From Pseudacidovorax sp. RU35E (lineage in GTDB: Bacteria > Pseudomonadota > Gammaproteobacteria > Burkholderiales > Burkholderiaceae_C): a stretch of DNA of 64,000 bases. The position numbers and the translations under genes are program-made. How positions within the stretch are numbered: position 1 is the stretch's first letter; every line of letters begins with the position of its first letter. The notes beneath the pieces are model-generated. The model worked only from the letters and a program-made list of their open reading frames with translations, was not told where the DNA came from and made no database searches. Location: the NCBI RefSeq assembly GCF_900156165.1, contig NZ_FTMY01000013.1, positions 62,001 to 126,000 of the forward strand, in the 5' to 3' direction. Shown piece by piece: positions 1 through 64,000 of the stretch.

Positions 1-1162
1 CGGGCGCCAGCGTGGCCTGCAGGCTGGGGAGGTCGACCACGGTGGTGGCCTGCGTGGCCAGCTGGGCACGGCCGCGCACGGCGTCGAGCAGCGCGCGCGA
101 GCGGCTGTGCTCGCTCACCTCGAAGGCCCGGCGCGGCTCACCCATGTCGGCATACAGGCCTACGGCGCGCTCGAAGAGCTGCTGCAGGTCGGAGAACACG
201 CCCATCTTGAATTCGTCGCTGCGAAAGCGCGCGCGCACGCCGTCCACGCCCGAGAGGGCCCGGTCCAGCGCCTGTGCGGCCTCGGCCTTGCGGCCCAGCG
301 CCAGTTCGCTGCGGGCCACGCCGTCCCAGGCCCAGAGCTGGAAGTAGCCGGCGTCGGTGCCGGCGCGGCGCGTGGTGAGCTGCTGGAACAGCGCGCGCGC
401 CTCGGCCGGCTTGCCTTCGGCCAGCAGCAGGTTGGCGCGGGTGCGGTCCACCTGCGCCGTCAGCGAGGCGTCGCGCTGCGGCGGCAGGCTGTCGAGCAGC
501 TGGCGCGCGCGGGTCAGGTCCTCGGGCTTGCCGCTGTCGATGAGGGCATTGGCCAGCGAGGCCTGCACCAGCGGCGCATAACGCGGCGAGCTGGCGGCCA
601 GCGCCTGGTCGTAGTTGCGGATGGCGCCGGCCAGGTCGCCGCGGCGCGCGTCCACGTCGCCCAGCACCTTGAGCGCGGGCCCGCGGATGAGCTGCGGCTC
701 GCGCGTGGGCAACTGCAGGGCCTCGCGGGCGAACTGCTCGGCCTTCTCCAGCTGGCCGGCATAGCTGTAGACGATGGCCAGGTCGCGCTTGGCGGCGGCC
801 AGCAGGGCCGGGTCCTGCGTGGCGCCAGCCAGGTGCAGCGCCTTGCTGGCGGCGCGCACGCTCTGGCGGAAGTCGCCCGCCTCGGCCAGCGACACGGCTT
901 GGCTGCAGTACTGGTAGGCGCTGAGCTTGACCTTGTCCTGCGAGTACAGGATGGCGCCCTCCTGCGTGAGGGCCAGCAGTGTGTCCGAGTCGGCCAGCCG
1001 GGCCTGCTCCTGCTGGCTGGCGGCGGCCTCGGCATCGGGCGCGGCGGCCTGCGCCCAGGCGCCCGTGGCCGGCCAGGCACAGGCCAGGGCCACGGCCCAG
1101 GCGCCCCATGCGGTGCGGCGGCGGCCGGCGCCCCCGGCCGGCTTCTGCATCTTGCGTTCCAT
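1..1162 (-). CDS. TPR-repeat CHAT-type protein, 3' part cut by window edge
   Basis: Open frame of 387 codons that starts at an ATG preceded by GGGGG and runs off the left edge without a stop. Residues about 15-40 form a signal peptide (Ala-rich core ending AWAQA). The rest is helical TPR-like repeats (for example SLAEAGDFRQSVRAASKAL and the segment around DLAGAIRNYDQALA). The last visible part, with FSDLQQLFERAV and AFEVSEHSRSRALLDAVRGR, matches the region that precedes the caspase-like CHAT domain in TPR-CHAT proteins. The CHAT domain itself would lie outside the window, so its catalytic His/Cys cannot be checked. An exported TPR-CHAT protein could be a protease or a scaffold; the partner is unknown. 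A longer start than 1162 is not supported. An internal ATG at 1150 is an alternative. Confidence 0.75.
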   Translation of the reverse strand, partial: MERKMQKPAGGAGRRRTAWGAWAVALACAWPATGAWAQAAAPDAEAAASQQEQARLADSDTLLALTQEGAILYSQDKVKLSAYQYCSQAVSLAEAGDFRQSVRAASKALHLAGATQDPALLAAAKRDLAIVYSYAGQLEKAEQFAREALQLPTREPQLIRGPALKVLGDVDARRGDLAGAIRNYDQALAASSPRYAPLVQASLANALIDSGKPEDLTRARQLLDSLPPQRDASLTAQVDRTRANLLLAEGKPAEARALFQQLTTRRAGTDAGYFQLWAWDGVARSELALGRKAEAAQALDRALSGVDGVRARFRSDEFKMGVFSDLQQLFERAVGLYADMGEPRRAFEVSEHSRSRALLDAVRGRAQLATQATTVVDLPSLQATLAP

Positions 1163-1334
1163 TCGACCCCCAGGCGTCCGGCCGTGGGGCACGCCAGGGC
1201 GGCGGGCCCCGCAGGCGCAGGATGCGGCCTGTCCGTCGGACGTCGTCGGGGCAGTCTAGGAACGGGCCCGCGCGGGGCCTATTTGCAGGAAGGTCTAGGG
1301 CGAACGGCGTAGGGGCGGGCCGCGCCTGGGCCGC

Positions 1335-1850
1335 TCAGGCCGCCACGCGGTGGCGCACCGGGCCGGCGCGCTGCTCGACCGCCTGGCGCAGCGGCTGGCA
1401 CAGGCCGAGCATGAAGGCCGCCTCGGCCACCACGAACAGAGGCCCGATCAACAGGCCTACCAGGTCGTCCACGAAGGCGGGCTTGCGGCCCTCGTACCAA
1501 TGGCCGACGAACTGGATGGCCCAGCCGACCACGAAGCCGCCGATCCCGACGGCCATCCATTGCGCCGTGGGCAGCGCCGCGGCCCAGTCGCCAAACCACA
1601 GCGCCAGGGCGAGCAACGCGGCCATGACGGCGCCGAAGCGCAGGTCCAGCCGCAGGTAGTACGCCATCGCCAGCAGGCTGGCGATGACCGCGGGCGTGAG
1701 CGACAGTCCGGCCAGCATGAAGCCGGGCCGCGACAGCAGCACGACGACCGCCAGGACGATCAGGGGAACGCCGACGAAATGCGTGGCGATGTTGCGCGGG
1801 TCCCTGTGGTAGCCCGCATAGGTGGCCAGTTGCTCGGTCAGTGTCTTCAT
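1335..1850 (-). CDS. DUF962 / Mpo1-like (YGL010W-type) membrane protein
   Basis: 171 residues; start MKTLTEQLATYAGYH at 1850 has GGAGACA six to ten bases upstream. The N-terminal signature YHRDPRNIATHFVGVP carries the conserved His...Asn...His set, and a second set of conserved residues lies near QFVGHWYEGRKPAF. Four hydrophobic segments (about residues 27-46, 48-65, 72-92 and 98-118) indicate an integral membrane protein. The yeast homologue Mpo1 is an Fe(II)-dependent dioxygenase acting on 2-hydroxy fatty acids; in bacteria the role is not established. It is transcribed away from the Crp/Fnr-type gene across a 96-bp intergenic gap, so that regulator may control it (inference). Confidence 0.8.
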   Translation of the reverse strand: MKTLTEQLATYAGYHRDPRNIATHFVGVPLIVLAVVVLLSRPGFMLAGLSLTPAVIASLLAMAYYLRLDLRFGAVMAALLALALWFGDWAAALPTAQWMAVGIGGFVVGWAIQFVGHWYEGRKPAFVDDLVGLLIGPLFVVAEAAFMLGLCQPLRQAVEQRAGPVRHRVAA

Positions 1851-1946
1851 CGTTGTCTCCGTGGCGCAATGCAGCGATGCTAGGGCGAGCCTCCCGCGCG
1901 CCACTGTCGGCTGCCGGACACAAGGCGCCCGACGCCCTCCCGATCC

Positions 1947-2642
1947 ATGAACGACGACACCTGGCACCGCATCGCCGCCAGCGGCGGCTGGTTCAAGGCC
2001 GCCCCCGCGCCCCTGCAGCAGGCGCTGCTGGGCCTGGCCGTGGCGCGTCGCCATGCGGACGGTGCCTGCCTGTTCCGGCGCGGCGACCCGCCCGACGGCC
2101 TGTACGGCGTCGCCGAGGGCGCGGTGCGCATCACCGGCCTGGCGGCCGACGGCCGGGAAGCCCTGCTGGCCATCGCCGAGCCGTCGCAGTGGATCGGCGA
2201 GATCGGCCTGCTCGACGGCCTGCCGCGCACGCACGACGCCCATGCGCAGGGCGCGGCCGTCACGCTGCATGTGCCGCAGGCGGCGCTGCTGGCCGTGCTG
2301 CAGGCGCAGCCCGCGCTGTGGCAGTGGATCGGCCTGCTGGCCACCGGCAAGCTGCGCGCGGCCTTCCAGGCGCTGGAGGACATGGCGCTGCTGCCGGCCG
2401 AGAACCGCATCGCCGCGCGCCTGCTGGCCATGTCGCAGGGCTACGGCGAGTGGACGCACCAGACGCGCCGCGTGGTCCGGCTGTCGCAGGAGCAGCTGGC
2501 CTCGATGCTGGCCCTGTCGCGCCAAACGGTGAACCAGGTGCTGCAGGGCCTGGCGCATCAGGGCATCGTACGGCCGGGGCGCGGCACGGTGGAGATCCTG
2601 GATGCGGCGCGGCTGCGCGCCCGGGCCGGCCGCGTCGGCTGA
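1947..2642 (+). CDS. Crp/Fnr-family transcriptional regulator
   Basis: 231 residues. Residues about 25-125 form a cyclic-nucleotide-binding type beta-roll (FRRGDPPDGLYGVAEGAVRI, then GEIGLLDGLPRTHDA). Residues about 165-220 form a winged helix (LSQEQLASMLALSRQTVNQV followed by GIVRPGRGTVEI). No N-terminal Cys cluster, so it is not an Fnr-type oxygen sensor. The phosphate-binding Arg of true Crp proteins appears in GLPRTHDA, so nucleotide binding cannot be excluded. The gene is divergent from the DUF962 gene, which is its most likely local target; the real ligand is unknown. Confidence 0.85.
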   Translation: MNDDTWHRIAASGGWFKAAPAPLQQALLGLAVARRHADGACLFRRGDPPDGLYGVAEGAVRITGLAADGREALLAIAEPSQWIGEIGLLDGLPRTHDAHAQGAAVTLHVPQAALLAVLQAQPALWQWIGLLATGKLRAAFQALEDMALLPAENRIAARLLAMSQGYGEWTHQTRRVVRLSQEQLASMLALSRQTVNQVLQGLAHQGIVRPGRGTVEILDAARLRARAGRVG

Positions 2643-2709
2643 TCTGCACGCCGGCACCGCGCGTACAGCAGGCGCTGGCAGCGCCATGCAGACCGGCGGC
2701 GTTGCTGCT

Positions 2710-2737
2710 TTGTTATTTGACATGAGGCATGTAACAT
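2710..2737 (+). promoter_or_regulatory. Candidate promoter with dyads for the MerR/export operon
   Basis: An A+T-rich island in a G+C-rich stretch just ahead of the MerR gene. TTGTTA (2710-2715) and TAACAT (2732-2737) are 16 bp apart and each match 4 of 6 consensus bases. Two dyads overlap this: ACATG-AGG-CATGT (2720-2732) and ATGT-A-ACAT (2729-2737). A dyad between -35 and -10 is what MerR proteins use, but the usual 19-bp spacer is not seen, so the exact promoter is uncertain. Autoregulation by the MerR protein is inference. Confidence 0.4.
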
Positions 2738-2760
2738 AGAAAACGACACGTCACGCCCCC

Positions 2761-3465
2761 ATGCCCACCGACCCGACCGACACCGACGCACGCACCATCG
2801 AGGCCCTGGCTTCGGGCTCGGGCGTGACGGTGCGCAACATCCGCGCCTACACCACGGCCGGCCTGCTGCCGCCGCCACGGCTGCGCGGGCGGCTGGGGCT
2901 CTATGGCGAGGAGCATGCGCAGCGGCTCGAGCTGATCCGCGCGCTGCGCGAGCAGGGCTTCGGCATCGAGGCCATCCGCCGCGTGTTCGAGCAGGCGCCG
3001 GCCAGCTCCTGGCGCAGCCTGGCGGCGGTGGCGCAGTCCATCTCGGACAACCTCTTCGCGGCCGAGGCGCCGCTGGTGGTGCCGGCCGAACAGGTCAAGG
3101 CGAAGTGGCAGGGCCGCATGACGCCCGCCCTGCTCGACCGCGCCCTGCGCGCCGGCCTCGCGCGCCGACTGCCCGACGGCAGCGTGCAGCACCTGAGTCC
3201 GGCCCTGGCCCGCATCGCCGAGCAGCTGGCCGCGCTGGGCCTCGCCCCCGAGCAGGCCATCGACATGCAGGAGGCGCTGGTGCGCACCCTGCGCAGCGTG
3301 GCGCGGCGCTGGCTGCGCACGCTGGTCGATGCGGTGCTGGCCCAGCCCGAGCGCGCATCCGCGCTGCTGCAGCAGGCCGGCCCGCTGGCCACGGGGGCGG
3401 TGCAGGCAGCCTTTCCGCTCATCCTCCAGCAGGAGCTGGATGCTTTCGTCGCCCGCCAGAAATGA
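2761..3465 (+). CDS. MerR-family regulator of the export operon
   Basis: 234 residues. The N-terminal HTH (residues about 15-85: ASGSGVTVRNIRAYTTAGLL, then LYGEEHAQRLELIRALREQG and GIEAIRRVFEQAP) is a typical MerR DNA-binding domain including the RxY and wing region. The C-terminal ~150 residues are helical and match no ligand domain I can name; there is no Cys or His metal site. The stop is only 10 bp before the TolC-type gene, and four export genes follow on the same strand, so it is probably the local activator or repressor, sensing an exported compound. The start ATG was chosen because it lies behind the A+T-rich promoter island and gives a complete HTH. Confidence 0.85.
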   Translation: MPTDPTDTDARTIEALASGSGVTVRNIRAYTTAGLLPPPRLRGRLGLYGEEHAQRLELIRALREQGFGIEAIRRVFEQAPASSWRSLAAVAQSISDNLFAAEAPLVVPAEQVKAKWQGRMTPALLDRALRAGLARRLPDGSVQHLSPALARIAEQLAALGLAPEQAIDMQEALVRTLRSVARRWLRTLVDAVLAQPERASALLQQAGPLATGAVQAAFPLILQQELDAFVARQK

Positions 3466-3475
3466 CCTTCACGCC

Positions 3476-4903
3476 ATGACCCACCTGCGACGCCTCTTCC
3501 CGCTTGCGGCCTTCGCGCTGGCCGCGGGCCTGGCCGCTTCGGCGGCGCATGCACAGGCGCAACAACCCGACGGCCTGGCGCTGAGCTTCGAGGCCGCGCG
3601 CCTGCGCATGCTGGAGCGCTCGGACAAGCTGGCCGCCGCGCGTGCCGGTGTCGAGTCCAAGTCGCTGCGCGCCGAGGCGCTGCGCCACCTGGGCGGTCCG
3701 GTGGTCAGCGTGACGGGCGTGGGCTATGCCTACGACGCGCGGCTGAAGGTCGACCTGTCTTCCTTCGATTCGGGCCTCACGCAGATCGGCCAGTTGCTGC
3801 CCGCCAGCCTGCAGAGCAGCCTGGCCCGCCTGCCGGTGCGGCTGCCCGACAGCTACACGCTGCAGCGCGACGGCCATGGCTTCACGTCGTCGGTGTCGGC
3901 CATCTGGCCGCTCTACACCGGCGGCGCCACCGACGCGGTGCGCGGCTTTGCCGGTGCCCAGACGCGCGAGGCCCGCGCCGACGCCGACCAGACCGGCGGC
4001 GAGGTGGACCAGACGCTGGTCGAGCGCTACTTCGGCGCGCAGCTCGCGCAGCGCGCCGCCACGCTGCGCGCCCAGGCCGAGCGCACCATCGCCGGCCACG
4101 ACGAAGCGGCGCAGAAGATGCTGGCAGCCGGCGTCATCTCGCGCGTGGAGCGGCTGCAGGCCCGCAGCGCCTACGAGGAGGCGCGCCGCAATGCCGAGAA
4201 GGCGAAGGACGATGCCGAGCTGGCCGCCGTCGCGCTCGCCCGCACCGTGCGTGCCGACCAGCCGGTGCTGCCGCGCACGCCGCTCTTCGTCCTCAGCCAG
4301 CCGGTGGAGCCGCTGGGCTATTTCCTCGATGCGGCGCAGCTGCACCACCCGGGCCTGGCCAAGGTCGCGGCCAAGAAGCTGCAGGCCGAGGAGCTGCATG
4401 CCGGCGAGGAAGCGTTGCGCCGCCCGCAGGTGCTGGCCTTCGGCACGCGCGACATCAAGCGCCGCGACGAGGCGAGCTGGGTGGCCGGCGTGGGCGTGTA
4501 CTGGACGCTCTACGACAGCGTCGACCGCGACCAGCTGGCCGCCGCCAGCCTGAAGCAGGTGGAGCAGGCCGAGCGCACCGATGCGCAGGCGCGCAGCGAC
4601 ATCTCGCTGCTGGTGGAGCGCAACTGGCGCGCGCTGGAGAACGCGCGCCGGCAGTTCGCGTCGATGCAGGCCGGCATCGACCTGGCGCAGGAGGTGGTGC
4701 GCCTGCGCAGCGCCGGCCTGCGCGAAGGCACCAGCACCACGCAGGACCTGATCGACGCCGAGACCAACCTGGCCAAGGTGCAGACCGAACGCGCCCAGGC
4801 CGCCAACGACTATGTGCAGGCCCTGGCCCGCCTGCTGCAGAGCGCCGGCATCTCCGAGCGCTTCAACGACTACATCGCCCGCGCCGATGTGAGGATCGAA
4901 TGA
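3476..4903 (+). CDS. TolC-family outer membrane efflux channel
   Basis: 475 residues, the usual length of the family. A Sec signal peptide ends at about AAHA-Q (residue 23). Two outer-membrane-efflux repeats follow, with long helices rich in Ala, Glu, Gln and Arg (for example around EARRNAEKAKDDAELAAVAL and LRSAGLREGTSTTQDLIDAE). It would form the outer membrane exit duct for the exporter encoded next to it. The frame is open further upstream, but the ATG at 3476 begins a clear signal peptide. It overlaps the following adaptor gene by 4 bases (ATGA), which indicates translational coupling. Confidence 0.88.
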   Translation: MTHLRRLFPLAAFALAAGLAASAAHAQAQQPDGLALSFEAARLRMLERSDKLAAARAGVESKSLRAEALRHLGGPVVSVTGVGYAYDARLKVDLSSFDSGLTQIGQLLPASLQSSLARLPVRLPDSYTLQRDGHGFTSSVSAIWPLYTGGATDAVRGFAGAQTREARADADQTGGEVDQTLVERYFGAQLAQRAATLRAQAERTIAGHDEAAQKMLAAGVISRVERLQARSAYEEARRNAEKAKDDAELAAVALARTVRADQPVLPRTPLFVLSQPVEPLGYFLDAAQLHHPGLAKVAAKKLQAEELHAGEEALRRPQVLAFGTRDIKRRDEASWVAGVGVYWTLYDSVDRDQLAAASLKQVEQAERTDAQARSDISLLVERNWRALENARRQFASMQAGIDLAQEVVRLRSAGLREGTSTTQDLIDAETNLAKVQTERAQAANDYVQALARLLQSAGISERFNDYIARADVRIE

Positions 4904-5895
4904 CCATGACCCAACGTCGCAAGACCCTGCCCCTGCTGGCCATCGTGGCCGGCCTCGTCGTCGTCGGCCTGATCGGCTGGGGGTTCTGGCGCGCCAGCCG
5001 GCCGGCACCCGAGGTGTTCCAGGGCCAGATGGAGGCGAAGGAGACCGACATCGCCGCCAAGATCCCCGGCCGCATCGCCGAGGTCATGGTGCGCGAGGGC
5101 GAAAGCATCGAGGCCGGCGCGCCGATCCTGCGCATGGCCTCGCCCGAGGTCGATGCCAAGCTGGCCCAGGCCACGGCCGCCCAGCAAGCGGCGGAGGCGG
5201 TGGCGAAGAAGGCCGAGAACGGCGCCCGCCCGCAGGAGATCGAGATGGCCCGCATGCAGTGGCAGCGCGCCGAGACGGGCGCCGAGCTGGCCCGCAAGTC
5301 CTTCGACCGCGTGGACGGCCTCGCGCGCGACGGCCTGGTGCCGGCGCAAAAGCGCGACGAGGCCGAGGCCAACTGGAAGGCCTCGCGCGATGCCGCCATT
5401 GCCGCCCGCGCGCAGTACGACCTGGCCCGCCAGGGTGCCCGCGGCGAGGACAAGGCCGCCGCCGAGGCCCAGGCCCGGCAGGTGGCCGGCGTGGTGGCCG
5501 AGGCCCAGGCCGCCAAGGCCGAGACCGAGCTGCGCAGCCCGGTCGCCGGCGAGGTGGCCAAGGTGCTGGCCCGTGCCGGCGAGCTGGTGCCGCAGGGCGT
5601 GGCCGCCGTCACCGTAGTCGACCTGGCCGACCAGTGGGTGGTGCTGAACGTGCGCGAGGACCGGCTGTCGCGCTTTGCCGTGGGCCAGGAGTTCGACGCC
5701 CGCCTGCCCGCGCTGGGCCCGCAGGCGGCCACGGCCCGCTTCAAGGTGACGTACAGCGCGCCGCTGCCCGACTTCGCGACCTGGCGTGCCACGCGCGCCG
5801 GTGCGGGCTTCGACGTGCGCACCTTCGAGGTCCGCGCCAGGCCGCTGCAGCCCATTGCCGGCGCGCGGCCGGGCATGAGCGTGCTGGTCGACTGA
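4900..5895 (+). CDS. HlyD/EmrA-type membrane fusion protein (periplasmic adaptor)
   Basis: 331 residues. One N-terminal membrane anchor (residues about 8-28, LPLLAIVAGLVVVGLIGWGF), then the first half of a lipoyl-like domain (KIPGRIAEVMVREGESIEAG), a long Ala/Glu/Arg-rich coiled-coil hairpin (about 85-200), the second lipoyl half (ELRSPVAGEVAKVLARAGEL) and a beta-barrel region. This is the architecture of YhiI/YbhG-type adaptors that link ABC-2 exporters to TolC. It starts inside the TolC-type gene's stop and precedes two permease genes, so it belongs to the same exporter. Confidence 0.9.
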   Translation: MTMTQRRKTLPLLAIVAGLVVVGLIGWGFWRASRPAPEVFQGQMEAKETDIAAKIPGRIAEVMVREGESIEAGAPILRMASPEVDAKLAQATAAQQAAEAVAKKAENGARPQEIEMARMQWQRAETGAELARKSFDRVDGLARDGLVPAQKRDEAEANWKASRDAAIAARAQYDLARQGARGEDKAAAEAQARQVAGVVAEAQAAKAETELRSPVAGEVAKVLARAGELVPQGVAAVTVVDLADQWVVLNVREDRLSRFAVGQEFDARLPALGPQAATARFKVTYSAPLPDFATWRATRAGAGFDVRTFEVRARPLQPIAGARPGMSVLVD

Positions 5896-5962
5896 GACGT
5901 GGCCGCCATGCGTCTGCGCCGCCTGCCCGATGTTGCCGCGTCCGCGCACGGTGCCTGAGCCG

Positions 5963-7168
5963 ATGAACCCCTTCGCCCGCAGCCTGCGCCGCGAGGCCCG
6001 GCGCCTGGTGGGCCAGCCCTGGGAGCTGGCCATGGTGAGCTGGGTGCCGGCGCTGGCCGCCGCGCTGATGTGGTGGATCTTCTCGGCCGGGCTTCCGAAC
6101 CGGCTGTCCATCGGCGTGCTGGACGAGGACCATTCGGCCATCTCGCGCCAGATCGAGCGCTTCCTGGAAGCCTCGCCGGGCCTGCAGGTGGCCGAGCGCT
6201 ATGCCGATGCCGCCGAGATGGACCGCGCCCTGGTGGCCGGCCGCGTGCATGCGGCGGTGTGGCTGCCGCGCGAACTCTCGCGCGACCTCAAGCAGGGCCG
6301 CGCCGGCCAGGTGGTGCTGCTGCACAACGCGCAGCGTGGCACCCATTCGAGCCTGATCCAGCGCGACGTGCGCACGGCCGTGGGCACGGTGTCGGCCGGC
6401 ATCGAGCTGACGGCGCGCGCCAAGCGCGGCGAGTCGGCCCCGGCGGCGCGGGCGCACCTGGACCCGGTGCGGGCCAACACGGTGGCGCTGTTCAATACGT
6501 CGAGCAACTACGAGCAGTTCCTGGGCGCGGCGCTGATCCCGGCGCTGCTGCACATCTTTGCCATGACCGCCGGCGCCTGGACCCTGGGCCGCGAGCTGCG
6601 CGACCGCAGCCTGGGCGAATGGCTGGCGCCGGGTGTGGGTGCGAATGCGGGCACGGCGGCCGGCGCGAACTGGGGCGAAGCGGCCGCGGCGCTGGCCGGC
6701 AAGCTGCTGCTGCCGTGGCTGTCGCTGTCGACGGTCGGGCTGCTGGCGCTGCTGGGCCTCACGCTCGGGCGGGGCTGGCACCCGGCCGGCTCGCTGGTGT
6801 GGGTGGGCGTGGCGCTGGTGCTCTTCCTGGGGCTGTCGGTGGCGATGGGGGCCTTCCTGGCCGCGCTCACACGCTCGCTGCGCACGGCGCTCTCGGGCAC
6901 GGGCTTCATCACCGCGCCGGCCTTCGCCTTCGGTGGCGTAGGCTTTCCCTTGGTGGCCATGCCCGCCGCGGCCCGCGCGTGGGCGCTGGCGCTGCCGTAC
7001 ACGCATTACGCCCGCGTGCAGATCGAGCAGCTGCAGATGGGCGCGCCGCTGGCCTATTCGATGGCCACGCCGCTGTGGATGGCGGTGGCCGCGCTGGCCC
7101 TGCTGGCCGCCAGCGCCGGCCTGGTCGGCCGCGCGGCGACGGCGCCTGAGAGCTGGGGCAAGCGCTGA
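5963..7168 (+). CDS. ABC-2 type permease, first of pair (YhhJ/YbhS-like)
   Basis: 401 residues from ATG 5963 (a GTG at 5951 is also in frame). One N-terminal membrane helix (about residues 24-42), a large periplasmic domain (about 45-190, starting IGVLDEDHSAISRQIERFLE), then five hydrophobic segments in the C-terminal half. This layout is that of ABC2_membrane_3 proteins. The stop overlaps the next permease start (TGATG). No nucleotide-binding motif is present in it or in any gene of this operon, although known relatives work with an ATPase. The substrate is unknown. Confidence 0.85.
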   Translation: MNPFARSLRREARRLVGQPWELAMVSWVPALAAALMWWIFSAGLPNRLSIGVLDEDHSAISRQIERFLEASPGLQVAERYADAAEMDRALVAGRVHAAVWLPRELSRDLKQGRAGQVVLLHNAQRGTHSSLIQRDVRTAVGTVSAGIELTARAKRGESAPAARAHLDPVRANTVALFNTSSNYEQFLGAALIPALLHIFAMTAGAWTLGRELRDRSLGEWLAPGVGANAGTAAGANWGEAAAALAGKLLLPWLSLSTVGLLALLGLTLGRGWHPAGSLVWVGVALVLFLGLSVAMGAFLAALTRSLRTALSGTGFITAPAFAFGGVGFPLVAMPAAARAWALALPYTHYARVQIEQLQMGAPLAYSMATPLWMAVAALALLAASAGLVGRAATAPESWGKR

Positions 7169-8346
7169 TGACGAACGAGAACGCACCCGTCGCCGACCGC
7201 ACCCGGCAGCGCTTTGCCGACGCGTGGCGCGCCACGGCCCTGGCCGTGCTGCGCGACCCCGGCGTGCTGCTGATCCTGCTGCTCGCGCCGGTGATCTACG
7301 GCTTCTTCTATCCCTGGCCCTACGGCACCGAGGCCGTCACGCGCGTGCCCGTCGCGGTGGTGGACCAGGACGGCAGCAACCTCTCGCGCCAGATCGTCCG
7401 CTTTGCGCAGGCCAGCCCGCGCATCGACGTGCGGCTGGTGACCGGCGACGAGCAGGCCGCGCGGCAGGCGCTGTGGCGTGGCGAGATCGAGGGCTACGCC
7501 CTGCTGCCGCGCGACCTCAAGCGCGACGTGGTGCGCGGCGCGGCGGCGGGCGTGACCATCGAGGGCAACGGCGCCTATGCGCTGCTCAACAAGTCGGTGC
7601 TCTATGGCTTCTCGGAAGCGGTGGGCACGGTATCGGCCGGCGTCGAGATCCGCCGCCTGCAGGCCGCCGGCCAGAGCGCGCCGCAGGCCCGGGCCAGCCG
7701 CAGTCCGCTCAACACGCAGCTGGTGCCGCTCTTCAACCCGACCGAGGGCTACGGCAGCTATGTGGTGCCGGCGGTGGCGCTGCTGATCCTGCACCAGACG
7801 CTGCTGATGGGCTGCGCCATGCTGGCCGGCACCTGGGCCGAGGCCGACCAGCTGCGCGCCCGGCCCGCGGCCTGGCTGGGGCGACTGGCGGCGCTGTCGG
7901 GCTTCGGGCTCATGACGGGACTGTTCTTCTTCGGCTGGATCTTCGTGCTGCAGGACTATCCGCGCGGCGGCAACCCGCCGGCGGCCGCACTGCTGCTGGC
8001 CTTCTACGTGCCAACGGTCTGCGCGCTGGGCCTGCTGCTGGGCTGCTGGCTGCGCGACCGCGAGCGCGCGCTGCAGGTGATCCTGTTCACCTCGCTGCCG
8101 CTGGCCTTCCTCTCGGGCTTCTCTTGGCCCAGCGAGGCATTGCCGGTGCCGCTGCAATGGCTGGGCGGCTGGCTGCCGAGCACGGCGGGCATCCAGGCGT
8201 CGCTGCGGCTCAACCAGATGGGCGCGCCACTGGCGGACGTGCTGCCCTGGCTGGGCAGGCTGGCCGGGGTGTTCGGCGTGGCGCTGGCCGGTCTGCTGTG
8301 GGCAGGAAGGCTGCGAGCCGCCGCCGGGCCAAACCCACGCCAGTGA
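7168..8346 (+). CDS. ABC-2 type permease, second of pair
   Basis: 392 residues. Same architecture as the upstream permease: membrane helix at about residues 30-50 ([20 protein letters not shown]), a periplasmic domain opening with [20 protein letters not shown], and a C-terminal membrane block ending with the family-typical segment [13 protein letters not shown]. The shared motif DxD(G/H)S-x-(L/I)SRQI in both permeases suggests they arose by duplication and form a heterodimer. Last gene of the MerR-TolC-HlyD-permease-permease operon; 61 bp separate it from fumC. Confidence 0.86.
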
Positions 8347-8407
8347 GAATTTTTCTCATCGCGGGGATACTGCCGGACTTTCCTTCCACCCCTCCGACAC
8401 TCGCGCC

Positions 8408-9802
8408 ATGAGCACCACCACCCGCATCGAGAAAGACACCTTCGGTCCCATCGAGGTCCCTGCCGACCACCTGTGGGGCGCACAGACGCAGCGCTCGCTG
8501 CAGAACTTCGACATCTCGGGCGAGCGCCAGCCGCTGGAGATCATCCAGGCGCTGGCCCTGGTGAAGCGGGCCTCGGCCGTGGTCAACCAGCAGCTGGGCC
8601 TGCAGGACGCGAAGAAGACCGATGCCATCGTCGCCGCCGCCGACGAGGTGCTGGCCGGCAAGCATCCCAACGAATTCCCGCTCGTCGTGTGGCAGACCGG
8701 CTCGGGCACGCAGACCAACATGAACGTCAACGAGGTGCTGGCCAACCGCGCGAGCGAGCTGCTCGGCGGCCAGCGTGGCGAAGGCCGCCTGGTGCACCCC
8801 AACGACGACGTCAACCGCAGCCAGTCGAGCAACGACGTCTTTCCCACCGCCATGCACGTGGCGGCCGTGCAGGCGCTCACGCACAAGCTGCTGCCGGCCA
8901 TCGCCAAGCTGCGCGCCACGCTGGCGAAGAAGTCCGAGGACTTCATGGACATCGTGAAGATCGGCCGCACCCACCTGCAGGACGCCACGCCCCTGACGCT
9001 GGGCCAGGAGGTCTCGGGCTGGGTCGCGCAGCTGGACCAGAACGAGCGCCACGTGCGCGCCGCCCTGCCCCACCTGTGCGAGCTGGCCCTGGGCGGCACC
9101 GCGGTGGGCACCGGCCTGAACGCGCCCAAGGGCTATGCCGAAGGCGTCGCCGCCGAACTGGCCCGCCTGACCGGCCTGCCCTTCGTCACCGCGCCGAGCA
9201 AGTTCGAGGTGATGGCCGCCTGCGACGCCTTCGTGCATGCGCACGGCGCGCTCAAGACCCTGGCCGCCAGCATGAACAAGATCGCCAATGACGTGCGCTG
9301 GCTGGCGAGCGGCCCGCGCAGCGGCATCGGCGAGCTGAGCATTCCCGAGAACGAGCCCGGCTCGTCGATCATGCCCGGCAAGGTCAACCCGACCCAGAGC
9401 GAGGCCGTGACCATGCTGGCCGCGCAGGTGATGGGCAACGACGTGGCCATCAACATCGGCGGCATGTCGGGCAACTTCGAGCTGAACGTGTTCCGCCCCA
9501 TGGTGGCCCACAACTTCCTGCAGAGCGTGCGCCTGCTGGCCGACGGCATCGTGAGCTTCAACGACCACTGCGCCGTGGGCATCGAGCCCAACCGCGACCG
9601 CATCGCCGAACTGGTGAGCCGCTCGCTGATGCTGGTGACCGCGCTGAACACGCACATCGGCTACGACAAGGCGGCCTACATCGCCAAGAAGGCGCACAAG
9701 GAAGGCACCAGCCTGCGCGAGGCGGCCATCGCCTCGGGGCACCTGACGGGCGAGCAGTTCGATCAGTGGGTGATTCCCGAGCACATGACCGGCAAAGTGT
9801 GA
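8408..9802 (+). CDS. fumC: Class II fumarate hydratase
   Basis: 464 residues, full length for FumC. Catalyses reversible hydration of fumarate to L-malate in the TCA cycle, iron-independent, in the cytoplasm. Diagnostic motifs are present: [15 protein letters not shown], the substrate segment [30 protein letters not shown] and the fumarase/aspartase signature [15 protein letters not shown] with the catalytic Ser. It stands behind the export operon but with its own 61-bp leader. Its last codons overlap the start of the next gene by four bases (GTGA). Confidence 0.97.
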
Positions 9803-11478
9803 AGCCTGCACTGCGCCGCCCCAAGGCCTGGCCGCTGCTGGCCCTGGCCGCCATCGCCACCGGCTTCGTGGTGCTGGGCCACGACGGGCGCCGCGTGGCG
9901 CAGATGCTGGTGCTGCTGCTGCCCGCGCTGGCCTGGATGGCCTGGCCGGTGCGCAGCGTGGCGGTGCACCGCGCCCGGCGCGTGGCGGTATTGGCGGCGG
10001 TGATGGCCTTCGCGGCCGACGGCGTGGTGCGAGCCTATCTGCTAGACACCTACCAGTCCGCGCCCGACGGCGCCGTGGTGCTGGGGGCGCTGGCCAACAC
10101 CAATGCGCGGGAGAGCGGCGAGTACCTGCAGATGCACTGGCGCACCGCCGCGCTGTGGTGCGCGGTGCTGGGAGCGGCCGGCTATGCGGTGTGGCGGCTG
10201 ACGGCCCATGGACTGCGCCGCAGGAGCGCCGCAGCCGCCGGAGCGGCAAACGACGCCGCAGATGGCGGCGCAGCAGCCACGCGGGTCGAGGTCGCGCCCC
10301 GCCGCGCCTGGCTGGCGCTGCTGGTGGTGGCCTTCGCCTTCGGCGCGCTGGCCCATGCCAGCAAGCCCTGGCGGCGGCTGCATCCGGTGGTCTTCTGGAC
10401 GCAGTGGGTCGACGATGCGGGCGACCTGCGCACCGCCTGGGCCGACCAGCAGCGCATGCGCGACGCCGCCCTGCAGCATGCCCATGCCGCGGCGCCCCAG
10501 GTGACGCGCGCAGGGCCGTCGACGGTGGTGCTGGTCATCACCGACAGCATCAACCGCGACAACCTGGGCCTGTACGGCTACGGCCGCAACACCACGCCGC
10601 GCCTGGCGGCCGCCCAGCGGCGCGAACCGCAGCAGATGACGGTGCTGCGCCATGCCTGGTCGGTGGACGCGAGCACGCTGCCGGCCATGGCCAACATGAT
10701 GCGATTCGGCCAGCCCACGGCCGCCGACGCGCAGCACCTGCTGCCGCTGGCGCGCGCGGCCGGCTACAAGGTCTGGTGGATGAGCAACCACGACGACGTG
10801 GCCATCGAGCAGCAGCATGCGCGCCTTGCCGACGAGGTCGAGATCGTCAACCGCGTGCCGGGCCGCGCCAGTGCCTCGCTCGATGGCGAACTGCTCGACT
10901 GCGTGCAGGAGGCGCTGGAAGACCCGGCCGAGCGCAAGCTCATCGTGGTGCACCTGCTGGGCGCCCATCCGCACTACCGGTTGCGCTTTCCCGGCACGCA
11001 GGAGAACCCCTTCGACGACGCGGTGGACGCCGTGGAGTCGGAGCTGATCGCCAAGGCCCGGCCCGCGTGGGTACGGCGCTTCCGACAGGACTACGACAAC
11101 GCCCTGCTGTACCACGACTTCGTGGTGGCCGAGACGCTGCAGCTCACGCGCACCGTGGGCCGCCTGGCCGAGTACCGGGCCTGGGTCTACGTCTCGGACC
11201 ACGGCCAGGAGGTGGGGCATGGCAGTGACCATGTGGGCCACAGCCCCAGCACGGCCTCCGGGTACCGCATCCCGGCCATCGTGTGGCGCAACCAGGTGCC
11301 GGCCGATGCACCATCGGTGGCCGAACGCCCCTTCCGCGCGGACTGGCTCGGCTGGACAGTCTCGGACCTGCTGGCGCTGCAATGGAAGGGCCAGGTAGCG
11401 GGGCGCGACGTGCTGGCAGACGACTACCGGTGGGAGGCGCCGGTGCTGCCGGTGAAGGTGCGGTCGTATCTGGATTGA
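9799..11478 (+). CDS. Phosphoethanolamine-transferase/sulfatase-fold membrane enzyme (EptA-like)
   Basis: 559 residues from a GTG start that overlaps the fumC stop. Five predicted membrane helices in the first ~185 residues, including one ending AYLLDTYQS, then a periplasmic alkaline-phosphatase-fold domain: [52 protein letters not shown] and [13 protein letters not shown], plus the following His. This is the layout of EptA/OpgE-type enzymes that transfer phosphoethanolamine from phosphatidylethanolamine to lipid A or glucans. The usual Glu-Thr (metal ligand and nucleophile) is Asp249-Ser250 here. The substrate is not known. A longer in-frame ATG at 9766 lies inside fumC and is less likely. 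Confidence 0.8.
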
Positions 11479-11561
11479 GGCGACGGCTGGGCTTCCAGCT
11501 TGTCTCGCGCTGCCGGTGCTGCTGTTTGTTGGGGGCGGGTGCGGGCGAGAAGTCCGGGGTA

Positions 11562-11648
11562 CGCGCGCCGGGGCCGGGGCCTGGGGGCCGCGGGCTCATA
11601 CTTTTTCAGAAATCGCCCGCGGCCCCCAGGCCCCGGCCCCGACGCGCG
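11562..11648. repeat. Very strong hairpin: 34-bp arms, 19-nt loop
   Basis: The left arm (11562-11595, starting CGCGCGCCGGGGCCGGGGCC) is the reverse complement of the right arm (11615-11648) with one mismatch. The loop is 11596-11614 and contains CTTTTTC. There is no T-run after either arm, so it is not a classical intrinsic terminator. It sits 83 bp behind the EptA-like gene and could protect or end its transcript. Confidence 0.85.
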
Positions 11649-11758
11649 GGACACGGTGGTGGTTCACTGGGGAGGCCAGTGCTGGATTGAACGCACCGAC
11701 GAAGCAATGGTCTCGAGCGTCGGCGCAGCACCCATGCCGGCCGATCAACCCTCCCGCA

Positions 11759-12006
11759 GGCCCTGGTGCCGGTGAGGGCGTGGCGGCGCGCCTGTGGGGC
11801 GCCGAGGAGCGCAGGGCGGACGGGCTGCGGGCCTGCCGAAGGACAGGCCCGCTTCGTAAACTGACTCGCGGCAGTTGTTTGAGCGCAGCGCGAAGCGCGT
11901 AGCGAGTTCTGCCGCGGCCCGTCCGTCCGAGCACCGGAGGGAAGTCGGCGCGCAGCGCCGACCGCCCCACTAGAAGCGCCGACACGCCCTCACCGGCGCC
12001 AGGGCC
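11759..12006. repeat. 248-bp fold-back element with 31-bp terminal inverted repeats
   Basis: The ends 11759-11789 (starting GGCCCTGGTGCCGGTGAGGG) and 11976-12006 are inverted copies with two mismatches. Similarity continues inward in weaker form (GTGGGGCG in both arms). No transposase, no open frame and no clear target-site duplication are seen. It resembles a MITE-like or structured intergenic repeat. Confidence 0.7.
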
Positions 12007-12058
12007 GGACCACAGACCACAGGCCAAGAACCACCAACCACCACCCGACGCAAAAGCA

Positions 12059-12095
12059 AAAAGAGCCGACACGGCATCACCGCGTCGGCTCTTTT
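12059..12095 (-). terminator. Intrinsic terminator behind katE
   Basis: Perfect 12-bp stem AAAAGAGCCGAC / GTCGGCTCTTTT with a 13-nt loop, T-run on both sides, 27 bp behind the katE stop. It would work in both directions and also stop read-through coming from the plus strand. Confidence 0.9.
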
Positions 12096-12121
12096 CAGCG
12101 AAAGACCAGAGAGGACCAGGC

Positions 12122-14305
12122 TCAGGCCGGCACCGCCTCGACCCCTGCCCGATCCCAGTGCCGGTGCTTGGCGATCGCGGCCACGAAGGTCTGTGCGATG
12201 CCTTGCGCCTCTTCGTTCTCGCCCAGCTGCTGGGCCGGCGTCGCGGCCACCACCACGCCGGCAGGCGCGTCGGTCTTGCCTTCTTCCACGCCGACCGAGG
12301 CCAGCAGCTGCGCCCCCTCGCCCACCACGCAGATGGACTTGAGGTGCTTGAAGGCTTCCAGCACGAAGTGCTGCGCCTCGCCGTTGGCCATCAGCGTCTT
12401 GGCGTTCTCGGCACCCGCCGGCACCAGCACCGCGTCGAACATCACCGACGGCATGTTGGTGAAGGTGGCATCCACCTCGACCTGACGCTTCGATGCGCTC
12501 GTCACGCTGCCCAGACGCGGACCCACGACCTTGCACATCGCACCGGCCGACTCCAGGGCTTCGCGGATCGGCTTGAGCGACGCCGAATCGACGCCATCGC
12601 TCACCAGGATCGCGATCTTGCGCGTCTTGATGCTGCCGTCGCCGGTGCCGATCATGCTCAGCGCGGGCGACTCCTCGATGGGCAGGTTGATGCGCGCCTC
12701 GCGGTAGCCCGCCTGGCCTGCGGCGGCCTTGGCGTCGGGCGACTCGATGCCCAGCGGCTCGGCCACGCGGCGGGCGAGCTTCTCGTCCACATGCGCCAGG
12801 TTGTCCACCATGCGTTGGCGCACCGCAGGCACCTCGACCTTCGACAGCTCGAAGCGGAAGGCCGCAATGATGTGCTCCTTCTCCACGGCCGTCTGGCTGT
12901 TGAAGAACAGGCGCGCCTGCGTGAAGTGATCGTCGAAGCTCTCGCTGCGGCGGCGCACCTTGGGCGACTCAACCGTCTCGGGATAGGTCTGGAAGCCCTC
13001 GCTGTCGCCGTCGACGCGGAACTCCGAGCCGTTGCCCAGCGAGTTGGGCTCGTACGCCACCTGACCGCGCGAGATGGTCTGGCGATGCATGCCGTCGCGC
13101 TGGAAGTTGTGGAAGGGGCACACGCCGCGGTTGATCGGCAGCTCGTGGAAGTTGGGCCCGCCCAGGCGCGACAGCTGCGTGTCCGTGTAGCTGAACAACC
13201 GGCCCTGCAGCAGCGGGTCGTTGCTGAAGTCGATGCCCGGCACCACATGGCCCGGGTGGAACGCGACCTGCTCGGTCTCGGCAAAGAAGTTGTCGGGATT
13301 GCGGTTGAGCACCAGCTTGCCCACGGGCGTGACCGGCACCATCTCTTCGGGGATCAGCTTGGTGGGGTCCAGCAGGTCGAAGCCGAGCGAATGCTCCTTG
13401 TCCTGCGGAATCAGCTGCATGCCGAGCTCCCACTCCGGGAAGTCGCCGTTCTCGATCGATTCCCACAGGTCGCGGCGGTGGAAGTCCGGGTCCTTGCCGG
13501 CGATCTTTTGCGCCTCGTCCCAGACCAGCGCATGGCTGCCCAGCTTGGGCTTCCAGTGGAACTTGACGAAGTGCGCATCGCCCCGGCTGTTGACCAGGCG
13601 GAAGGTGTGCACGCCGAAGCCCTGCATCATGCGCAGGCTGCGCGGGATGGCGCGGTCGCTCATGGCCCACATCAGCATGTGAGTCGTCTCGGGCATCAGC
13701 GAAGCGAAGTCCCAGAAGGTGTCGTGCGCACTGGCCGCCTGCGGCATGCCGTGGTGCGGCTCCTGCTTGACGGCATGGACCAGGTCCGGGAACTTCATCG
13801 CGTCCTGGATGAAGAACACCGGGATGTTGTTGCCCACCAGGTCCCAGATGCCTTCCTGCGTGTAGAACTTGACCGAGAAGCCGCGCACGTCGCGCACCGT
13901 GTCGGCCGAACTGGAGCCGCCCGCCACGGTGGAGAAGCGCACGAACACCGGCGTCTTCAGCGACGGGTCGTTCAGCAGGCCGGCGCGCGTGAACTGCGAC
14001 ATCGACTTGTAGACCTGGAAGTAGCCGTGCGCCGCACTGCCGCGCGCATGCACCACGCGCTCGGGAATGCGCTCGTGGTCGAAGTGCGTGATCTTCTCGC
14101 GCAGGATGAAGTCTTCGAGCAGCGTCGGGCCGCGCACGCCCGCCTTCAGCGAATTGTGGTTGTCCGCGATCCGCGTGCCCTGGTTGGTGCTCAGGTGCGG
14201 CAGCGGCAGCTCAGCCGTGGAGGCGGCCAATTGCTCGATCTTGGCGCTGGGGGTCTCGGCACTGCGGCCGCGACGCGGCGCGGGGGACTTGCTCTTGGTG
14301 GGCAT
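12122..14305 (-). CDS. katE: Large-subunit catalase (HPII type)
   Basis: 727 residues, close to E. coli HPII. Disproportionates hydrogen peroxide in the cytoplasm. The catalase core shows the proximal active-site signature [20 protein letters not shown] (catalytic His86), the distal Asn in [17 protein letters not shown] and the haem-ligand Tyr in [16 protein letters not shown]. From about residue 570 it carries the C-terminal DJ-1/GATase-like domain of large catalases ([20 protein letters not shown]). No Shine-Dalgarno sequence precedes its ATG; 28 bp upstream ends a 49-residue membrane protein gene on the same strand, so coupled translation is possible. A strong terminator follows. In other bacteria this class is under stress (RpoS-like) control; no such box could be proved here. 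Confidence 0.96.
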
Positions 14306-14333
14306 TGGATGGGTGTGAAAGGAATGAGCCCGT

Positions 14334-14483
14334 TCAGCCGGGTTCGTTGTCGAGGAAGACGTCGACGGCGTTGACCAGGGCGACCAGGGCGATGACGGCC
14401 GTCATGCCGGCGACGCCCCAGACCAGGAATTCGTCCAGCCAGGCACTGTTGAGGGCGCTGACGAGGGCAGAGGTCATTTCCAT
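14334..14483 (-). CDS. Small single-span membrane protein upstream of katE
   Basis: 49 residues: [20 protein letters not shown] then one strong hydrophobic helix (residues about 20-42, rich in Val, Ala and Leu) and an acidic tail DVFLDNEPG. The ATG at 14483 has AGCAGG six bases upstream; a second ATG two codons later is also possible. The stop is 28 bp ahead of katE, and the two appear co-transcribed. I recognise no family. It could be a stress-induced small membrane protein, or act as leader peptide helping katE translation. Codon use is G+C-rich like the neighbours, which supports a real gene. Confidence 0.6.
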
Positions 14484-14786
14484 GGGAAACCTGCTTCGGA
14501 AGGAAAGAGGGATGGGTCAGCGGCGGGCCGTCGATCGATGTAAGGACCATGACGGGAGCGCTGCGAATGTGACAAAGCGTAGGTGCAGGCTGTGGCGGCA
14601 GGCGTAGTGACCGCACGACGGGCACTGTGGGAGTGCCGAGCCCGCCCAGGTAGGACATGGCCGACGCGCGGCGCACGCCTACACGGCCCGTCGGGAAGGC
14701 CTGTGGCACGAAGGGTGCATGCCGCCCTACGCTCGCGCACCCGCTCCGCGACAGTCCACTCCGGACGAAGGCCCGGCTTCTTTCTC
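14484..14786. other. 303-bp divergent intergenic region (katE unit / transglutaminase-like gene)
   Basis: No gene seen. It must hold the promoter of the small-ORF/katE unit (minus) and of the transglutaminase-like gene (plus). Visible structure: hairpin GGCACT-GTGGG-AGTGCC at about 14621-14637 and a wider dyad CGACGGGC...GCCCGTCG. A TTGTCA on the minus strand near 14570 could be a -35 box, but I see no good -10 at the right distance. Confidence 0.4.
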
Positions 14787-15605
14787 ATGCTCATCCGCAT
14801 CGGCTACGACATCGAACTGGCCCTGACCGGCCCCACGGCCGTGGTCTACCTGCTCCAGGTGCATCCCGATCGTGCCCACGACCTGCTCGCGCCCGAGCAT
14901 CCCGTGGCGGATCCGCCCTTCTGGACCGACCACTACACCGACGGCTTCGGCAACCGGTGCGCGCGCGTGCGGGTGCCGGCCGGCCCCCAGCGCCTGCGCC
15001 TGCACGGCCAGGCCACCATCCACGACAGCGGGCTGCCCGACCCGCAGGACTGGTACGCCATCCAGCACCCGGTGGAGGAACTGCCCACCGATGCCCTGAC
15101 CTTCCTGCTGCCCAGTCGCTACTGCGAGGTCGACAGCGAACTGCTGGCCTTCGCCTGGCGCCAGTTCGGCAACGCGCCCCTGGGCTGGGGACGGGTGCAG
15201 GCCATCTGCGACTGGGTGCACGGGCACATCCGCTTCGATTACGGCTGCGCCAATGCCGGCCGCACCGCCCTGGGCGGCTACCGCGAAGGCGTGGGCGTGT
15301 GCCGCGACTATGCGCACCTGGCCGTGGCGCTGTGCCGGTGCATGAACATCCCGGCGCGCTATGTCACCGGCTACCTGGGCGACATCGGCGTGCCGATCGC
15401 ACCCTACCCCATGGATTTCAGCGCCTGGTTCGAGGTCTACCTGGGCGGACGCTGGCACACCTTCGACGCCCGCCACAACGTGCCGCGCATCGGCCGCGTG
15501 GTGATCGCCCGCGGCCGCGACGCGGCCGATGTGCCGATCACCATGGTGTTCGGCCAGCACCAGCTGAACCGCTTCGATGTGATCACCGAAGAAGTCAGGG
15601 GCTGA
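14787..15605 (+). CDS. Transglutaminase-like (cysteine-protease fold) protein
   Basis: 272 residues. N-terminal beta-rich domain (MLIRIGYDIEL...) then the transglutaminase core: catalytic Cys in GVGVCRDYAHLAVALCRCMN, catalytic His in YLGGRWHTFDARHNVPRIGR with the following Asp. Such bacterial proteins are mostly amidases or proteases rather than cross-linkers; the substrate is not known. No signal peptide is evident, so it is probably cytoplasmic. The frame is open upstream to 14583, but only the ATG at 14787 starts conserved sequence. The last 11 bases overlap the 3' end of ligD on the other strand. Confidence 0.85.
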   Translation: MLIRIGYDIELALTGPTAVVYLLQVHPDRAHDLLAPEHPVADPPFWTDHYTDGFGNRCARVRVPAGPQRLRLHGQATIHDSGLPDPQDWYAIQHPVEELPTDALTFLLPSRYCEVDSELLAFAWRQFGNAPLGWGRVQAICDWVHGHIRFDYGCANAGRTALGGYREGVGVCRDYAHLAVALCRCMNIPARYVTGYLGDIGVPIAPYPMDFSAWFEVYLGGRWHTFDARHNVPRIGRVVIARGRDAADVPITMVFGQHQLNRFDVITEEVRG

Positions 15606-18330
15606 AGCCCAGCACCTGCATCGCGCGTGCCAAGCCCTGGCTGGGCACGCCGGCCTCGTCCCACGGGGTGTTGCCGGTCGCCAGCCGCTCGCCGATGCTG
15701 GCGAGCGTCCAGTGCGCGCCGCTGGTGAGGTTGGGCAACTCGTCCCACGCCACCGGCACGGACACGCCCAACCCAGGCCGCGACCGCACCGACCAAGCAC
15801 TCACCGTGGTGGCGCCAAAGCCGTTGCGCAGGTAGTCGACAAAGATCCGGCCCACGCGGTTCTTCGGCCCGCTCTTGGCCACGAAGCGCTCGGGCAGCGT
15901 GCGGGCCAGGTGCTGCACGACGGCGCGCGAGAAGTCCTTGACCGTGTCCCAGCCGTGCTGGCGGCGGATCGGCACCACCACGTGCAGGCCCTTGCCGCCG
16001 CTGGTCTTGAGCAGCGCCTGCAGGCCCAACTCATCGAGCAGCGTGCGCATGAGCAGCGCCCCTTCCTGCACATGGGCCCAGGCCACGCCTTCACCCGGGT
16101 CCAGGTCGAAGGTCATGCGGTCGGGCTTGTCCAGCCCGCGCGAATGGCCGTTCCAGGTGTGGAATTCGAGCGTGTTCATCTGCGCCGCCGAGAGCAGGCC
16201 CTTGGCACTGTCGATCTGCAGCAGCGGCTCGTGGCCGGGGTCCAGCGCGGGGTCGAGCAGGCGCACGCCGGGCAGCGGCGCGTTCTGCACGTGCTTCTGG
16301 AAGAACAGCTCGCCGCCCACGCCGTCGGGCGCGCGCACCAGCGAGACGGGCCGTCCGCGCAGGTGCGGCAGCATCAGCGGCGCGACCTGGGCGTAATAGG
16401 CGATGACCTCGCCCTTGGTGGCGCCGCTGGCGCGGTCGATCACGCGGTCGGCATGGGTCACGCGCAGATCGCCAGGCAGCGCGTCGTCGTGGGACTCCTT
16501 CGATGGGGTGGCGGGCTTGCGGCCGCGCTGCCTGCCTGCAGCATGGGCGGCGGTCGATGAATCCATGGCGTGCTCCCGAACGATCTGCCGCGCGGGCTTG
16601 TCGCTGCGCAGGCCCTGGAATACGGCCTGCCGCACCTTGCCCTCTCGCGTCCACTGGCCAAAGGCCACTTCCGCGACCAGCTCGGGCCGCACCCATTGCG
16701 CCTTCTCGCCCGCCGGCCGCGGCGTGAAGGGGCAATCGTCCTGCTCGAGCGCCTGCAGCTGGGCATGCATCTCGGCCAGGCGCCGCTGGTCGAAGCCGGT
16801 GCCGACATTGCCGGCGTGCTTCAACTCGCCTTGCTCGTCGTACACGCCCAGCAGCAACGCGCCGAAGCCGCTGCGGCTGCCGCGCGGCGCGGTGTAGCCG
16901 CCGATGACGAACTCCTGCCGCAACTGGTGCTTGAGCTTGATCCATGCCGGCGAGCGGCCGCTGAGATAGGGGCTGTCCAGCCGCTTGCCGACGACGCCCT
17001 CGAAGCCCAGCCCGGCTGCGGAGGCCAGAAGGTCGCGCGGCGCGGCGTCGAAGGCCTCGCTGAAGCGCAGCGACGGCGGCAGCTCGCCGGCGTCGAAGAT
17101 GGCGCGCAGGGCCTCGCGCCGCAACGAGAGTGGCTCGTCCCGCAGGTCGCGGCCACCCACGAAGGGCGCGTCGAACAGCCAGTAGACGATGGGCGCCGTG
17201 GCCTGCAGGTCGAAGGCGTTCTGCAGGGCCTGGAAGTCCGGCGCGTCGTTGGCACCCAGCACCCCGATCTCGCCGTCGAGCCAAGCATTGCGCACGGGCA
17301 GTTTCGCCAGGGCTCGCGCCAGCTCGGGCAGGCGATCGGTCCAGTCGTGGCCGTTGCGGGTGAAGCAGCGCACGCGCCCGCGGCCGTCGATTCGGGTGAG
17401 CAGGCGGTAGCCGTCGAACTTGAGCTCCCAGGCCCATTGCGCAGGCTCGGGCGGCGGGCCGTCGGCCAGCACGGCGAGCTGGGGGGCAAGGGTGTCGGGC
17501 AGCGCGGCGGCCACGCCCGGGAGGGAAGCGTTTTCGGCGCCCTTCGGCTTTCCCTTCCGGGCTGCGCCGTCGGGGCGTTGGGTCGCGGCTTTGCTCCGGC
17601 CGCGGACTGCAGGCTCGCTGGCGGCCGGGGGATCGGGTTCTGCCGGCGCGTCGGCGGTGTCGGCCTCGGGCTGGCCGATGTGACGCACGCTGTCCGGCTC
17701 GGCCTCGGTCACGTCGTAATCGGCCAGTGGCCGGGCGGCGGCGTCCTCGTCCTTGATGATCAGCCAGCTGGGCTTCTTCTCGTCCCTGCCGTGCATGCGC
17801 ACCAGCGTCCAGCGGCCCTGCAGCTTGTGGCCCTGCAGCGTGAAGCTGAGCTTGCCGGCGCGCAGGCCGGCGCGTGCGTCGCCCTCGGGCACCCAGGTGC
17901 CGCGGTCCCACACGATCACCGTGCCGGCGCCGTACTGACCCTCGGGGATGCGGCCCTCGAAGTCGCCGTAGGCGATGGGGTGGTCCTCCACCTCCACCGC
18001 CATGCGCTTGACGGCGGGATCGAGGCAGGGGCCCTTGGGCACGGCCCAGCTCTTGAGCGTGCCGTCCAGCTCCAGGCGGAAGTCGTAGTGCAGCCGGGTG
18101 GCGTCGTGCTTCTGCACCACGAAGGCGAGCGCTTCGACGCCTGGCGCGCCGCCATGGCGCGGCTCGGGCGTGCGCTGGAAGTCGCGCTTGCGGTGGTAGT
18201 CGGCCAGGGCCTGGGCGGCATCGGTGCCCGCAGACGGCGCATCGCCAGCCCTGGGGGCAGAAGTCCTGCGGGTCGGGGTCCGCGTCGCCTTGCTGGACGC
18301 CTTGCGGGCCGTCTTGCGGGCGACGGTCAT
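15595..18330 (-). CDS. ligD: Multifunctional NHEJ DNA ligase LigD
   Basis: 911 residues with three enzymatic parts in the order phosphoesterase - ligase - polymerase. Residues about 45-200: 3'-phosphoesterase (HDATRLHYDFRLELDG, EDHPIAYGDFEGRIPEGQYG). A 90-residue Pro/Ala/Lys-rich linker. About 280-595: ATP-dependent ligase with catalytic Lys304 in ELKFDGYRLL and GFEGVVGKRLD. About 630-905: primase-polymerase of the AEP type (LRVTHADRVID, DRMTFDLDPGEG with the metal-binding Asp pair, KTSGGKGLHVVVPI). It trims, fills and seals double-strand breaks held by Ku. Its start overlaps the ku stop by 4 bases. Its 3' end overlaps the transglutaminase-like gene. Confidence 0.96.
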   Translation of the reverse strand: MTVARKTARKASSKATRTPTRRTSAPRAGDAPSAGTDAAQALADYHRKRDFQRTPEPRHGGAPGVEALAFVVQKHDATRLHYDFRLELDGTLKSWAVPKGPCLDPAVKRMAVEVEDHPIAYGDFEGRIPEGQYGAGTVIVWDRGTWVPEGDARAGLRAGKLSFTLQGHKLQGRWTLVRMHGRDEKKPSWLIIKDEDAAARPLADYDVTEAEPDSVRHIGQPEADTADAPAEPDPPAASEPAVRGRSKAATQRPDGAARKGKPKGAENASLPGVAAALPDTLAPQLAVLADGPPPEPAQWAWELKFDGYRLLTRIDGRGRVRCFTRNGHDWTDRLPELARALAKLPVRNAWLDGEIGVLGANDAPDFQALQNAFDLQATAPIVYWLFDAPFVGGRDLRDEPLSLRREALRAIFDAGELPPSLRFSEAFDAAPRDLLASAAGLGFEGVVGKRLDSPYLSGRSPAWIKLKHQLRQEFVIGGYTAPRGSRSGFGALLLGVYDEQGELKHAGNVGTGFDQRRLAEMHAQLQALEQDDCPFTPRPAGEKAQWVRPELVAEVAFGQWTREGKVRQAVFQGLRSDKPARQIVREHAMDSSTAAHAAGRQRGRKPATPSKESHDDALPGDLRVTHADRVIDRASGATKGEVIAYYAQVAPLMLPHLRGRPVSLVRAPDGVGGELFFQKHVQNAPLPGVRLLDPALDPGHEPLLQIDSAKGLLSAAQMNTLEFHTWNGHSRGLDKPDRMTFDLDPGEGVAWAHVQEGALLMRTLLDELGLQALLKTSGGKGLHVVVPIRRQHGWDTVKDFSRAVVQHLARTLPERFVAKSGPKNRVGRIFVDYLRNGFGATTVSAWSVRSRPGLGVSVPVAWDELPNLTSGAHWTLASIGERLATGNTPWDEAGVPSQGLARAMQVLGFSP

Positions 18331-19313
18331 GCCGCCTTCCGGCGCGGTGCCGCCTTGCGGGCCGACGCGGATTTGGCGGCGGCCTTCTTGGCTGGCGCCT
18401 TGGCTGCGGGGCGCTTGCCGGCACCGCCCTTGGTTCGCGCCGGGCCGTCGTCCTCGCCCTCGTCCGCCTCTTCGTCTTCATCGTCCTTGGCGGCCGCTCG
18501 GCCCTTGCCGCCTCGCAGGCTGCGCTGCAGCAGTTCGGTCAGGTCCAGGATCTTGGCGCCGGAGCTTGCCTGCTCCTGAGGCTCCAGCTTGGCGACGTCC
18601 TGCGCCTGGCCGGCCTCGGCCTTGCGCTCGACCAGCGCCATGATGCGGTCGCGGAAGCGGTCCTCGTACTCGTCGGCCTTCCATTCGCCCGACATGTCCT
18701 CGATCAGCTGCTCGGCCATCTTCAGCTCGCGGTCGTTGACGCCGGCCTTGCGCGCATCGGCATCGGGCAGCGGCAGGCCTTCCCAGGAGCGGATGTCCGC
18801 GCCCCAGCGCAGCAGGTTGAGCACCAGGCCCGGCCCGGCGGGCACCAGCGCCGCGAGGTGCTCCTTGGTCTGGATCACCACGCGCGCCACGCCGATGCGC
18901 CCGCTGCGCACCAACGCCTCGCGCAGCAGGGCGTAGACCTTGGCGCCGCGCTGGATGGGCGCCGTGTAGTAGGGCCGGTCGAGGTGGATGAAGGGAATGC
19001 CATCGGCCGGCACGAAGCGCTCGATCTCGATGGTCTGCAGCGTGCGCGGGTAGGCGTCGGCGATCTCCTTGTCGGTCAGCACCACGTACTGGCCGTCCTC
19101 CCATTGGACGCCGCGCACGATGTTCTCGCGCGCGATCTCCTTGCCCGTCTTCTTGTTGATGCGCTTGTAGCCCACGTGGTCCATGGAGCGCTTGTCCAGC
19201 CAGTCGAAGTCGATGCTGCCGTCCTGCGTGGCCGAGTAAAGCGCCACCGGGATATGGACGAGGCCGAAGCTGATCGCGCCCTTCCACAGGACGCGCGGGC
19301 TGGATGCGGGCAT
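18327..19313 (-). CDS. ku: NHEJ end-binding protein Ku
   Basis: 328 residues. Ku core at about residues 8-255, starting VLWKGAISFGLVHIPVALYS and including TGKEIARENIVRGVQWEDG and LPLPDADARKAGVNDRELKM. It ends in a tail of about 70 residues, first acidic (DDEDEEADEGEDD), then Lys/Ala/Arg-rich (AKAPAKKAAAKSASARKAAP). Lys-rich Ku tails bind DNA and help threading on ends; the acidic stretch in front is a charged linker. GGAG lies 9 bases ahead of the ATG. Forms an operon with ligD (ATGA overlap). A dyad in the leader is listed separately. Confidence 0.96.
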   Translation of the reverse strand: MPASSPRVLWKGAISFGLVHIPVALYSATQDGSIDFDWLDKRSMDHVGYKRINKKTGKEIARENIVRGVQWEDGQYVVLTDKEIADAYPRTLQTIEIERFVPADGIPFIHLDRPYYTAPIQRGAKVYALLREALVRSGRIGVARVVIQTKEHLAALVPAGPGLVLNLLRWGADIRSWEGLPLPDADARKAGVNDRELKMAEQLIEDMSGEWKADEYEDRFRDRIMALVERKAEAGQAQDVAKLEPQEQASSGAKILDLTELLQRSLRGGKGRAAAKDDEDEEADEGEDDGPARTKGGAGKRPAAKAPAKKAAAKSASARKAAPRRKAA

Positions 19314-19331
19314 GGGGGCTTCTCCGTGATC

Positions 19332-19350
19332 TTGGCGAATGGGTCGCCAA
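19332..19350. promoter_or_regulatory. Dyad in the ku leader
   Basis: TTGGCGA-ATGGG-TCGCCAA: perfect 7-bp arms and a 5-nt centre, 19 bp ahead of the ku start codon. It may be an operator or an RNA hairpin next to the ribosome site. A similar TTGGCGA-N6-TCGCC dyad lies ahead of brnT. Confidence 0.45.
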
Positions 19351-19412
19351 TCTAGGCCGCCGCACGATGCACGGCCTGTAGGAGGAAGAAGCCGGCGTCC
19401 GCCGTGCGGGGC

Positions 19413-20213
19413 CTACACCACGATGGGCGTGGCCGCGCCATCCATCGCCAGCACCGCGCCCGTCACATAGCTGGCCCGCGCCGAAGCTAGAAAGAGCACC
19501 GCGTCCGCCACCTCGCGCGCCTCAGCGATGCGGCCCAGCGGCAGTTTGGCACTGGACTGGGCCAGCGCCTCCTCGGGCGTGATGCCCTGCTGGGCCGCCT
19601 GGGCCTTCAGGCCTTCCTGCAGGCGTTCTGTGGCCGTGAGGCCGGGGTTCACCACGTTCACCCGCACGCCCTTGCCGGCATAGGCATTGGCCAGGCCCAC
19701 GCTGGCGAGCATGAGCGCCGCGTTGGCCGAGCCGCCCGGCAGGTGGATGGGGCTGGCCACCTTGCCGCCCGCGCCCACCACGTTGACGATGGCCCCGCCG
19801 CCGCGCGCGGCCATGCGCTTGATGAGCGGGTCCATCATGTGGATGTAGGTGAAGTACTTGGCCTGCATGGCTGCCTGCCAGTGGGCGGCCTCCAGCTGGT
19901 CGGCGGGCGTGCGGCGCGCCGCGCCCGCCGAGTTGACCAGTACGTCGACCGGGCCGTGCGATTGCTCGATGCGGTCCAGTACCGCGATGGCGGCCTGCGG
20001 GTCGCTCAGGTCGGCCGCGAAGGTGGCGACCATGCGCGCCGCGTCGGCCCGGGCGTCGGCCAGCGCCAGCGCCGCGTCGACCAGCCCCGCCTCGTGGCGG
20101 GCCACCAGGCTGACGCGCGCGCCCTCCTGCAGAAAGCCCCGGGCGCAGGCCAGGCCGATGCCCTTGCTGCCCCCGGTGATCAAGACATGTTTGCCGGCAA
20201 GTTCGAGGTCCAT
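19413..20213 (-). CDS. SDR-family protein with non-standard active site
   Basis: 266 residues. Clear Rossmann fold: dinucleotide motif TGGSKGIGLACARGFL at about residues 13-28, Asp in FAADLSDPQ, NSAGAARR (NNAG equivalent) at about 94-101, and C-terminal PLGRIAEAREVADAVLFLAS plus GAVLAMDGAATP. The catalytic Ser-Tyr-Lys set is missing: the Ser region reads NVVGAGGK, and the YSASK position reads GGSAN (Gly160, Asn164). So ordinary SDR oxidoreduction is doubtful; it may be a specialised or non-redox member. Alone on its strand between ku and a C-rich repeat; no operon partner. Confidence 0.82.
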   Translation of the reverse strand: MDLELAGKHVLITGGSKGIGLACARGFLQEGARVSLVARHEAGLVDAALALADARADAARMVATFAADLSDPQAAIAVLDRIEQSHGPVDVLVNSAGAARRTPADQLEAAHWQAAMQAKYFTYIHMMDPLIKRMAARGGGAIVNVVGAGGKVASPIHLPGGSANAALMLASVGLANAYAGKGVRVNVVNPGLTATERLQEGLKAQAAQQGITPEEALAQSSAKLPLGRIAEAREVADAVLFLASARASYVTGAVLAMDGAATPIVV

Positions 20214-20322
20214 GCCCGCATCCTGCGCATCGCGGGCTGGCTGTCAAACGACGGCCGTCAATGTCCCTGCCGGTTGCTGCGGTGTCACTTCACTGTCGTT
20301 GCACTTGCCGTTCACAGCCGGC

Positions 20323-20435
20323 GTCCGCGGAGCAGGCCATGCGCGGGCACCCGCGGAACCGGCTTCGCCGGGCCGCCGGGTGCGCCCCCTTGAGGGGGGA
20401 GGCGGCTACACGAAGTGAGCAAGCAACGGGGGTGG
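20323..20435 (-). repeat. C-rich intergenic repeat, copy A
   Basis: Read on the minus strand it starts CCCCCGTTGCTTGCTCACTT, continues with the hairpin CCCCCTCAAGGGGG and a second stem around CCGGCGAAGCCGG, and ends CATGGCCTGCTCCGCGG. Nearly identical to copy C (37564-37677) and related to copy B (23010-23130). It begins 2-3 bp behind the stop of the SEC-C gene, in the same direction. Confidence 0.85.
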
Positions 20436-20437
20436 AC

Positions 20438-21229
<792 letters not shown>

Positions 21230-21334
21230 GAGAAAGGGTCTCGGGGAATGCCCCCTATGATGCAGCACACCGGGCCGCCCGCCGGTGCGCGCCTTCTGGC
21301 GGCCCTGCGGCCGGCCCGGCCGATCCCCGTTTTC

Positions 21335-22216
21335 ATGGCAGCGCTCCGCCCTTCTTTCCGACGTTCCTCGTCCTCCTCCCCCCGCCGCGACGACGCCGCC
21401 GGCGGCGAGGCCCCGCCCCGGCGCGACCCCCACGACTTCCTGCGCGAGACGCTGCCGCGCCAGACACGCAGCGTGGGCGACCACCGGCTTGACGACCGGC
21501 GCGTCTGGCTCAAGAAGGCCGGCCCGCGCCATGGCCCGCTGCGCTACCGGCTGCTGTCGCTCATCGCCCGCACGCTGCGGCTGGAGGTGCTGACGCCCGT
21601 GCCCAACCCCGGCGGCACGGCCGCCATCGCCATCGAGGCGGCGCGCCTGCGCAGCCTGGCCGCGAGCGGCCTGCGCGTGCCGCAGGTGCTGGCCGAGCAG
21701 CCCGAGGGCCTGCTGATCAGCGACCTGGCCGGCACCGGCCGCAGCGCCGCCATGCTGATGGAGCGCCTGGAGCAGGCCGCCACCCAGGGCCCGGCCGTGC
21801 TGCTGGCCGCCTGGGCCCAGGGCCTGGAGGCCATCGCCCGGGTGCATGCCCGCGGCCAGTACCTGAGCCAAGCCTTCGCCCGCAACATGGTGCTGTGCCC
21901 CGATGGCGAGATCGGCTTCATCGACTTCGAGGACGACCCCGGCGCCACGCTGCCCACCGACCAGTGCCAGGCACGCGACTGGCTGAGCTACCTGCACTCC
22001 ACCGGCGCATTGATCCTCGCCGCCAGCCCGCAGGCTGCTGCGACGCACTGGCAGGCGGCGATGGATGCGGCCGAGCCCGGCGTGCGCGAGCGCGTGGCCG
22101 AGGCGGCCCGCCGCATGCGCTGGCTGCGGCACCTGCCCCAAGGCCGCCGCTGGGGCCGCGATACGCAGCGGGTGCGCGCCGCGGCGGTGCTGCTGGGGCG
22201 CTGGCATGCGGCCTGA
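21335..22216 (+). CDS. Kinase-fold (Bud32/RIO-like) protein with altered catalytic loop
   Basis: 293 residues from ATG 21335; an ATG at 21257 (26 codons earlier) is an alternative. An Arg/Ser-rich N-terminus precedes a small kinase-like lobe (LKKAGPRHGPLRYRLLSLIA, IAIEAARLRSLAASGLRVPQ) and a C-lobe with SQAFARNMVLCPDGEIGFID then FEDDP. The usual HGDLxxxN catalytic loop reads LSQAFARN, so the catalytic Asp is replaced while the metal-binding Asn and the DFE-like Asp remain. It may be a pseudokinase or use another base. Function unknown. The TetR gene follows 39 bp later on the same strand. Confidence 0.65.
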   Translation: MAALRPSFRRSSSSSPRRDDAAGGEAPPRRDPHDFLRETLPRQTRSVGDHRLDDRRVWLKKAGPRHGPLRYRLLSLIARTLRLEVLTPVPNPGGTAAIAIEAARLRSLAASGLRVPQVLAEQPEGLLISDLAGTGRSAAMLMERLEQAATQGPAVLLAAWAQGLEAIARVHARGQYLSQAFARNMVLCPDGEIGFIDFEDDPGATLPTDQCQARDWLSYLHSTGALILAASPQAAATHWQAAMDAAEPGVRERVAEAARRMRWLRHLPQGRRWGRDTQRVRAAAVLLGRWHAA

Positions 22217-22255
22217 CGAGGCGCCTGCGCGAGAATCTTTCCCCGCCTGCCACAC

Positions 22256-23008
22256 GTGCCCTGCAGGGCCCGGGTCACCGTGACCGAGAAGACAACTGCC
22301 TCCGCCCCCAAGAAGACCCCGCGCAGCCGCCGCGCCACGCCGGCCGCGGACGCAGTCCCGCCGCCCGCCGCGGGCGGCCCCACACGGCGCGTGAGCGCCC
22401 GGGTGCCCGAGGAACAGATCGAGCACCGCATCCTGGCCGCCGCCGTCGCCGAGTTCGCCGAGCACGGTTTTGCCGGTGCGCGCATCGAGCGCATCAGCAA
22501 GCAGGCCGGCACGGTGGACCGGATGCTGTACTACTACTACGGCAACAAGGAGCGGCTCTACCAGGCGGTGCTGGAGAAGCTCTATGCCGAGATGATCGGC
22601 GCGCAGCGCGACTTCGTGCTGCCGCCCGACCCGGTGGCCGGCATGCGCCAGCTGATCGAGCATGCCTGGGACCACTACGCGGCCAACCCCGACCTGGTGC
22701 GGGTGATCATGAACGAGAACCTGCTGCGCGGCCGGCACATCCGCCAGTCGCAGCAGGTGGGGCGCACGTCCTTCCCGCTGGTGGAGACGGTGGCCGAGAT
22801 CCTCTCGGCCGGCCAGGCCCAGGGCGTGTTCCGCCGCGACGTGAAGGCCGAGCATGTGCTCATGAGCATCATGTCGCTCGGCTTCTTCTACATCTCCAAC
22901 CAGTACACCTGCTCGGCCTGGATGGGCGTGGACCTGATGAGCCGCCCGCGCCGCAGCGCCTGGCGCGCGCACATCTGCGAGGTAGTGCTGCGCAGCATTG
23001 AGGCGTGA
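22256..23008 (+). CDS. TetR-family regulator
   Basis: 250 residues from a GTG at 22256 (GTG at 22280 also possible). An unusual ~45-residue basic, Pro-rich N-terminal extension precedes the TetR HTH (residues about 60-105: AAVAEFAEHGFAGARIERIS, then GTVDRMLYYYYGNKERLYQA). The C-terminal helices (about 120-245) resemble the RutR/TetR_C class. The gene is convergent with the receptor/Rieske unit, whose promoter region carries perfect palindromes; it is the nearest candidate repressor of that unit (inference). Repeat copy B begins 2 bp behind its stop. Confidence 0.88.
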   Translation: MPCRARVTVTEKTTASAPKKTPRSRRATPAADAVPPPAAGGPTRRVSARVPEEQIEHRILAAAVAEFAEHGFAGARIERISKQAGTVDRMLYYYYGNKERLYQAVLEKLYAEMIGAQRDFVLPPDPVAGMRQLIEHAWDHYAANPDLVRVIMNENLLRGRHIRQSQQVGRTSFPLVETVAEILSAGQAQGVFRRDVKAEHVLMSIMSLGFFYISNQYTCSAWMGVDLMSRPRRSAWRAHICEVVLRSIEA

Positions 23009-23009
23009 A

Positions 23010-23130
23010 CACCCCCCATGCCGCTTCGCGGCTCCCCCCTCTCTGTCGCCTTCGGCTCGGGAGGGGGGCGCACCCCGAGGCCTGGCAAAGCCAGTTCCTC
23101 GGGCGCCCGCGCATGGCCTGCTCCGCGGCC
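23010..23130 (+). repeat. C-rich intergenic repeat, copy B (divergent variant)
   Basis: Same plan as copies A and C but with changed stems: CCCCCCTC...GAGGGGGG around a CTTCGG-containing loop, then CCCGAGG...CCTCGGG, ending in the shared GCGCATGGCCTGCTCCGCGG. It starts 2 bp behind the TetR stop, in the same direction. The stems are kept although their bases differ, which suggests that structure matters. Confidence 0.75.
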
Positions 23131-23168
23131 ATTTGATCGTTACTGCTGCGCCGGTTTCAAGGCGCGCC

Positions 23169-24374
23169 TCAGTTCCGTAATTTACGGATCACTTCATCCG
23201 GCGGCGCCAGCTTGCTGCCGTCGATGTAGGTGCCCGCGGGCATCACGCCCTTGCCGTCCTTGACCGCCGTGCGGCCCACGTAGATGCCCATCGTGGACTG
23301 GTTGTCCTGCGGGCGGAAGGTGGCCGGGCCGAAGGGCGTGGAGAAGTTCAGGCCCTTGAAGGCGGCGATCAGCTTCTCGGTGTCGGTGCCGCCGGCCTTC
23401 TGGATGCCGGCCGCCAGGGCCTTCACGGTGGCATAGCCCACCACAGCGTTCAGGCGCGGGTAGTCGCCGTACTTCTTCTGGTAGGCCGCATAGAAGGCGC
23501 GGTGCTCGGGCGTGTCGATGGCGGTGTAGGGATAGCCGGTGACGATCCAGCCCTCGGGCGCGTCGTCCTTGAGCGGGTCCAGGTACTCGGGCTCGCCGGT
23601 CAGCAGGCTCACCACCTCGCGGCCCTGGAACAGCCCGCGCGTCTTGCCCTCGCGCGCCAGCTTGGTGAGGTCGCTGCCGAACATCACGTTGAAGATGGCA
23701 TCAGGCTTGGCGTCGGCGATGGCCTGCACCACCGCGCCGGCGTCGATCTTGCCCAGCGGCGGCGCCTGCTCGGCCACGAACTCCACGTCGGGCTGCAGCT
23801 TCTTGAGCTGCTCCTTGAAGGCAGCCGTCGCGGCCTGGCCGTACTCGTAGTTGGGATAGATGAGCGCCCAGCGCTTCTTGCCCAGCTTGGCGGCCTCGGC
23901 CACCACCGACGTGGCGAGGGCATAGGTCCCGGAGCGCAGACGATAGGTATAGCGGTTGCCGTTCTCCCACACCACCTTGTCGCTCAAGGGGCCGGAGGCG
24001 AGGAAGAACACCTTCTTCTGCCGCGCGAAGTCGGCCAGCGCCACGCCCACGTGCGACAGCGTGACGCCGGAGAGGAGGTCGATCTTCTCGCGGGCGATCA
24101 GCTCCTCGGCCATGCGCACGGCATCGCCGGGGTTGGCGTTGTCGTCGCGAAAAAGCGTCTCCAGCTTGCGCCCGCCGAGCACGCCGCCGGCCGCGTTGAT
24201 CTCTTCCTGCGCCAGCAGCCAACCGTTGCGGTAGGGCACCAGGTTCTGCGGCAGGGCCTTGTAGCTGTTGATCTCGCCGATGCGGATCGGCTCCTGCGCG
24301 GCGGCAGGCAGCGCGGTGGCAACGACAGCCAGCAGGCCGACGGTCAGGGCATGGCGCCAGGGCTTGGGGATCAT
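23169..24374 (-). CDS. Branched-chain-amino-acid-type ABC receptor (LivK-like)
   Basis: 401 residues. Sec signal peptide MIPKPWRHALTVGLLAVVAT... cleaved after LPAAAQ, with GAGGA six bases ahead of the ATG. The mature part is a type I periplasmic binding fold (EPIRIGEINSYKALPQNLVP, QEEINAAGGVLGGRKLETLF, LIYPNYEYGQAATAAF, GFAxFRPQDNQ-type end). Such receptors bind amino acids, amides or aromatic acids. No LivHMGF genes are here, so it must share a transporter encoded elsewhere. It lies 97 bp behind the Rieske oxygenase on the same strand, which suggests it delivers that enzyme's substrate. Confidence 0.88.
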   Translation of the reverse strand: MIPKPWRHALTVGLLAVVATALPAAAQEPIRIGEINSYKALPQNLVPYRNGWLLAQEEINAAGGVLGGRKLETLFRDDNANPGDAVRMAEELIAREKIDLLSGVTLSHVGVALADFARQKKVFFLASGPLSDKVVWENGNRYTYRLRSGTYALATSVVAEAAKLGKKRWALIYPNYEYGQAATAAFKEQLKKLQPDVEFVAEQAPPLGKIDAGAVVQAIADAKPDAIFNVMFGSDLTKLAREGKTRGLFQGREVVSLLTGEPEYLDPLKDDAPEGWIVTGYPYTAIDTPEHRAFYAAYQKKYGDYPRLNAVVGYATVKALAAGIQKAGGTDTEKLIAAFKGLNFSTPFGPATFRPQDNQSTMGIYVGRTAVKDGKGVMPAGTYIDGSKLAPPDEVIRKLRN

Positions 24375-24471
24375 CGCGGGTCCTCGTGGGTGGGGTGATG
24401 GGACGGAGACGGGAGACAACAAGGGAGAAGGCCGGCGCAGCACCCGTCGGCGCCGCGTGGGCGGCACCCGG

Positions 24472-25500
24472 TCAGGCCGATTCGGCCTCGACCATTTCCT
24501 GCACGATGCGGCGCATCTTGATGGCCGAGGCGTCCAGGCCGAGCTGCACGCGCTGCCATTCGCGCGGCTTGTCCTCGTTGCGCTGGATGGCTTCGAGCAC
24601 GGCCTTGTCCTCGTTGAAGGCCACGCGCAGGCCGGCGCGCAGGCGCTCGTCGGTGGCGGCGTCGGCGGGCGAGTTCTTCAGCAGCAGCCAGTGCTGCACG
24701 CAGCTGCGCGCGTCCACCGGCGTGATGAAGTGGCAGGCGAACATCTGGATGCAGTCGCCGCGCACGCCCTCGGGTGCGCCGGTGCCGGTGGCGGCGGAGC
24801 CGAAGTCGATCACGGCGATGCTGGGCGCGTGGTAGTGGTAGTAGTGCCAGCGGTCCACGTTGCCGCCGAAGTCCTTCAGGCCCTGGAAGATGGGAATGAG
24901 CGGCCCGTCGATCACCCAGCGCCAGGTGACGACCTTGCGGCCCTCGCGCTGGTGCTGCACGCGCGTCTCTTCACGGCCGGTGCTGCCCAGCGTGGTGGGA
25001 TGCACATAGACCACGTGCGTGGGGTCGCACAGGTTGTCGGCCAGGCTCAGGTAGTTGGCGGCCACGGGCAGCGCGTCGCCCTCGATCACGCTGTAGGCCG
25101 GGTCGTCGTACTCGGGCAGATGGAAGACCTGCGCCGCATCGGCCAGGGCCGCGTCGCCCATCCACACCCAGACCATGCCCATGCTCGTCGCCGTGGGATA
25201 GCTGCGCACCTGCGCATTGGCGGGCGCACGCTGCATGCCGGGCGCGAGCGTGCAGCGGCCGCTGCAGTCGAAGGCCAGGCCGTGGTAGCCGCATTCCACC
25301 GAATCGCCGCGCAGCCGGCCCAGCGACAGCGGCGCCAAGCGGTGCGGGCAGGCGTCGTCCAGCGCGGCCACCTCGCCGGTGCTGGTGCGAAAGACCACCA
25401 GGTCCTCGCCCAGCACGCGCCGCTTGGCCAGCGACTGGCCGATGTCGCGGGCCCAGCCGAGCGGGTACCAGGCGTTGCGGGGATAGGGCGTGCTGCTCAT
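24472..25500 (-). CDS. Rieske non-haem iron oxygenase (VanA-like)
   Basis: 342 residues. The Rieske 2Fe-2S site is complete: Cys51-x-His53 (ACPHRLAPLSLGRL) and Cys70-x2-His73 (ECGYHGLAF). The catalytic domain shows the mononuclear iron motif DNLCDPTHVVYVH, with the bridging Asp and the two His. Size and motifs fit the vanillate O-demethylase / phenylpropionate-type alpha subunits that hydroxylate or demethylate aromatic acids. No ferredoxin-reductase (VanB-type) gene is next to it, so electrons come from elsewhere. Transcribed with the LivK-like receptor. Palindromes 61-98 bp ahead of its start are probably operators. Confidence 0.92.
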   Translation of the reverse strand: MSSTPYPRNAWYPLGWARDIGQSLAKRRVLGEDLVVFRTSTGEVAALDDACPHRLAPLSLGRLRGDSVECGYHGLAFDCSGRCTLAPGMQRAPANAQVRSYPTATSMGMVWVWMGDAALADAAQVFHLPEYDDPAYSVIEGDALPVAANYLSLADNLCDPTHVVYVHPTTLGSTGREETRVQHQREGRKVVTWRWVIDGPLIPIFQGLKDFGGNVDRWHYYHYHAPSIAVIDFGSAATGTGAPEGVRGDCIQMFACHFITPVDARSCVQHWLLLKNSPADAATDERLRAGLRVAFNEDKAVLEAIQRNEDKPREWQRVQLGLDASAIKMRRIVQEMVEAESA

Positions 25501-25560
25501 CGTGCGTCGACTCCGTGGGATGTTTGACCCACATCAGCATACGGCGTGCCAGCTCTGGAG

Positions 25561-25598
25561 TAAGTGTTTTCTTCACTTAATGGAGTGTTCACTCCATT
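25561..25598. promoter_or_regulatory. Two adjacent palindromes upstream of the Rieske gene
   Basis: TAAGTG-N7-CACTTA (25561-25579) directly abuts AATGGAGTG-TT-CACTCCATT (25579-25598), both perfect in their arms. They lie in an A+T-rich patch 61-98 bp before the Rieske start. Likely binding sites for the TetR protein or another repressor; the promoter boxes themselves are not clear. Confidence 0.6.
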
Positions 25599-25697
25599 TT
25601 GGACAAGGCATGGGCGGTGACGGTGCGTCGTGCGCACTGCCGCTGGGCATGACGGGGAAGTGCCGGGGCCGCGCAGGCCGCCGGCTTGCGGGCCGCC

Positions 25698-26261
25698 TCA
25701 GGCGTCCTTGCGCGCCTGTGCCGCCAGCAGCCGCTTGTTGACGGCGTGCACCGCACCCAGCTCGGCCTGCATGGCGCGGCTGATCTGCGACAGGGTGCGC
25801 AGGCGGCGGTTGCTCTCGCGCAGGCGCTCGGCCAGCGCGCGGGAGATCGACAGCATCAGCCGCGCGGCGACGGCCGGCTGCACCTCCACCAGGCCGCGCA
25901 GGGCGACCCGGGTGAGCACGGCCAGCTTGAGGTCGGTCAGCGCCGTGCAGGTGGCCGAGCGCGGCGAGCCGTCGATCAGCCCCATCTCGCCGAAGAGCTG
26001 GCCGGCGTCGATGACCGAGATCACCACCTCGTCGCCGTCGCCCACGCCCGTGCCCTCGGCCCGCACCTGGCCTTCGAGCACCAGCGCCATGTAGTCGACG
26101 TCGTCGGTCTGCCCCTCGGTCATGATGACTGTGCCGGCCTTGACGGCCATGGGCCGCATGGCGTCGACGATGATCCGCGCGTCGTGGATGTCCAGCTCGG
26201 CCACGATGGACGAGCGGGTGAGCATCAATGCCGCTTCCTCGCGCAGGTTCACCGAGGCCAT
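25698..26261 (-). CDS. Stand-alone cyclic-nucleotide-binding-domain protein
   Basis: 187 residues. Residues about 15-135 form a cNMP-binding beta-roll: LTRSSIVAELDIHDARIIVD, MALVLEGQVRAEG, and the phosphate-binding cassette GQLFGEMGLIDGSPRSATC with Gly, Glu, Arg and Ser in their usual places, so cAMP or cGMP binding is plausible. The remaining ~50 residues are one helical region (LAERLRESNRRLRTLSQISR) with no helix-turn-helix. It cannot act as an ordinary Crp-type activator and may be a sensor or partner protein. Its start overlaps the end of pdeM by 13 bases, so the two are probably co-translated. SD is weak. Confidence 0.82.
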   Translation of the reverse strand: MASVNLREEAALMLTRSSIVAELDIHDARIIVDAMRPMAVKAGTVIMTEGQTDDVDYMALVLEGQVRAEGTGVGDGDEVVISVIDAGQLFGEMGLIDGSPRSATCTALTDLKLAVLTRVALRGLVEVQPAVAARLMLSISRALAERLRESNRRLRTLSQISRAMQAELGAVHAVNKRLLAAQARKDA

Positions 26262-26977
26262 GCGCGTTCCCCTTCCTGCTCGCGGTCGGCCGCCACGGCC
26301 GGCAGCATCCAGACCCGGCCGCCGCCCACGGCATGCAGCCGCCGCTGCGGCAGCCGCGGCAGCAGCAGGCCGCCGGTGAATTCGCCGAAGGCCGGCAGGA
26401 TGGCCAGGCCCGGTTCGCTGACGAAGCAGGGCAGCCGCAGGCTGTCGCGGCCCGCGCCCTGCAGCGCACAGGCCGGATGCAGGTGGCCCGCCAGCACGAA
26501 GCGTCCGGCCTGCGTCTGTGGATGGTGGCAGCAGGCGAAGGGGCCCAGGGCGAAGGGCTCGTCGGCCAGCGCGATGCACAGCTCCGCCGGCGGATCGCCG
26601 GCGCGGTCGTCGTGGTTGCCGCGCACCAGGGTCATGGCCACCTGCGGATGGCGGGCGCGCCAGTCGGCCAGCGCCTGCATGACCTGGGGCGTGCGGGCCT
26701 GCGGCGCATGCAGGAAGTCGCCCAGGAAGACCACGGCGCGCGCGCTCTGGCGGTGGATCAGCGAGTCGAGGCGCGCCAGGTTCTCCTGCGTCGTGCCGCC
26801 CGGCACCGGCTGGCCCAGCGCGCGGAAGGTGGCCGCCTTGCCGATGTGCAGGTCGGCGATGAAGAGGGTGTGCGCCGCCGGCCACCACAGGGCGCGCTCG
26901 GGCAGCAGGTGAAGACGCTCGCCGGCCCAGAGCACTTCATGGACGGCGGGGAAATCGGAAGCAGGCAGCAAGGGCAT
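26249..26977 (-). CDS. pdeM: Ligase-associated DNA-damage-response phosphoesterase PdeM
   Basis: 242 residues, a calcineurin-like metallophosphoesterase. All metal motifs are seen: FIADLHIGKAATFR, VVFLGDFLHAP, LVRGNHDDRAG and LAGHLHPACAL. This PdeM subfamily is encoded together with an Lhr-type helicase, an ATP-dependent ligase and an MBL exonuclease, and is predicted to trim DNA ends before ligation. Here it follows the helicase gene (100 bp gap), while the ligase and exonuclease lie further upstream. The last 13 bases overlap the CNBD gene. Confidence 0.92.
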   Translation of the reverse strand: MPLLPASDFPAVHEVLWAGERLHLLPERALWWPAAHTLFIADLHIGKAATFRALGQPVPGGTTQENLARLDSLIHRQSARAVVFLGDFLHAPQARTPQVMQALADWRARHPQVAMTLVRGNHDDRAGDPPAELCIALADEPFALGPFACCHHPQTQAGRFVLAGHLHPACALQGAGRDSLRLPCFVSEPGLAILPAFGEFTGGLLLPRLPQRRLHAVGGGRVWMLPAVAADREQEGERAWPR

Positions 26978-27077
26978 GGGCGCGAGAACGATGACGTCAG
27001 TTTACGTTTCGCAACTGTTCAGAAAGCTGAACGGCGGCGTAAGGCCCATCCACCGGCCGGGCTTGCGGCGCCCCCCG

Positions 27078-29795
27078 TCACAACGGCGGCAGCGGCTTCG
27101 ACGGCTTGCGCGGGCGGCGGGCACGGCGCGGCGCTGGCGCCCCGTCCTCGCTGCCCTTGACCGGCTTGTCCGGCGGCTGCTCCTGGCCGAAGGCCAGGGT
27201 GCGCCGCACGTCCTGCGCGTCGCCCACGGGAATGTCGCCGCCTGCGGCCTCTTCCAGCTGCGCCACCATGCGGGCGATGCGGTCGGCCACGCTCTCGTTG
27301 CTGAGCTTCTCGCGGAAGCGCTCGACCATCAGCGGAAAGGCGAAGGGCGTGGGCCGCTTGGGCTGCACCAGTTCGAGCCGCTGGCCGGCGATGCGCAGCA
27401 GGCTTTCGCGCAGGCGGGCGATGTCCAACTCCTGCGCCAGCAGCTCGGTCTCGGCCTGGGCCAGCAGGCGGTTGGCGGGGTCGTACTTGCGCAGGACCTC
27501 CCAGAACAATGAAGACGAGGCCTGCAGCTGCCGGCTGCTGCGCTTCTCGCCCGGGTAACCCTGGAAGATCAGGCCGGAGACCCGCGCGATCTCGCGGAAG
27601 CGCCGCTGCGCCAGCTCGCTGGCGTTGAGGCTGGCCAACACCTCGTGCAGCAGCGCGCCCTCGTCGTCGTGCGCGGCCAGGGCCTCCTGCGCGGACGCGT
27701 CGTGGCCGGCGCGCAGCACCTCGGGCAGCAGCTGCGGCCAATCGACCTCGGTGGCGCACAGCAGCTCGAAGCCGTAGTCGTTGACCGCGATGGAGAAGGT
27801 GCGCGGCGCATGCTGCGCCACCCGCCAGGCCAGCAGGCTGGCCAGCCCCAGGTGCACATGCCGGCCGGCAAAGGGATAGAGGAACAGGTGCCAGCCCTCG
27901 CGCGTGCGCAGCGCCTCGGCCACCAGCGTCTCGGGCGTGGGCAGGCGCGACCAGGCCTGCTGGATCTCCAGCAGTGGGCGCACGGCCTGCAGCTCGGGCG
28001 AGTCGTAGCGGCCCTCGGCGGCCAGCGCCAGCTGCTGCACCGTGGCATCGGCCAGCGTGGTGGACAGCGGCATGCGCCCGCCGTTCCAGCGCGGCACGGC
28101 CGGGCGCTGGCCGCTCGCGCGGCGCACCCAGGCGGTCATCTCGCGGATGCGCACCAGCTCCAGCATCCGGCCACCGAAGAGGAAGCAGTCGCCGGGCTTC
28201 ATGCGGGCGACAAAGCTTTCTTCCACCGTGCCGATGCGCGCGCCGCCGACGAACTGCACGCTCATGCTGGCGTCGCTGACGATGGTGCCGATGTTGCTGC
28301 GGTGCCGCCGGGCCAGCCGCGCGTCCGGCACGCGCCACACGCCTTCGGCATCGGGCACCACGCGGTGGTAGTCGGGGTAGGCGGCGAGCGACGGGCCGCC
28401 CTGGCGCACGAAGTCGAGGCACCACTGCCAGCTGGCCGGCGACAGGTGCGCATAGGCGGCCGTGCGCCGCACCTCGTCGTAGAGGGCCTCGGGTGTGAAG
28501 CCGCCGCCCAGCGCCACCGTCACCAGGTGCTGCACCAGCACGTCCAGCGGCTCGCGCGGCGTGTGGCGCGACTCGATGTGGCCGGCCGCGATGGCGTCGC
28601 GCGCGGCGGCGCCTTCGACCAGCTCCAGGCTGTGGGTGGGCACGATGCTCACGCGCGAGGGCCGGCCCGGCGCATGGCCCGAGCGGCCGGCGCGCTGCAG
28701 CAGCCGCGCCACGCCCTTGGGCGAGCCGATCTGCAGCACGCGCTCGACCGGCAGAAAGTCCACGCCCAGGTCCAGGCTGGAGGTGCAGACCACCGCCTTG
28801 AGCTGGCCACTTTTGAGGCCCAGTTCCACCCACTCGCGCACTGCGCGGTCGAGCGAGCCGTGGTGCAGCGCGATCAGCCCCGCCCAGTCGGGCCGGGCCT
28901 CCAGCAGCGCCTGGTACCAGATCTCGGACTGCGAGCGGGTGTTGGTGAAGACCAGCGTGCTCGGGCTGGCGTCGACCTCCTGCACCACCTGCGGCAGCAT
29001 CGCCAGGCCCAGGTGGCCGCCCCAGGGAAAGCGGTCGGTGCGGCCCGGCAGCAGGGTGTCGACCACCAGCGTCTTGGGCACCTGGCCCTGCACCAGGACG
29101 CCGGCCTCCCCAGGCCCCAGCAGCGCGCCCATGGCCTCGTGCAGATTGCCCAGGGTGGCGGACATGGCCCACGCCATGAGCCCCGCATTCCAGCCGCGCA
29201 GGCGGGCCAGCGCCAGCTGCACCTGCACGCCGCGCTTGTTGCCCAGCAGCTCGTGCCATTCGTCCACCACCACCAGGCGCAGGTGGCGCAGGCGCTCCTG
29301 CGCGTCGGCGCGGGCCAGCATCAGCGACAGGCTCTCGGGCGTGGTGACCAGCAAAGTGGGCAGACGCTGGTTCTGCGCGCTGCGCTCGGAAGATGACGTA
29401 TCGCCGCTGCGTGCGCCGGCCGCCCAATGCGGTGCGGCGAGGGGCAGCGGCTCGGACAGGGCGCGCAGCGAATCGGCGGCCAGGGCGCGCATCGGCGTGA
29501 TCCACAGCACCGTGAGCGGCGGTGGCGCGGTGCCTTTGGTTGCGGCGTCGGCCGTCGGCGGCTCGCCCGCCAGCGCCTGCAGGGCGCCCAGCCACACCGC
29601 ATACGTCTTGCCCGCGCCGGTGGTCGCATGAAGCAGGCCGGAGCGGCCGGCCGCGATGGCGGCCCACACCTCGCGCTGGAAGGCGAAGGGCTGCCAGCCG
29701 CGGGCGTCGAACCAGTGCTGGACGGCGGCTTCGACGGGCCGTGCAGGCACATCGTTCGAAGGGGCGGCGGGCGATCGGGCAGGCCGGCGAGGCAT
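27078..29795 (-). CDS. Ligase-associated Lhr-type DEXH helicase
   Basis: 905 residues, a superfamily 2 helicase of the short 'Lhr-core' form. Motifs in order: Q-like [11 protein letters not shown], Walker [14 protein letters not shown], Ia [78 protein letters not shown] winged-helix and the Lhr-specific C-terminal domain follow. The tail is short and basic ([17 protein letters not shown]). It translocates on single-stranded DNA 3' to 5' in characterised relatives. The start at 29795 was chosen over an upstream ATG because the conserved part begins soon after it. Partners: PdeM downstream, ligase and exonuclease beyond the inserted block. Confidence 0.93.
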
Positions 29796-29956
29796 GGGGC
29801 GATTACAGCAAAGGCCGCCGCGCCGGGGTGCAGGCCGAGAGGCCGTGATGGAAGCCAGAGGCAAAGCCCATGCGCCTCGGCCTGGACCCGGCGCCGTCCT
29901 GGTGCCGGGAGACGACGCCGCCCGTCTCTGCGCGGCAGTCAGTGGCTCCATAGATA

Positions 29957-29970
29957 GGACCAGTTGGTCC
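29957..29970. promoter_or_regulatory. Palindrome GGACCA-GT-TGGTCC upstream of the Bug receptor gene
   Basis: Perfect 6-bp arms, 59 bp before the start codon at 30029, within a less G+C-rich patch (TCCATAGATAGGACCAG). Position and form suit a GntR-type operator; the GntR/UTRA gene two genes downstream is the natural candidate. Binding is inference. Confidence 0.5.
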
Positions 29971-30028
29971 CATTGAACGCCCCCGCCCCGCTGCCTAGCA
30001 TGCCCCCCAATCACAAGGAGACAGCCCG

Positions 30029-31000
30029 ATGACATTCCCGCGCACCCGCCGCGCCGCGCTGGCCGCGCTGCTGGCCGCCACCGCCGTCCTGCCGGGCCTT
30101 GCGCTCGCGCAGGAAGGCAGACCTCTCACCATCGTCGTGGGCAGCCCGGCCGGCGGCACCACCGACACCCTGGCCCGCATCATCGGCCGCATGATGAGCG
30201 AGAGCCTGGGCCGGCCGGTGGTGGTCGAGAACCGGGCGGGCGCCGGCGGCAACATCGCCGCCGCCTATGTGGCCAAGGCGCCGCCCGACGGCAGCACGCT
30301 GCTGATGAGCTTCACCGGCCACACCATCAACGCCACGCTCTACAAGAACCTGGGCTTCGACCCGGTCAAGGACTTCACTCCCATCACCATGGTGGCGCGC
30401 GTGCCCAGCGTGCTGATCGCCCGCAAGGGCGTGCCCTTCAACGACCTGGCGGGGCTCATCGCGTTCGCGAAGAAGAACCCGGGCAAGCTCAACTTCGCCA
30501 TCGGCGCGCAGGGCTCCTCGCTGCACCTGGCCAGCGAGCAGTTCAAGATGATGACGGGCACCGACATCGTCAACGTGCCCTACAAGGGCACCAACCCGGC
30601 ACTGGCGGACGTGCTGGCCGGCACGGTCGACCTGATGTTCGCCAGCGCCGTCAATGTGCTGCCGCATGCCAAGGGCGGCGCCATCCAGCTGCTGGGCGTG
30701 AGCACGCGCGAGCCACTGGCGCAGTTCCCGGGCGTGCCGCCCATCGGCCGCACCGTCAAGGGCTTCGAGTCGCAGGCCTGGTTCGGCCTGTTCGGCCCGG
30801 CGCGGATGCCGCAGGACGTGACGGACAAGCTCTACGCCGCCGTCAAGGCCGCCATCGATTCGCCGGCCTACCAGGAGCGCATGCAGACCGAGGCGGCCAC
30901 CGCCGTGCACATGACGCCGCCGCAGTTCGGCCAGTTCGTGGCGCAGGACGTGCAGGATTGGGCGAAGATCATCAAGGCCTCGGGCGCGACCGTCGATTGA
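30029..31000 (+). CDS. Bug/TctC-family solute receptor
   Basis: 323 residues. A perfect AAGGAG lies 8 bases before the ATG. Signal peptide to about LALAQ (residue 27), then the TctC fold with the family motifs [60 protein letters not shown] and [20 protein letters not shown]. These receptors bind carboxylates, amides or aromatics for tripartite tricarboxylate carriers. No TctA/TctB genes are near, as is common in Burkholderiales. It is divergent from the helicase gene and followed by its probable GntR regulator; together they interrupt the DNA-repair module. Confidence 0.92.
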
Positions 31001-31100
31001 TCCGTCCGCGCTTCGGCGGCAGTCCTTGCACCGCGGACAAGGACGACCGACGCCAGGGTCCGCCTTGCCCGGCGTCAACGGCCCTCCTACATTCGGCCGC

Positions 31101-31886
31101 ATGCCTGCCGCCGAACCCTCCCTCCTGCCGCGCTTCCAGCAGGTGCGACTGCTGCTGCGCGAGCGCCTGAAATCCGGCCACTACGAACGGGGCCTGCCGC
31201 TGCCCGGAGAGCGCCAACTGGCCCGGGAATTCGGCGTCGCCCGCGTGACCGTGCGCACGGCGCTGGCCCGCCTGCAGGAAGAAGGGCTGGTGATGCGCAT
31301 GCGCGGCAAGGGCACCCTGCCCACCGGCACGGGCGAGCCGCCGCGGCACCTGCCCCTGCGCGCCGGTTTGCTCGACAGCATCGTCAGCCTGGGCGAGCGC
31401 ACGCGGGTGCAGGTGCTGGACCACGGCGTGGTGGAAGCGCCTTCGCACGCGGCCGAGGCGCTGGGCCTCGCGGCCGGCGCGCCGGTGCTGCGGGTGGTGC
31501 GCATCCGCAAGTTCAAGACGCAGCCTTTTCTGTACTCCGAAGTCTTCCTGCCGGCCGACCTGGCCACGGCGGTGCAGCGGCACACGCTGCAGGACATGCC
31601 CATGCTGGTCGCGCTGGAGCAGCATGGCGTGCAGGTCGATTCGGCGGAGCAGACCATGGGCGCCGCCCTGGCCGACCTGCAGGTGGCCCAGGCCCTGCGC
31701 ATGCAGGCCGGCGAGCCGCTGCTGCGCATCGCGCGCGTGGTGTGCGATGCCGCGGGCCGGCCGGTGCAGTACCTCACCGGCCTGTACCACCCCGGCCGCT
31801 ACGAGTACCACATGCGACTGTCGCGCGTGGGCGGGCCGACGCGGGTGTGGATCGAGAACAACCGGCCGCAGAACGGGCCGGGCTGA
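31101..31886 (+). CDS. GntR-family regulator, HutC/UTRA type
   Basis: 261 residues. N-terminal winged helix (about residues 10-75: LPRFQQVRLLLRERLKSGHY, LPGERQLAREFGVARVTVRT, LQEEGLVMRMRGKGT), then a UTRA ligand domain (about 95-245, including VLRVVRIRKFKTQPFLYSEV and GRPVQYLTGLYHPGRYEYHM). It stands 100 bp behind the Bug receptor gene and probably controls it through the palindrome at 29957-29970. The ATG at 31101 was chosen as the first start giving a normal N-terminus. Its 3' end meets brnA tail to tail with a 10-bp gap and no terminator. Confidence 0.9.
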   Translation: MPAAEPSLLPRFQQVRLLLRERLKSGHYERGLPLPGERQLAREFGVARVTVRTALARLQEEGLVMRMRGKGTLPTGTGEPPRHLPLRAGLLDSIVSLGERTRVQVLDHGVVEAPSHAAEALGLAAGAPVLRVVRIRKFKTQPFLYSEVFLPADLATAVQRHTLQDMPMLVALEQHGVQVDSAEQTMGAALADLQVAQALRMQAGEPLLRIARVVCDAAGRPVQYLTGLYHPGRYEYHMRLSRVGGPTRVWIENNRPQNGPG

Positions 31887-31896
31887 ATAAACGCCT

Positions 31897-32178
31897 TCAG
31901 TGATGGGCGCTCAGGGCCAGGGCGTTGCGCAGCAGGCTGTTCACCCGCGTCTGCCAGCCCGGCCCGCTGCGCTTGAGGGCTTCGAGCACGTCGGCATCCA
32001 CGCGCATGGTGAGTGCCACCTTGGGCTGGGCCAGCCGCGGCCGGCCACGCGCGGGCCGCAAGGCCGCCAATTGCGCATCGTCCAACGGCAGGTTGTCCGG
32101 ATCGTCCAGGGCCGCCGCAGTGAGGGCGTCGTCCTCGACGGCCGTCGGGGCTGTGAGTTCAGGGCGCTTCTTGTTCAT
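31897..32178 (-). CDS. brnA: BrnA-type antitoxin
   Basis: 93 residues. The C-terminal ribbon-helix-helix type domain is clear (PKVALTMRVDADVLEALKRS, then GPGWQTRVNSLLRNAL), the DUF4415/BrnA signature. The acidic N-terminal half (DDALTAAALDDPDNLPLDDA) would wrap the toxin. It neutralises BrnT and with it represses the operon in the characterised Brucella system. Second gene of a two-gene unit; its start lies 20 bases inside the brnT gene, the usual order toxin then antitoxin. Confidence 0.9.
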   Translation of the reverse strand: MNKKRPELTAPTAVEDDALTAAALDDPDNLPLDDAQLAALRPARGRPRLAQPKVALTMRVDADVLEALKRSGPGWQTRVNSLLRNALALSAHH

Positions 32179-32431
32179 AACGTCGGAATTCCCGCAGGTT
32201 GGCCTTGCGAAGGCTGATCACCCGGCGCACGTCAGCCCGGTCGGTGAACACCACCACCCAGAGCCGGCCGGCCATGGGCGCCAGTGCGACCTGACGCGGC
32301 TCGCCATAGTCGCGCCGCAGGTCGGGCGCTACCAGCGCATGGTCCCAGTCGAGGTCGCATGCCCTGGCGAGCGAGACACCGTGCTTGGCCTGGTTGAGGG
32401 CATCCTTGCCCGTGTCGAAAACCCATTCCAC
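32159..32431 (-). CDS. brnT: BrnT-type ribonuclease toxin
   Basis: 90 residues from a GTG start (VEW...). Family features: FDTGKDALNQAKHGVSLARA at the N-terminus, DYGEPRQVALAPMAGRLWVV in the middle, and the C-terminal RVISLRKANLREFRRYEQ with the conserved basic and Glu residues. BrnT toxins are RelE-like RNases that stop translation. All expected active-site positions appear present, so it is probably functional. A dyad lies just upstream, and the ATP-dependent ligase gene ends 53 bp before it. Confidence 0.9.
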   Translation of the reverse strand: MEWVFDTGKDALNQAKHGVSLARACDLDWDHALVAPDLRRDYGEPRQVALAPMAGRLWVVVFTDRADVRRVISLRKANLREFRRYEQEAP

Positions 32432-32447
32432 CCTGATTTTTTGTGTT

Positions 32448-32463
32448 GGCGAAAAATATCGCC
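32448..32463. promoter_or_regulatory. Operator-like dyad in front of brnT
   Basis: GGCGA-AAAATA-TCGCC with an A+T-rich centre, 17 bp ahead of the GTG start, in an A/T-rich patch (ATTTTTTGTGTTGGCGAAA). Next to it lies a second dyad, CCTCC-AG-GGAGG (32462-32473). Probably the BrnA binding region and promoter of the toxin-antitoxin unit. Confidence 0.5.
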
Positions 32464-32484
32464 TCCAGGGAGGTTATCAGACGA

Positions 32485-34170
32485 TCATGCCGGCAACAAA
32501 GCCTGCAGCGTCTGCAAGGTATCGGCCTCCTCCACCGGCTTGTCCTGCCGCCAGCGCAGCATGCGCGGGAAGCGGGTGGCGATGCCGCTCTTGTGGCGGG
32601 GGCTGCGGGCGATGCCTTCGAAGCCGAGTTCGAAAACCAGCGTGGGCCGCACGCTGCGCACCGGCCCGAAGCTCTCGATGGTGGTCTTGCGGATGACCGC
32701 GTCGACCTTCGCCATCTCGGCGTCGGTGAGGCCCGAATAGGCCTTGGCAAAGGGCACCAGCTGGCGGCCCTCCTGCTCCGGCGGGCCGTCCCACACGGCG
32801 AAGGTGTAGTCGCTGTAGAGGCTGGCACGGCGGCCGTGGCCGCGCTGGGCGTAGATGAGCACGGCGTCGACCGTGAGCGGGTCGATCTTCCACTTCCACC
32901 ACAGGCCGACGTCCTTGGTGCGGCCGACGCCGTACTGCGCGTCGCGGCGCTTGAGCATGAAGCCCTCCACGCCCAGGCTGCGGGAGGCCTCGCGCTGGCG
33001 CGCCAGATCGGCCCAGCTGTCGCCAGTGAGCACGGGGCTGGGGCGCAGCACCGGATGGTTCACCTCGGCCAGCAGGGCCTCGAGCCGCGCGCGGCGCTCG
33101 TGCTGGGGCAGGGGACGCAGGTCCTGCCCGGCTTCTTCAAGCAGGTCGTAGGCGAGCAGCACGACGGGCAGCTCCCGCAGCAGCTTGGGGCCGAGCGTCT
33201 TGCGGCCGATGCGCTTCTGCAGTTCGGCGAAGGGCTGCACGCGGCCGGCGGTGCGCACGGGCGCGGAGCCCTCCACCGGCTCGTCGCGCCAGACCACGAT
33301 CTCGCCATCCAGCACCGTGCCCTCGGGCAACACGTGGCCCAGCGCGGACAGCTCGGGAAAGCGCTCGCTGACCAGCTCCTCGCCACGCGACCAGATCCAG
33401 GCCTGACCGCCGCGGCAGACGACCTGTGCGCGGATGCCGTCCCACTTCCATTCGACCTGCCAGCCCGAGGGCGGGCCCAGCAGTTCGTCGAAGCGTGCGA
33501 GCGGCTCGTTGAACGGATGGGCCAGGAAGAAGGGATAGGGCTGGCCGCCGCTGATGGGCGCCCCCTCGCCATCCGCGCCTTCGGGCGCAATCAGGGACGC
33601 ATAGTCCACCTCTCCAGGACGCGCGCCGATGTGGGTGTAGCCCATCAATCGCTGCGCGACGCGCTTGGGGTCCAGTCCACCCACGGCCGCGAGCGCCTGC
33701 GTGACCTGCAGCTTGGACACGCCGACGCGGAAGGCGCCGGTGATGAGCTTGAAGTAGACGAGCCGCTCCTCCGGCGCCAGCAGTCGCCATTGCGCACGCA
33801 GCGTGTCGGGCAGGCCCTCGGCCGGCGCGCCGCGCAGGGGCAGCAGGTGCTGCTCCACCCAGTCGGCCAGGCCCAGCTCGTGGGTGCCGTCGGAAGGCGG
33901 CAGCAGCAGCGCGATGGTCTCGGCCAGATCGCCCACGGCCTCGTAGCTTTCGACGAACAGCCATTCGGGCAGGCCCGCGGCCTCCTGCGCCAGCAGGCGC
34001 AGCAGCTTCACGGGCACCAGCTGGCGCGGCTTGCCGCCCGCGAGGAAGTACACCGCCCAGGCCGCATCGCGCGGCGGCGCGGCGCGCAGGTAGCGTTGCA
34101 GGGCGGCCTGCTTGACCAGGTTGGAGGTGCTGGCGTCCAGCTCGCGGTAGAGGGCGGCGAAGGCTTTCAT
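32485..34170 (-). CDS. ATP-dependent DNA ligase of the ligase-associated damage module
   Basis: 561 residues. N-terminal DNA-binding domain (about 1-200: MKAFAALYRELDASTSNLVK, KLITGAFRVGVSKLQVTQAL), then nucleotidyltransferase domain with catalytic Lys242 in VEWKWDGIRAQ, GTVLDGEIVVWRD, GVEGFMLKRRDAQYG and LWWKWKIDPLTVDAVLIYAQ, then the OB domain ending with the family tail KPVEEADTLQTLQALLP. It joins nicked DNA using ATP. This is the stand-alone ligase that accompanies Lhr-type helicase, PdeM and exonuclease, distinct from LigD. It overlaps the exonuclease stop by 4 bases (ATGA). Confidence 0.94.
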   Translation of the reverse strand: MKAFAALYRELDASTSNLVKQAALQRYLRAAPPRDAAWAVYFLAGGKPRQLVPVKLLRLLAQEAAGLPEWLFVESYEAVGDLAETIALLLPPSDGTHELGLADWVEQHLLPLRGAPAEGLPDTLRAQWRLLAPEERLVYFKLITGAFRVGVSKLQVTQALAAVGGLDPKRVAQRLMGYTHIGARPGEVDYASLIAPEGADGEGAPISGGQPYPFFLAHPFNEPLARFDELLGPPSGWQVEWKWDGIRAQVVCRGGQAWIWSRGEELVSERFPELSALGHVLPEGTVLDGEIVVWRDEPVEGSAPVRTAGRVQPFAELQKRIGRKTLGPKLLRELPVVLLAYDLLEEAGQDLRPLPQHERRARLEALLAEVNHPVLRPSPVLTGDSWADLARQREASRSLGVEGFMLKRRDAQYGVGRTKDVGLWWKWKIDPLTVDAVLIYAQRGHGRRASLYSDYTFAVWDGPPEQEGRQLVPFAKAYSGLTDAEMAKVDAVIRKTTIESFGPVRSVRPTLVFELGFEGIARSPRHKSGIATRFPRMLRWRQDKPVEEADTLQTLQALLPA

Positions 34171-35264
34171 GACGCCTCGGGATGGGCGGTGGCCTCGGGC
34201 GCGTCGGCGATGTCCTCGTCGCCGTACTCGGTGGCGAAGCCCTGCGCGTCCAGCCCGTTCTCGCGCAGCCAGCGCACCAGCACCGCCACGCTGCCGTGCG
34301 TGACCATCACCCGCTCGGCGCCCGTGGCCGCGATGGCGTTGTGCAGGCCGGGCCAGTCGGCGTGGTCGCTCATGACGAAGCCGCGGTCCACCCCGCGGCG
34401 GCGGCGGGTGCCGCGCAGCAGCATCCAGCCGCTGGCGAAGGCATCCGAGGCATTGGCGCCGAAGCGGCGTATCCACGGCGTGCCCTGCGCTGACGGGGGC
34501 GCCACCACCAGGGCGCGGCGCAGCATCGCGGCGTCGACGCCAGGGTCGGTCACGCGCAGCGTGGGCGGCAACGCCACACCCGCGGCGCGGTAGACGGCAT
34601 TGAGCGGCTCCACGGCGCCATGCACCACGATCGGCCCGATGGAGGCGTCGACGCCATGCAGCATGCGCTGCGCCTTGCCGAAGGCATAGCCCAGCAGCAC
34701 GCTGGCACGGCCTTCCTCGGCGTTGCGCCGCCACCAGTCGTCGATCTGCGCGAAGAGCTCGGGCTGCGTGGGCCAGCGGTAGATGGGCAGGCCGAAGGTG
34801 GACTCGGTGATGAAGCAGTCGCAGCGCACCGGCTCGAAGGGCGTGCAGGTGCCGTCGGGCTCGGTCTTGTAGTCGCCCGAGGCCACCCAGACCTGGCCGC
34901 CGTGCTCCAGCCGCACCTGCGCCGAGCCGAGCACATGGCCGGCCGGATGCAGCGAGATGCGCACGCCGTTGTGCTCGATGGCCTGGCCATAAGGCAGGGT
35001 CTGCAGCGTGATGTCGGCACCCAGCCGCGCGCGCAGGATGCCTTCGCCCTGCTCGTGCGCCAGGTAGTGCTGATGGCCCCAACGGGCATGGTCGGAATGG
35101 CCGTGCGTGATGACGGCCCGGTCCACGGGGCGCCAGGGGTCGATGTAGAAGTCGCCGGGCGGGCAATACAGGCCCTCGGGGCGGGCGACGACCAGATCGC
35201 CGGGGCGCGACGCGGCGCGCGGTGGCGGGAGCGATTCGGTCTCGGGCGGTGTCTCCGTGGGCAT
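34167..35264 (-). CDS. Ligase-associated DNA exonuclease (metallo-beta-lactamase fold)
   Basis: 365 residues. Beta-lactamase/beta-CASP fold relative of SNM1/Artemis and mRNA 3'-end nucleases: AVITHGHSDHARWGH (metal motif HxHxDH), HPAGHVLGSAQV, ASGDYKTEPDG, ITESTFGLPIYRWP and the C-terminal GFVMSDHADWPGL. Predicted to resect or trim DNA ends ahead of the ligase, with which it is translationally coupled. First gene of the split exo-lig...lhr-pdeM set. The intergenic gap to the LysR gene (162 bp) must contain both promoters; I see no clear boxes. Confidence 0.93.
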   Translation of the reverse strand: MPTETPPETESLPPPRAASRPGDLVVARPEGLYCPPGDFYIDPWRPVDRAVITHGHSDHARWGHQHYLAHEQGEGILRARLGADITLQTLPYGQAIEHNGVRISLHPAGHVLGSAQVRLEHGGQVWVASGDYKTEPDGTCTPFEPVRCDCFITESTFGLPIYRWPTQPELFAQIDDWWRRNAEEGRASVLLGYAFGKAQRMLHGVDASIGPIVVHGAVEPLNAVYRAAGVALPPTLRVTDPGVDAAMLRRALVVAPPSAQGTPWIRRFGANASDAFASGWMLLRGTRRRRGVDRGFVMSDHADWPGLHNAIAATGAERVMVTHGSVAVLVRWLRENGLDAQGFATEYGDEDIADAPEATAHPEAS

Positions 35265-35426
35265 GGCCCGCCGATGTTAGGCAGCAGCGCGCGCGGGCGC
35301 ATGCCCCGGCGGGCGCTTCGCCCTGTGGGCGGGTGCCTACGCCTGCGCCGGGCCTGGGCGTTCCTGCGGCCGTACATGCGGCTCGGCACGCCACGCTGCG
35401 GCAGCCCCCCTGCACAATGCGCCGCC

Positions 35427-36332
35427 ATGCTCCACCCGCCGCGCTCCTTCGTCTATCTGGATGCCGTCGCCCGCGCCGGCTCGATCCGCAAGGCGGCGGA
35501 GACCTTGCACGTGGCCTCGACGGCGCTCAACCGCAAGATCCTGGAGATCGAGGCCGAAATCGGCACGCCGCTGTTCGAGCGCCTGCCGCGCGGCGTGCGG
35601 CTGACGGCCGCGGGCGAGGTGCTGCTGACGACCGTGCGCCGCACGCTGGGCGACCTGCGTTCGGCCGCCTCGCAGATCGAGCAACTGCGCGGACTGGTGC
35701 GGGGAACGGTGCGCGTCGGTTGCGCCGAATCGGTGGCCACCGACCTCATGCCGCGCACCATCGCGCTCTACCAGCAGGCGCACCCTGGCGTGCAGTTCCA
35801 GCTGGTGTCGGGCGTGACGGCGCAGCTGCTGCAGCAGCTGATGGCCGACGACGTGGAGATGGTGCTGGTGCACGACCCGCAGCCTTCCGAATCGGTGCGG
35901 GTGATCAGCGCCATCGACCAGCCCCTGTGCGCCATGCTGCGTCCCGACCATCCCCTGGCCGGCCGCGAGAGCCTGCGCCTGGCCGACTGCCAGGAGTTCG
36001 TGGTGGCGCTGGGCGACCGCTCTTTCGGCAGCCGGCGGCTGCTCGACGCGGTGATGGCCCGCTCGCGGCTGCAGCTCAAGGTGGCGCTGGAGGCGAGCAC
36101 GGTGCAGACACTCAAGGAATTCACCCGGCAGACGGGGGCCATCAGCTTCCAGTTCCAGATCGGCACGCTGCGCGAGGCCCGCACCGGCGAGCTGGTGTCG
36201 ATCCCGCTCACCGACCGGTCGCTCACCAGCAGCCAGCTGGTGCTGGCCACGCGCGAGGGGCGGGTACTGCCGATCGCGGCGCTGTCCTTCCAGGAGGCGC
36301 TGGTCAACGCGCTGGCGGCGCTGCCGCCCTGA
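35427..36332 (+). CDS. LysR-family regulator
   Basis: 301 residues. HTH at residues about 5-65 (SFVYLDAVARAGSIRKAAET, LHVASTALNRKILEIEAEIG, TPLFERLPRGVRLTAAGEVL), then the LysR ligand domain from about 90 (RGTVRVGCAESVATDLMPRT, VALGDRSFGSRRLLDAVMAR). Typical length. It is on the same strand as the catabolic cluster that starts 155 bp downstream and may regulate it, although LysR genes more often face their target. An overlapping ATG ten bases earlier is in another frame. Confidence 0.9.
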   Translation: MLHPPRSFVYLDAVARAGSIRKAAETLHVASTALNRKILEIEAEIGTPLFERLPRGVRLTAAGEVLLTTVRRTLGDLRSAASQIEQLRGLVRGTVRVGCAESVATDLMPRTIALYQQAHPGVQFQLVSGVTAQLLQQLMADDVEMVLVHDPQPSESVRVISAIDQPLCAMLRPDHPLAGRESLRLADCQEFVVALGDRSFGSRRLLDAVMARSRLQLKVALEASTVQTLKEFTRQTGAISFQFQIGTLREARTGELVSIPLTDRSLTSSQLVLATREGRVLPIAALSFQEALVNALAALPP

Positions 36333-36392
36333 GTTCCACGGTCTTCCCGGGCCGGCGTGACCCGCCTGGCACGAAAGCCGCTTGCGGCGGAA

Positions 36393-36425
36393 ATTGTGCA
36401 CAATCAAATTCGTGAAGTGCACAAT
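36393..36425. promoter_or_regulatory. Tandem TTGTGCACAA-type operator sites at head of catabolic cluster
   Basis: ATTGTGCACAAT (36393-36404) is a perfect 12-bp palindrome. A second GTGCACAAT (36417-36425) repeats its core exactly 21 bp further, two helical turns, so both sites face the same side of DNA. TTGTGCACAA-like sites are common for FCD-type GntR regulators; one is encoded within this cluster (38695-39405). The sites lie 63-95 bp ahead of the Bug receptor start. Confidence 0.65.
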
Positions 36426-36487
36426 CCAGGTGCAGGCACTTCCCAAGGCGAAGCGCGGCACCCGCCCAACCTTCCGCTGGAGCCGCC

Positions 36488-37534
36488 ATGAACCGTCCTG
36501 TTGTCTCTTCCTCTGCCGCGCGACTGCCGGCCCGATCCACCCGCCGCACCTGGGCCGCCGCCCTGCTCGGCGGGCTGCTGGCCGCGGCCGGGCTGGGCAC
36601 CACCCTGTCCGCCACTGCCGCCGAACCCGCCGCCTGGCCCGAGCGGCCGGTGAAGATCGTGGTGCCCTTCCCGCCCGGTGGCGCGGCCGACGTGTACGCC
36701 CGCCTGGTGGGCCAGAAGCTCGCCGAGGTCACGGGCAACCGGCAGCCCATCGTCATCGACAACAAGCCCGGCGCGGGCGGCATCATCGGCACCGACGTGA
36801 CGGCCAAGTCGCCGGCGGACGGCAGCACCTTCCTGATGGTGACCATCGGCCATGCGGTCAACCCCTTCATGTACGCCAAGCTGCCCTACGACACCCGCGC
36901 CGACTTCGTGCCGGTGGGCGTGGTGGCCGAGGTGCCCAGCGTGATCGTCACCGGCCCGGCGCTCAAGGACAAGTCGCTCAAGGACCTGCTGGCCATGGCC
37001 CGCGCCAAGCCCGATGAGCTGCAGTACGCCTCGTCCGGCGTGGGCACCACCAGCCATGTGGGCGCGGCGCTGATCGAGTCGATGACCGGCGTGCGCATGA
37101 CCCACGTGCCGTACAAGGGCGCCGCCCCCGCGCTGCAGGACGTGATGGCCGACCGCGTGCCGCTGTCGGTGGACATCATCACGTCCTCGCTGCCCCTGGT
37201 GACCAGCGGCAAGCTCAGTGCCGTGGCCGTGACCGGTGCCAAGCGCGCACCCAAGCTGCCCAACGTGCCGACGGTGGCCGAGGCCGGCATCCCGGGTTAC
37301 GAATTCGTCTCCTGGTACATGCTGCTGGCGCCGGCCAAGACGCCCAGGCCGGTGCTGGAGCAGGTGAATGCCGAGCTGCGCAAGGTGGCCGGCCTGCCCG
37401 ACTTCCGCACCCGCATCGAGGACACCGGCGGCCAGGTCATCACGACCACGCTGCCGCAGGCCAACGACTACCTCAACGCCGAGTTCACGCGCTGGGCCAA
37501 GGTCGTCAAGGAACGCAACATCAAAGCAGACTAG
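36488..37534 (+). CDS. Bug/TctC-family solute receptor (catabolic cluster)
   Basis: 348 residues. Long N-terminal region with Arg-Arg (STRRTWAAALLGGLLAAAGL), compatible with a Tat- or Sec-type signal, cleaved near SATAAE. TctC motifs: VKIVVPFPPGGAADVYARLV, IVIDNKPGAGGIIGTDVTAK, MTHVPYKGAAPALQDVMADR and KLPNVPTVAEAGIPGYEFVS. Different from the receptor at 30029 and directly behind the tandem operator, so it is probably the first structural gene of the cluster. GGAG precedes the ATG. No TctAB genes nearby. Followed by repeat copy C. Confidence 0.92.
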   Translation: MNRPVVSSSAARLPARSTRRTWAAALLGGLLAAAGLGTTLSATAAEPAAWPERPVKIVVPFPPGGAADVYARLVGQKLAEVTGNRQPIVIDNKPGAGGIIGTDVTAKSPADGSTFLMVTIGHAVNPFMYAKLPYDTRADFVPVGVVAEVPSVIVTGPALKDKSLKDLLAMARAKPDELQYASSGVGTTSHVGAALIESMTGVRMTHVPYKGAAPALQDVMADRVPLSVDIITSSLPLVTSGKLSAVAVTGAKRAPKLPNVPTVAEAGIPGYEFVSWYMLLAPAKTPRPVLEQVNAELRKVAGLPDFRTRIEDTGGQVITTTLPQANDYLNAEFTRWAKVVKERNIKAD

Positions 37535-37563
37535 AGAACCACCCCGTTGCTTGAGCACCTGGA

Positions 37564-37677
37564 CCACCCCCGTTGCTTGCTCACTTCGTGTAGCCGCATC
37601 CCCCCTCAAGGGGGCGCGCCCCGCGGCCCGTCGAAGCCGGTTCCGCGGGCGCTTCCGCATGGCCTGCTCCGCGGCCG
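37564..37677 (+). repeat. C-rich intergenic repeat, copy C
   Basis: Starts CCACCCCCGTTGCTTGCTCA, contains CCCCCTCAAGGGGG, then a GAAGCCGGTTCCGCGGG stretch and ends CATGGCCTGCTCCGCGGCC. Nearly identical to copy A. It begins 29 bp behind the stop of the Bug receptor gene, in that gene's direction, and so splits the catabolic cluster between its first and second genes. A partial extra GTTGCTTGAGCACC precedes it (37545-37558). Confidence 0.85.
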
Positions 37678-37701
37678 TAGGTTCCTGGGAAATTCACCCG
37701 C

Positions 37702-38631
37702 ATGACACCAACATCCTTCAGCCCCTCCCGCGACTTCATCGGCTACGCCAACCGCCCGCCCGCCGTGGCCTGGCCGGGCGGGGCACGGGTGGCGGTCTCC
37801 TTCGTGCTGAACTTCGAGGAGGGCGCCGAGTTCTCGGTGGCCGATGGCGATGCGCGCAACGAGTCGGTGTACGAGGTGATCGACCCGCGCACCGGCTGGG
37901 ATCCGTGCATCGACAGCCACTTCGAGTACGGCACCCGCGCCGCCTGGTGGCGCATCGCCGAGCTGTTCGACCGCCACCGCGCGCCGATGACCGTCAGCGC
38001 CTGCGGGCGGGCCGTGGCGCGCAGCCCCTGGCTGGCGCAGGACGCAGTCGCCCGCGGGCACGAGGTCGCGGCCCACGGCTGGCGCTGGGAAAGTCACGCC
38101 GGCATGGCGCCCGCGCAGGAGGCCGCGGCCATGGACGCCTGCCTGGCCGCCATCGAGGCCGCCTGCGGCCAGCGGCCGGTGGGCTGGCACACGCGCTCAG
38201 CCTGCACGCCGCATACCCGGGCGCTGCTGGCCGAACGCGGCTTCCTCTACGACAGCGACGCCTACAACGACGACATGCCCTTCTTCGTGCCGGTGGCCGG
38301 CCGGCCGCACCTGGTGCTGCCCTATGCCTTCGACACCAACGACATGCAGTTCCAGCACACGCAGCGCTTCGCCACCGCCGCGCAGTTCGCCGAGTACGTG
38401 TGCGACGCCTTCGACTGGCTGCACGACGAGGGCGCCACGCGGCCGCGCATGATGTCGGTCGGCCTGCACCTGCGCATGATCGGCCGGCCGGCGCGCATGA
38501 AGGCGCTGGCGCTGATCCTCGATCACCTGCGGCGCCGCGGCGGCGCCTGGATCGCCACGCGCGAGCAGATCGCCCGCCACTGGCTGGCCCACGCGCCGGG
38601 GCCGGACGCCGTCAGCACCGCCGCCGGATGA
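37702..38631 (+). CDS. Polysaccharide-deacetylase-fold hydrolase, PuuE/allantoinase type
   Basis: 309 residues. NodB-like barrel: VAVSFVLNFEEGAEFSVADG (the motif with FEEG instead of TFDDG is typical of PuuE-type enzymes), GRAVARSPWLAQDAVARGHE, VAAHGWRWESH with His ligands, VGWHTRSACTPHTRALLAER, SDAYNDDMPFFVPVAGRPHL and VLPYAFDTNDMQF. PuuE-like proteins open cyclic ureides such as allantoin, or deacetylate sugars. In this context (racemase, ring-opening amidohydrolase, amidase) a C-N hydrolase role on a ureide or imide is the better guess. No signal peptide, so cytoplasmic. Confidence 0.85.
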   Translation: MTPTSFSPSRDFIGYANRPPAVAWPGGARVAVSFVLNFEEGAEFSVADGDARNESVYEVIDPRTGWDPCIDSHFEYGTRAAWWRIAELFDRHRAPMTVSACGRAVARSPWLAQDAVARGHEVAAHGWRWESHAGMAPAQEAAAMDACLAAIEAACGQRPVGWHTRSACTPHTRALLAERGFLYDSDAYNDDMPFFVPVAGRPHLVLPYAFDTNDMQFQHTQRFATAAQFAEYVCDAFDWLHDEGATRPRMMSVGLHLRMIGRPARMKALALILDHLRRRGGAWIATREQIARHWLAHAPGPDAVSTAAG

Positions 38632-38694
38632 CGGCTTGCGCCGACAGGGATCGCGCGGATGGGCGACCAGGAACGCTGCGCTAAAGTCGTCCGG

Positions 38695-39405
38695 ATGCAT
38701 CCGACGGAAGAGGCCATCCACCGCACCCTGGCGCAGACGCTGCTGGCCGGGCGTCTCGCGCCCGGCACCCAGCTGGTGGAAACGCGGCTGGCGCAGGTCT
38801 TCGGCGTCTCACGCGAGCGGGTGCGCAAGGTGCTGCACCGCCTGGGCCACGAGCGCCTGCTGGACCTGGTGCCCAACCGCGGCTGCTTCGTCAGCAACCC
38901 GACGCTGGCGCAGGCGCGCGAGATCTACGACGCCCGCCGGATCATCGAAGGCGGCATCGTCGGCAGCCTGGCCGGCACGCTCGCACCCGCGCAACTGGAG
39001 GCGCTGGCCGAACACGAGCGGCGCGAGCATGCCGCCCTGCATGCCGGCGACCGCGCGGCCTCGATCCGCCTGTCGGGCGAATACCACCTGCTGCTGGCCG
39101 AATTCACCGGCAGCCCCTTTGTGGTGCGGCAGTTGCAGGAGCTGGTCAGCCGCACCGCCATGCTGGTGGCCTTCTTCGAGCCGGCCAGCGCCTCGGGCTG
39201 CGGCTGCGAGGAACACGAGGCCATCAGCCTCGCCCTGCGCCGCGGCGACGCGGCAGGTGCGCTCAAGGCCATGCAGGTGCACCTCTCGCTGATCGAGACA
39301 CGCCTCAAGCCTCGGGCCGCGCCCGAGGCCGAGATCGACGCCGAACAGGCCATCGCCGAGGCCTGGGCTGACAGCCAGGGTGCGCTGGCCCCGTCGGCCG
39401 CCTGA
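38695..39405 (+). CDS. GntR-family regulator, FCD type
   Basis: 236 residues from ATG 38695 (an in-frame ATG at 38659 is possible). Winged helix (about residues 3-68: EEAIHRTLAQTLLAGRLAPG, LVETRLAQVFGVSRERVRKV, HERLLDLVPNRGCFV), then an FCD ligand domain with the metal-site residues in EIYDARRIIEGGIVG, HLLLAEFTGSPFV and EEHEAISLALRRGDA (Asp/His set). It sits inside the cluster between the deacetylase and racemase genes and probably represses it through the TTGTGCACAA sites at 36393-36425, releasing on the pathway substrate (inference). Confidence 0.9.
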   Translation: MHPTEEAIHRTLAQTLLAGRLAPGTQLVETRLAQVFGVSRERVRKVLHRLGHERLLDLVPNRGCFVSNPTLAQAREIYDARRIIEGGIVGSLAGTLAPAQLEALAEHERREHAALHAGDRAASIRLSGEYHLLLAEFTGSPFVVRQLQELVSRTAMLVAFFEPASASGCGCEEHEAISLALRRGDAAGALKAMQVHLSLIETRLKPRAAPEAEIDAEQAIAEAWADSQGALAPSAA

Positions 39406-39465
39406 CCCGCGGGCACGGGCGCTGCTTTCACCGACCGGCACCGCCGCCACATCACGGGCCTCGCC

Positions 39466-40164
39466 ATGACCCAGACCGCTCCCGCCCTGCCGCCGCGCCC
39501 CCGGCTTCTGGTGCTCAACCCCAACCGCACCGCCGCCATGACCGACGCGGTGCTGCACGAGCTGCGGCGGCTCACGGCCAGCCAGGTGGAGCTGCGTGGC
39601 TTCACCTGTGAGGACGGGCCGCCGGTGATCGCCACGCGCGAGAGCTTTGCCGCCGGCGCCGCCGCCGCCGCCCGGGCCTGGCCCGCCGTGGACGACGGCT
39701 GGGCCGATGCCGTGCTGCTGTCCTGCTACGGCGACCCCGGCCTGGCGGCGCTGCGCGCGGCCAGCCGCGTCCCGGTGCTGGGCATGGCCGAAGCGAGCAT
39801 GCTGCAGGCGCTGGCCCGCGGGCGGCCCTTCCACATCGTCACGGCGGGCAAGGCCTGGGGACCGATGCTGCATGAGCTCGCCGCGCGCCACACCCGCGCC
39901 TGGCCACTGCTGCAAGGCATCACCACGCTGGACACCACCGGTCTGGCCGGCAGCCAGAACCCGGCGGCCTTCTCGGCGCTGGTGCAGCGGGCCCTGGACG
40001 ACCTGGCTGGCGCGCATCCGGGCGGCGCCGCGCCCGACTGCATGCTGGGCGGGGCCGGCTTCGCGGGCATGCGGCCGACGCTGCGCTATGGCGGGCTGCT
40101 GGAGGACGGATTGCAGGCCGCGCTGGCGCAGTGGCGCGCGCTGCCGATCACGCCGAGCGCCTGA
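39466..40164 (+). CDS. Asp/Glu/hydantoin racemase family protein lacking second Cys
   Basis: 232 residues. Family motifs: LLVLNPNRTAAMTDAVLHEL, LLSCYGDPGLAALRAAS with the first catalytic Cys87, VPVLGMAEASMLQAL, and the C-terminal MLGGAGFAGM where the usual LGCAG Cys is Gly196 (a Cys is found four residues earlier, Cys192). Members racemise hydantoins, allantoin or Asp/Glu using two Cys; one-Cys members may instead be decarboxylases or isomerases. Position among ring-opening hydrolases suggests it works on a ureide or amino acid of the pathway. Confidence 0.82.
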   Translation: MTQTAPALPPRPRLLVLNPNRTAAMTDAVLHELRRLTASQVELRGFTCEDGPPVIATRESFAAGAAAAARAWPAVDDGWADAVLLSCYGDPGLAALRAASRVPVLGMAEASMLQALARGRPFHIVTAGKAWGPMLHELAARHTRAWPLLQGITTLDTTGLAGSQNPAAFSALVQRALDDLAGAHPGGAAPDCMLGGAGFAGMRPTLRYGGLLEDGLQAALAQWRALPITPSA

Positions 40165-40291
40165 TCAGCGGCCCTTGCGGCTGCCGGCGGCCAAATCGAC
40201 CGCACACAATTTGCGCTCACTCCGAGCGAAACAATGCGCTGGAAGTTGGCGCAGCCGCTGCCCATACTGCGGCCATCTTGTGCAGCGCATC

Positions 40292-41527
40292 ATGACTTCC
40301 GCCCCCCTTTCCAGCTCCGCCGACCTGCGCCCGCAACTGGCCGTGCACCGCCTGGGCATGGCCCATCCCGGCGACCTGTCGGCGCTGGCTGCGCTGTTCG
40401 ACGCCGGCACCGTGGCCGCAGACGAGGTGGTCGCGGTCATCGGCAAGACCGAGGGCAATGGCGGCGTGAACGACTTCACCCGCGGCTACTTCACCCAGTC
40501 GCTGATGCATCTGCTGGCCGAGCGCACCGGCCGCCCGGCCGAGGCGATCTGGCGGGAGCTGCCCTGCGTGCTCTCCGGCGGCACCGAAGGCGTGCTGAGC
40601 CCGCACTACGTGGTCTTCTCGCGCCGGACGGCGCCGGTCGATGCGGGAAGCAGCGCCGGCAGCCACGTTGTCGAGCCCGGGGCGCCCATCGGCCCCGGCA
40701 CGGCCGCCGACACCCATGCCCAGGCTCGCCGCGAAGCGGCAGCCCCCGGCGCCCTCGCCATCGGCACCGCTTTCAGCCCGCCGACGCCCGCGCAGGACAT
40801 TGGCCGCTGGACCCACGTCCGCTCGGTCGCCCAGGCCGTGCGCGCCGCCATGGACCAGGCCGGCATCGACCGGCCCGAGGACGTGGCCTTCGTCCAGCTG
40901 AAGTGCCCGTGCGTGACCTCGGCCCGGGCCCAGGCGGCCGCCGCGGCCGGCCACACCGTGCTGACGGCCGACCCGGGCCGCTCCATGGCCTTCGCCCGTG
41001 CGGCAGGCGCCTTCGGTGCGGCCATCGCGCTGGGCGAAATGCCGGACGACCCGGCGCTGGAAGGCGCGCTGCTGCGCGACTTCGACCGCTTCTCGGCCCG
41101 CGCCAGCGTCTCCTCGGGCGTCGAGGTCAGCGCCAACGAGGTGATCGTGCTGGGCCACAGCACCCGCTGGCAGGGCCCGCTGCGCATGGGCTACGCCCCG
41201 ATGCGCGACGCGCTGGACATCACGGCCGTCGGCGAGGCGCTGCGCCCGCTGGGCCTCACGGCCGCGCCGCAGTTGCCCGCCGAGCAGGCGGCGCGCGTGG
41301 CCGCCGTCTTCGTCAAGTGCGAGCCCGACCGCCGCGGCCAGGTGCGCGGCGCCCGCCACACCATGCTGGACGACACCGACATCAATGCCCAGCGCCACAT
41401 CCGTGGCGCCGTGGGTGGGCTGGTGGCGGGCGTGCTGGGCGACGGGCGCCTCTTCGTCTCGGGCGGCGCGGAACATCAGGGCCCCGACGGCGGCGGCCTG
41501 GTGGCGGTGATCGCCGAGGTGGGCTGA
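40292..41527 (+). CDS. Ring-opening amidohydrolase (cyanuric acid hydrolase / barbiturase family)
   Basis: 411 residues. This rare family has three similar domains each giving a Lys-Ser pair. Seen here: AVIGKTEGNGGVNDFTRGYF (Lys52) with LSGGTEGVLSPHY (Ser96); VQLKCPCVTS with ASVSSGVEVSANEVIVLGHS; VFVKCEPDRRGQVRGARHTM with FVSGGAEHQGPDGGGLVAVI. Known members are AtzD/TrzD (cyanuric acid to carboxybiuret) and barbiturase (barbiturate to ureidomalonate). Which substrate fits here cannot be read from sequence. The start at 40292 is the first Met of the conserved frame. The amidase gene follows 6 bp later. Confidence 0.92.
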   Translation: MTSAPLSSSADLRPQLAVHRLGMAHPGDLSALAALFDAGTVAADEVVAVIGKTEGNGGVNDFTRGYFTQSLMHLLAERTGRPAEAIWRELPCVLSGGTEGVLSPHYVVFSRRTAPVDAGSSAGSHVVEPGAPIGPGTAADTHAQARREAAAPGALAIGTAFSPPTPAQDIGRWTHVRSVAQAVRAAMDQAGIDRPEDVAFVQLKCPCVTSARAQAAAAAGHTVLTADPGRSMAFARAAGAFGAAIALGEMPDDPALEGALLRDFDRFSARASVSSGVEVSANEVIVLGHSTRWQGPLRMGYAPMRDALDITAVGEALRPLGLTAAPQLPAEQAARVAAVFVKCEPDRRGQVRGARHTMLDDTDINAQRHIRGAVGGLVAGVLGDGRLFVSGGAEHQGPDGGGLVAVIAEVG

Positions 41528-41533
41528 CACGCC

Positions 41534-42937
41534 ATGAGCCCCACCCTCCCCTGGCAGATGAGCGCCGAGGCCCTGTCGCAGGCCTATGCGCAGCGCACGC
41601 TGTCGCCGGTGGAGGCGCTGCTGTCCGTGCTCAGCCGGGCCGACGCGGTCCACCCCCTCCTCAACGCCCTGGTGGTGCGCGATGACGCCGCCGCCATGGC
41701 TGCCGCCCAGGCCAGCGAAGCGCGCTGGCTGCGCGGCACGCCGCTGTCGCCGCTCGATGGCGTGCCGCTGACCGTCAAGGACAACATCCCCGTGGCCGGC
41801 CTGCCCTGCCGCTGGGGCAGCCGGCTCTTTGCCCATCACCGGCCGGCACGCGACGAAAGCCCGGTCGCGCGTCTGCGCGCGGGCGGCGCCGTGATCCTGG
41901 GCAAGACCAACGTGCCCGAGTTCACGCTGCAGGGCTACACGGACAACCCGCTCTTCGGCCCCACCGGGAATCCGTGGGCGCCGGCGCTCACGCCTGGTGG
42001 CAGCAGCGGCGGTGCGGTGGCGGCGGTGGCGGCCGGCATCGGCCCGCTCGCGCTGGGCACCGACGGCGGCGGCTCGATCCGCCGGCCCTGCGGCTTCACC
42101 GGGCTCCATGGCTTCAAGCCGGGGCGCGGCGTGGCGCCGCGCGCCGACGGGCTGCCGGTGCTGCTGCCAGGGCTGGAAGAAGCCGGCCCCATCGCCCGCA
42201 GCATGGCCGACCTGCTGCTGGCCCTGCGCCTGCTCGCGCCCACGCTGACACCGTTGGCCGAAGTGCCGGGGCCGCTGCGCATCGCCTACTGGCGTGCCAT
42301 CGGCGACAGCCCGGTCGACGCGGCCATCCTGGCGCGCTGCGACGCGGCCGCCGAGCGGCTGCGGGCGCTGGGCCATACGGTGGCCGTGCAGTCCTCGCTG
42401 CCCGAAGTCGAGGCCTTCAACCGCCGCGCCTGGCCGGTCATCGCGAGCACCGGCCTGGCGGCCGTGCTGCACGAGCGCATCGACGGCCATGAAGAAGACG
42501 CGCTCACGCCCGCCATGGCGTCGCTGCTCGCGCAGGGCCGCAGCCAAAGCGCGGTCGACCTGTTCCAGGCCCAGGCGCTGCAGCGCGCGCTGGCGCGGGC
42601 CTTGCAGGGCCTGTTCGCTCAGCACGACCTGCTGCTCACCCCGGCCAGCGCGGCCCTGCCCTGGCCGGCCGACCAGTCCCATCCCACCACCATCGCCGGC
42701 CTGCCGGTGGACGGCCGCGGCCATGCCGTGTTCACCGCCTTCGCCAACGGTGCCGGCCTGCCCGCGCTGGCCGTGCCCGCCGGCCCGACGGAAGACGGCC
42801 TGCCGGTGGGCCTGCAGCTGGTGGCGCCCCGCGGCGGCGATGCGTTGCTGTGCGCCGTCGGCGCGATGTGGGAACGCGAGGCCGCACCCGCCTGGTGCTG
42901 GCCGCCCGCCCTCGACAAGGAAGAACTGCCCTCATGA
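41534..42937 (+). CDS. Amidase-signature hydrolase
   Basis: 467 residues. Amidase signature enzyme with the Lys-Ser-Ser triad: Lys82 in VPLTVKDNIPVAGL, Ser157 in TPGGSSGGAVAAVAAG and Ser181 in LGTDGGGSIRRPCGF. Belongs to the GatA/AtzE-like group of amide hydrolases that cleave biuret-, ureide- or oxalurate-type products. AtzE and HpxY-type amidases work with a small DUF4089 partner (AtzG/HpxX); no such gene is visible here. Six bases behind the ring-opening amidohydrolase gene, suggesting it takes that enzyme's product. The end overlaps the next start (ATGA). Confidence 0.9.
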   Translation: MSPTLPWQMSAEALSQAYAQRTLSPVEALLSVLSRADAVHPLLNALVVRDDAAAMAAAQASEARWLRGTPLSPLDGVPLTVKDNIPVAGLPCRWGSRLFAHHRPARDESPVARLRAGGAVILGKTNVPEFTLQGYTDNPLFGPTGNPWAPALTPGGSSGGAVAAVAAGIGPLALGTDGGGSIRRPCGFTGLHGFKPGRGVAPRADGLPVLLPGLEEAGPIARSMADLLLALRLLAPTLTPLAEVPGPLRIAYWRAIGDSPVDAAILARCDAAAERLRALGHTVAVQSSLPEVEAFNRRAWPVIASTGLAAVLHERIDGHEEDALTPAMASLLAQGRSQSAVDLFQAQALQRALARALQGLFAQHDLLLTPASAALPWPADQSHPTTIAGLPVDGRGHAVFTAFANGAGLPALAVPAGPTEDGLPVGLQLVAPRGGDALLCAVGAMWEREAAPAWCWPPALDKEELPS

Positions 42938-44262
42938 AGATCGTGATCGTGGGCGCCGGCGTGGCCGGTGCCATCCTCGCCCGCCGCCTGGCCCGCCTGC
43001 CCGGCGTCGAACTGCACTGCCTCGAACGCGTGGGCCCCGACGACCATGCCGAAGCCGGCACCGGCCTGAACGTGGGCCCCAACGCCATCAAGGCGCTGCG
43101 CCGGCTCGATGCCGCACTCGCTGCCGAGGTGGAAGCCGCCAGCCTGCCCTGGACCCGCTGGGACATCGCCCTGACCGATGGCACGCCGCTGATGGCGCTG
43201 CCGCTCGCGCAGGTGGCGGACAACCCCGGCATCCGCATCCGCTGGTCGGAGCTGTACCGCGTGCTGCGCCAGGGCGCAGGCCCGGCCATCCGCTACGGCT
43301 GCACGCTCGAATCGGTGGGCGCCAGCGCCACGGCGCCGGGCAAGACCCGCGTGCGCTTCACGCAGGACGGCGCCACGAACGAGATCGACGGCATCGACCT
43401 GCTGGTGGGCACGGACGGCCGCTACTCCCGCGTGCGCGAGACCTTCTCCGGCGCGCCCGAGCCGCGGCACACCGGCGTCGCCATCCTGCGCGTGCTGGTG
43501 CCCGACACCAGCGCCGGGCTGGTGGACGACTACGGCCAGTGGTTCAGCGGCTGCCACCGGCTGCTGGCCTTCCGCGTGCCACCGGACCATGTCTACATCG
43601 CCGCCACCTACCCGGTGGCACCTGGCGCCCCGGTGCAGGACGCCTGGAAGACAGAGGCCGTGATGCGCGCCACCTACCAACCCGCGCAGGGCGAGGCCAG
43701 CCCCGCCGTACGCTGGCTGCTGGACGCCATGTGCGCCCAGCTGCACGACGCCCACTGGGCCCGCATGCAGGAGGCCGACGTGCGCTTCGCCGAGACCGCG
43801 GTGGACGTGCTCTACCTGGGCGACAGCGCCCACGGCATGGCGCCCACGCTGGGCCAGGGCGCGACGCAGGCCATGGAAGACGCCTGCGCCGCCGCGCTGA
43901 TCGTGGAGGACGCCTGGGCCCGCGGCCAGCGCACGCCGCGCGTCTGGCTCGACCGCATCGTGGCCGCGCGCACCGAGCGCCTGCGCTTCGTCATGGACCT
44001 GTCGGTGCGCGCCACCGACACCATGCTCGAAGGCGCCGACCCGGTGGCCGGCACGCGCTGGAAGACCGAGGCGCCCTTCCAGGCCGAGCTGGCGGCGCTG
44101 TTCCGCGACGTGGCGCTGGGCGTGCCGGAGGAAGCCTCGACCAAGGCCCAAGGGCAGTCCGTGAATCCAAGTCCGTTCGGGCTGAGCTTGTCGAAGCCTG
44201 GCGCAAGCCCTTCAGAGCGAACAGGTGATCCGACGGCCATTTGGCCAAGGCCCACGGCCTGA
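42934..44262 (+). CDS. FAD-dependent monooxygenase (HpxO/aromatic hydroxylase type)
   Basis: 442 residues. FAD-binding GxGxxG in IVIVGAGVAGAILARRLARL, the NAD(P)H/FAD motif DG in DLLVGTDGRYSRVRETFSG, and the second FAD motif GD in VLYLGDSAHGMAPTLGQGAT. Class A flavin hydroxylase, as HpxO (urate hydroxylation) or phenolic hydroxylases; no membrane segment. The last ~30 residues (from about PSPFGLSLSKPGASPSERTG) are encoded by a REP-like element and are not part of the family fold. Starts inside the amidase stop. It could oxidise the heterocycle before ring opening; the substrate is not proved. Confidence 0.9.
   Translation: MKIVIVGAGVAGAILARRLARLPGVELHCLERVGPDDHAEAGTGLNVGPNAIKALRRLDAALAAEVEAASLPWTRWDIALTDGTPLMALPLAQVADNPGIRIRWSELYRVLRQGAGPAIRYGCTLESVGASATAPGKTRVRFTQDGATNEIDGIDLLVGTDGRYSRVRETFSGAPEPRHTGVAILRVLVPDTSAGLVDDYGQWFSGCHRLLAFRVPPDHVYIAATYPVAPGAPVQDAWKTEAVMRATYQPAQGEASPAVRWLLDAMCAQLHDAHWARMQEADVRFAETAVDVLYLGDSAHGMAPTLGQGATQAMEDACAAALIVEDAWARGQRTPRVWLDRIVAARTERLRFVMDLSVRATDTMLEGADPVAGTRWKTEAPFQAELAALFRDVALGVPEEASTKAQGQSVNPSPFGLSLSKPGASPSERTGDPTAIWPRPTA
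44173..44225 (+). repeat. REP-like element inside the monooxygenase 3' end
   Basis: Begins CCGTTCGGGCTGAGCTTGTC, then GAAGCC-TGGCGC-AAGCCCTTC and ends GAGCGAACAGG, an imperfect dyad of the same family as 51874-51934. It lies fully within the coding frame of the monooxygenase and supplies its C-terminal residues. Confidence 0.8.
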
Positions 44263-44292
44263 TTCCTGCTCGGCCTTCCCCAGCACCGCCCC

Positions 44293-44829
44293 ATGGACAA
44301 CGCCCTCACCCACGGCCTCTTCCACCTGGCCATCAAGACCGCCGACCTGGCCGCCACGCGCGCCTTCTGGATCGGCACGATCGGCCTGCGCGAAGTGCCC
44401 CGGCCCGACTTCGGCTACCCCGGTGCCTGGCTCGCCTGCGGCCAGCCGGGCGGTCAGGCCATCGTCCACATCTATGCCGGCGGTCCGGCGCTCGGTGGCC
44501 AGGCCCGCGTGCCGCAGGGCACGGCTGCCATCGACCACATCTCACTGGCCTGCAGCGGCTACCACGCCTACATCGCGCGCTTCCGCGCCGCGGGGCTCGC
44601 CTGGCGCGAGTTCCTGGTGCCCGGCACCACGCTGTGGCAGCTCTTCGTGTACGACCCCAGCGGCGTACAGCTGGAACTGACCTTCGAGGGCGCGGTGGAA
44701 GCCGGCACCCCGCCCGACATGTCGCCCGGCCGCGTCTACCGCGCGGGCGAGTCCTTCTTCGACACCGCTTCGTACCCCACCCTTTCCCTGAACACCCCTC
44801 CCGGAGAACCCGCCCATGCTTCGCACTGA
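44293..44829 (+). CDS. VOC-superfamily (glyoxalase/dioxygenase fold) protein
   Basis: 178 residues. Two betaalphabetabetabeta modules with likely metal ligands His in GLFHLAIKTADL, His in AIDHISLACSGY and Glu in GVQLELTFEG, so a metal-dependent lyase, isomerase or dioxygenase. The C-terminal ~40 residues (from about AGTPPDMSPGRVYRAGES) extend beyond the fold. It overlaps the following receptor start by 14 bases. It may act on an open-chain or ring intermediate made by the monooxygenase; the reaction is unknown. Confidence 0.82.
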   Translation: MDNALTHGLFHLAIKTADLAATRAFWIGTIGLREVPRPDFGYPGAWLACGQPGGQAIVHIYAGGPALGGQARVPQGTAAIDHISLACSGYHAYIARFRAAGLAWREFLVPGTTLWQLFVYDPSGVQLELTFEGAVEAGTPPDMSPGRVYRAGESFFDTASYPTLSLNTPPGEPAHASH

Positions 44830-45802
44830 CTTCCTGCGGCTTGCCGCACGCGCCACCGCCGCATTGGCACTGGCCCTGCCCCTCGCGGGCGTCGCCCACG
44901 CGGCCGACAAGATCAAGTTCGGCGTCTTTCCGTCCAGCGCCGCGCTGCCCTTCTACATCGCCCAGAACCGCGGCTGGTTCAAGGAGGCCGGTCTGGAGGT
45001 CGAGGAAGTGCCGATGACCAGCCACCCGCTCACGGTGCAGGCCCTGGTCTCGGCCAGCATCGACGGCGCCGCCAACCTGGTGACGCTGGAAGGCGCCAAC
45101 ATGGAATCGCGCCGGCCCGGCACGCTCAAGTACATCTCGCTCAACGGCCAGAACAGCCAGCACGTGATCGAGCAGTTCGTGGTCAAGGCATCGAGCCCGG
45201 CCAAGTCGCTCAAGGACTTCAAGAACGGCTTCAAGCTCTTCTCGGCGCCCGGCCCGGCCAACATCGGCGCGGCGCGCGCAGTGCTCAAGAAGGTGGGCCT
45301 GGTCGAAGGCAAGGACTTCTCCATCCAGGAGCAGCAGATCGGCGTGCACGTGGGCGCGCTGCAGTCGGGCAACTTCGACGGCGGCTACACGCTGGAGCCC
45401 TCGGCCACCATCATGGTGGCGCAGGGCGTGGGCCGGCGGGTGGAGACTGGCGTGATCGCCACCTACCTGCTGGGCCGCAAGGAAGCCTCGGCCTTCGCTG
45501 CCGGCGCCGTGCTGTCCGACAAGTTCATCGCCGAGCGGCCCGACGTCGCCAAGCGCTTCGCCGCGGTCTGGGCGCGCGGCGTGAAGGCCGCGCAGACCGA
45601 CACCAGCACCCGCGGTTACCTGATCCAGGGCATGAAGGTGCCGCCGGAGCTGGCCGCCACCGTGCCGCTGCCGCGCATCGTGATGACGGGCGACCTGTCG
45701 CCGGCCGACGTGACCGACTTCCAGAAATTCCTGGACATCGGCACCGAGCTGGGCGTGATCAAGGACAAGATCGACGGCAAGGCCGTGGTCAAGGCGCTGT
45801 GA
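44816..45802 (+). CDS. ABC importer receptor, NMT1/THI5-like (SsuA/TauA class)
   Basis: 328 residues. Signal peptide with Ala-rich core, cleaved after AGVAHAA (about residue 29). Mature part starts DKIKFGVFPSSAALPFYIAQ, the NMT1/THI5 fold, with EEVPMTSHPLTVQALVSASI and FDGGYTLEPSATIMVAQGVG. Receptors of this class bind pyrimidine precursors, sulfonates, nitrate or heterocyclic compounds. With the ATPase and permease next to it, it forms a full importer for the cluster's substrate. Its stop overlaps the ATPase start (TGATG). Confidence 0.92.
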   Translation: MLRTDFLRLAARATAALALALPLAGVAHAADKIKFGVFPSSAALPFYIAQNRGWFKEAGLEVEEVPMTSHPLTVQALVSASIDGAANLVTLEGANMESRRPGTLKYISLNGQNSQHVIEQFVVKASSPAKSLKDFKNGFKLFSAPGPANIGAARAVLKKVGLVEGKDFSIQEQQIGVHVGALQSGNFDGGYTLEPSATIMVAQGVGRRVETGVIATYLLGRKEASAFAAGAVLSDKFIAERPDVAKRFAAVWARGVKAAQTDTSTRGYLIQGMKVPPELAATVPLPRIVMTGDLSPADVTDFQKFLDIGTELGVIKDKIDGKAVVKAL

Positions 45803-46644
45803 TGCGGGCCATGGACGTCTCTCCGCCGCGCACCGCGCCTGCCCATGCCACTGCCGCCGAGGCGGCCGCGGGCCACCGCTGGTACGCACCCGGCACGCAC
45901 ATCACCATCCGCGGCCTGACCAAGCGCTTCGGCGACGCGGCGGTGTACGAGAACTTCGACCTCGACATCCCGCACGGCAAGATCACCTCGGTCTTCGGCC
46001 CCAACGGCTGCGGCAAGAGCACGCTGATCAACATGATCGCGGGCATCCTGCCGCACGACGGCGGCCAGATCCTGTTCGAGGGCAAGACGGCGCGCGAGAC
46101 GCGCATCGGCTACGTCTTCCAGAACTACCGCGAGGCGGTGTTCCCGTGGATGCGCGCCATCGACAACATCCGCTACCCGCTGCAGTACCTGGGCCTGTCC
46201 AAAGGCGAGCGAGAGGCGCGCATGGACCGGCTGATGGCCGAGTTCGACGTCAAGCTCGACCTGTCGCGCTACCCGTACCAGATGTCCGGCGGCCAGCAGC
46301 AGCTGGTGTCGATCATGCGGGCGCTGGTGGTGGAGCCGGAGGTGCTGTTCCTGGACGAGCCCTTCTCGGCGCTGGACTACGAGATGGTGATGTTCCTGCG
46401 CGAGCGGCTGCAGAAGGTGCTGGTGGGACGCAAGGTGACGACGCTGCTCGTCTCGCACGACCTGGACGAGGCCGTGCTGCTGGCCGACCATGTGCTGCTG
46501 CTGACCAAGCGGCCCACGCAGGTGGCCGACAACCTGCCCTTCGACGTCCCGCGCCCGCGCACGGCGGCCACCACCGTCTCGCCCGAATTCATCGATGTGA
46601 AGACGCGGGCGCTGGAGATCTTCCAACGCGAGGTGCGCAAATGA
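45802..46644 (+). CDS. ABC importer ATPase (nitrate/sulfonate/taurine class)
   Basis: 280 residues. Walker [15 protein letters not shown]-loop [13 protein letters not shown], signature [15 protein letters not shown], Walker [13 protein letters not shown] and switch His in [11 protein letters not shown]. The first 30 residues are a Pro/Ala-rich extension before the conserved [17 protein letters not shown] three bases earlier is an alternative start. Energises uptake with the receptor before and the permease after it; overlaps both by ATGA/TGATG junctions. Confidence 0.95.
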
Positions 46645-47402
46645 AGACCACGCTCTCGGCCCGCCTGCGGCCGCTGTGGGGCATGGCCCTGATCGTCGCG
46701 CTGTGGGCCTTCGCCCACGCCACCAAGGCGGTGGACCCGGTGCTGCTGCCCTCGCCCGGCGAGGCGCTGCAGGCCTTCTGGAAAGGGCTCTCCGGCGGCA
46801 CGCTGTGGGGCGACTTCGAGAAGACCATCGTGCGCACGCTGGTCTCCTTCGTCATCGCGCTGGCGGTGGCCGTGCCGCTGGGCGTGATCCTGGGGGCCAA
46901 CGAGAAGATCTACGAGGGCATCGAGTTCGCCATCGACTTCTTCCGCTCCACGCCGGCCTCGGCCATGTTCCCGCTCTTCCTGGTGCTGTTCGGCGTGGGC
47001 GAGAAGACCAAGATCGCGGTGGCCGCCTTCGGCGCGGCGCTGGCCATCCTGTTCAACGTGGCCTACGGCGTGATGAGCGCGCGCAAGCAGCGTCAGCTGG
47101 CGGCCCGCGTGATGGGCGCGCCGCGCTGGCGCGTGCTGACCGACGTGACCCTGCTCGAATCCATGCCGCAGGTCTTCGTGGGCATGCGCTCGGGCGTATC
47201 GATCGCGCTGGTGATCGTGATCGTGGCCGAGATGTTCATCGGCTCCACCGACGGCCTGGGCCAGCGCATCATGAATGCCCAGACCATCTTCGACATGCCC
47301 GACATGTACGCTTCGATCTTCGCGGCGGGCCTGCTGGGCTACGTGATGAACCTCATCTTCCTGGTGGCGGAGCGGCGCTTCGTGCACTGGGGCGGAAAGT
47401 AA
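46641..47402 (+). CDS. ABC importer permease (SsuC/TauC class)
   Basis: 253 residues. Six hydrophobic segments from [15 protein letters not shown] to [17 protein letters not shown]. The EAA-type loop contacting the ATPase reads [20 protein letters not shown]. The conserved [20 protein letters not shown] segment is typical of BPD_transp_1 permeases for nitrate, sulfonate or pyrimidine-type substrates. Overlaps the ATPase gene by 4 bases. The DUF3225 gene follows 11 bp later. Confidence 0.94.
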
Positions 47403-47413
47403 GAGACGACCCC

Positions 47414-47803
47414 ATGACTGTGTCCATGAACGAGATCAACCTGCCGGACGTGCTGGACGAGGTGAACGCGGTGTTCGACGAGTACGAGCGCGCCCTGACG
47501 ACCAACGACGTGCCGGTGCTGGACCGGCTGTTCTGGGAGTCCGAGCACACGCTGCGCTACGGCGCCACCGAGAACCTGTACGGCTATGCGGCGATCCAGG
47601 CCTTCCGCCAGGGCCGGCCCGCCAACAACCTGGAGCGCGAGATCACTGCCCGCTCGGTCACCACCTTCGGCCGCGACTTCGCCGTGGCCAACGTGGAGTT
47701 CCGCCGCACCGGCAGCACCCGCATCGGCCGCCAGAGCCAGACCTGGGTGCGCCTGCCCGAGGGCTGGAAGGTGGTGGCGGCCCATGTGAGCCTGATGGGC
47801 TGA
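47414..47803 (+). CDS. DUF3225 protein, AtzH/HpxZ-like
   Basis: 129 residues, SnoaL/NTF2-like cone fold: [75 protein letters not shown] and [20 protein letters not shown]. The family includes HpxZ of the oxalurate genes in Klebsiella and AtzH of Pseudomonas sp. ADP, the latter reported to act on dicarboxyurea in cyanuric acid breakdown. Its presence with the amidase and ring-opening hydrolase strengthens the link to ureide/carboxy-urea chemistry. Last gene of the cluster; 1 bp separates it from the convergent DUF3617 gene. Confidence 0.88.
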
Positions 47804-47804
47804 G

Positions 47805-48494
47805 CTACTTGCCGGCGCCGGCCGGCATCGCCTTCTGCATCTCGGCGGCCATGCGGCGCATGTCCTCGGGCGACATGGACTGCTGCATCTGGCCCATCAT
47901 GCGCTGGATCTCGGCCTGGCTCGGCGCCCGGCCCGCGGCCGCGGCGGCGCCCATCGGCGCGGCCATGCGCTGCATCTCCACCACGTTCATCTTCATGCCG
48001 CCGGGCAGCACCATGTCGCCGGGCCGCATGCCGGCGGGGCAGGCGCCCTTCCATTGCGCCTCCATCGTCATGTCGCCTTCCTCCTGCTTCGGGCGCGGCG
48101 GTGCGTAGGTGGTGTGCGAGCTGACGCGGTAGCTGCTGTTCATGTCGCCGGTGACCACCGTGAGGCGCGTCATCGTGGTGTCGGGCAGCTTGCAGACCTC
48201 CTTGTGCGTCAGCACGCGGCCCACCTCGCTGCGCATGTCCTCCTGGCAGTTGGTGGGCTTGCGCGCCTCGGCCTGCCGGCTGGCGCCCTGCTCCTGCAGC
48301 AGGCGGTCGGTGGCGGCATCGGCGCATTGCTGCAGGGTCATCGGCTGGCCCTTGGCCGAGGTCTCGACGCGCATCTCCCACAGGCCGTCCTTGCGGCGCG
48401 GGAAGGCCGGGCCGGCGAACACGGCGGCGGTCTCGGCGAGCAGCGCAAGGGCGAGGGTGATGCGGGCGGTGCGGAAGGGACGGAATGCGGACAT
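47805..48494 (-). CDS. DUF3617 exported protein
   Basis: 229 residues from ATG 48494 with GAGGAG nine bases upstream. Signal peptide (TARITLALALLAETAAVFAG), then the DUF3617 pattern RKDGLWEMRVETSAKGQPM, LQQCADAATD, CQEDM, CKLPDTTMTRLTVVTGDMNS, SSHTTYAPP and EAQWKGACPAGMRPGDMVLP. The C-terminal 60 residues are a Met/Gln/Ala-rich tail (RMMGQMQQSMSPEDMRRMAA). Periplasmic; the family role is unknown. Convergent with the catabolic cluster, with no terminator between. Confidence 0.82.
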   Translation of the reverse strand: MSAFRPFRTARITLALALLAETAAVFAGPAFPRRKDGLWEMRVETSAKGQPMTLQQCADAATDRLLQEQGASRQAEARKPTNCQEDMRSEVGRVLTHKEVCKLPDTTMTRLTVVTGDMNSSYRVSSHTTYAPPRPKQEEGDMTMEAQWKGACPAGMRPGDMVLPGGMKMNVVEMQRMAAPMGAAAAAGRAPSQAEIQRMMGQMQQSMSPEDMRRMAAEMQKAMPAGAGK

Positions 48495-48621
48495 GGCGGC
48501 TCCTCGGCGGATGAGGGCGTCCGCCTGCCGCGGTTGTAGTGGCCCGCGCCGCCGCTGCGAATATCGCACGCGTACTAGGTCGAAGGTCGAGCCAGCCCGC
48601 CGAGTGACACGGCAAAGCAGC

Positions 48622-49830
48622 TCAGAACGGCGTCCACTTCTGCGCACTGGCCGCGCTTTCCACCGCCTTCTCGATGAAGCGCACACCGCGTGCGCCATCG
48701 GCCAGCGTCGGGTAGTCCGCCCGCAGCGGATCGGGCGCCTCGCCCTGCTGCAGCGCGCGGATGTGCGCGATCACGCCCAGGTAGACATTGGCGAAGGCCT
48801 CGATGAAGCCTTCCGGATGGCCGGCCGGCAGTCGCGTGGCCTGGCGCGCAGAGGCGCCCAGCCAGGGCGAGCCGCGCGTCAGCAGCCGGCGCGGACCGTC
48901 CAGCGGCGCATGCACCAGCAGTTCGGGCTGCTCCTGTCGCCAGTCCAGCGTGCCCGTGGTGCCGAAGACGCGCAGGCGCAGGTCGTTCTCGCAGCCCACG
49001 GCGATCTGCGAGGCTACGAGCACGCCACGCGCCCCGCCCTTGAAGCGCAGCAGCAGGCTGGCGTCGTCGTCGAGCCGACGACCGGGCACCAGCGCCGACA
49101 GGTCGGCGCACAGGCTCTCCAGCGCGAGGCCGGTGACGGTGGCCACCAGGTTCTCGGCATGCGAGCCGATGTCGCCCAGCGCGCCGGCCGCGCCGCTGCG
49201 CGCGGGGTCGGTGCGCCAGCCGGCCTGCTTGTTGTCGCCGCCTTCCAGGCGCGTGGCCAGCCAGCCCTGGTGGTAGTCGACCACCACCTTGCGCACCTCG
49301 CCGATGGCGCCGGCCGCCACCATGTCGCGGGCCTCGCGCACCATGGGGTAGCCGCTGTAGTTGTAGGTCACGCCGAAGACGCTGCCGCTGCGCGCCACGG
49401 TGTTCACCAGGTCCTGTGCCTGCTCGCTGGTGTGGACCAGCGGCTTGTCGCACACCACATGGATGCCGGCCTCGGCGAAGGCGCGTGCGACCTCGTGGTG
49501 CAGGTGGTTGGGCGTGACGATGGTGACGAAGTCGATGCGCTCGTCGGCGCTGCGGCGCAGTTCGTCATCGAGCAGCGACTGCCAGTCGGCATGGTTGCGC
49601 GCATCGGCCAGACCAAGCTCGCGGCCCGAGGCGCGCGCGCGCTCGGGCGTGGAGGACAGGGCGCCGGCCACCAGCTCGGCCTGGCCGTCCAGCGCCAGGG
49701 CCTGGCGGTGCACGGCGCCGATGAAGGCGCCCTGCCCGCCGCCGACCATGGCGTAGCGCAGCTTGGGGGTGGCCTGGGGCGCGTCCGCGCCGTCCATGCC
49801 CATGGGCCGTGCTTGGGTGGGCTCGCTCAT
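48622..49830 (-). CDS. Gfo/Idh/MocA-family dehydrogenase
   Basis: 402 residues. NAD(P)-binding Rossmann part starts [40 protein letters not shown] and [11 protein letters not shown] contain the EKP-type motif (here DKP) with the catalytic Lys. The second domain includes [20 protein letters not shown]-like sequence with the substrate His ([11 protein letters not shown]). These enzymes oxidise cyclic polyols or sugars such as inositol. Last gene of the sugar operon; its start overlaps the isomerase stop by 4 bases. Confidence 0.92.
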
Positions 49831-50852
49831 GTGCCCGCCATGCCGCCCTGGGCGGCCTTGTCGAAGGCGGCATCGAAGGCACCGGCCGCGGGCGGGAAGT
49901 CCAGCCGGCGGCAGAAGGCGGCGCTTTCGGTGGCGCCATGCACCCGGTCCATGCGGCTGTCCTCCCACTCCACCGAGAGCGGTCCGGCATAGCCGATGTC
50001 GTTGAGCGCCACGATGATGGATTCGAAGTCCACCATGCCCCGGCCCACGCTGCGGAAGTCCCAGAAGCGGCGCGCGTCGCCGAAGCTCGTGTGGCCGCCG
50101 AAGACGCCCACGGTGCCGTCGCCCTTGCCCCACCACACGTCCTTCATGTGGGCGTTGTAGATGCGGTCGGCAAAGCCGCGGATGAAGCGCACGTAGTCCA
50201 CGCCCTGGTAGGCCAGGTGGCTGGGGTCGTAGTTGAAGCCGAAACGCCGGTGGCCGCCCACGGCCGCGATGGCCCGCTCGGCCGAGGCGATGTCGAAGGC
50301 GATCTCGGTGGGATGCACCTCGAGCGCGAAGTTCACGTCCTGCCGCTCGAAGGTGTCCAGGATGGGCCCGAAGCGCCGGCCGAAGTCCGCGAAGCCCGCG
50401 TCCCAGTAGGCCTGCGTCGTGGGCGGGAAGGCATAGGTGGCATGCCAGATCGACGAGCCGGTGAAGCCGGTGACGGTCTTCACGCCGAACCTGGCCGCGG
50501 CGCGCGCCGTGTCGGCCAGCTCACGGGCGGCGCGCTGGCGCACGCCTTCCGGCTCGCCGTCGCCCCACACATGGGCCGGCAGGATGGCGCGGTGCCGCTC
50601 GTCGATGAGGTCGCACACCGCCTGGCCCACCAGGTGGTTGCCGATGGCCAGGCAGGTCAGGCCATGCTCGCGCAGCAGCGCCCACTTGTCGCGCACATAG
50701 GTGTCGGAGGCCAGAGCCTGCTGCACGTCGAAGTGGTCGCCCCAGCAGGCCAGTTCCAGGCCGTCATAGCCCATGCGCCGCGCCAGCGGCGCCAGCTCGG
50801 CCAGGGGCAGGTCGGCCCACTGGCCGGTGAAGAGGGTGATGGGGCGCGGCAT
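49827..50852 (-). CDS. Sugar isomerase/epimerase (xylose-isomerase-like TIM barrel)
   Basis: 341 residues. TIM barrel of the AP_endonuc_2/IolE-type group: [59 protein letters not shown] with metal-binding Glu and His, [32 protein letters not shown] and [14 protein letters not shown]. Works on a keto-sugar or inositol derivative, probably together with the downstream Gfo/Idh dehydrogenase. Start 50852 lies 13 bp behind the receptor gene of the same operon. Confidence 0.92.
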
Positions 50853-50865
50853 GGACCGTCCTTCC

Positions 50866-51828
50866 TCAGAACGGGGAGTCGGGGTGGTAGAAGTCCTTGG
50901 CGTTGTCCTTGGTGATCAGCACCGACGGAATGATCGTGGTCGCCGGCAGCTTCTCGCCCTTCAGGCGCGCCTCGGCCGTGAGCTTGATCGCGTCGTAGAT
51001 GAACTTGGGCGAATAGCTCACGTCGGCCTGGATGCGCGGGTCCTTGTTGTCGAGGATGGTCTTGACCATGCCCTTGGCCCCGGCGCCCCCGAAGACGATC
51101 TTGATGTCGGTGCGCTTGGCCTGCTCGATGGCCTTGAGCACGCCCACGGCCATGTCGTCGTCGGCGGCCCAGATGGCGTCGATCTCCTTGAAGCGCGTCA
51201 GGTAGTCCTGCGTCACCTTGAAGGCGTCGTCGCGGTTCCAGTTGGCGTACTTGGCGTCCAGCAGCTTGATGTCCGGGTAGTTCTTGAGCACGGCGCTGAA
51301 GGCGTCCATGCGCTCGTTGTCCAGCGTGGTCGCGATGCCGCGCAGCGCCACCACGTTGCCCTTGCCGTTCAGCTTCTTGGCGATGTACTCGGCAGGGATC
51401 TTGCCGAAGGCGGTGTTGTCGCCGGCGACGTAGGCGTCCTGCGCACTGGTGTCCGTCAGGCCACGATCCACCACCGTGACGTAGGCGCCCTTGGCCTTGA
51501 CCTGGGCCACCGGCTTGGTCAGCGCGGCCGATTCGAAGGGGAAGACGACCAGCGCGTTGATCTTGGTGACGGTGGACAAGTCCTGCAGCTGGTTGGCCTG
51601 CTCGGGCGCGTTGGCAGCCGTCTTGATGGTGATCTTCAGGTCCTTGTACTGCTTCTCCAGGTCCTTCTTGGCCTGGTTGGCCCAGTAGTTGATGCCGCCC
51701 ATGAAACTGTGGGTGGCGGCCGGGATGGACACGCCGAGGTTCACTTTCTCGGCGGCCAGCGCGGGCACGCTGGCGAAGGCGGCAGCGGCCACGGCGGTGA
51801 GCGCGAGGCGGCGGGTGACGAAGGTCAT
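50866..51828 (-). CDS. Sugar ABC receptor (ribose/RbsB class)
   Basis: 320 residues. Signal peptide [20 protein letters not shown] cleaved near PALAAE, GGAGACAACCCC just ahead of the ATG. Periplasmic binding protein-like II/4 (RbsB) fold: [72 protein letters not shown]. Binds a pentose, hexose or polyol. It is placed after the permease gene, behind a REP element, rather than first as in many sugar operons. Confidence 0.93.
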
Positions 51829-51873
51829 GGGGTTGTCTCCTGGGTTGGATGGAAGGTCACTGGCACGAAACGC

Positions 51874-51934
51874 CCGTTCGCACTGCGCTTGTCGAAGTGC
51901 TTGCGCAGGGCTTCGACAGGCTCAGCCCGAACGG
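51874..51934 (-). repeat. REP-like element between permease and receptor genes
   Basis: 61 bp with ends CCGTTCG and CGAACGG and an inner TTGTCGAAG...CTTCGACA dyad. Same family as 44173-44225. In this position it can form a stem in the polycistronic message between permease and receptor, where such elements often stabilise upstream RNA or modulate receptor dosage. Confidence 0.85.
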
Positions 51935-51945
51935 TTTTGGGTCAC

Positions 51946-52974
51946 TCATCGCCGGCCCCTTTGCAGGAAGGCCACCACGATGATCACGAAGCCCTGCACC
52001 GCCGCGTTGAGGTACACGCTGATGATGCTGGTGAGGTTGAGGATGTTGCTGATGACCGAGAGCAGGATGGCGCCTACCACCGTGCCGGCGATGCTGCCCG
52101 CGCCGCCCTTGAGCGCGGTGCCGCCGACGATCACGGCCGCGATGGCCTCCAGCTCCCACAGCAGGCCGGTGGTCGGCGAGGCCGAGCCCAGCCGGGGCAC
52201 GTACAGCAGCGTGGCGATGCCCACGCACACGCCCAGCAGCATGTAGGTGAGGATCTTCACGCGGTCCACGTCCACCGCCGCATAGCGCGCCACCTGCTCG
52301 TTGGAGCCGATGGCCTGCACATAGCGGCCGTAGGCCGTGCGGTTGAGGATCACGCCGCCCACCGCCGCCACCGCCACGAACACCCACACCGGCACCGGAA
52401 TGCCCAGCAGGCTGGCGTAGTAGACCGGCGCGTACAGGTCCGACAGCTCGTTGTCGAGCGTGAGCGCCCCGCCGTCGGCGAAGTAGGTGAGGTAGGCGCG
52501 GAAGATGCCCAGCGTGCCGAGCGTGACGATGAAGGGCTCGATGCGGCCCTTGGTGATGAGCAGCCCGTGCGCCAGGCCGAACATCGCGCCCAGCACCACC
52601 GCCAGCGCGGCCCCGAGCACCACGGCCATCAACGGCGAGCCGGTGGCCGGCCCGGCCCAGTTGATGAACATGATCACGCTGCCCGCGATCAGCGCCGCCA
52701 TCGAGCCCACCGACAGGTCGATGCCGCCCGAGATGATCACGAAGCACATGCCCACCGCGATGATGCCGATGAAGGCCGTGCGCGTGAGCACGTTCATGGC
52801 GTTGTCCACGGTGGCGAAGTCGCTGTTGAGCGCGGCACCGGCGATGCACAGCAGCACCAGGCCGATGACGGGGCCCAGGCCATGCAGGCGCTCGGCCCAG
52901 CCCAGCCTGGCGGCGGCGCGATGCTGTGCGCCTTCGGCCGCGGCGGTGGAGGAAGAGGTGTCAGGCGTCGGCAT
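51946..52974 (-). CDS. Sugar ABC permease (RbsC class)
   Basis: 342 residues from ATG 52974; an ATG at 52992 would add six residues. About nine to ten hydrophobic segments. Family motifs: [95 protein letters not shown] and [20 protein letters not shown]. Forms the membrane channel of the sugar importer. Overlaps the ATPase gene by 14 bases. Confidence 0.94.
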
Positions 52975-54487
52975 GGGCTGTTCCCGTGGCATGGGCGATG
53001 AGCTGTTCTTCGGTGAGGCCGTCGGCCGGCAGCGTGGCGACGATGCGGCCCGCGCGCATGACGGCCACGCGGTGCGCGAGGCCGATGAGTTCCATCAGCT
53101 CCGACGAGATGACGATGACGGCCAGACCCTCGCGCGCCAGGCGCTGCACGAGGAAGTAGATGTCGCGCTTGGCGCCCACGTCCACGCCCCGCGTGGGCTC
53201 GTCGAGCACCACCACCTTCGGATGCGGCTGCAGCACCTTGGCCAGCGCCAGCTTCTGCTGGTTGCCGCCGGAGAGCGACGAGGCGCGCACATCCAGCGAA
53301 CCGGTGCGGATGCCGTAGTCCTTGACGGCCGTGTCGAGCGCGGCGCGCTCGGCCTCGGGCCGCAGCCAGGGCCGGGCGTATTGGTCCAGTGCCATCAGCG
53401 TGAGGTTCTGCCGCAGCCCGAAGGCCACGTGCAGGCCCTTGCCCTTGCGGTCTTCGCTGAGGTAGGTGAGGCCGTGGCGGGCGGCATCGCGCGGCGAGCG
53501 CAGCTGCACCGCGTGGCCCGCCAGCTCGACCTGGCCACGCCTGGGGCGCAGGCCCAGCAGGCCTTCGAAGAGCTCGGTGCGGCCCGCCCCGACCAGGCCG
53601 GCGAAGCCGAGGATCTCGCCTGGCCGCACCTCGAAGCTGGCCTGCTGCGCCCAGCCGGGCACGTCGAAGCCCTGCACGCGCAGCGCGGGTGCGCGGCCGG
53701 CCGGCACCGGCTCGCGCGGCGGATAGAGGTCGGCGAGCTCGCGGCCGACCATCAGGTTGGCCATCTGGTGCCGCGTGACCTCGGCCGTGGCCGCGCGGGT
53801 GACGAAGCGGCCGTCGCGCATCACGACCACCTCGTCGGTCACGCGTGCCACCTCATCGAGCTTGTGCGAGATGTAGACGATGGTCACGCCGTCGGCCCGC
53901 AACTGCGCGATGAGACGGAACAGGCGCTCCGTCTCGCCCGGCGTGAGCGTGGCCGTGGGCTCGTCCATGATCAGCAGCCGGGCGCGCCGCGCGATGGCCT
54001 TGGCGATCTCGACCAGCTGCTTCTCGGCCACGATGAGGCGCCGCACCTTGGTGGCCGGGTCGATCGGCAGGCCCACCTGGGCCAGCGCGGCGGCGGCCTC
54101 GGCCTGTATGGCGCGCTCGTCCAGGAACAGGCCCTTCTTCTTCTCGTGCCCCAGGAAGATGTTGTCGGCCACGCTGAGGTCTTCGGCCAGGTTGAATTCC
54201 TGGTGGATCAGCACGATGCCCAGCGCCTCGGCATCGCGCGAGCTGCGCAAGTCCTGTGGCTGGCCGTTGATGCGCAGCACGCCGCCGCTGGGACGCTCGT
54301 AGCCGGCCAGGATCTTCATCAGCGTGGACTTGCCGGCGCCGTTCTCGCCCAGCAGGCCGACCACCTTGCCCGGCGGCAGCGAAAAGCTCACGCCATGCAG
54401 CACCTGCACCGGGCCGAAGGCCTTGGTGATGGCGTCGAAGTCGACGGCGACGCCGGTCGTGGCGGGGGCGGTGGTCATGGTCGGCAT
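52961..54487 (-). CDS. Sugar ABC ATPase with two nucleotide-binding domains (RbsA/MglA class)
   Basis: 508 residues from ATG 54487 with CAGGAG upstream (ATG 54478 is also possible). First domain: [51 protein letters not shown]. Second: [18 protein letters not shown] (the usual degenerate Walker A), [34 protein letters not shown]. Typical fused sugar ATPase. It begins 13 bp behind the ROK regulator gene, so regulator and transporter share a transcript. Confidence 0.96.
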
Positions 54488-54500
54488 GGCGGGCTCCTGT

Positions 54501-55703
54501 TCACGGTGCCACGCCACGGGCGCGCAGCGTCTCGTGCATGGCCAGCACGCCGGCACCGGTCACCCCGGCGTCGGTGCCCAGCGGCGTGTACTGGATCTCC
54601 AGGTGCCGCGTCGACAGCGCCAGCGAGCGCTGATAGACGCTCTGCCGCACGGCCGCCAGGAACAGCGGCCCGATCTGCGTGATGCCGCCGCCGATGAACA
54701 CATGCGAAGGATTGAAGAAGTTCACCACCGAGGCCAGCATCTGCCCGATCAGGCTGCCGGCGCGCTGGATGATGGCGTTGGCGGCCACGTCGCCCGCGCG
54801 GCTGGCGTGGCCCACGTCGATGGCTTCGATGCGGCCCTGGGTGCGCAGCACCGCTGCGAGCGCCGGTGATTCGCCGCGCTCCGCCGCCGCCTGCGCCATG
54901 CGCACGATGGCCGGGCCGGCGGCCATGGCCTCGACGCAGCCGACGTTGCCGCAGTGGCAGCGCGGTCCTTGCTGGTCCACGCAGATATGGCCCACGTCGC
55001 CGGCCGAGCCGGCCGCGCCGCGGTAGACCTCGCCATGGCACACGATGCCGCAGCCGATGCCGGTGCCCACCTTGATCACCAGGAAGTTGGACAGCCCGCG
55101 CTGCAGCCGCCACAGCTCGCCCAGCGCCATCAGGTTGACGTCGTTGTCGACGAAGACGGGCGCCGCATAGTCCTCGCGCAGGTAGTCGCGGATGGAGAAG
55201 CTGTCCCAGCCCGGCATCAGCGGCGGATTGACGAGCTGGCCGGCTTCGAAGTTGACCGGCCCCGGCACGCCCATGCCGATGCCCAGCACGCGCCGCGCGG
55301 GAATGCCCTGGGCCTGCAGCAGCTCGCGCAGCCGCTGGCGCACCCGGGCCAGCACCACGCCCGGGCCCTCGCGCACGTCAATGGTCTCGGCATGCCGCGC
55401 GAGCACCGTGAGGTCGGGCTGCATCACGGCGACATCCAGGCTGGTGGCGCCGATGTCCACGGCCAGCAGCACGCCCAGCTCGGCGTGCAACTGCAGTTGC
55501 TCGGGCCGGCGCCCGCCGGTGGAGGCGCGCGGGCCGGCCTCGGCGAGCAGCCCCTGCTCGATCAGGCCGGCGATCAGTGCATTGGCCCGGCTGCGGGAGA
55601 AGCCCAGGCGATCGGCCATGCCGTGACGCGAGCCGCCGGCCGACCAGAAGAGGGTCGACAGCAGATCCAGCTCAGCAGCAGAAAGGCCGTTCCAGGGCGC
55701 CAT
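54501..55703 (-). CDS. ROK-family transcriptional regulator (NagC/XylR/Mlc type)
   Basis: 400 residues. N-terminal winged helix (about 10-65: AAELDLLSTLFWSAGGSRHG, LGFSRSRANALIAGLIEQGL), then the ROK sugar-binding fold: AVDIGATSLDVAVM, GMGVPGPVNFEAGQLVNPPL, VFVDNDVNLMALGELW, KVGTGIGCGIVCHGEVYRGA and the zinc motif CHCGNVGCVEAMAAG with three Cys and the preceding GHI His. Sugar binding would release it from DNA. First gene of the minus-strand sugar operon, with a promoter and dyad just upstream. GGAG is ten bases ahead of the ATG. Confidence 0.93.
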   Translation of the reverse strand: MAPWNGLSAAELDLLSTLFWSAGGSRHGMADRLGFSRSRANALIAGLIEQGLLAEAGPRASTGGRRPEQLQLHAELGVLLAVDIGATSLDVAVMQPDLTVLARHAETIDVREGPGVVLARVRQRLRELLQAQGIPARRVLGIGMGVPGPVNFEAGQLVNPPLMPGWDSFSIRDYLREDYAAPVFVDNDVNLMALGELWRLQRGLSNFLVIKVGTGIGCGIVCHGEVYRGAAGSAGDVGHICVDQQGPRCHCGNVGCVEAMAAGPAIVRMAQAAAERGESPALAAVLRTQGRIEAIDVGHASRAGDVAANAIIQRAGSLIGQMLASVVNFFNPSHVFIGGGITQIGPLFLAAVRQSVYQRSLALSTRHLEIQYTPLGTDAGVTGAGVLAMHETLRARGVAP

Positions 55704-55747
55704 GCGGCGTCGTCTCCGTGTTCTTTGTGGCCACCCTTGAATGGATG

Positions 55748-55790
55748 GCAAAGTGGGACGGATGCTAGGTGGCCGACTTTGCACAGACAA
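55748..55790 (-). promoter_or_regulatory. Promoter and operator half-sites of the ROK/sugar operon
   Basis: On the minus strand: TTGTCT (55790-55785), 17-bp spacer, TAGCAT (55767-55762), each 4 of 6 consensus. GCAAAGT copies in inverted order lie in the spacer (55776-55782) and just behind the -10 (55748-55754), 21 bp apart. The placement fits repression by the ROK protein itself (inference). About 59 bp to the start codon. Confidence 0.5.
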
Positions 55791-55893
55791 GACCGAACTT
55801 CGGCCCGATTCAGGCGAAAGTTGGCTCGCGGCGTGTTTTGGCAGAACGAGCGGTCATGGCAGATTCGTTCACACCTTCCCGGCAGCGCCAAAG

Positions 55894-55923
55894 AAAAAAG
55901 CCAGTCGGCGAACCGACTGGCTT
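55894..55923 (-). terminator. Intrinsic terminator of the ATP synthase operon
   Basis: 11-bp perfect stem AAGCCAGTCGG / CCGACTGGCTT with a CGAA tetraloop, followed on the minus strand by TTTTTTC. It lies 40 bp behind the atpC stop. Confidence 0.93.
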
Positions 55924-55962
55924 CTCTGTGAGGGCTAGGTCGCGGCATGGCGCCGCGCGGCC

Positions 55963-56382
55963 TCACTTCTTCTGGCGGTACTTGCGCAGCGCGGCCAGCT
56001 GGGCGGCCATCACGGCCAGCTCCGACTGGGCCATGGCGATGTCGATCTCGCTCTTGGCGTTCTTGAGGGCTTCCTCGGCGGCGCTCTTGGCGGCGGCGGC
56101 TTTCTCGTCGTCCAGGTCCTTGCCGCGGATGGCGGTGTCGGAGAGAACGGTCACGCAGTCGGGCTGCACTTCGAGGATGCCACCGGCCACGAACACGAAC
56201 TCCTCGCCACCGTCGGCCGTCTCGATGCGCACGGCACCGGGACGGATACGCGTGATCAGCGGCGTGTGGCGCGGGAAGATGCCGAGCTCACCGGCTTCGC
56301 CGGGCAGCGCGACGAACTTCGCCTCGCCCGAGAAGATGGACTCCTCGGCGCTGACGACGTCGACACGAATGGTGTTTGCCAT
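55963..56382 (-). CDS. atpC: F1Fo ATP synthase epsilon subunit
   Basis: 139 residues. Beta-sandwich domain ([60 protein letters not shown]) and C-terminal helical hairpin ([20 protein letters not shown]) that can block rotation. Last gene of the operon, 14 bp behind atpD, with the terminator just downstream. Confidence 0.97.
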
Positions 56383-56396
56383 GGATGGTGCGCCGA

Positions 56397-58740
<2,344 letters not shown>

Positions 58741-58760
58741 AGCGCTCTATGCCTCTCGGA

Positions 58761-60314
<1,554 letters not shown>

Positions 60315-60364
60315 GACTCTTTCCTTCTTTCAATCGGGTGTAAGGACGCGCGCCACCAGCCGGG

Positions 60365-60895
60365 TCAGGCGGTGAGCGCCGCCTTCATTTGTTCGAGACG
60401 GGCCTTGACCGAGGTGTCGAGCACTTCGTCGCCGACCACGGCGCGGATGCCGCCGATGAGCGACGGGTCCAGCTCCACGCGGGTGGTCAGCTTGCGGCCG
60501 AAGCGGCGCTCCAGTGCGGCCTGGACTTCGCCCAGAGCCGTGCCTTCGATCGGGAAGGCGCTGAAGAGCACGGCATCGGCAGCGCCGCTGGCGGCGTTCT
60601 GCAGAGCGCGGAACTGCGTCGCCACTTCCGGCAGAGCGGCCAGACGGCCGTTGTCGATCACGGCGCGCAGGAAGTTCTGGCCCTGCTGCGGCAGGCCGCC
60701 CGGCACCATCCCGGCGATCAGGTCGAACACCTGCTGCGAGGACACCTTGGGGCTGGCTGCGAATTGCTGCAGCGGCGCGCTGCCGGCCACCTGGGCCAGC
60801 GGCTCCAGCCATTCGGCCGTGGCCTGCGCGTTGCCGGCAGACGCCTTGTACAGCGCTTCGGCGTAAGGACGGGCAATGGTGGCGAGTTCGGCCAT
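60365..60895 (-). CDS. atpH: F1Fo ATP synthase delta subunit
   Basis: 176 residues. N-terminal helical bundle ([40 protein letters not shown]) and C-terminal part with [20 protein letters not shown]. Connects F1 to the b-subunit stalk. 10 bp behind atpF. Confidence 0.97.
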
Positions 60896-60905
60896 CGATT
60901 CGTCC

Positions 60906-61376
60906 TTACAGCTCGGTCTTCAGGCGATTGAGCAGGTCGGCATGCACGTTGGCATCGACTTCCTTGCGCAGGATCTGCTCGGCACCCTTGACGGCCAGCG
61001 TGGCGACCTGCTCGCGCAGGACTTCACGGGCACGCACGGACTGCTGCTCGGCCTCGTCGCGCGCGGCGGCCACGATCTTGTTGGCCTCCTCGGTGGCGCG
61101 GGCCTTGGCCTCTTCGATGATCTGCTGGGCGCGGCGCTCGGCATCGGCCAGGCGATTGCTGGTCTCGGTGCGCGAAGCCTGCAGCTCCTGCTCGACGCGT
61201 TGGTTGGCAGATGCGAGTTCGGCCTTGGCCTTCTCGGCGGCCGCCAGGCCCGCAGCGATCTTTTGAGCCCGTTCATCCAGCGCCTTTGCGATCGGCGGCC
61301 ACACGAACTTCATCGTGAACAGCACGAGCAGCAAAAAGACGACGGCCTGAACGAACAGGGTTGCGTTGATGCTCAC
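60906..61376 (-). CDS. atpF: F1Fo ATP synthase b subunit (stator)
   Basis: 156 residues. One N-terminal membrane helix ([20 protein letters not shown]) then a long charged coiled coil to the end ([40 protein letters not shown]). Standard length. Single b gene, so the stator is a homodimer. Confidence 0.97.
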
Positions 61377-61413
61377 GACAACACCTTTCTACAGACGGTG
61401 TGGACGAAAAGGA

Positions 61414-61677
<264 letters not shown>

Positions 61678-61746
61678 TTAGATGAAAGGCAAGAGAGGGG
61701 AAAAACGAAACGAGAGGGAAAGCGAGCGTGAGGGCCGCGGGGCCGC

Positions 61747-62625
61747 TCAGTGGGATTCGTGCGCCTGGCCCAGATAGATGAGCGTCAGCATCATGAAGAT
61801 GAAGGCCTGCAGCGTGATCACCAGGATGTGGAAGATCGCCCAGATGGTGCCGGCAATGATGTGCCCGATGGGCAGCAGCACGCCCGACAGCGAAGCCGCC
61901 ATGGCGCCGCCCATCAGGGCGATCAGCATGAACACGAGTTCGCCCGCGTACATGTTGCCGAACAGCCGCATGCCGTGCGAGATGGTCTTGGCCAGGTATT
62001 CGATGATCTGCATCAGCAGGTTGATGGGCCACAGCAGCGGGTGGGCACCGAAGGGAGCAGAGATCAGCTCGTGGCCCCAGCCGCCCAGGCCCTTGATCTT
62101 GACGCTGTAGATGAGGCACAGCAGCAGCACCGAGGTCGACAGGCCCAGCGTGGTGGACAGGTCGGCGGTGGGCACCACGCGCATGTAGGCATGGTGCGCG
62201 TCATGGCCCATGGCTGCGTAGGCCTTCGACCAGATGGCCGGCAGCAGGTCGACCGGCAGCATGTCCATGGCGTTCAGCAGGAAGATCCACACGAACACGG
62301 TGAGCGCCAACGGCGCGATGAACTTACGGCTCTTGGCGTTGTGGATGTTGGCCTTGGCCTGGTTGTCGACCATCTCGACCAGCATCTCGACCGCCGCCTG
62401 GAAGCGTCCCGGCACGCCGGCCGAGGCCTTGCGCGCGGCGAGCCACATCACGAAGCAACCCAGCGCGCCGATGAGCAGCGCGTAGAGCACGGAGTCGAGG
62501 TTGATGACACCGAAATCCACGATCTTCTTCTGGACCACGGGATTCAGGCTCCAGTCCACCTGCCAGTGCTGCAGGTGATGGACGATGTACTCACTCGCGG
62601 TCGGGGCGTGTCCTTCGGCGGCCAT
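61747..62625 (-). CDS. atpB: F1Fo ATP synthase a subunit (ion channel)
   Basis: 292 residues, five to six membrane helices. The essential Arg of helix 4 is in [20 protein letters not shown], and the last helix reads [20 protein letters not shown]. The N-terminus ([20 protein letters not shown]) matches beta-proteobacterial AtpB. 26 bp behind atpI. Confidence 0.97.
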
Positions 62626-62651
62626 CTTTCAGGGTCTTTTCTCTAAAACAG

Positions 62652-63140
62652 TCAAATACGGTTCGATTTGCGGGGCCGCATGACCAGCGCGAGCCAGTAC
62701 ATCTTGAGCGCGACCACCGCACCAGCCAGCAGAGCCAGCCAGTGAATTCCCTCGATCAGCCACGGCGCCGCAGCCAGCAGAGCCACGGTCAGCGCGATCT
62801 TGATCAGTTCCCACACCATAAAACCCAGCATGGCCGCCGACTGCGACACGCCACCACGCATGCGACCCATGGCACGGGCAAACAGCGCAGCGGGCACAGC
62901 GACCGCCATGGCTCCGTAGAACGCGGACGCCGCCGCCACCGGCCGCTGCGTCCAGCCCCAGGCCACCGCCGCCACGATCAGCCCCGAGGCGATCTGGGCC
63001 CCGACCACCCACCAGGGGGAGAGTTCGGGATGGCGCTCGCGAAGCCGCTGGGCCTCTTCGGCCGTGAGCGGGGTGAAGCTGTCTTCGTCAGCTTCCGCGT
63101 GCTCGGTGTCGACCGTGGGGATCGGGGCCTTGGTTGTCAT
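62652..63140 (-). CDS. atpI: ATP synthase assembly protein I
   Basis: 162 residues. An acidic cytoplasmic N-terminus of about 40 residues is followed by four membrane helices, with the ASAFYGAMAVAVPAALFARA and FMVWELIKIALTVALL segments typical of AtpI, and a basic end RPRKSNRI. Helps assemble the c-ring. First gene of the operon; a promoter with perfect TATAAT lies 57 bp upstream. Confidence 0.93.
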   Translation of the reverse strand: MTTKAPIPTVDTEHAEADEDSFTPLTAEEAQRLRERHPELSPWWVVGAQIASGLIVAAVAWGWTQRPVAAASAFYGAMAVAVPAALFARAMGRMRGGVSQSAAMLGFMVWELIKIALTVALLAAAPWLIEGIHWLALLAGAVVALKMYWLALVMRPRKSNRI

Positions 63141-63196
63141 TCGAATGGCAGCCGTCGGTCCAAACGGTCAAGTGGGGGAAATCTACAAAGCCACTC

Positions 63197-63202
63197 ATTA
63201 TA
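63197..63202 (-). promoter_or_regulatory. -10 box of the atp operon promoter
   Basis: Perfect TATAAT on the minus strand in the A+T-rich stretch between atpI and the aminotransferase gene, placing the transcript start about 50 bases ahead of atpI. No TTGACA-like -35 stands at 16-18 bp (GGCCTC there), so the promoter may need an activator or rely on the strong -10. Confidence 0.6.
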
Positions 63203-63258
63203 GGTAGCAAAAACACGTAGAGGCCAGCCCAGAGTGGTGCGGCTTCGATAATCGGTCC

Positions 63259-64000
63259 ATGCCTGCTGCCACGCCCCTGCCCGAATCCCTGTGCCATCTC
63301 GATGGCGAGTACTTGCCGCTGCGCGACGCCAAGGTGAGCGTCCTGGACCGCGGCTTCATCTTCGGCGACGGCATCTACGAGGTGGTGCCGGTGTACGAGG
63401 GTCGCCTGTTCTGCTTCGATGAACACATGGGTCGCCTGGAGCGCTCGCTCGACGAGCTGCGCATCCCCAATCCGCACGACCGCGGCGGCTGGCGCGCCAT
63501 CACCGAGCGGCTGATCGAATGCTCCGAGCAGTCGCCCTCCCAGTCGCTCTATATCCAGATCACCCGCGGGGTCGCCATCCGCGACCACGCAATGCCGGCC
63601 GGGCTGACGCCCACGGTCTTCGTGATGCTCAACCCGCTCAAGCCGGTGGCCGACAAGGCGCGGGCCGAGGGCGTTGCCTGCGTCACGGCCGAGGAATTCC
63701 GCTGGCAGAAGGCCCACATCAAGAGCACCAGCCTGCTGGGCGCCGTGCTGGCGCGACAGATCAGCGTGGAGGCCGGCGCGGCCGAGACGCTGATGTTCCG
63801 CGGCGAACTGCTGAGCGAGGCCTCGTCCAGCAACGTGTGGGTCATCAAGGACGGCGCCGTCGCCGGCCCGGTGCCCGATCACCGCGTGCTGCGCGGCATC
63901 CGCTACGGGCTGCTGCAACGGCTGTGCGATTCGCGCGGCATTCCCTTCGCGCTGCGCGACATCACCCGGGACGAAGTCTTCGCCGCCGACGAACTGCTGA
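63259..64000 (+). CDS. Class IV aminotransferase (D-amino acid aminotransferase type), 3' end cut
   Basis: Open frame of 247 codons from ATG 63259 to the window edge, no stop. Fold-type IV PLP enzyme: VSVLDRGFIFGDGIYEVVPV at the N-terminus, Arg in QITRGVAIRDHAMPAG, the PLP Lys in FRWQKAHIKSTSLLGAVLAR, and LLSEASSSNVWVIKDGAVAG (the Glu-x-Ser-x-Ser-Asn motif). Closest to D-alanine/D-amino acid transaminases; branched-chain aminotransferase or aminodeoxychorismate lyase are alternatives that need the missing C-terminus. Divergent from the atp operon. Confidence 0.88.
   Translation, partial: MPAATPLPESLCHLDGEYLPLRDAKVSVLDRGFIFGDGIYEVVPVYEGRLFCFDEHMGRLERSLDELRIPNPHDRGGWRAITERLIECSEQSPSQSLYIQITRGVAIRDHAMPAGLTPTVFVMLNPLKPVADKARAEGVACVTAEEFRWQKAHIKSTSLLGAVLARQISVEAGAAETLMFRGELLSEASSSNVWVIKDGAVAGPVPDHRVLRGIRYGLLQRLCDSRGIPFALRDITRDEVFAADELL

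Follow-up and report, generated by a model that had tools for sequence, protein, structure and literature searches.

The cyanuric acid hydrolase/barbiturase fold defines a small, isolated family of enzymes. A gene for a ring-opening amidohydrolase (ROA) lies within the window, the 64,000-nucleotide stretch of Pseudacidovorax sp. RU35E DNA analysed here, among genes for an amidase, a flavin monooxygenase, an importer and several regulators. Which ring could this enzyme open, and which of its neighbours belong to the same pathway? The operon was not found described in print among the literature matches listed, and the term ring-opening amidohydrolase does not occur in them.

Gene content and conservation of the locus

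All genes of the locus lie on the plus strand. A LysR-type regulator (35427..36332; PF03466, PF00126), the usual neighbour of the ROA operon, is followed by twelve genes at 36393-47803. The first-pass annotation counted eleven; it was right about the shared strand, and every family that it named was recovered by profile matches. The first four genes encode a Bug/TctC-type receptor (36488..37534; PF03401, 212.1 bits), a PuuE-like protein of the polysaccharide deacetylase family (37702..38631), a GntR/FCD regulator (38659..39405; PF07729, PF00392) and an Asp/Glu/hydantoin racemase family protein (39466..40164; PF01177, 106.6 bits). The following eight encode the ROA (40292..41527; PF09663, 433.8 bits), an amidase-signature hydrolase (41534..42937; PF01425, 308.3 bits), a flavin monooxygenase with an HpxO-like fold (FMO; 42934..44262; PF01494), a VOC/glyoxalase-fold protein (44293..44829; PF00903, 22.2 bits), the NMT1-type substrate-binding protein (SBP; 44816..45802; PF09084, PF13379), ATPase (45802..46644 from an ATG, or from a GTG at 45799; PF00005) and permease (46641..47402; PF00528) of an ABC importer, and an AtzH/HpxZ-like protein (DUF3225; 47414..47803; PF11533, 201.1 bits). 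Most junctions had been described as overlapping. Overlaps occur at four of the eleven, all within the core genes (40292-47803): amidase/FMO (4 bp), VOC/SBP (14 bp), SBP/ATPase (1 bp, or 4 bp with the GTG start) and ATPase/permease (4 bp). The other seven are gaps of 6-167 bp, the widest lying between Bug and deacetylase (167 bp) and between racemase and ROA (127 bp).

Related loci, 70 in all, were gathered by six exact peptide patterns from the window ROA, so the locus counts describe its near relatives, not the whole family. The core, composed of the LysR gene and the genes from ROA to AtzH, recurs in β-, α- and γ-proteobacteria (68 ROA-clade loci). FMO is found on the same stretch as ROA in 64 of the 68 loci; relatives of the VOC protein are present in 49, of the amidase in 45, of SBP and ATPase in 42 each, of the permease in 39 and of AtzH in 22. 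With 46 loci lacking AtzH and 19 lacking VOC, neither of these steps is obligatory. Contig ends account for only part of these absences: where 6 kb is available on each side (58 loci), VOC occurs in 46 and AtzH in 21. A LysR relative is encoded upstream of ROA on the plus strand in 30 of the 68 loci; in 23 of them, the distance from the end of its match to the ROA match is 110-431 bp. Two Variovorax loci (L040, L043) keep the gene content in a changed order, L040 without the amidase. The large subunit of a molybdenum (Mo) hydroxylase was found in 19 of the 68 loci, directly before ROA in 10 of the 10 loci listed; in Bradyrhizobium the Mo hydroxylase is immediately 5' of ROA. The RU35E genome has no close relative of the Bradyrhizobium enzyme, the best match being 37-38% identical. 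A plasmid search for FMO gave none at E 1e-30, and in a phylum sample of 398 genomes searched at 1e-25 only the RU35E genome itself was hit. Conserved synteny, which the first-pass annotation suggested looking for, is widespread and far beyond chance for the core, and does not cover the four-gene block.

The region just upstream of ROA (40202..40291, plus strand; GCACACAATTTGCGCTC...GAGCGAAACAATGCGCTGG) is a conserved promoter region recognised by upstream-region similarity. Over 91-111 bp, its identity to the corresponding regions of seven Variovorax loci is 74-88%. Among 33 loci tested, matches were found at E<1e-4 in 22 and at weaker scores in eight; the three without a match are all from Bradyrhizobium. 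We consider this region a probable LysR target.

The ROA clade and cyanurate hydrolysis

The core could encode a plain cyanurate route, with the ROA as a cyanuric acid hydrolase (CAH), the amidase and AtzH replacing AtzEG and AtzH, and FMO and VOC supplying cyanurate from an upstream s-triazine. Several features agree with it. The ROA scores 458.8 bits against the NCBIfam model NF052395 (cyanuric acid amidohydrolase; cut-off 360). In the tree, its clade (support 100/100; of its 70 rows, 66 come from loci with a linked FMO) lies beside the CAHs and is joined (94/99) with the A. caulinodans CAH lineage; the tree was built without the B. diazoefficiens CAH (WP_011090016) and the Hydrogenophaga sp. 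PBC sequence, which are named in passages of PMC9118981 and PMC3758960, respectively. The A. caulinodans enzyme has three Ser-Lys dyads and the substrate-binding residues R52, R188 and R314, as described in a passage of PMC4051656. The window ROA retains these dyads and arginines (K40, S79, K156, S226, K285, S333, R188, R314 and the domain-A Arg), and also G345 and G346. The AtzH pocket is intact as well: all nine residues listed in a passage of PMC6219798 (Y22, R46, R63, R66, R73, F94, R96, Q106, Q108) are kept in the window protein, which scores 201.8 bits against NF033625 (cut-off 135) and thus belongs to the AtzH/HpxZ family, and the pocket is kept in 23 of 23 homologues. The same passages propose that AtzH decarboxylates 1,3-dicarboxyurea.

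The first-pass annotation had named tight grouping of the ROA with AtzD as part of an outcome that would speak against its model; the tree shows no such grouping. Several features argue against the plain cyanurate route. At the specificity positions excerpted from PMC3758960 for CAH (R195, T321, R325, G345, G346) and barbiturase (N195, H321, K325, V345, S/A346), the window ROA has R195, Q321, R325, G345 and G346 in AtzD numbering and matches neither signature. Gln occupies position 321 in every scorable row of the ROA clade, in contrast to Thr in the proven CAHs. The CAH motif SGGxExQGPxGGGP (given in a passage of PMC9118981) reads SGGAEHQGPDGGGL in the window ROA, agreeing at 13 of 14 positions with the last Pro replaced by Leu. 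The CAHs AtzD, TrzD and those of A. caulinodans and M. thermoacetica have the dyads, the substrate-binding Arg residues and 13 of 14 motif positions in common with the ROA, which differs from them by T321 to Q, KCPLLT to KCPCVT, GAS to AAG after R188, and KAE to KCE. Barbiturase of oxidative pyrimidine metabolism likewise shares the family and the catalytic dyads, but the R/Q/R/G/G signature of the window ROA, compared with N/H/K/V/S or A, led us to reject a barbiturase identity.

AtzG and AtzF are missing, as the first-pass annotation had noted: the gap of 6 bp between ROA and amidase leaves no room for an AtzG-sized gene, and no AtzF is encoded in the window. The amidase scores 184.9 bits against the AtzE model (cut-off 425.75), lacks an AtzG partner, and reaches 159 bits against the allophanate hydrolase (AtzF) model (cut-off 511.05). 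Elsewhere in the same genome, both an allophanate hydrolase (738.2 bits, cut-off 511.05) and PuuE (494.5 bits, cut-off 424.6) exceed their cut-offs; absence from the operon therefore does not equal absence from the cell. The atzDGEHF operon of Pseudomonas sp. ADP (pADP-1) also contains a Toblerone-fold ROA, an amidase-signature enzyme and an AtzH with the nine pocket residues, and a LysR gene adjoins it too, but in divergent orientation. Compared with that operon, the core lacks AtzG and an in-operon AtzF, its amidase is not AtzE by cut-off, its ROA is ~38% identical to AtzD and carries Q321, and it adds FMO, VOC and an NMT1-type importer. Cyanurate hydrolysis alone leaves the FMO linkage in 64 of 68 loci unexplained. 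Overall, we consider the plain cyanurate route unlikely.

The Pseudacidovorax-specific block

The Bug-deacetylase-FCD-racemase block (36488-40164) looks like a separate, lineage-specific unit. Among the 68 ROA-clade loci, only the five from Pseudacidovorax carry it at this position, between LysR and ROA; the other 63 lack the block as a whole. Bug is preceded by an operator-like site, AATTGTGCACAATC, with a second, TGCACAAT, 21 bp further (36392..36425, no strand assigned), recognised by sequence conservation. Both are kept in all five Pseudacidovorax loci; AATTGTGCACAAT is absent from the given strand of loci L040-L104. From the sequence we infer that this may be the binding site of a regulator. 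Behind the block, the old ROA promoter region is still in place and is common to loci without the block. Thus, the single "composite operon" of the first-pass annotation is not supported; it looks like two units, the core plus the four-gene block, and the block looks like a later insertion into the core. Base composition lends no support to a recent foreign origin of the block: the values for block genes (GC 0.70-0.76, GC3 0.90-0.95) and core genes (GC 0.68-0.76, GC3 0.89-0.97) overlap.

It is still less probable than the cyanurate route that all twelve genes, including deacetylase, racemase and Bug, form one operon for one substrate. They are contiguous and on the same strand, and an amidohydrolase-deacetylase-racemase-amidase set also occurs together on another contig of the same genome (C17), which suggests that the deacetylase-racemase pair is part of some ureide-type breakdown. 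However, the distribution of the block, its own operator-like site and the ROA promoter region shared with loci lacking it speak against a single unit.

The substrate of the block is perhaps a hydantoin- or allantoin-like compound. Its deacetylase and racemase share fold families with PuuE allantoinase and allantoin racemase. However, the deacetylase scores 316.5 bits against the PuuE model TIGR03212, below the cut-off of 424.6 (PDB relatives 1z7a, 3s6o and PuuE 3cl6), and the similarity of the racemase to hydantoin and allantoin racemases (3qvj, 5lfd) is weak. Racemase relatives, 37-44% identical, were found in 17 other genomes of 300. One of them (L147) adjoins genes for OHCU decarboxylase and HIUase (Pfam), which would fit a ureide role for the block. 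The whole block was found in none of the ten racemase-relative regions examined (L139-L148); partial pairings include a weak deacetylase-family gene in the same cluster (L139), an amidase near the racemase (L140) and Bug beside the racemase (L142, L143).

The monooxygenase and a proposed pathway

Foldseek comparison of the FMO model (AF2, pLDDT 89.2) gave HpxO structures 3rp8, 3rp7 and 3rp6 as the top three matches, with NicC (6-hydroxynicotinate 3-monooxygenase) close behind; the sequence search was led by NicC. HpxO urate hydroxylase, the closest fold, is only ~20% identical, and the FMO scores 82.6 bits against the HpxO model NF033623 (cut-off 500). The PDB alignment was used as the HpxO reference because none of 143 genomes passed this cut-off in the family search. 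R209 and Y221 are invariant in 45 of 45 FMOs, and their spacing of 12 equals that of HpxO R204 and Y216, a match by motif and spacing only. Arg204 is an active-site residue according to a PDB title, and Tyr216 presumably is one too. An Arg...Tyr pair at a different spacing is present in NicC, too. In the VOC protein, H11, H59, H82 and E128 are invariant in 31 of 31 sequences, and the top Foldseek match is Ni glyoxalase I.

On balance, we lean towards the core being a conserved operon that catabolises a cyclic ureide rich in nitrogen. The observed gene content and its conservation, the catalytic residues, the distinct ROA clade and the conserved promoter are the ground from which we infer the substrate, the reactions and their order. 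The substrate would be imported by the NMT1-type ABC importer, and the HpxO-like FMO could hydroxylate an electron-rich ring carbon. VOC may catalyse a metal-dependent isomerase or lyase step, after which the Ser-Lys ROA would open the ring hydrolytically to a product bearing an N-carboxylate. The amidase could then take off the terminal amide and AtzH decarboxylate, leaving an allophanate- or urea-type product that may enter general nitrogen metabolism through the allophanate hydrolase encoded elsewhere. In Bradyrhizobium, the Mo hydroxylase would be added in front. The sequence of import, flavin hydroxylation, ring opening and amidase/AtzH-like steps outlined in the first-pass annotation is consistent with the gene set retained across many genera.

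Other rings are conceivable. A hydroxypyridine tautomerising to a cyclic imide could be hydroxylated by FMO and opened by ROA, as the leading NicC matches and the nicotinamidase, aspartate dehydrogenase or NAPRTase genes beside some Bradyrhizobium loci might suggest. However, only a few such neighbours occur and they could be housekeeping genes, HpxO is the closest fold to the FMO, and the carbonyl-binding Arg residues kept in ROA argue for a 1,3,5-trione-like ring; we rate this reading slightly below the single operon. A literature search on isonicotinate and citrazinate gave nothing usable. Marginally less probable again is an oxidative pyrimidine route, in which the Mo hydroxylase and FMO would oxidise uracil- or barbiturate-type rings, with ROA acting as a variant of barbiturase and the amidase as a ureidomalonase. 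It would accommodate the Mo hydroxylase before ROA in Bradyrhizobium and locus L114, where an ROA with the barbiturase signature occurs with a related ABC importer. Nevertheless, the N195/H321/K325/V345 signature is replaced by R/Q/R/G in the window, and ureidomalonate cleavage would presumably need no AtzH. The literature search found no paper on a barbiturate or pyrimidine monooxygenase. Breakdown of lumichrome or riboflavin was rejected, as the route excerpted from PMC12746152 relies on a P450, a Rieske enzyme and an enzyme of the xanthine oxidase type, and not on this gene set.

We also speculate, as the least probable of these readings, that the operon encodes a naturally occurring pathway in which enzymes convert a purine-derived ureide (urate, allantoin or a related compound) into a cyanurate-like 1,3,5-trione ring. 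The HpxO-like FMO would hydroxylate the ureide, VOC (with the Mo hydroxylase in Bradyrhizobium) would rearrange and oxidise it to the ring opened by ROA, and the amidase and AtzH would finish as in cyanurate breakdown. Chemistry leading from allantoin to oxonate is known. Chemical oxidation of uric acid can give cyanuric acid, according to a passage of PMC7948467, and cyanuric acid was reported in Paramecium secretions in 2025 (passage of PMC12342508). Nothing on point was found for oxonate-to-cyanurate conversion or allantoxanate among the literature matches listed.

If true, this urate/allantoin route would supply the natural role that is missing for the cyanuric acid hydrolase family. Gln321 can serve as a marker among proteins to which the NCBIfam model would give the name cyanuric acid hydrolase. 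The core operon narrows the genes worth assaying to a few, and this large ROA clade, with its linked flavin hydroxylase, dedicated importer and highly conserved VOC protein, is a concrete lead for a natural role.

Conserved core of the operon

The interval 36393-47803 contains 12 genes, all on the plus strand; the first-pass annotation had counted eleven. According to Pfam and NCBIfam, they encode a Bug/TctC receptor (36488-37534), a PuuE-like deacetylase-family protein (37702-38631), a GntR/FCD regulator (38659-39405), an Asp/Glu/hydantoin racemase family protein (39466-40164), a ring-opening amidohydrolase (ROA, 40292-41527), an amidase (41534-42937), a flavin monooxygenase (FMO, 42934-44262), a VOC protein (44293-44829), an NMT1-type substrate-binding protein (SBP, 44816-45802), an ABC ATPase (45802-46644), a permease (46641-47402) and an AtzH-like protein (47414-47803). 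A LysR regulator gene (35427-36332) is located just upstream. Genes overlap at four of the 11 junctions, not at most of them as was initially described, and all four are inside the core, which comprises lysR and the genes from ROA to AtzH. Elsewhere in the window, three-domain LigD adjoins Ku (15595-19313), a non-homologous end-joining pair.

Six peptide patterns taken from the window ROA were scanned against the genome collection and hit 70 loci, which therefore sample near relatives; 68 of them carry the same ROA type (L092 and L103 were dropped). The core recurs in many genera. The FMO is present in 64 of these 68 loci, the VOC protein in 49, the amidase in 45, the SBP and the ATPase in 42 each, the permease in 39, LysR in 30, AtzH in 22 and a molybdenum hydroxylase large subunit in 19. 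In the 58 loci flanked by 6 kb or more on each side, the counts are FMO 57, VOC 46, amidase 43, SBP 40 and AtzH 21. The four loci without the FMO are L056, L057, L084 and L086, the latter two on contigs under 5 kb. The nearest genomes belong to Pseudacidovorax (ROA identity 85-93%); the other genera include Variovorax, Hydrogenophaga, Pseudorhodoferax, Ramlibacter, Noviherbaspirillum, Pigmentiphaga, Parazoarcus and a Pseudomonas, as well as Bradyrhizobium, Azorhizobium, Skermanella, Ferrovibrio, Roseomonas, Devosia and Tropicimonas. In Variovorax loci L040 and L043 the FMO gene sits between the permease and ATPase genes, so gene content is kept while the order is altered. Of 300 genomes sampled across the order, 22, including the source genome (5.7 Mb, 28 contigs), have an ROA-type match at 1e-20, and the FMO adjoins the ROA in four others (L108-L111); among 398 genomes of a phylum sample, the FMO matched at 1e-25 in the source genome only. 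The core gene set is widely distributed, yet sparse.

A distinct clade of ring-opening amidohydrolases

The ROA scores 458.8 bits against the NCBIfam cyanuric acid amidohydrolase model (cut-off 360). In an alignment with solved cyanuric acid hydrolases (CAHs), each of its three Ser-Lys dyads is conserved, and so are the Arg residues. The specificity positions described in PMC3758960 (195, 321, 325, 345 and 346, AtzD numbering) are R, T, R, G, G in CAHs, whereas barbiturase has N, H, K, V, S/A; the ROA has R, Q, R, G, G, matching neither set. The last position of the CAH motif SGGxExQGPxGGGP (as given in PMC9118981) is Leu in the window ROA. Because two tested defining features differ, the ROA is not classed as a CAH. 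Counting duplicates, the 77 rows from FMO-linked loci comprise 66 RQRGG, five VQRGG (Roseomonas), four plus one partial RERGG and one fragment. The 39 other rows include 18 plus one partial with the CAH signature, five plus one partial RQRGG (the window ROA duplicate, L056, L057, L084, L086; partial L096) and 14 of other kinds.

In a maximum-likelihood tree of 98 rows (midpoint root, for drawing only), the ROA falls in its own clade of 70 rows, 66 of them from FMO-linked loci, with support 100/100, and AtzD is placed elsewhere, as are TrzD and the M. thermoacetica CAH. The fork linking this clade to the group with the A. caulinodans CAH has support 94/99; deep forks are open. On the simplest reading, the clade would be a derived branch beside or within the CAHs. 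The ROA may still act on cyanurate. A plain cyanurate route for the operon appears unlikely.

The RERGG rows are second ROAs of L065, L076, L080, L081 (near 15.0-16.1 kb) and L082 (near 4.8-5.9 kb), a third ROA type on stretches that also carry an FMO-linked ROA. The Roseomonas ROAs (L085, L091, L093, L094, L102) have Val for Arg at position 188 (AtzD 195), where changing the residue lowered the activity of a tested CAH thousands-fold. An ROA paralogue on contig C12 of the source genome (L112:9716-10843; 46-47% to the window ROA) has neighbours resembling an SDR, AllB-like amidohydrolases, an NMT1-type importer and DUF3830, and the annotated layout of a Skermanella plasmid (L106) is similar. 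In Burkholderiales locus L114 (5257-14663), an ROA with the barbiturase signature (N, H, K, V) adjoins a related ABC importer, hydantoinase A and B genes and a CoA-ligase-family gene (FdrA-like by eye).

The block between lysR and the amidohydrolase

The Bug, deacetylase, FCD and racemase genes lie between lysR and the ROA gene in the window and in all five Pseudacidovorax loci. The racemase was found in none of the 68 ROA-type loci beyond these five; each of the other three has lone relatives on some other loci (counting the five, deacetylase 8, FCD 7 and Bug 14 of 68). Of the 30 loci with LysR, 23 have a gap of 110-431 bp between the end of the LysR match and the ROA match downstream. The other seven are the five Pseudacidovorax loci (3.9-4.2 kb), Pseudorhodoferax L042 (2.4 kb, holding a gene on the opposite strand) and Pigmentiphaga L049 (8.5 kb, holding molybdenum hydroxylase genes). 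The window region upstream of ROA is 74-88% identical over 91-111 bp to its counterpart in seven Variovorax loci; among 33 loci compared, a match at E <1e-4 is seen in 22, a weaker one in eight and none in three, all Bradyrhizobium. This common region argues that the ROA promoter region was retained upon block entry. Upstream of Bug, AATTGTGCACAATC is followed 21 bp on by a second TGCACAAT, both retained in all five relatives; AATTGTGCACAAT gave no match on the given strand of L040-L104. We read the block and the core as two putative transcription units. The base composition of the block shows nothing pointing to recent transfer. Of the composite operon proposed initially for import and ring opening of a cyclic ureide or imide, a real conserved operon with a distinct ROA clade stands, and an insertion largely accounts for its "composite" character.

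Elsewhere, racemase relatives adjoin a Bug gene (L142, L143) or an amidase gene (L140), and one in L147 (7711-9324) is directly upstream of OHCU decarboxylase and HIUase genes, which suggests an allantoin-racemase-like role for that branch. Contig C17 of the source genome (L136:7317-12017) encodes on one strand an amidohydrolase, a PuuE-like deacetylase, a racemase and an amidase; parts of the window block have their paralogues in this set. These neighbours and the second deacetylase-racemase pair would fit a ureide or allantoin-like role of the block.

Accessory enzymes and a putative pathway

The FMO (41-97% identity over 44 relatives) is below NCBIfam cut-offs (HpxO model, 82.6 of 500). Sequence search places 6-hydroxynicotinate 3-monooxygenase on top. 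A pyridine-type route is quite improbable, and a pyrimidine-type route marginally more so. The fold search with the AlphaFold2 model of the FMO (pLDDT 89.2) ranks HpxO first (3rp8, 3rp7, 3rp6; E 2.7e-25 to 1.1e-24, identity 20-21%) and NicC next. HpxO Arg204 and Tyr216 (chain residues 227, altered in 3rp8, and 239) are 12 apart; FMO R209 and Y221, matched by motif and spacing alone, are likewise 12 apart, and all 45 sequences compared have both. This is compatible with a cyclic-ureide hydroxylase without proving one. A short repeat near the end of the frame (GGGCTGAGCTTGTCGAAG, 44179-44262) gives a low-confidence C-terminal tail; it occurs at the same place in L036, L037 and L039, whereas L035 and L038 lack it there.

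The VOC protein is highly conserved (62-96% over 30 relatives), and its candidate metal ligands H11, H59, H82 and E128 are invariant in 31 of 31 sequences. Its model (pLDDT 79.2) is nearest to Ni glyoxalase I, and so an isomerase or lyase appears likelier than a dioxygenase. All nine pocket residues of AtzH (reference, pADP-1) are present in 23 of 23 homologues. Since AtzH is a proposed decarboxylase of 1,3-dicarboxyurea (PMC6219798), the ring-opened product probably bears an N-carboxylate.

A CoxMSL-type molybdenum hydroxylase large subunit gene directly precedes ROA-FMO-VOC in all ten loci examined (nine from Bradyrhizobium, one from an alphaproteobacterial MAG; representatives were assigned with Pfam and NCBIfam), and an importer of the same kind adjoins some of them. 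The best match to the Bradyrhizobium subunit in the source genome has 37-38% identity, which suggests a lineage-specific step. Downstream of L055 is a urate cluster (DUF3830, deacetylase family, OHCU decarboxylase-HIUase, uricase), and L071 has the same layout by sequence. L109 has an additional CoA-transferase and an MmgE/PrpD protein; L110 and L111 are partly alike by sequence.

An enzymatic purine-to-cyanurate-like route, the least probable of these readings, could be suggested by the HpxO-like FMO together with the CAH-like pocket and AtzH, and by the statement in PMC7948467 that uric acid can be oxidised chemically to cyanuric acid. We somewhat favor a scheme with the substrate left open, in which import would be followed by hydroxylation by the FMO, rearrangement by the VOC protein, hydrolysis by the ROA to an N-carboxylated chain, the amidase step and decarboxylation by AtzH; the products would enter urea metabolism or pass to allophanate hydrolase, which the source genome encodes on contig C12. 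The conserved operon, with its uncharacterised ROA clade, is a real finding that is worth following.
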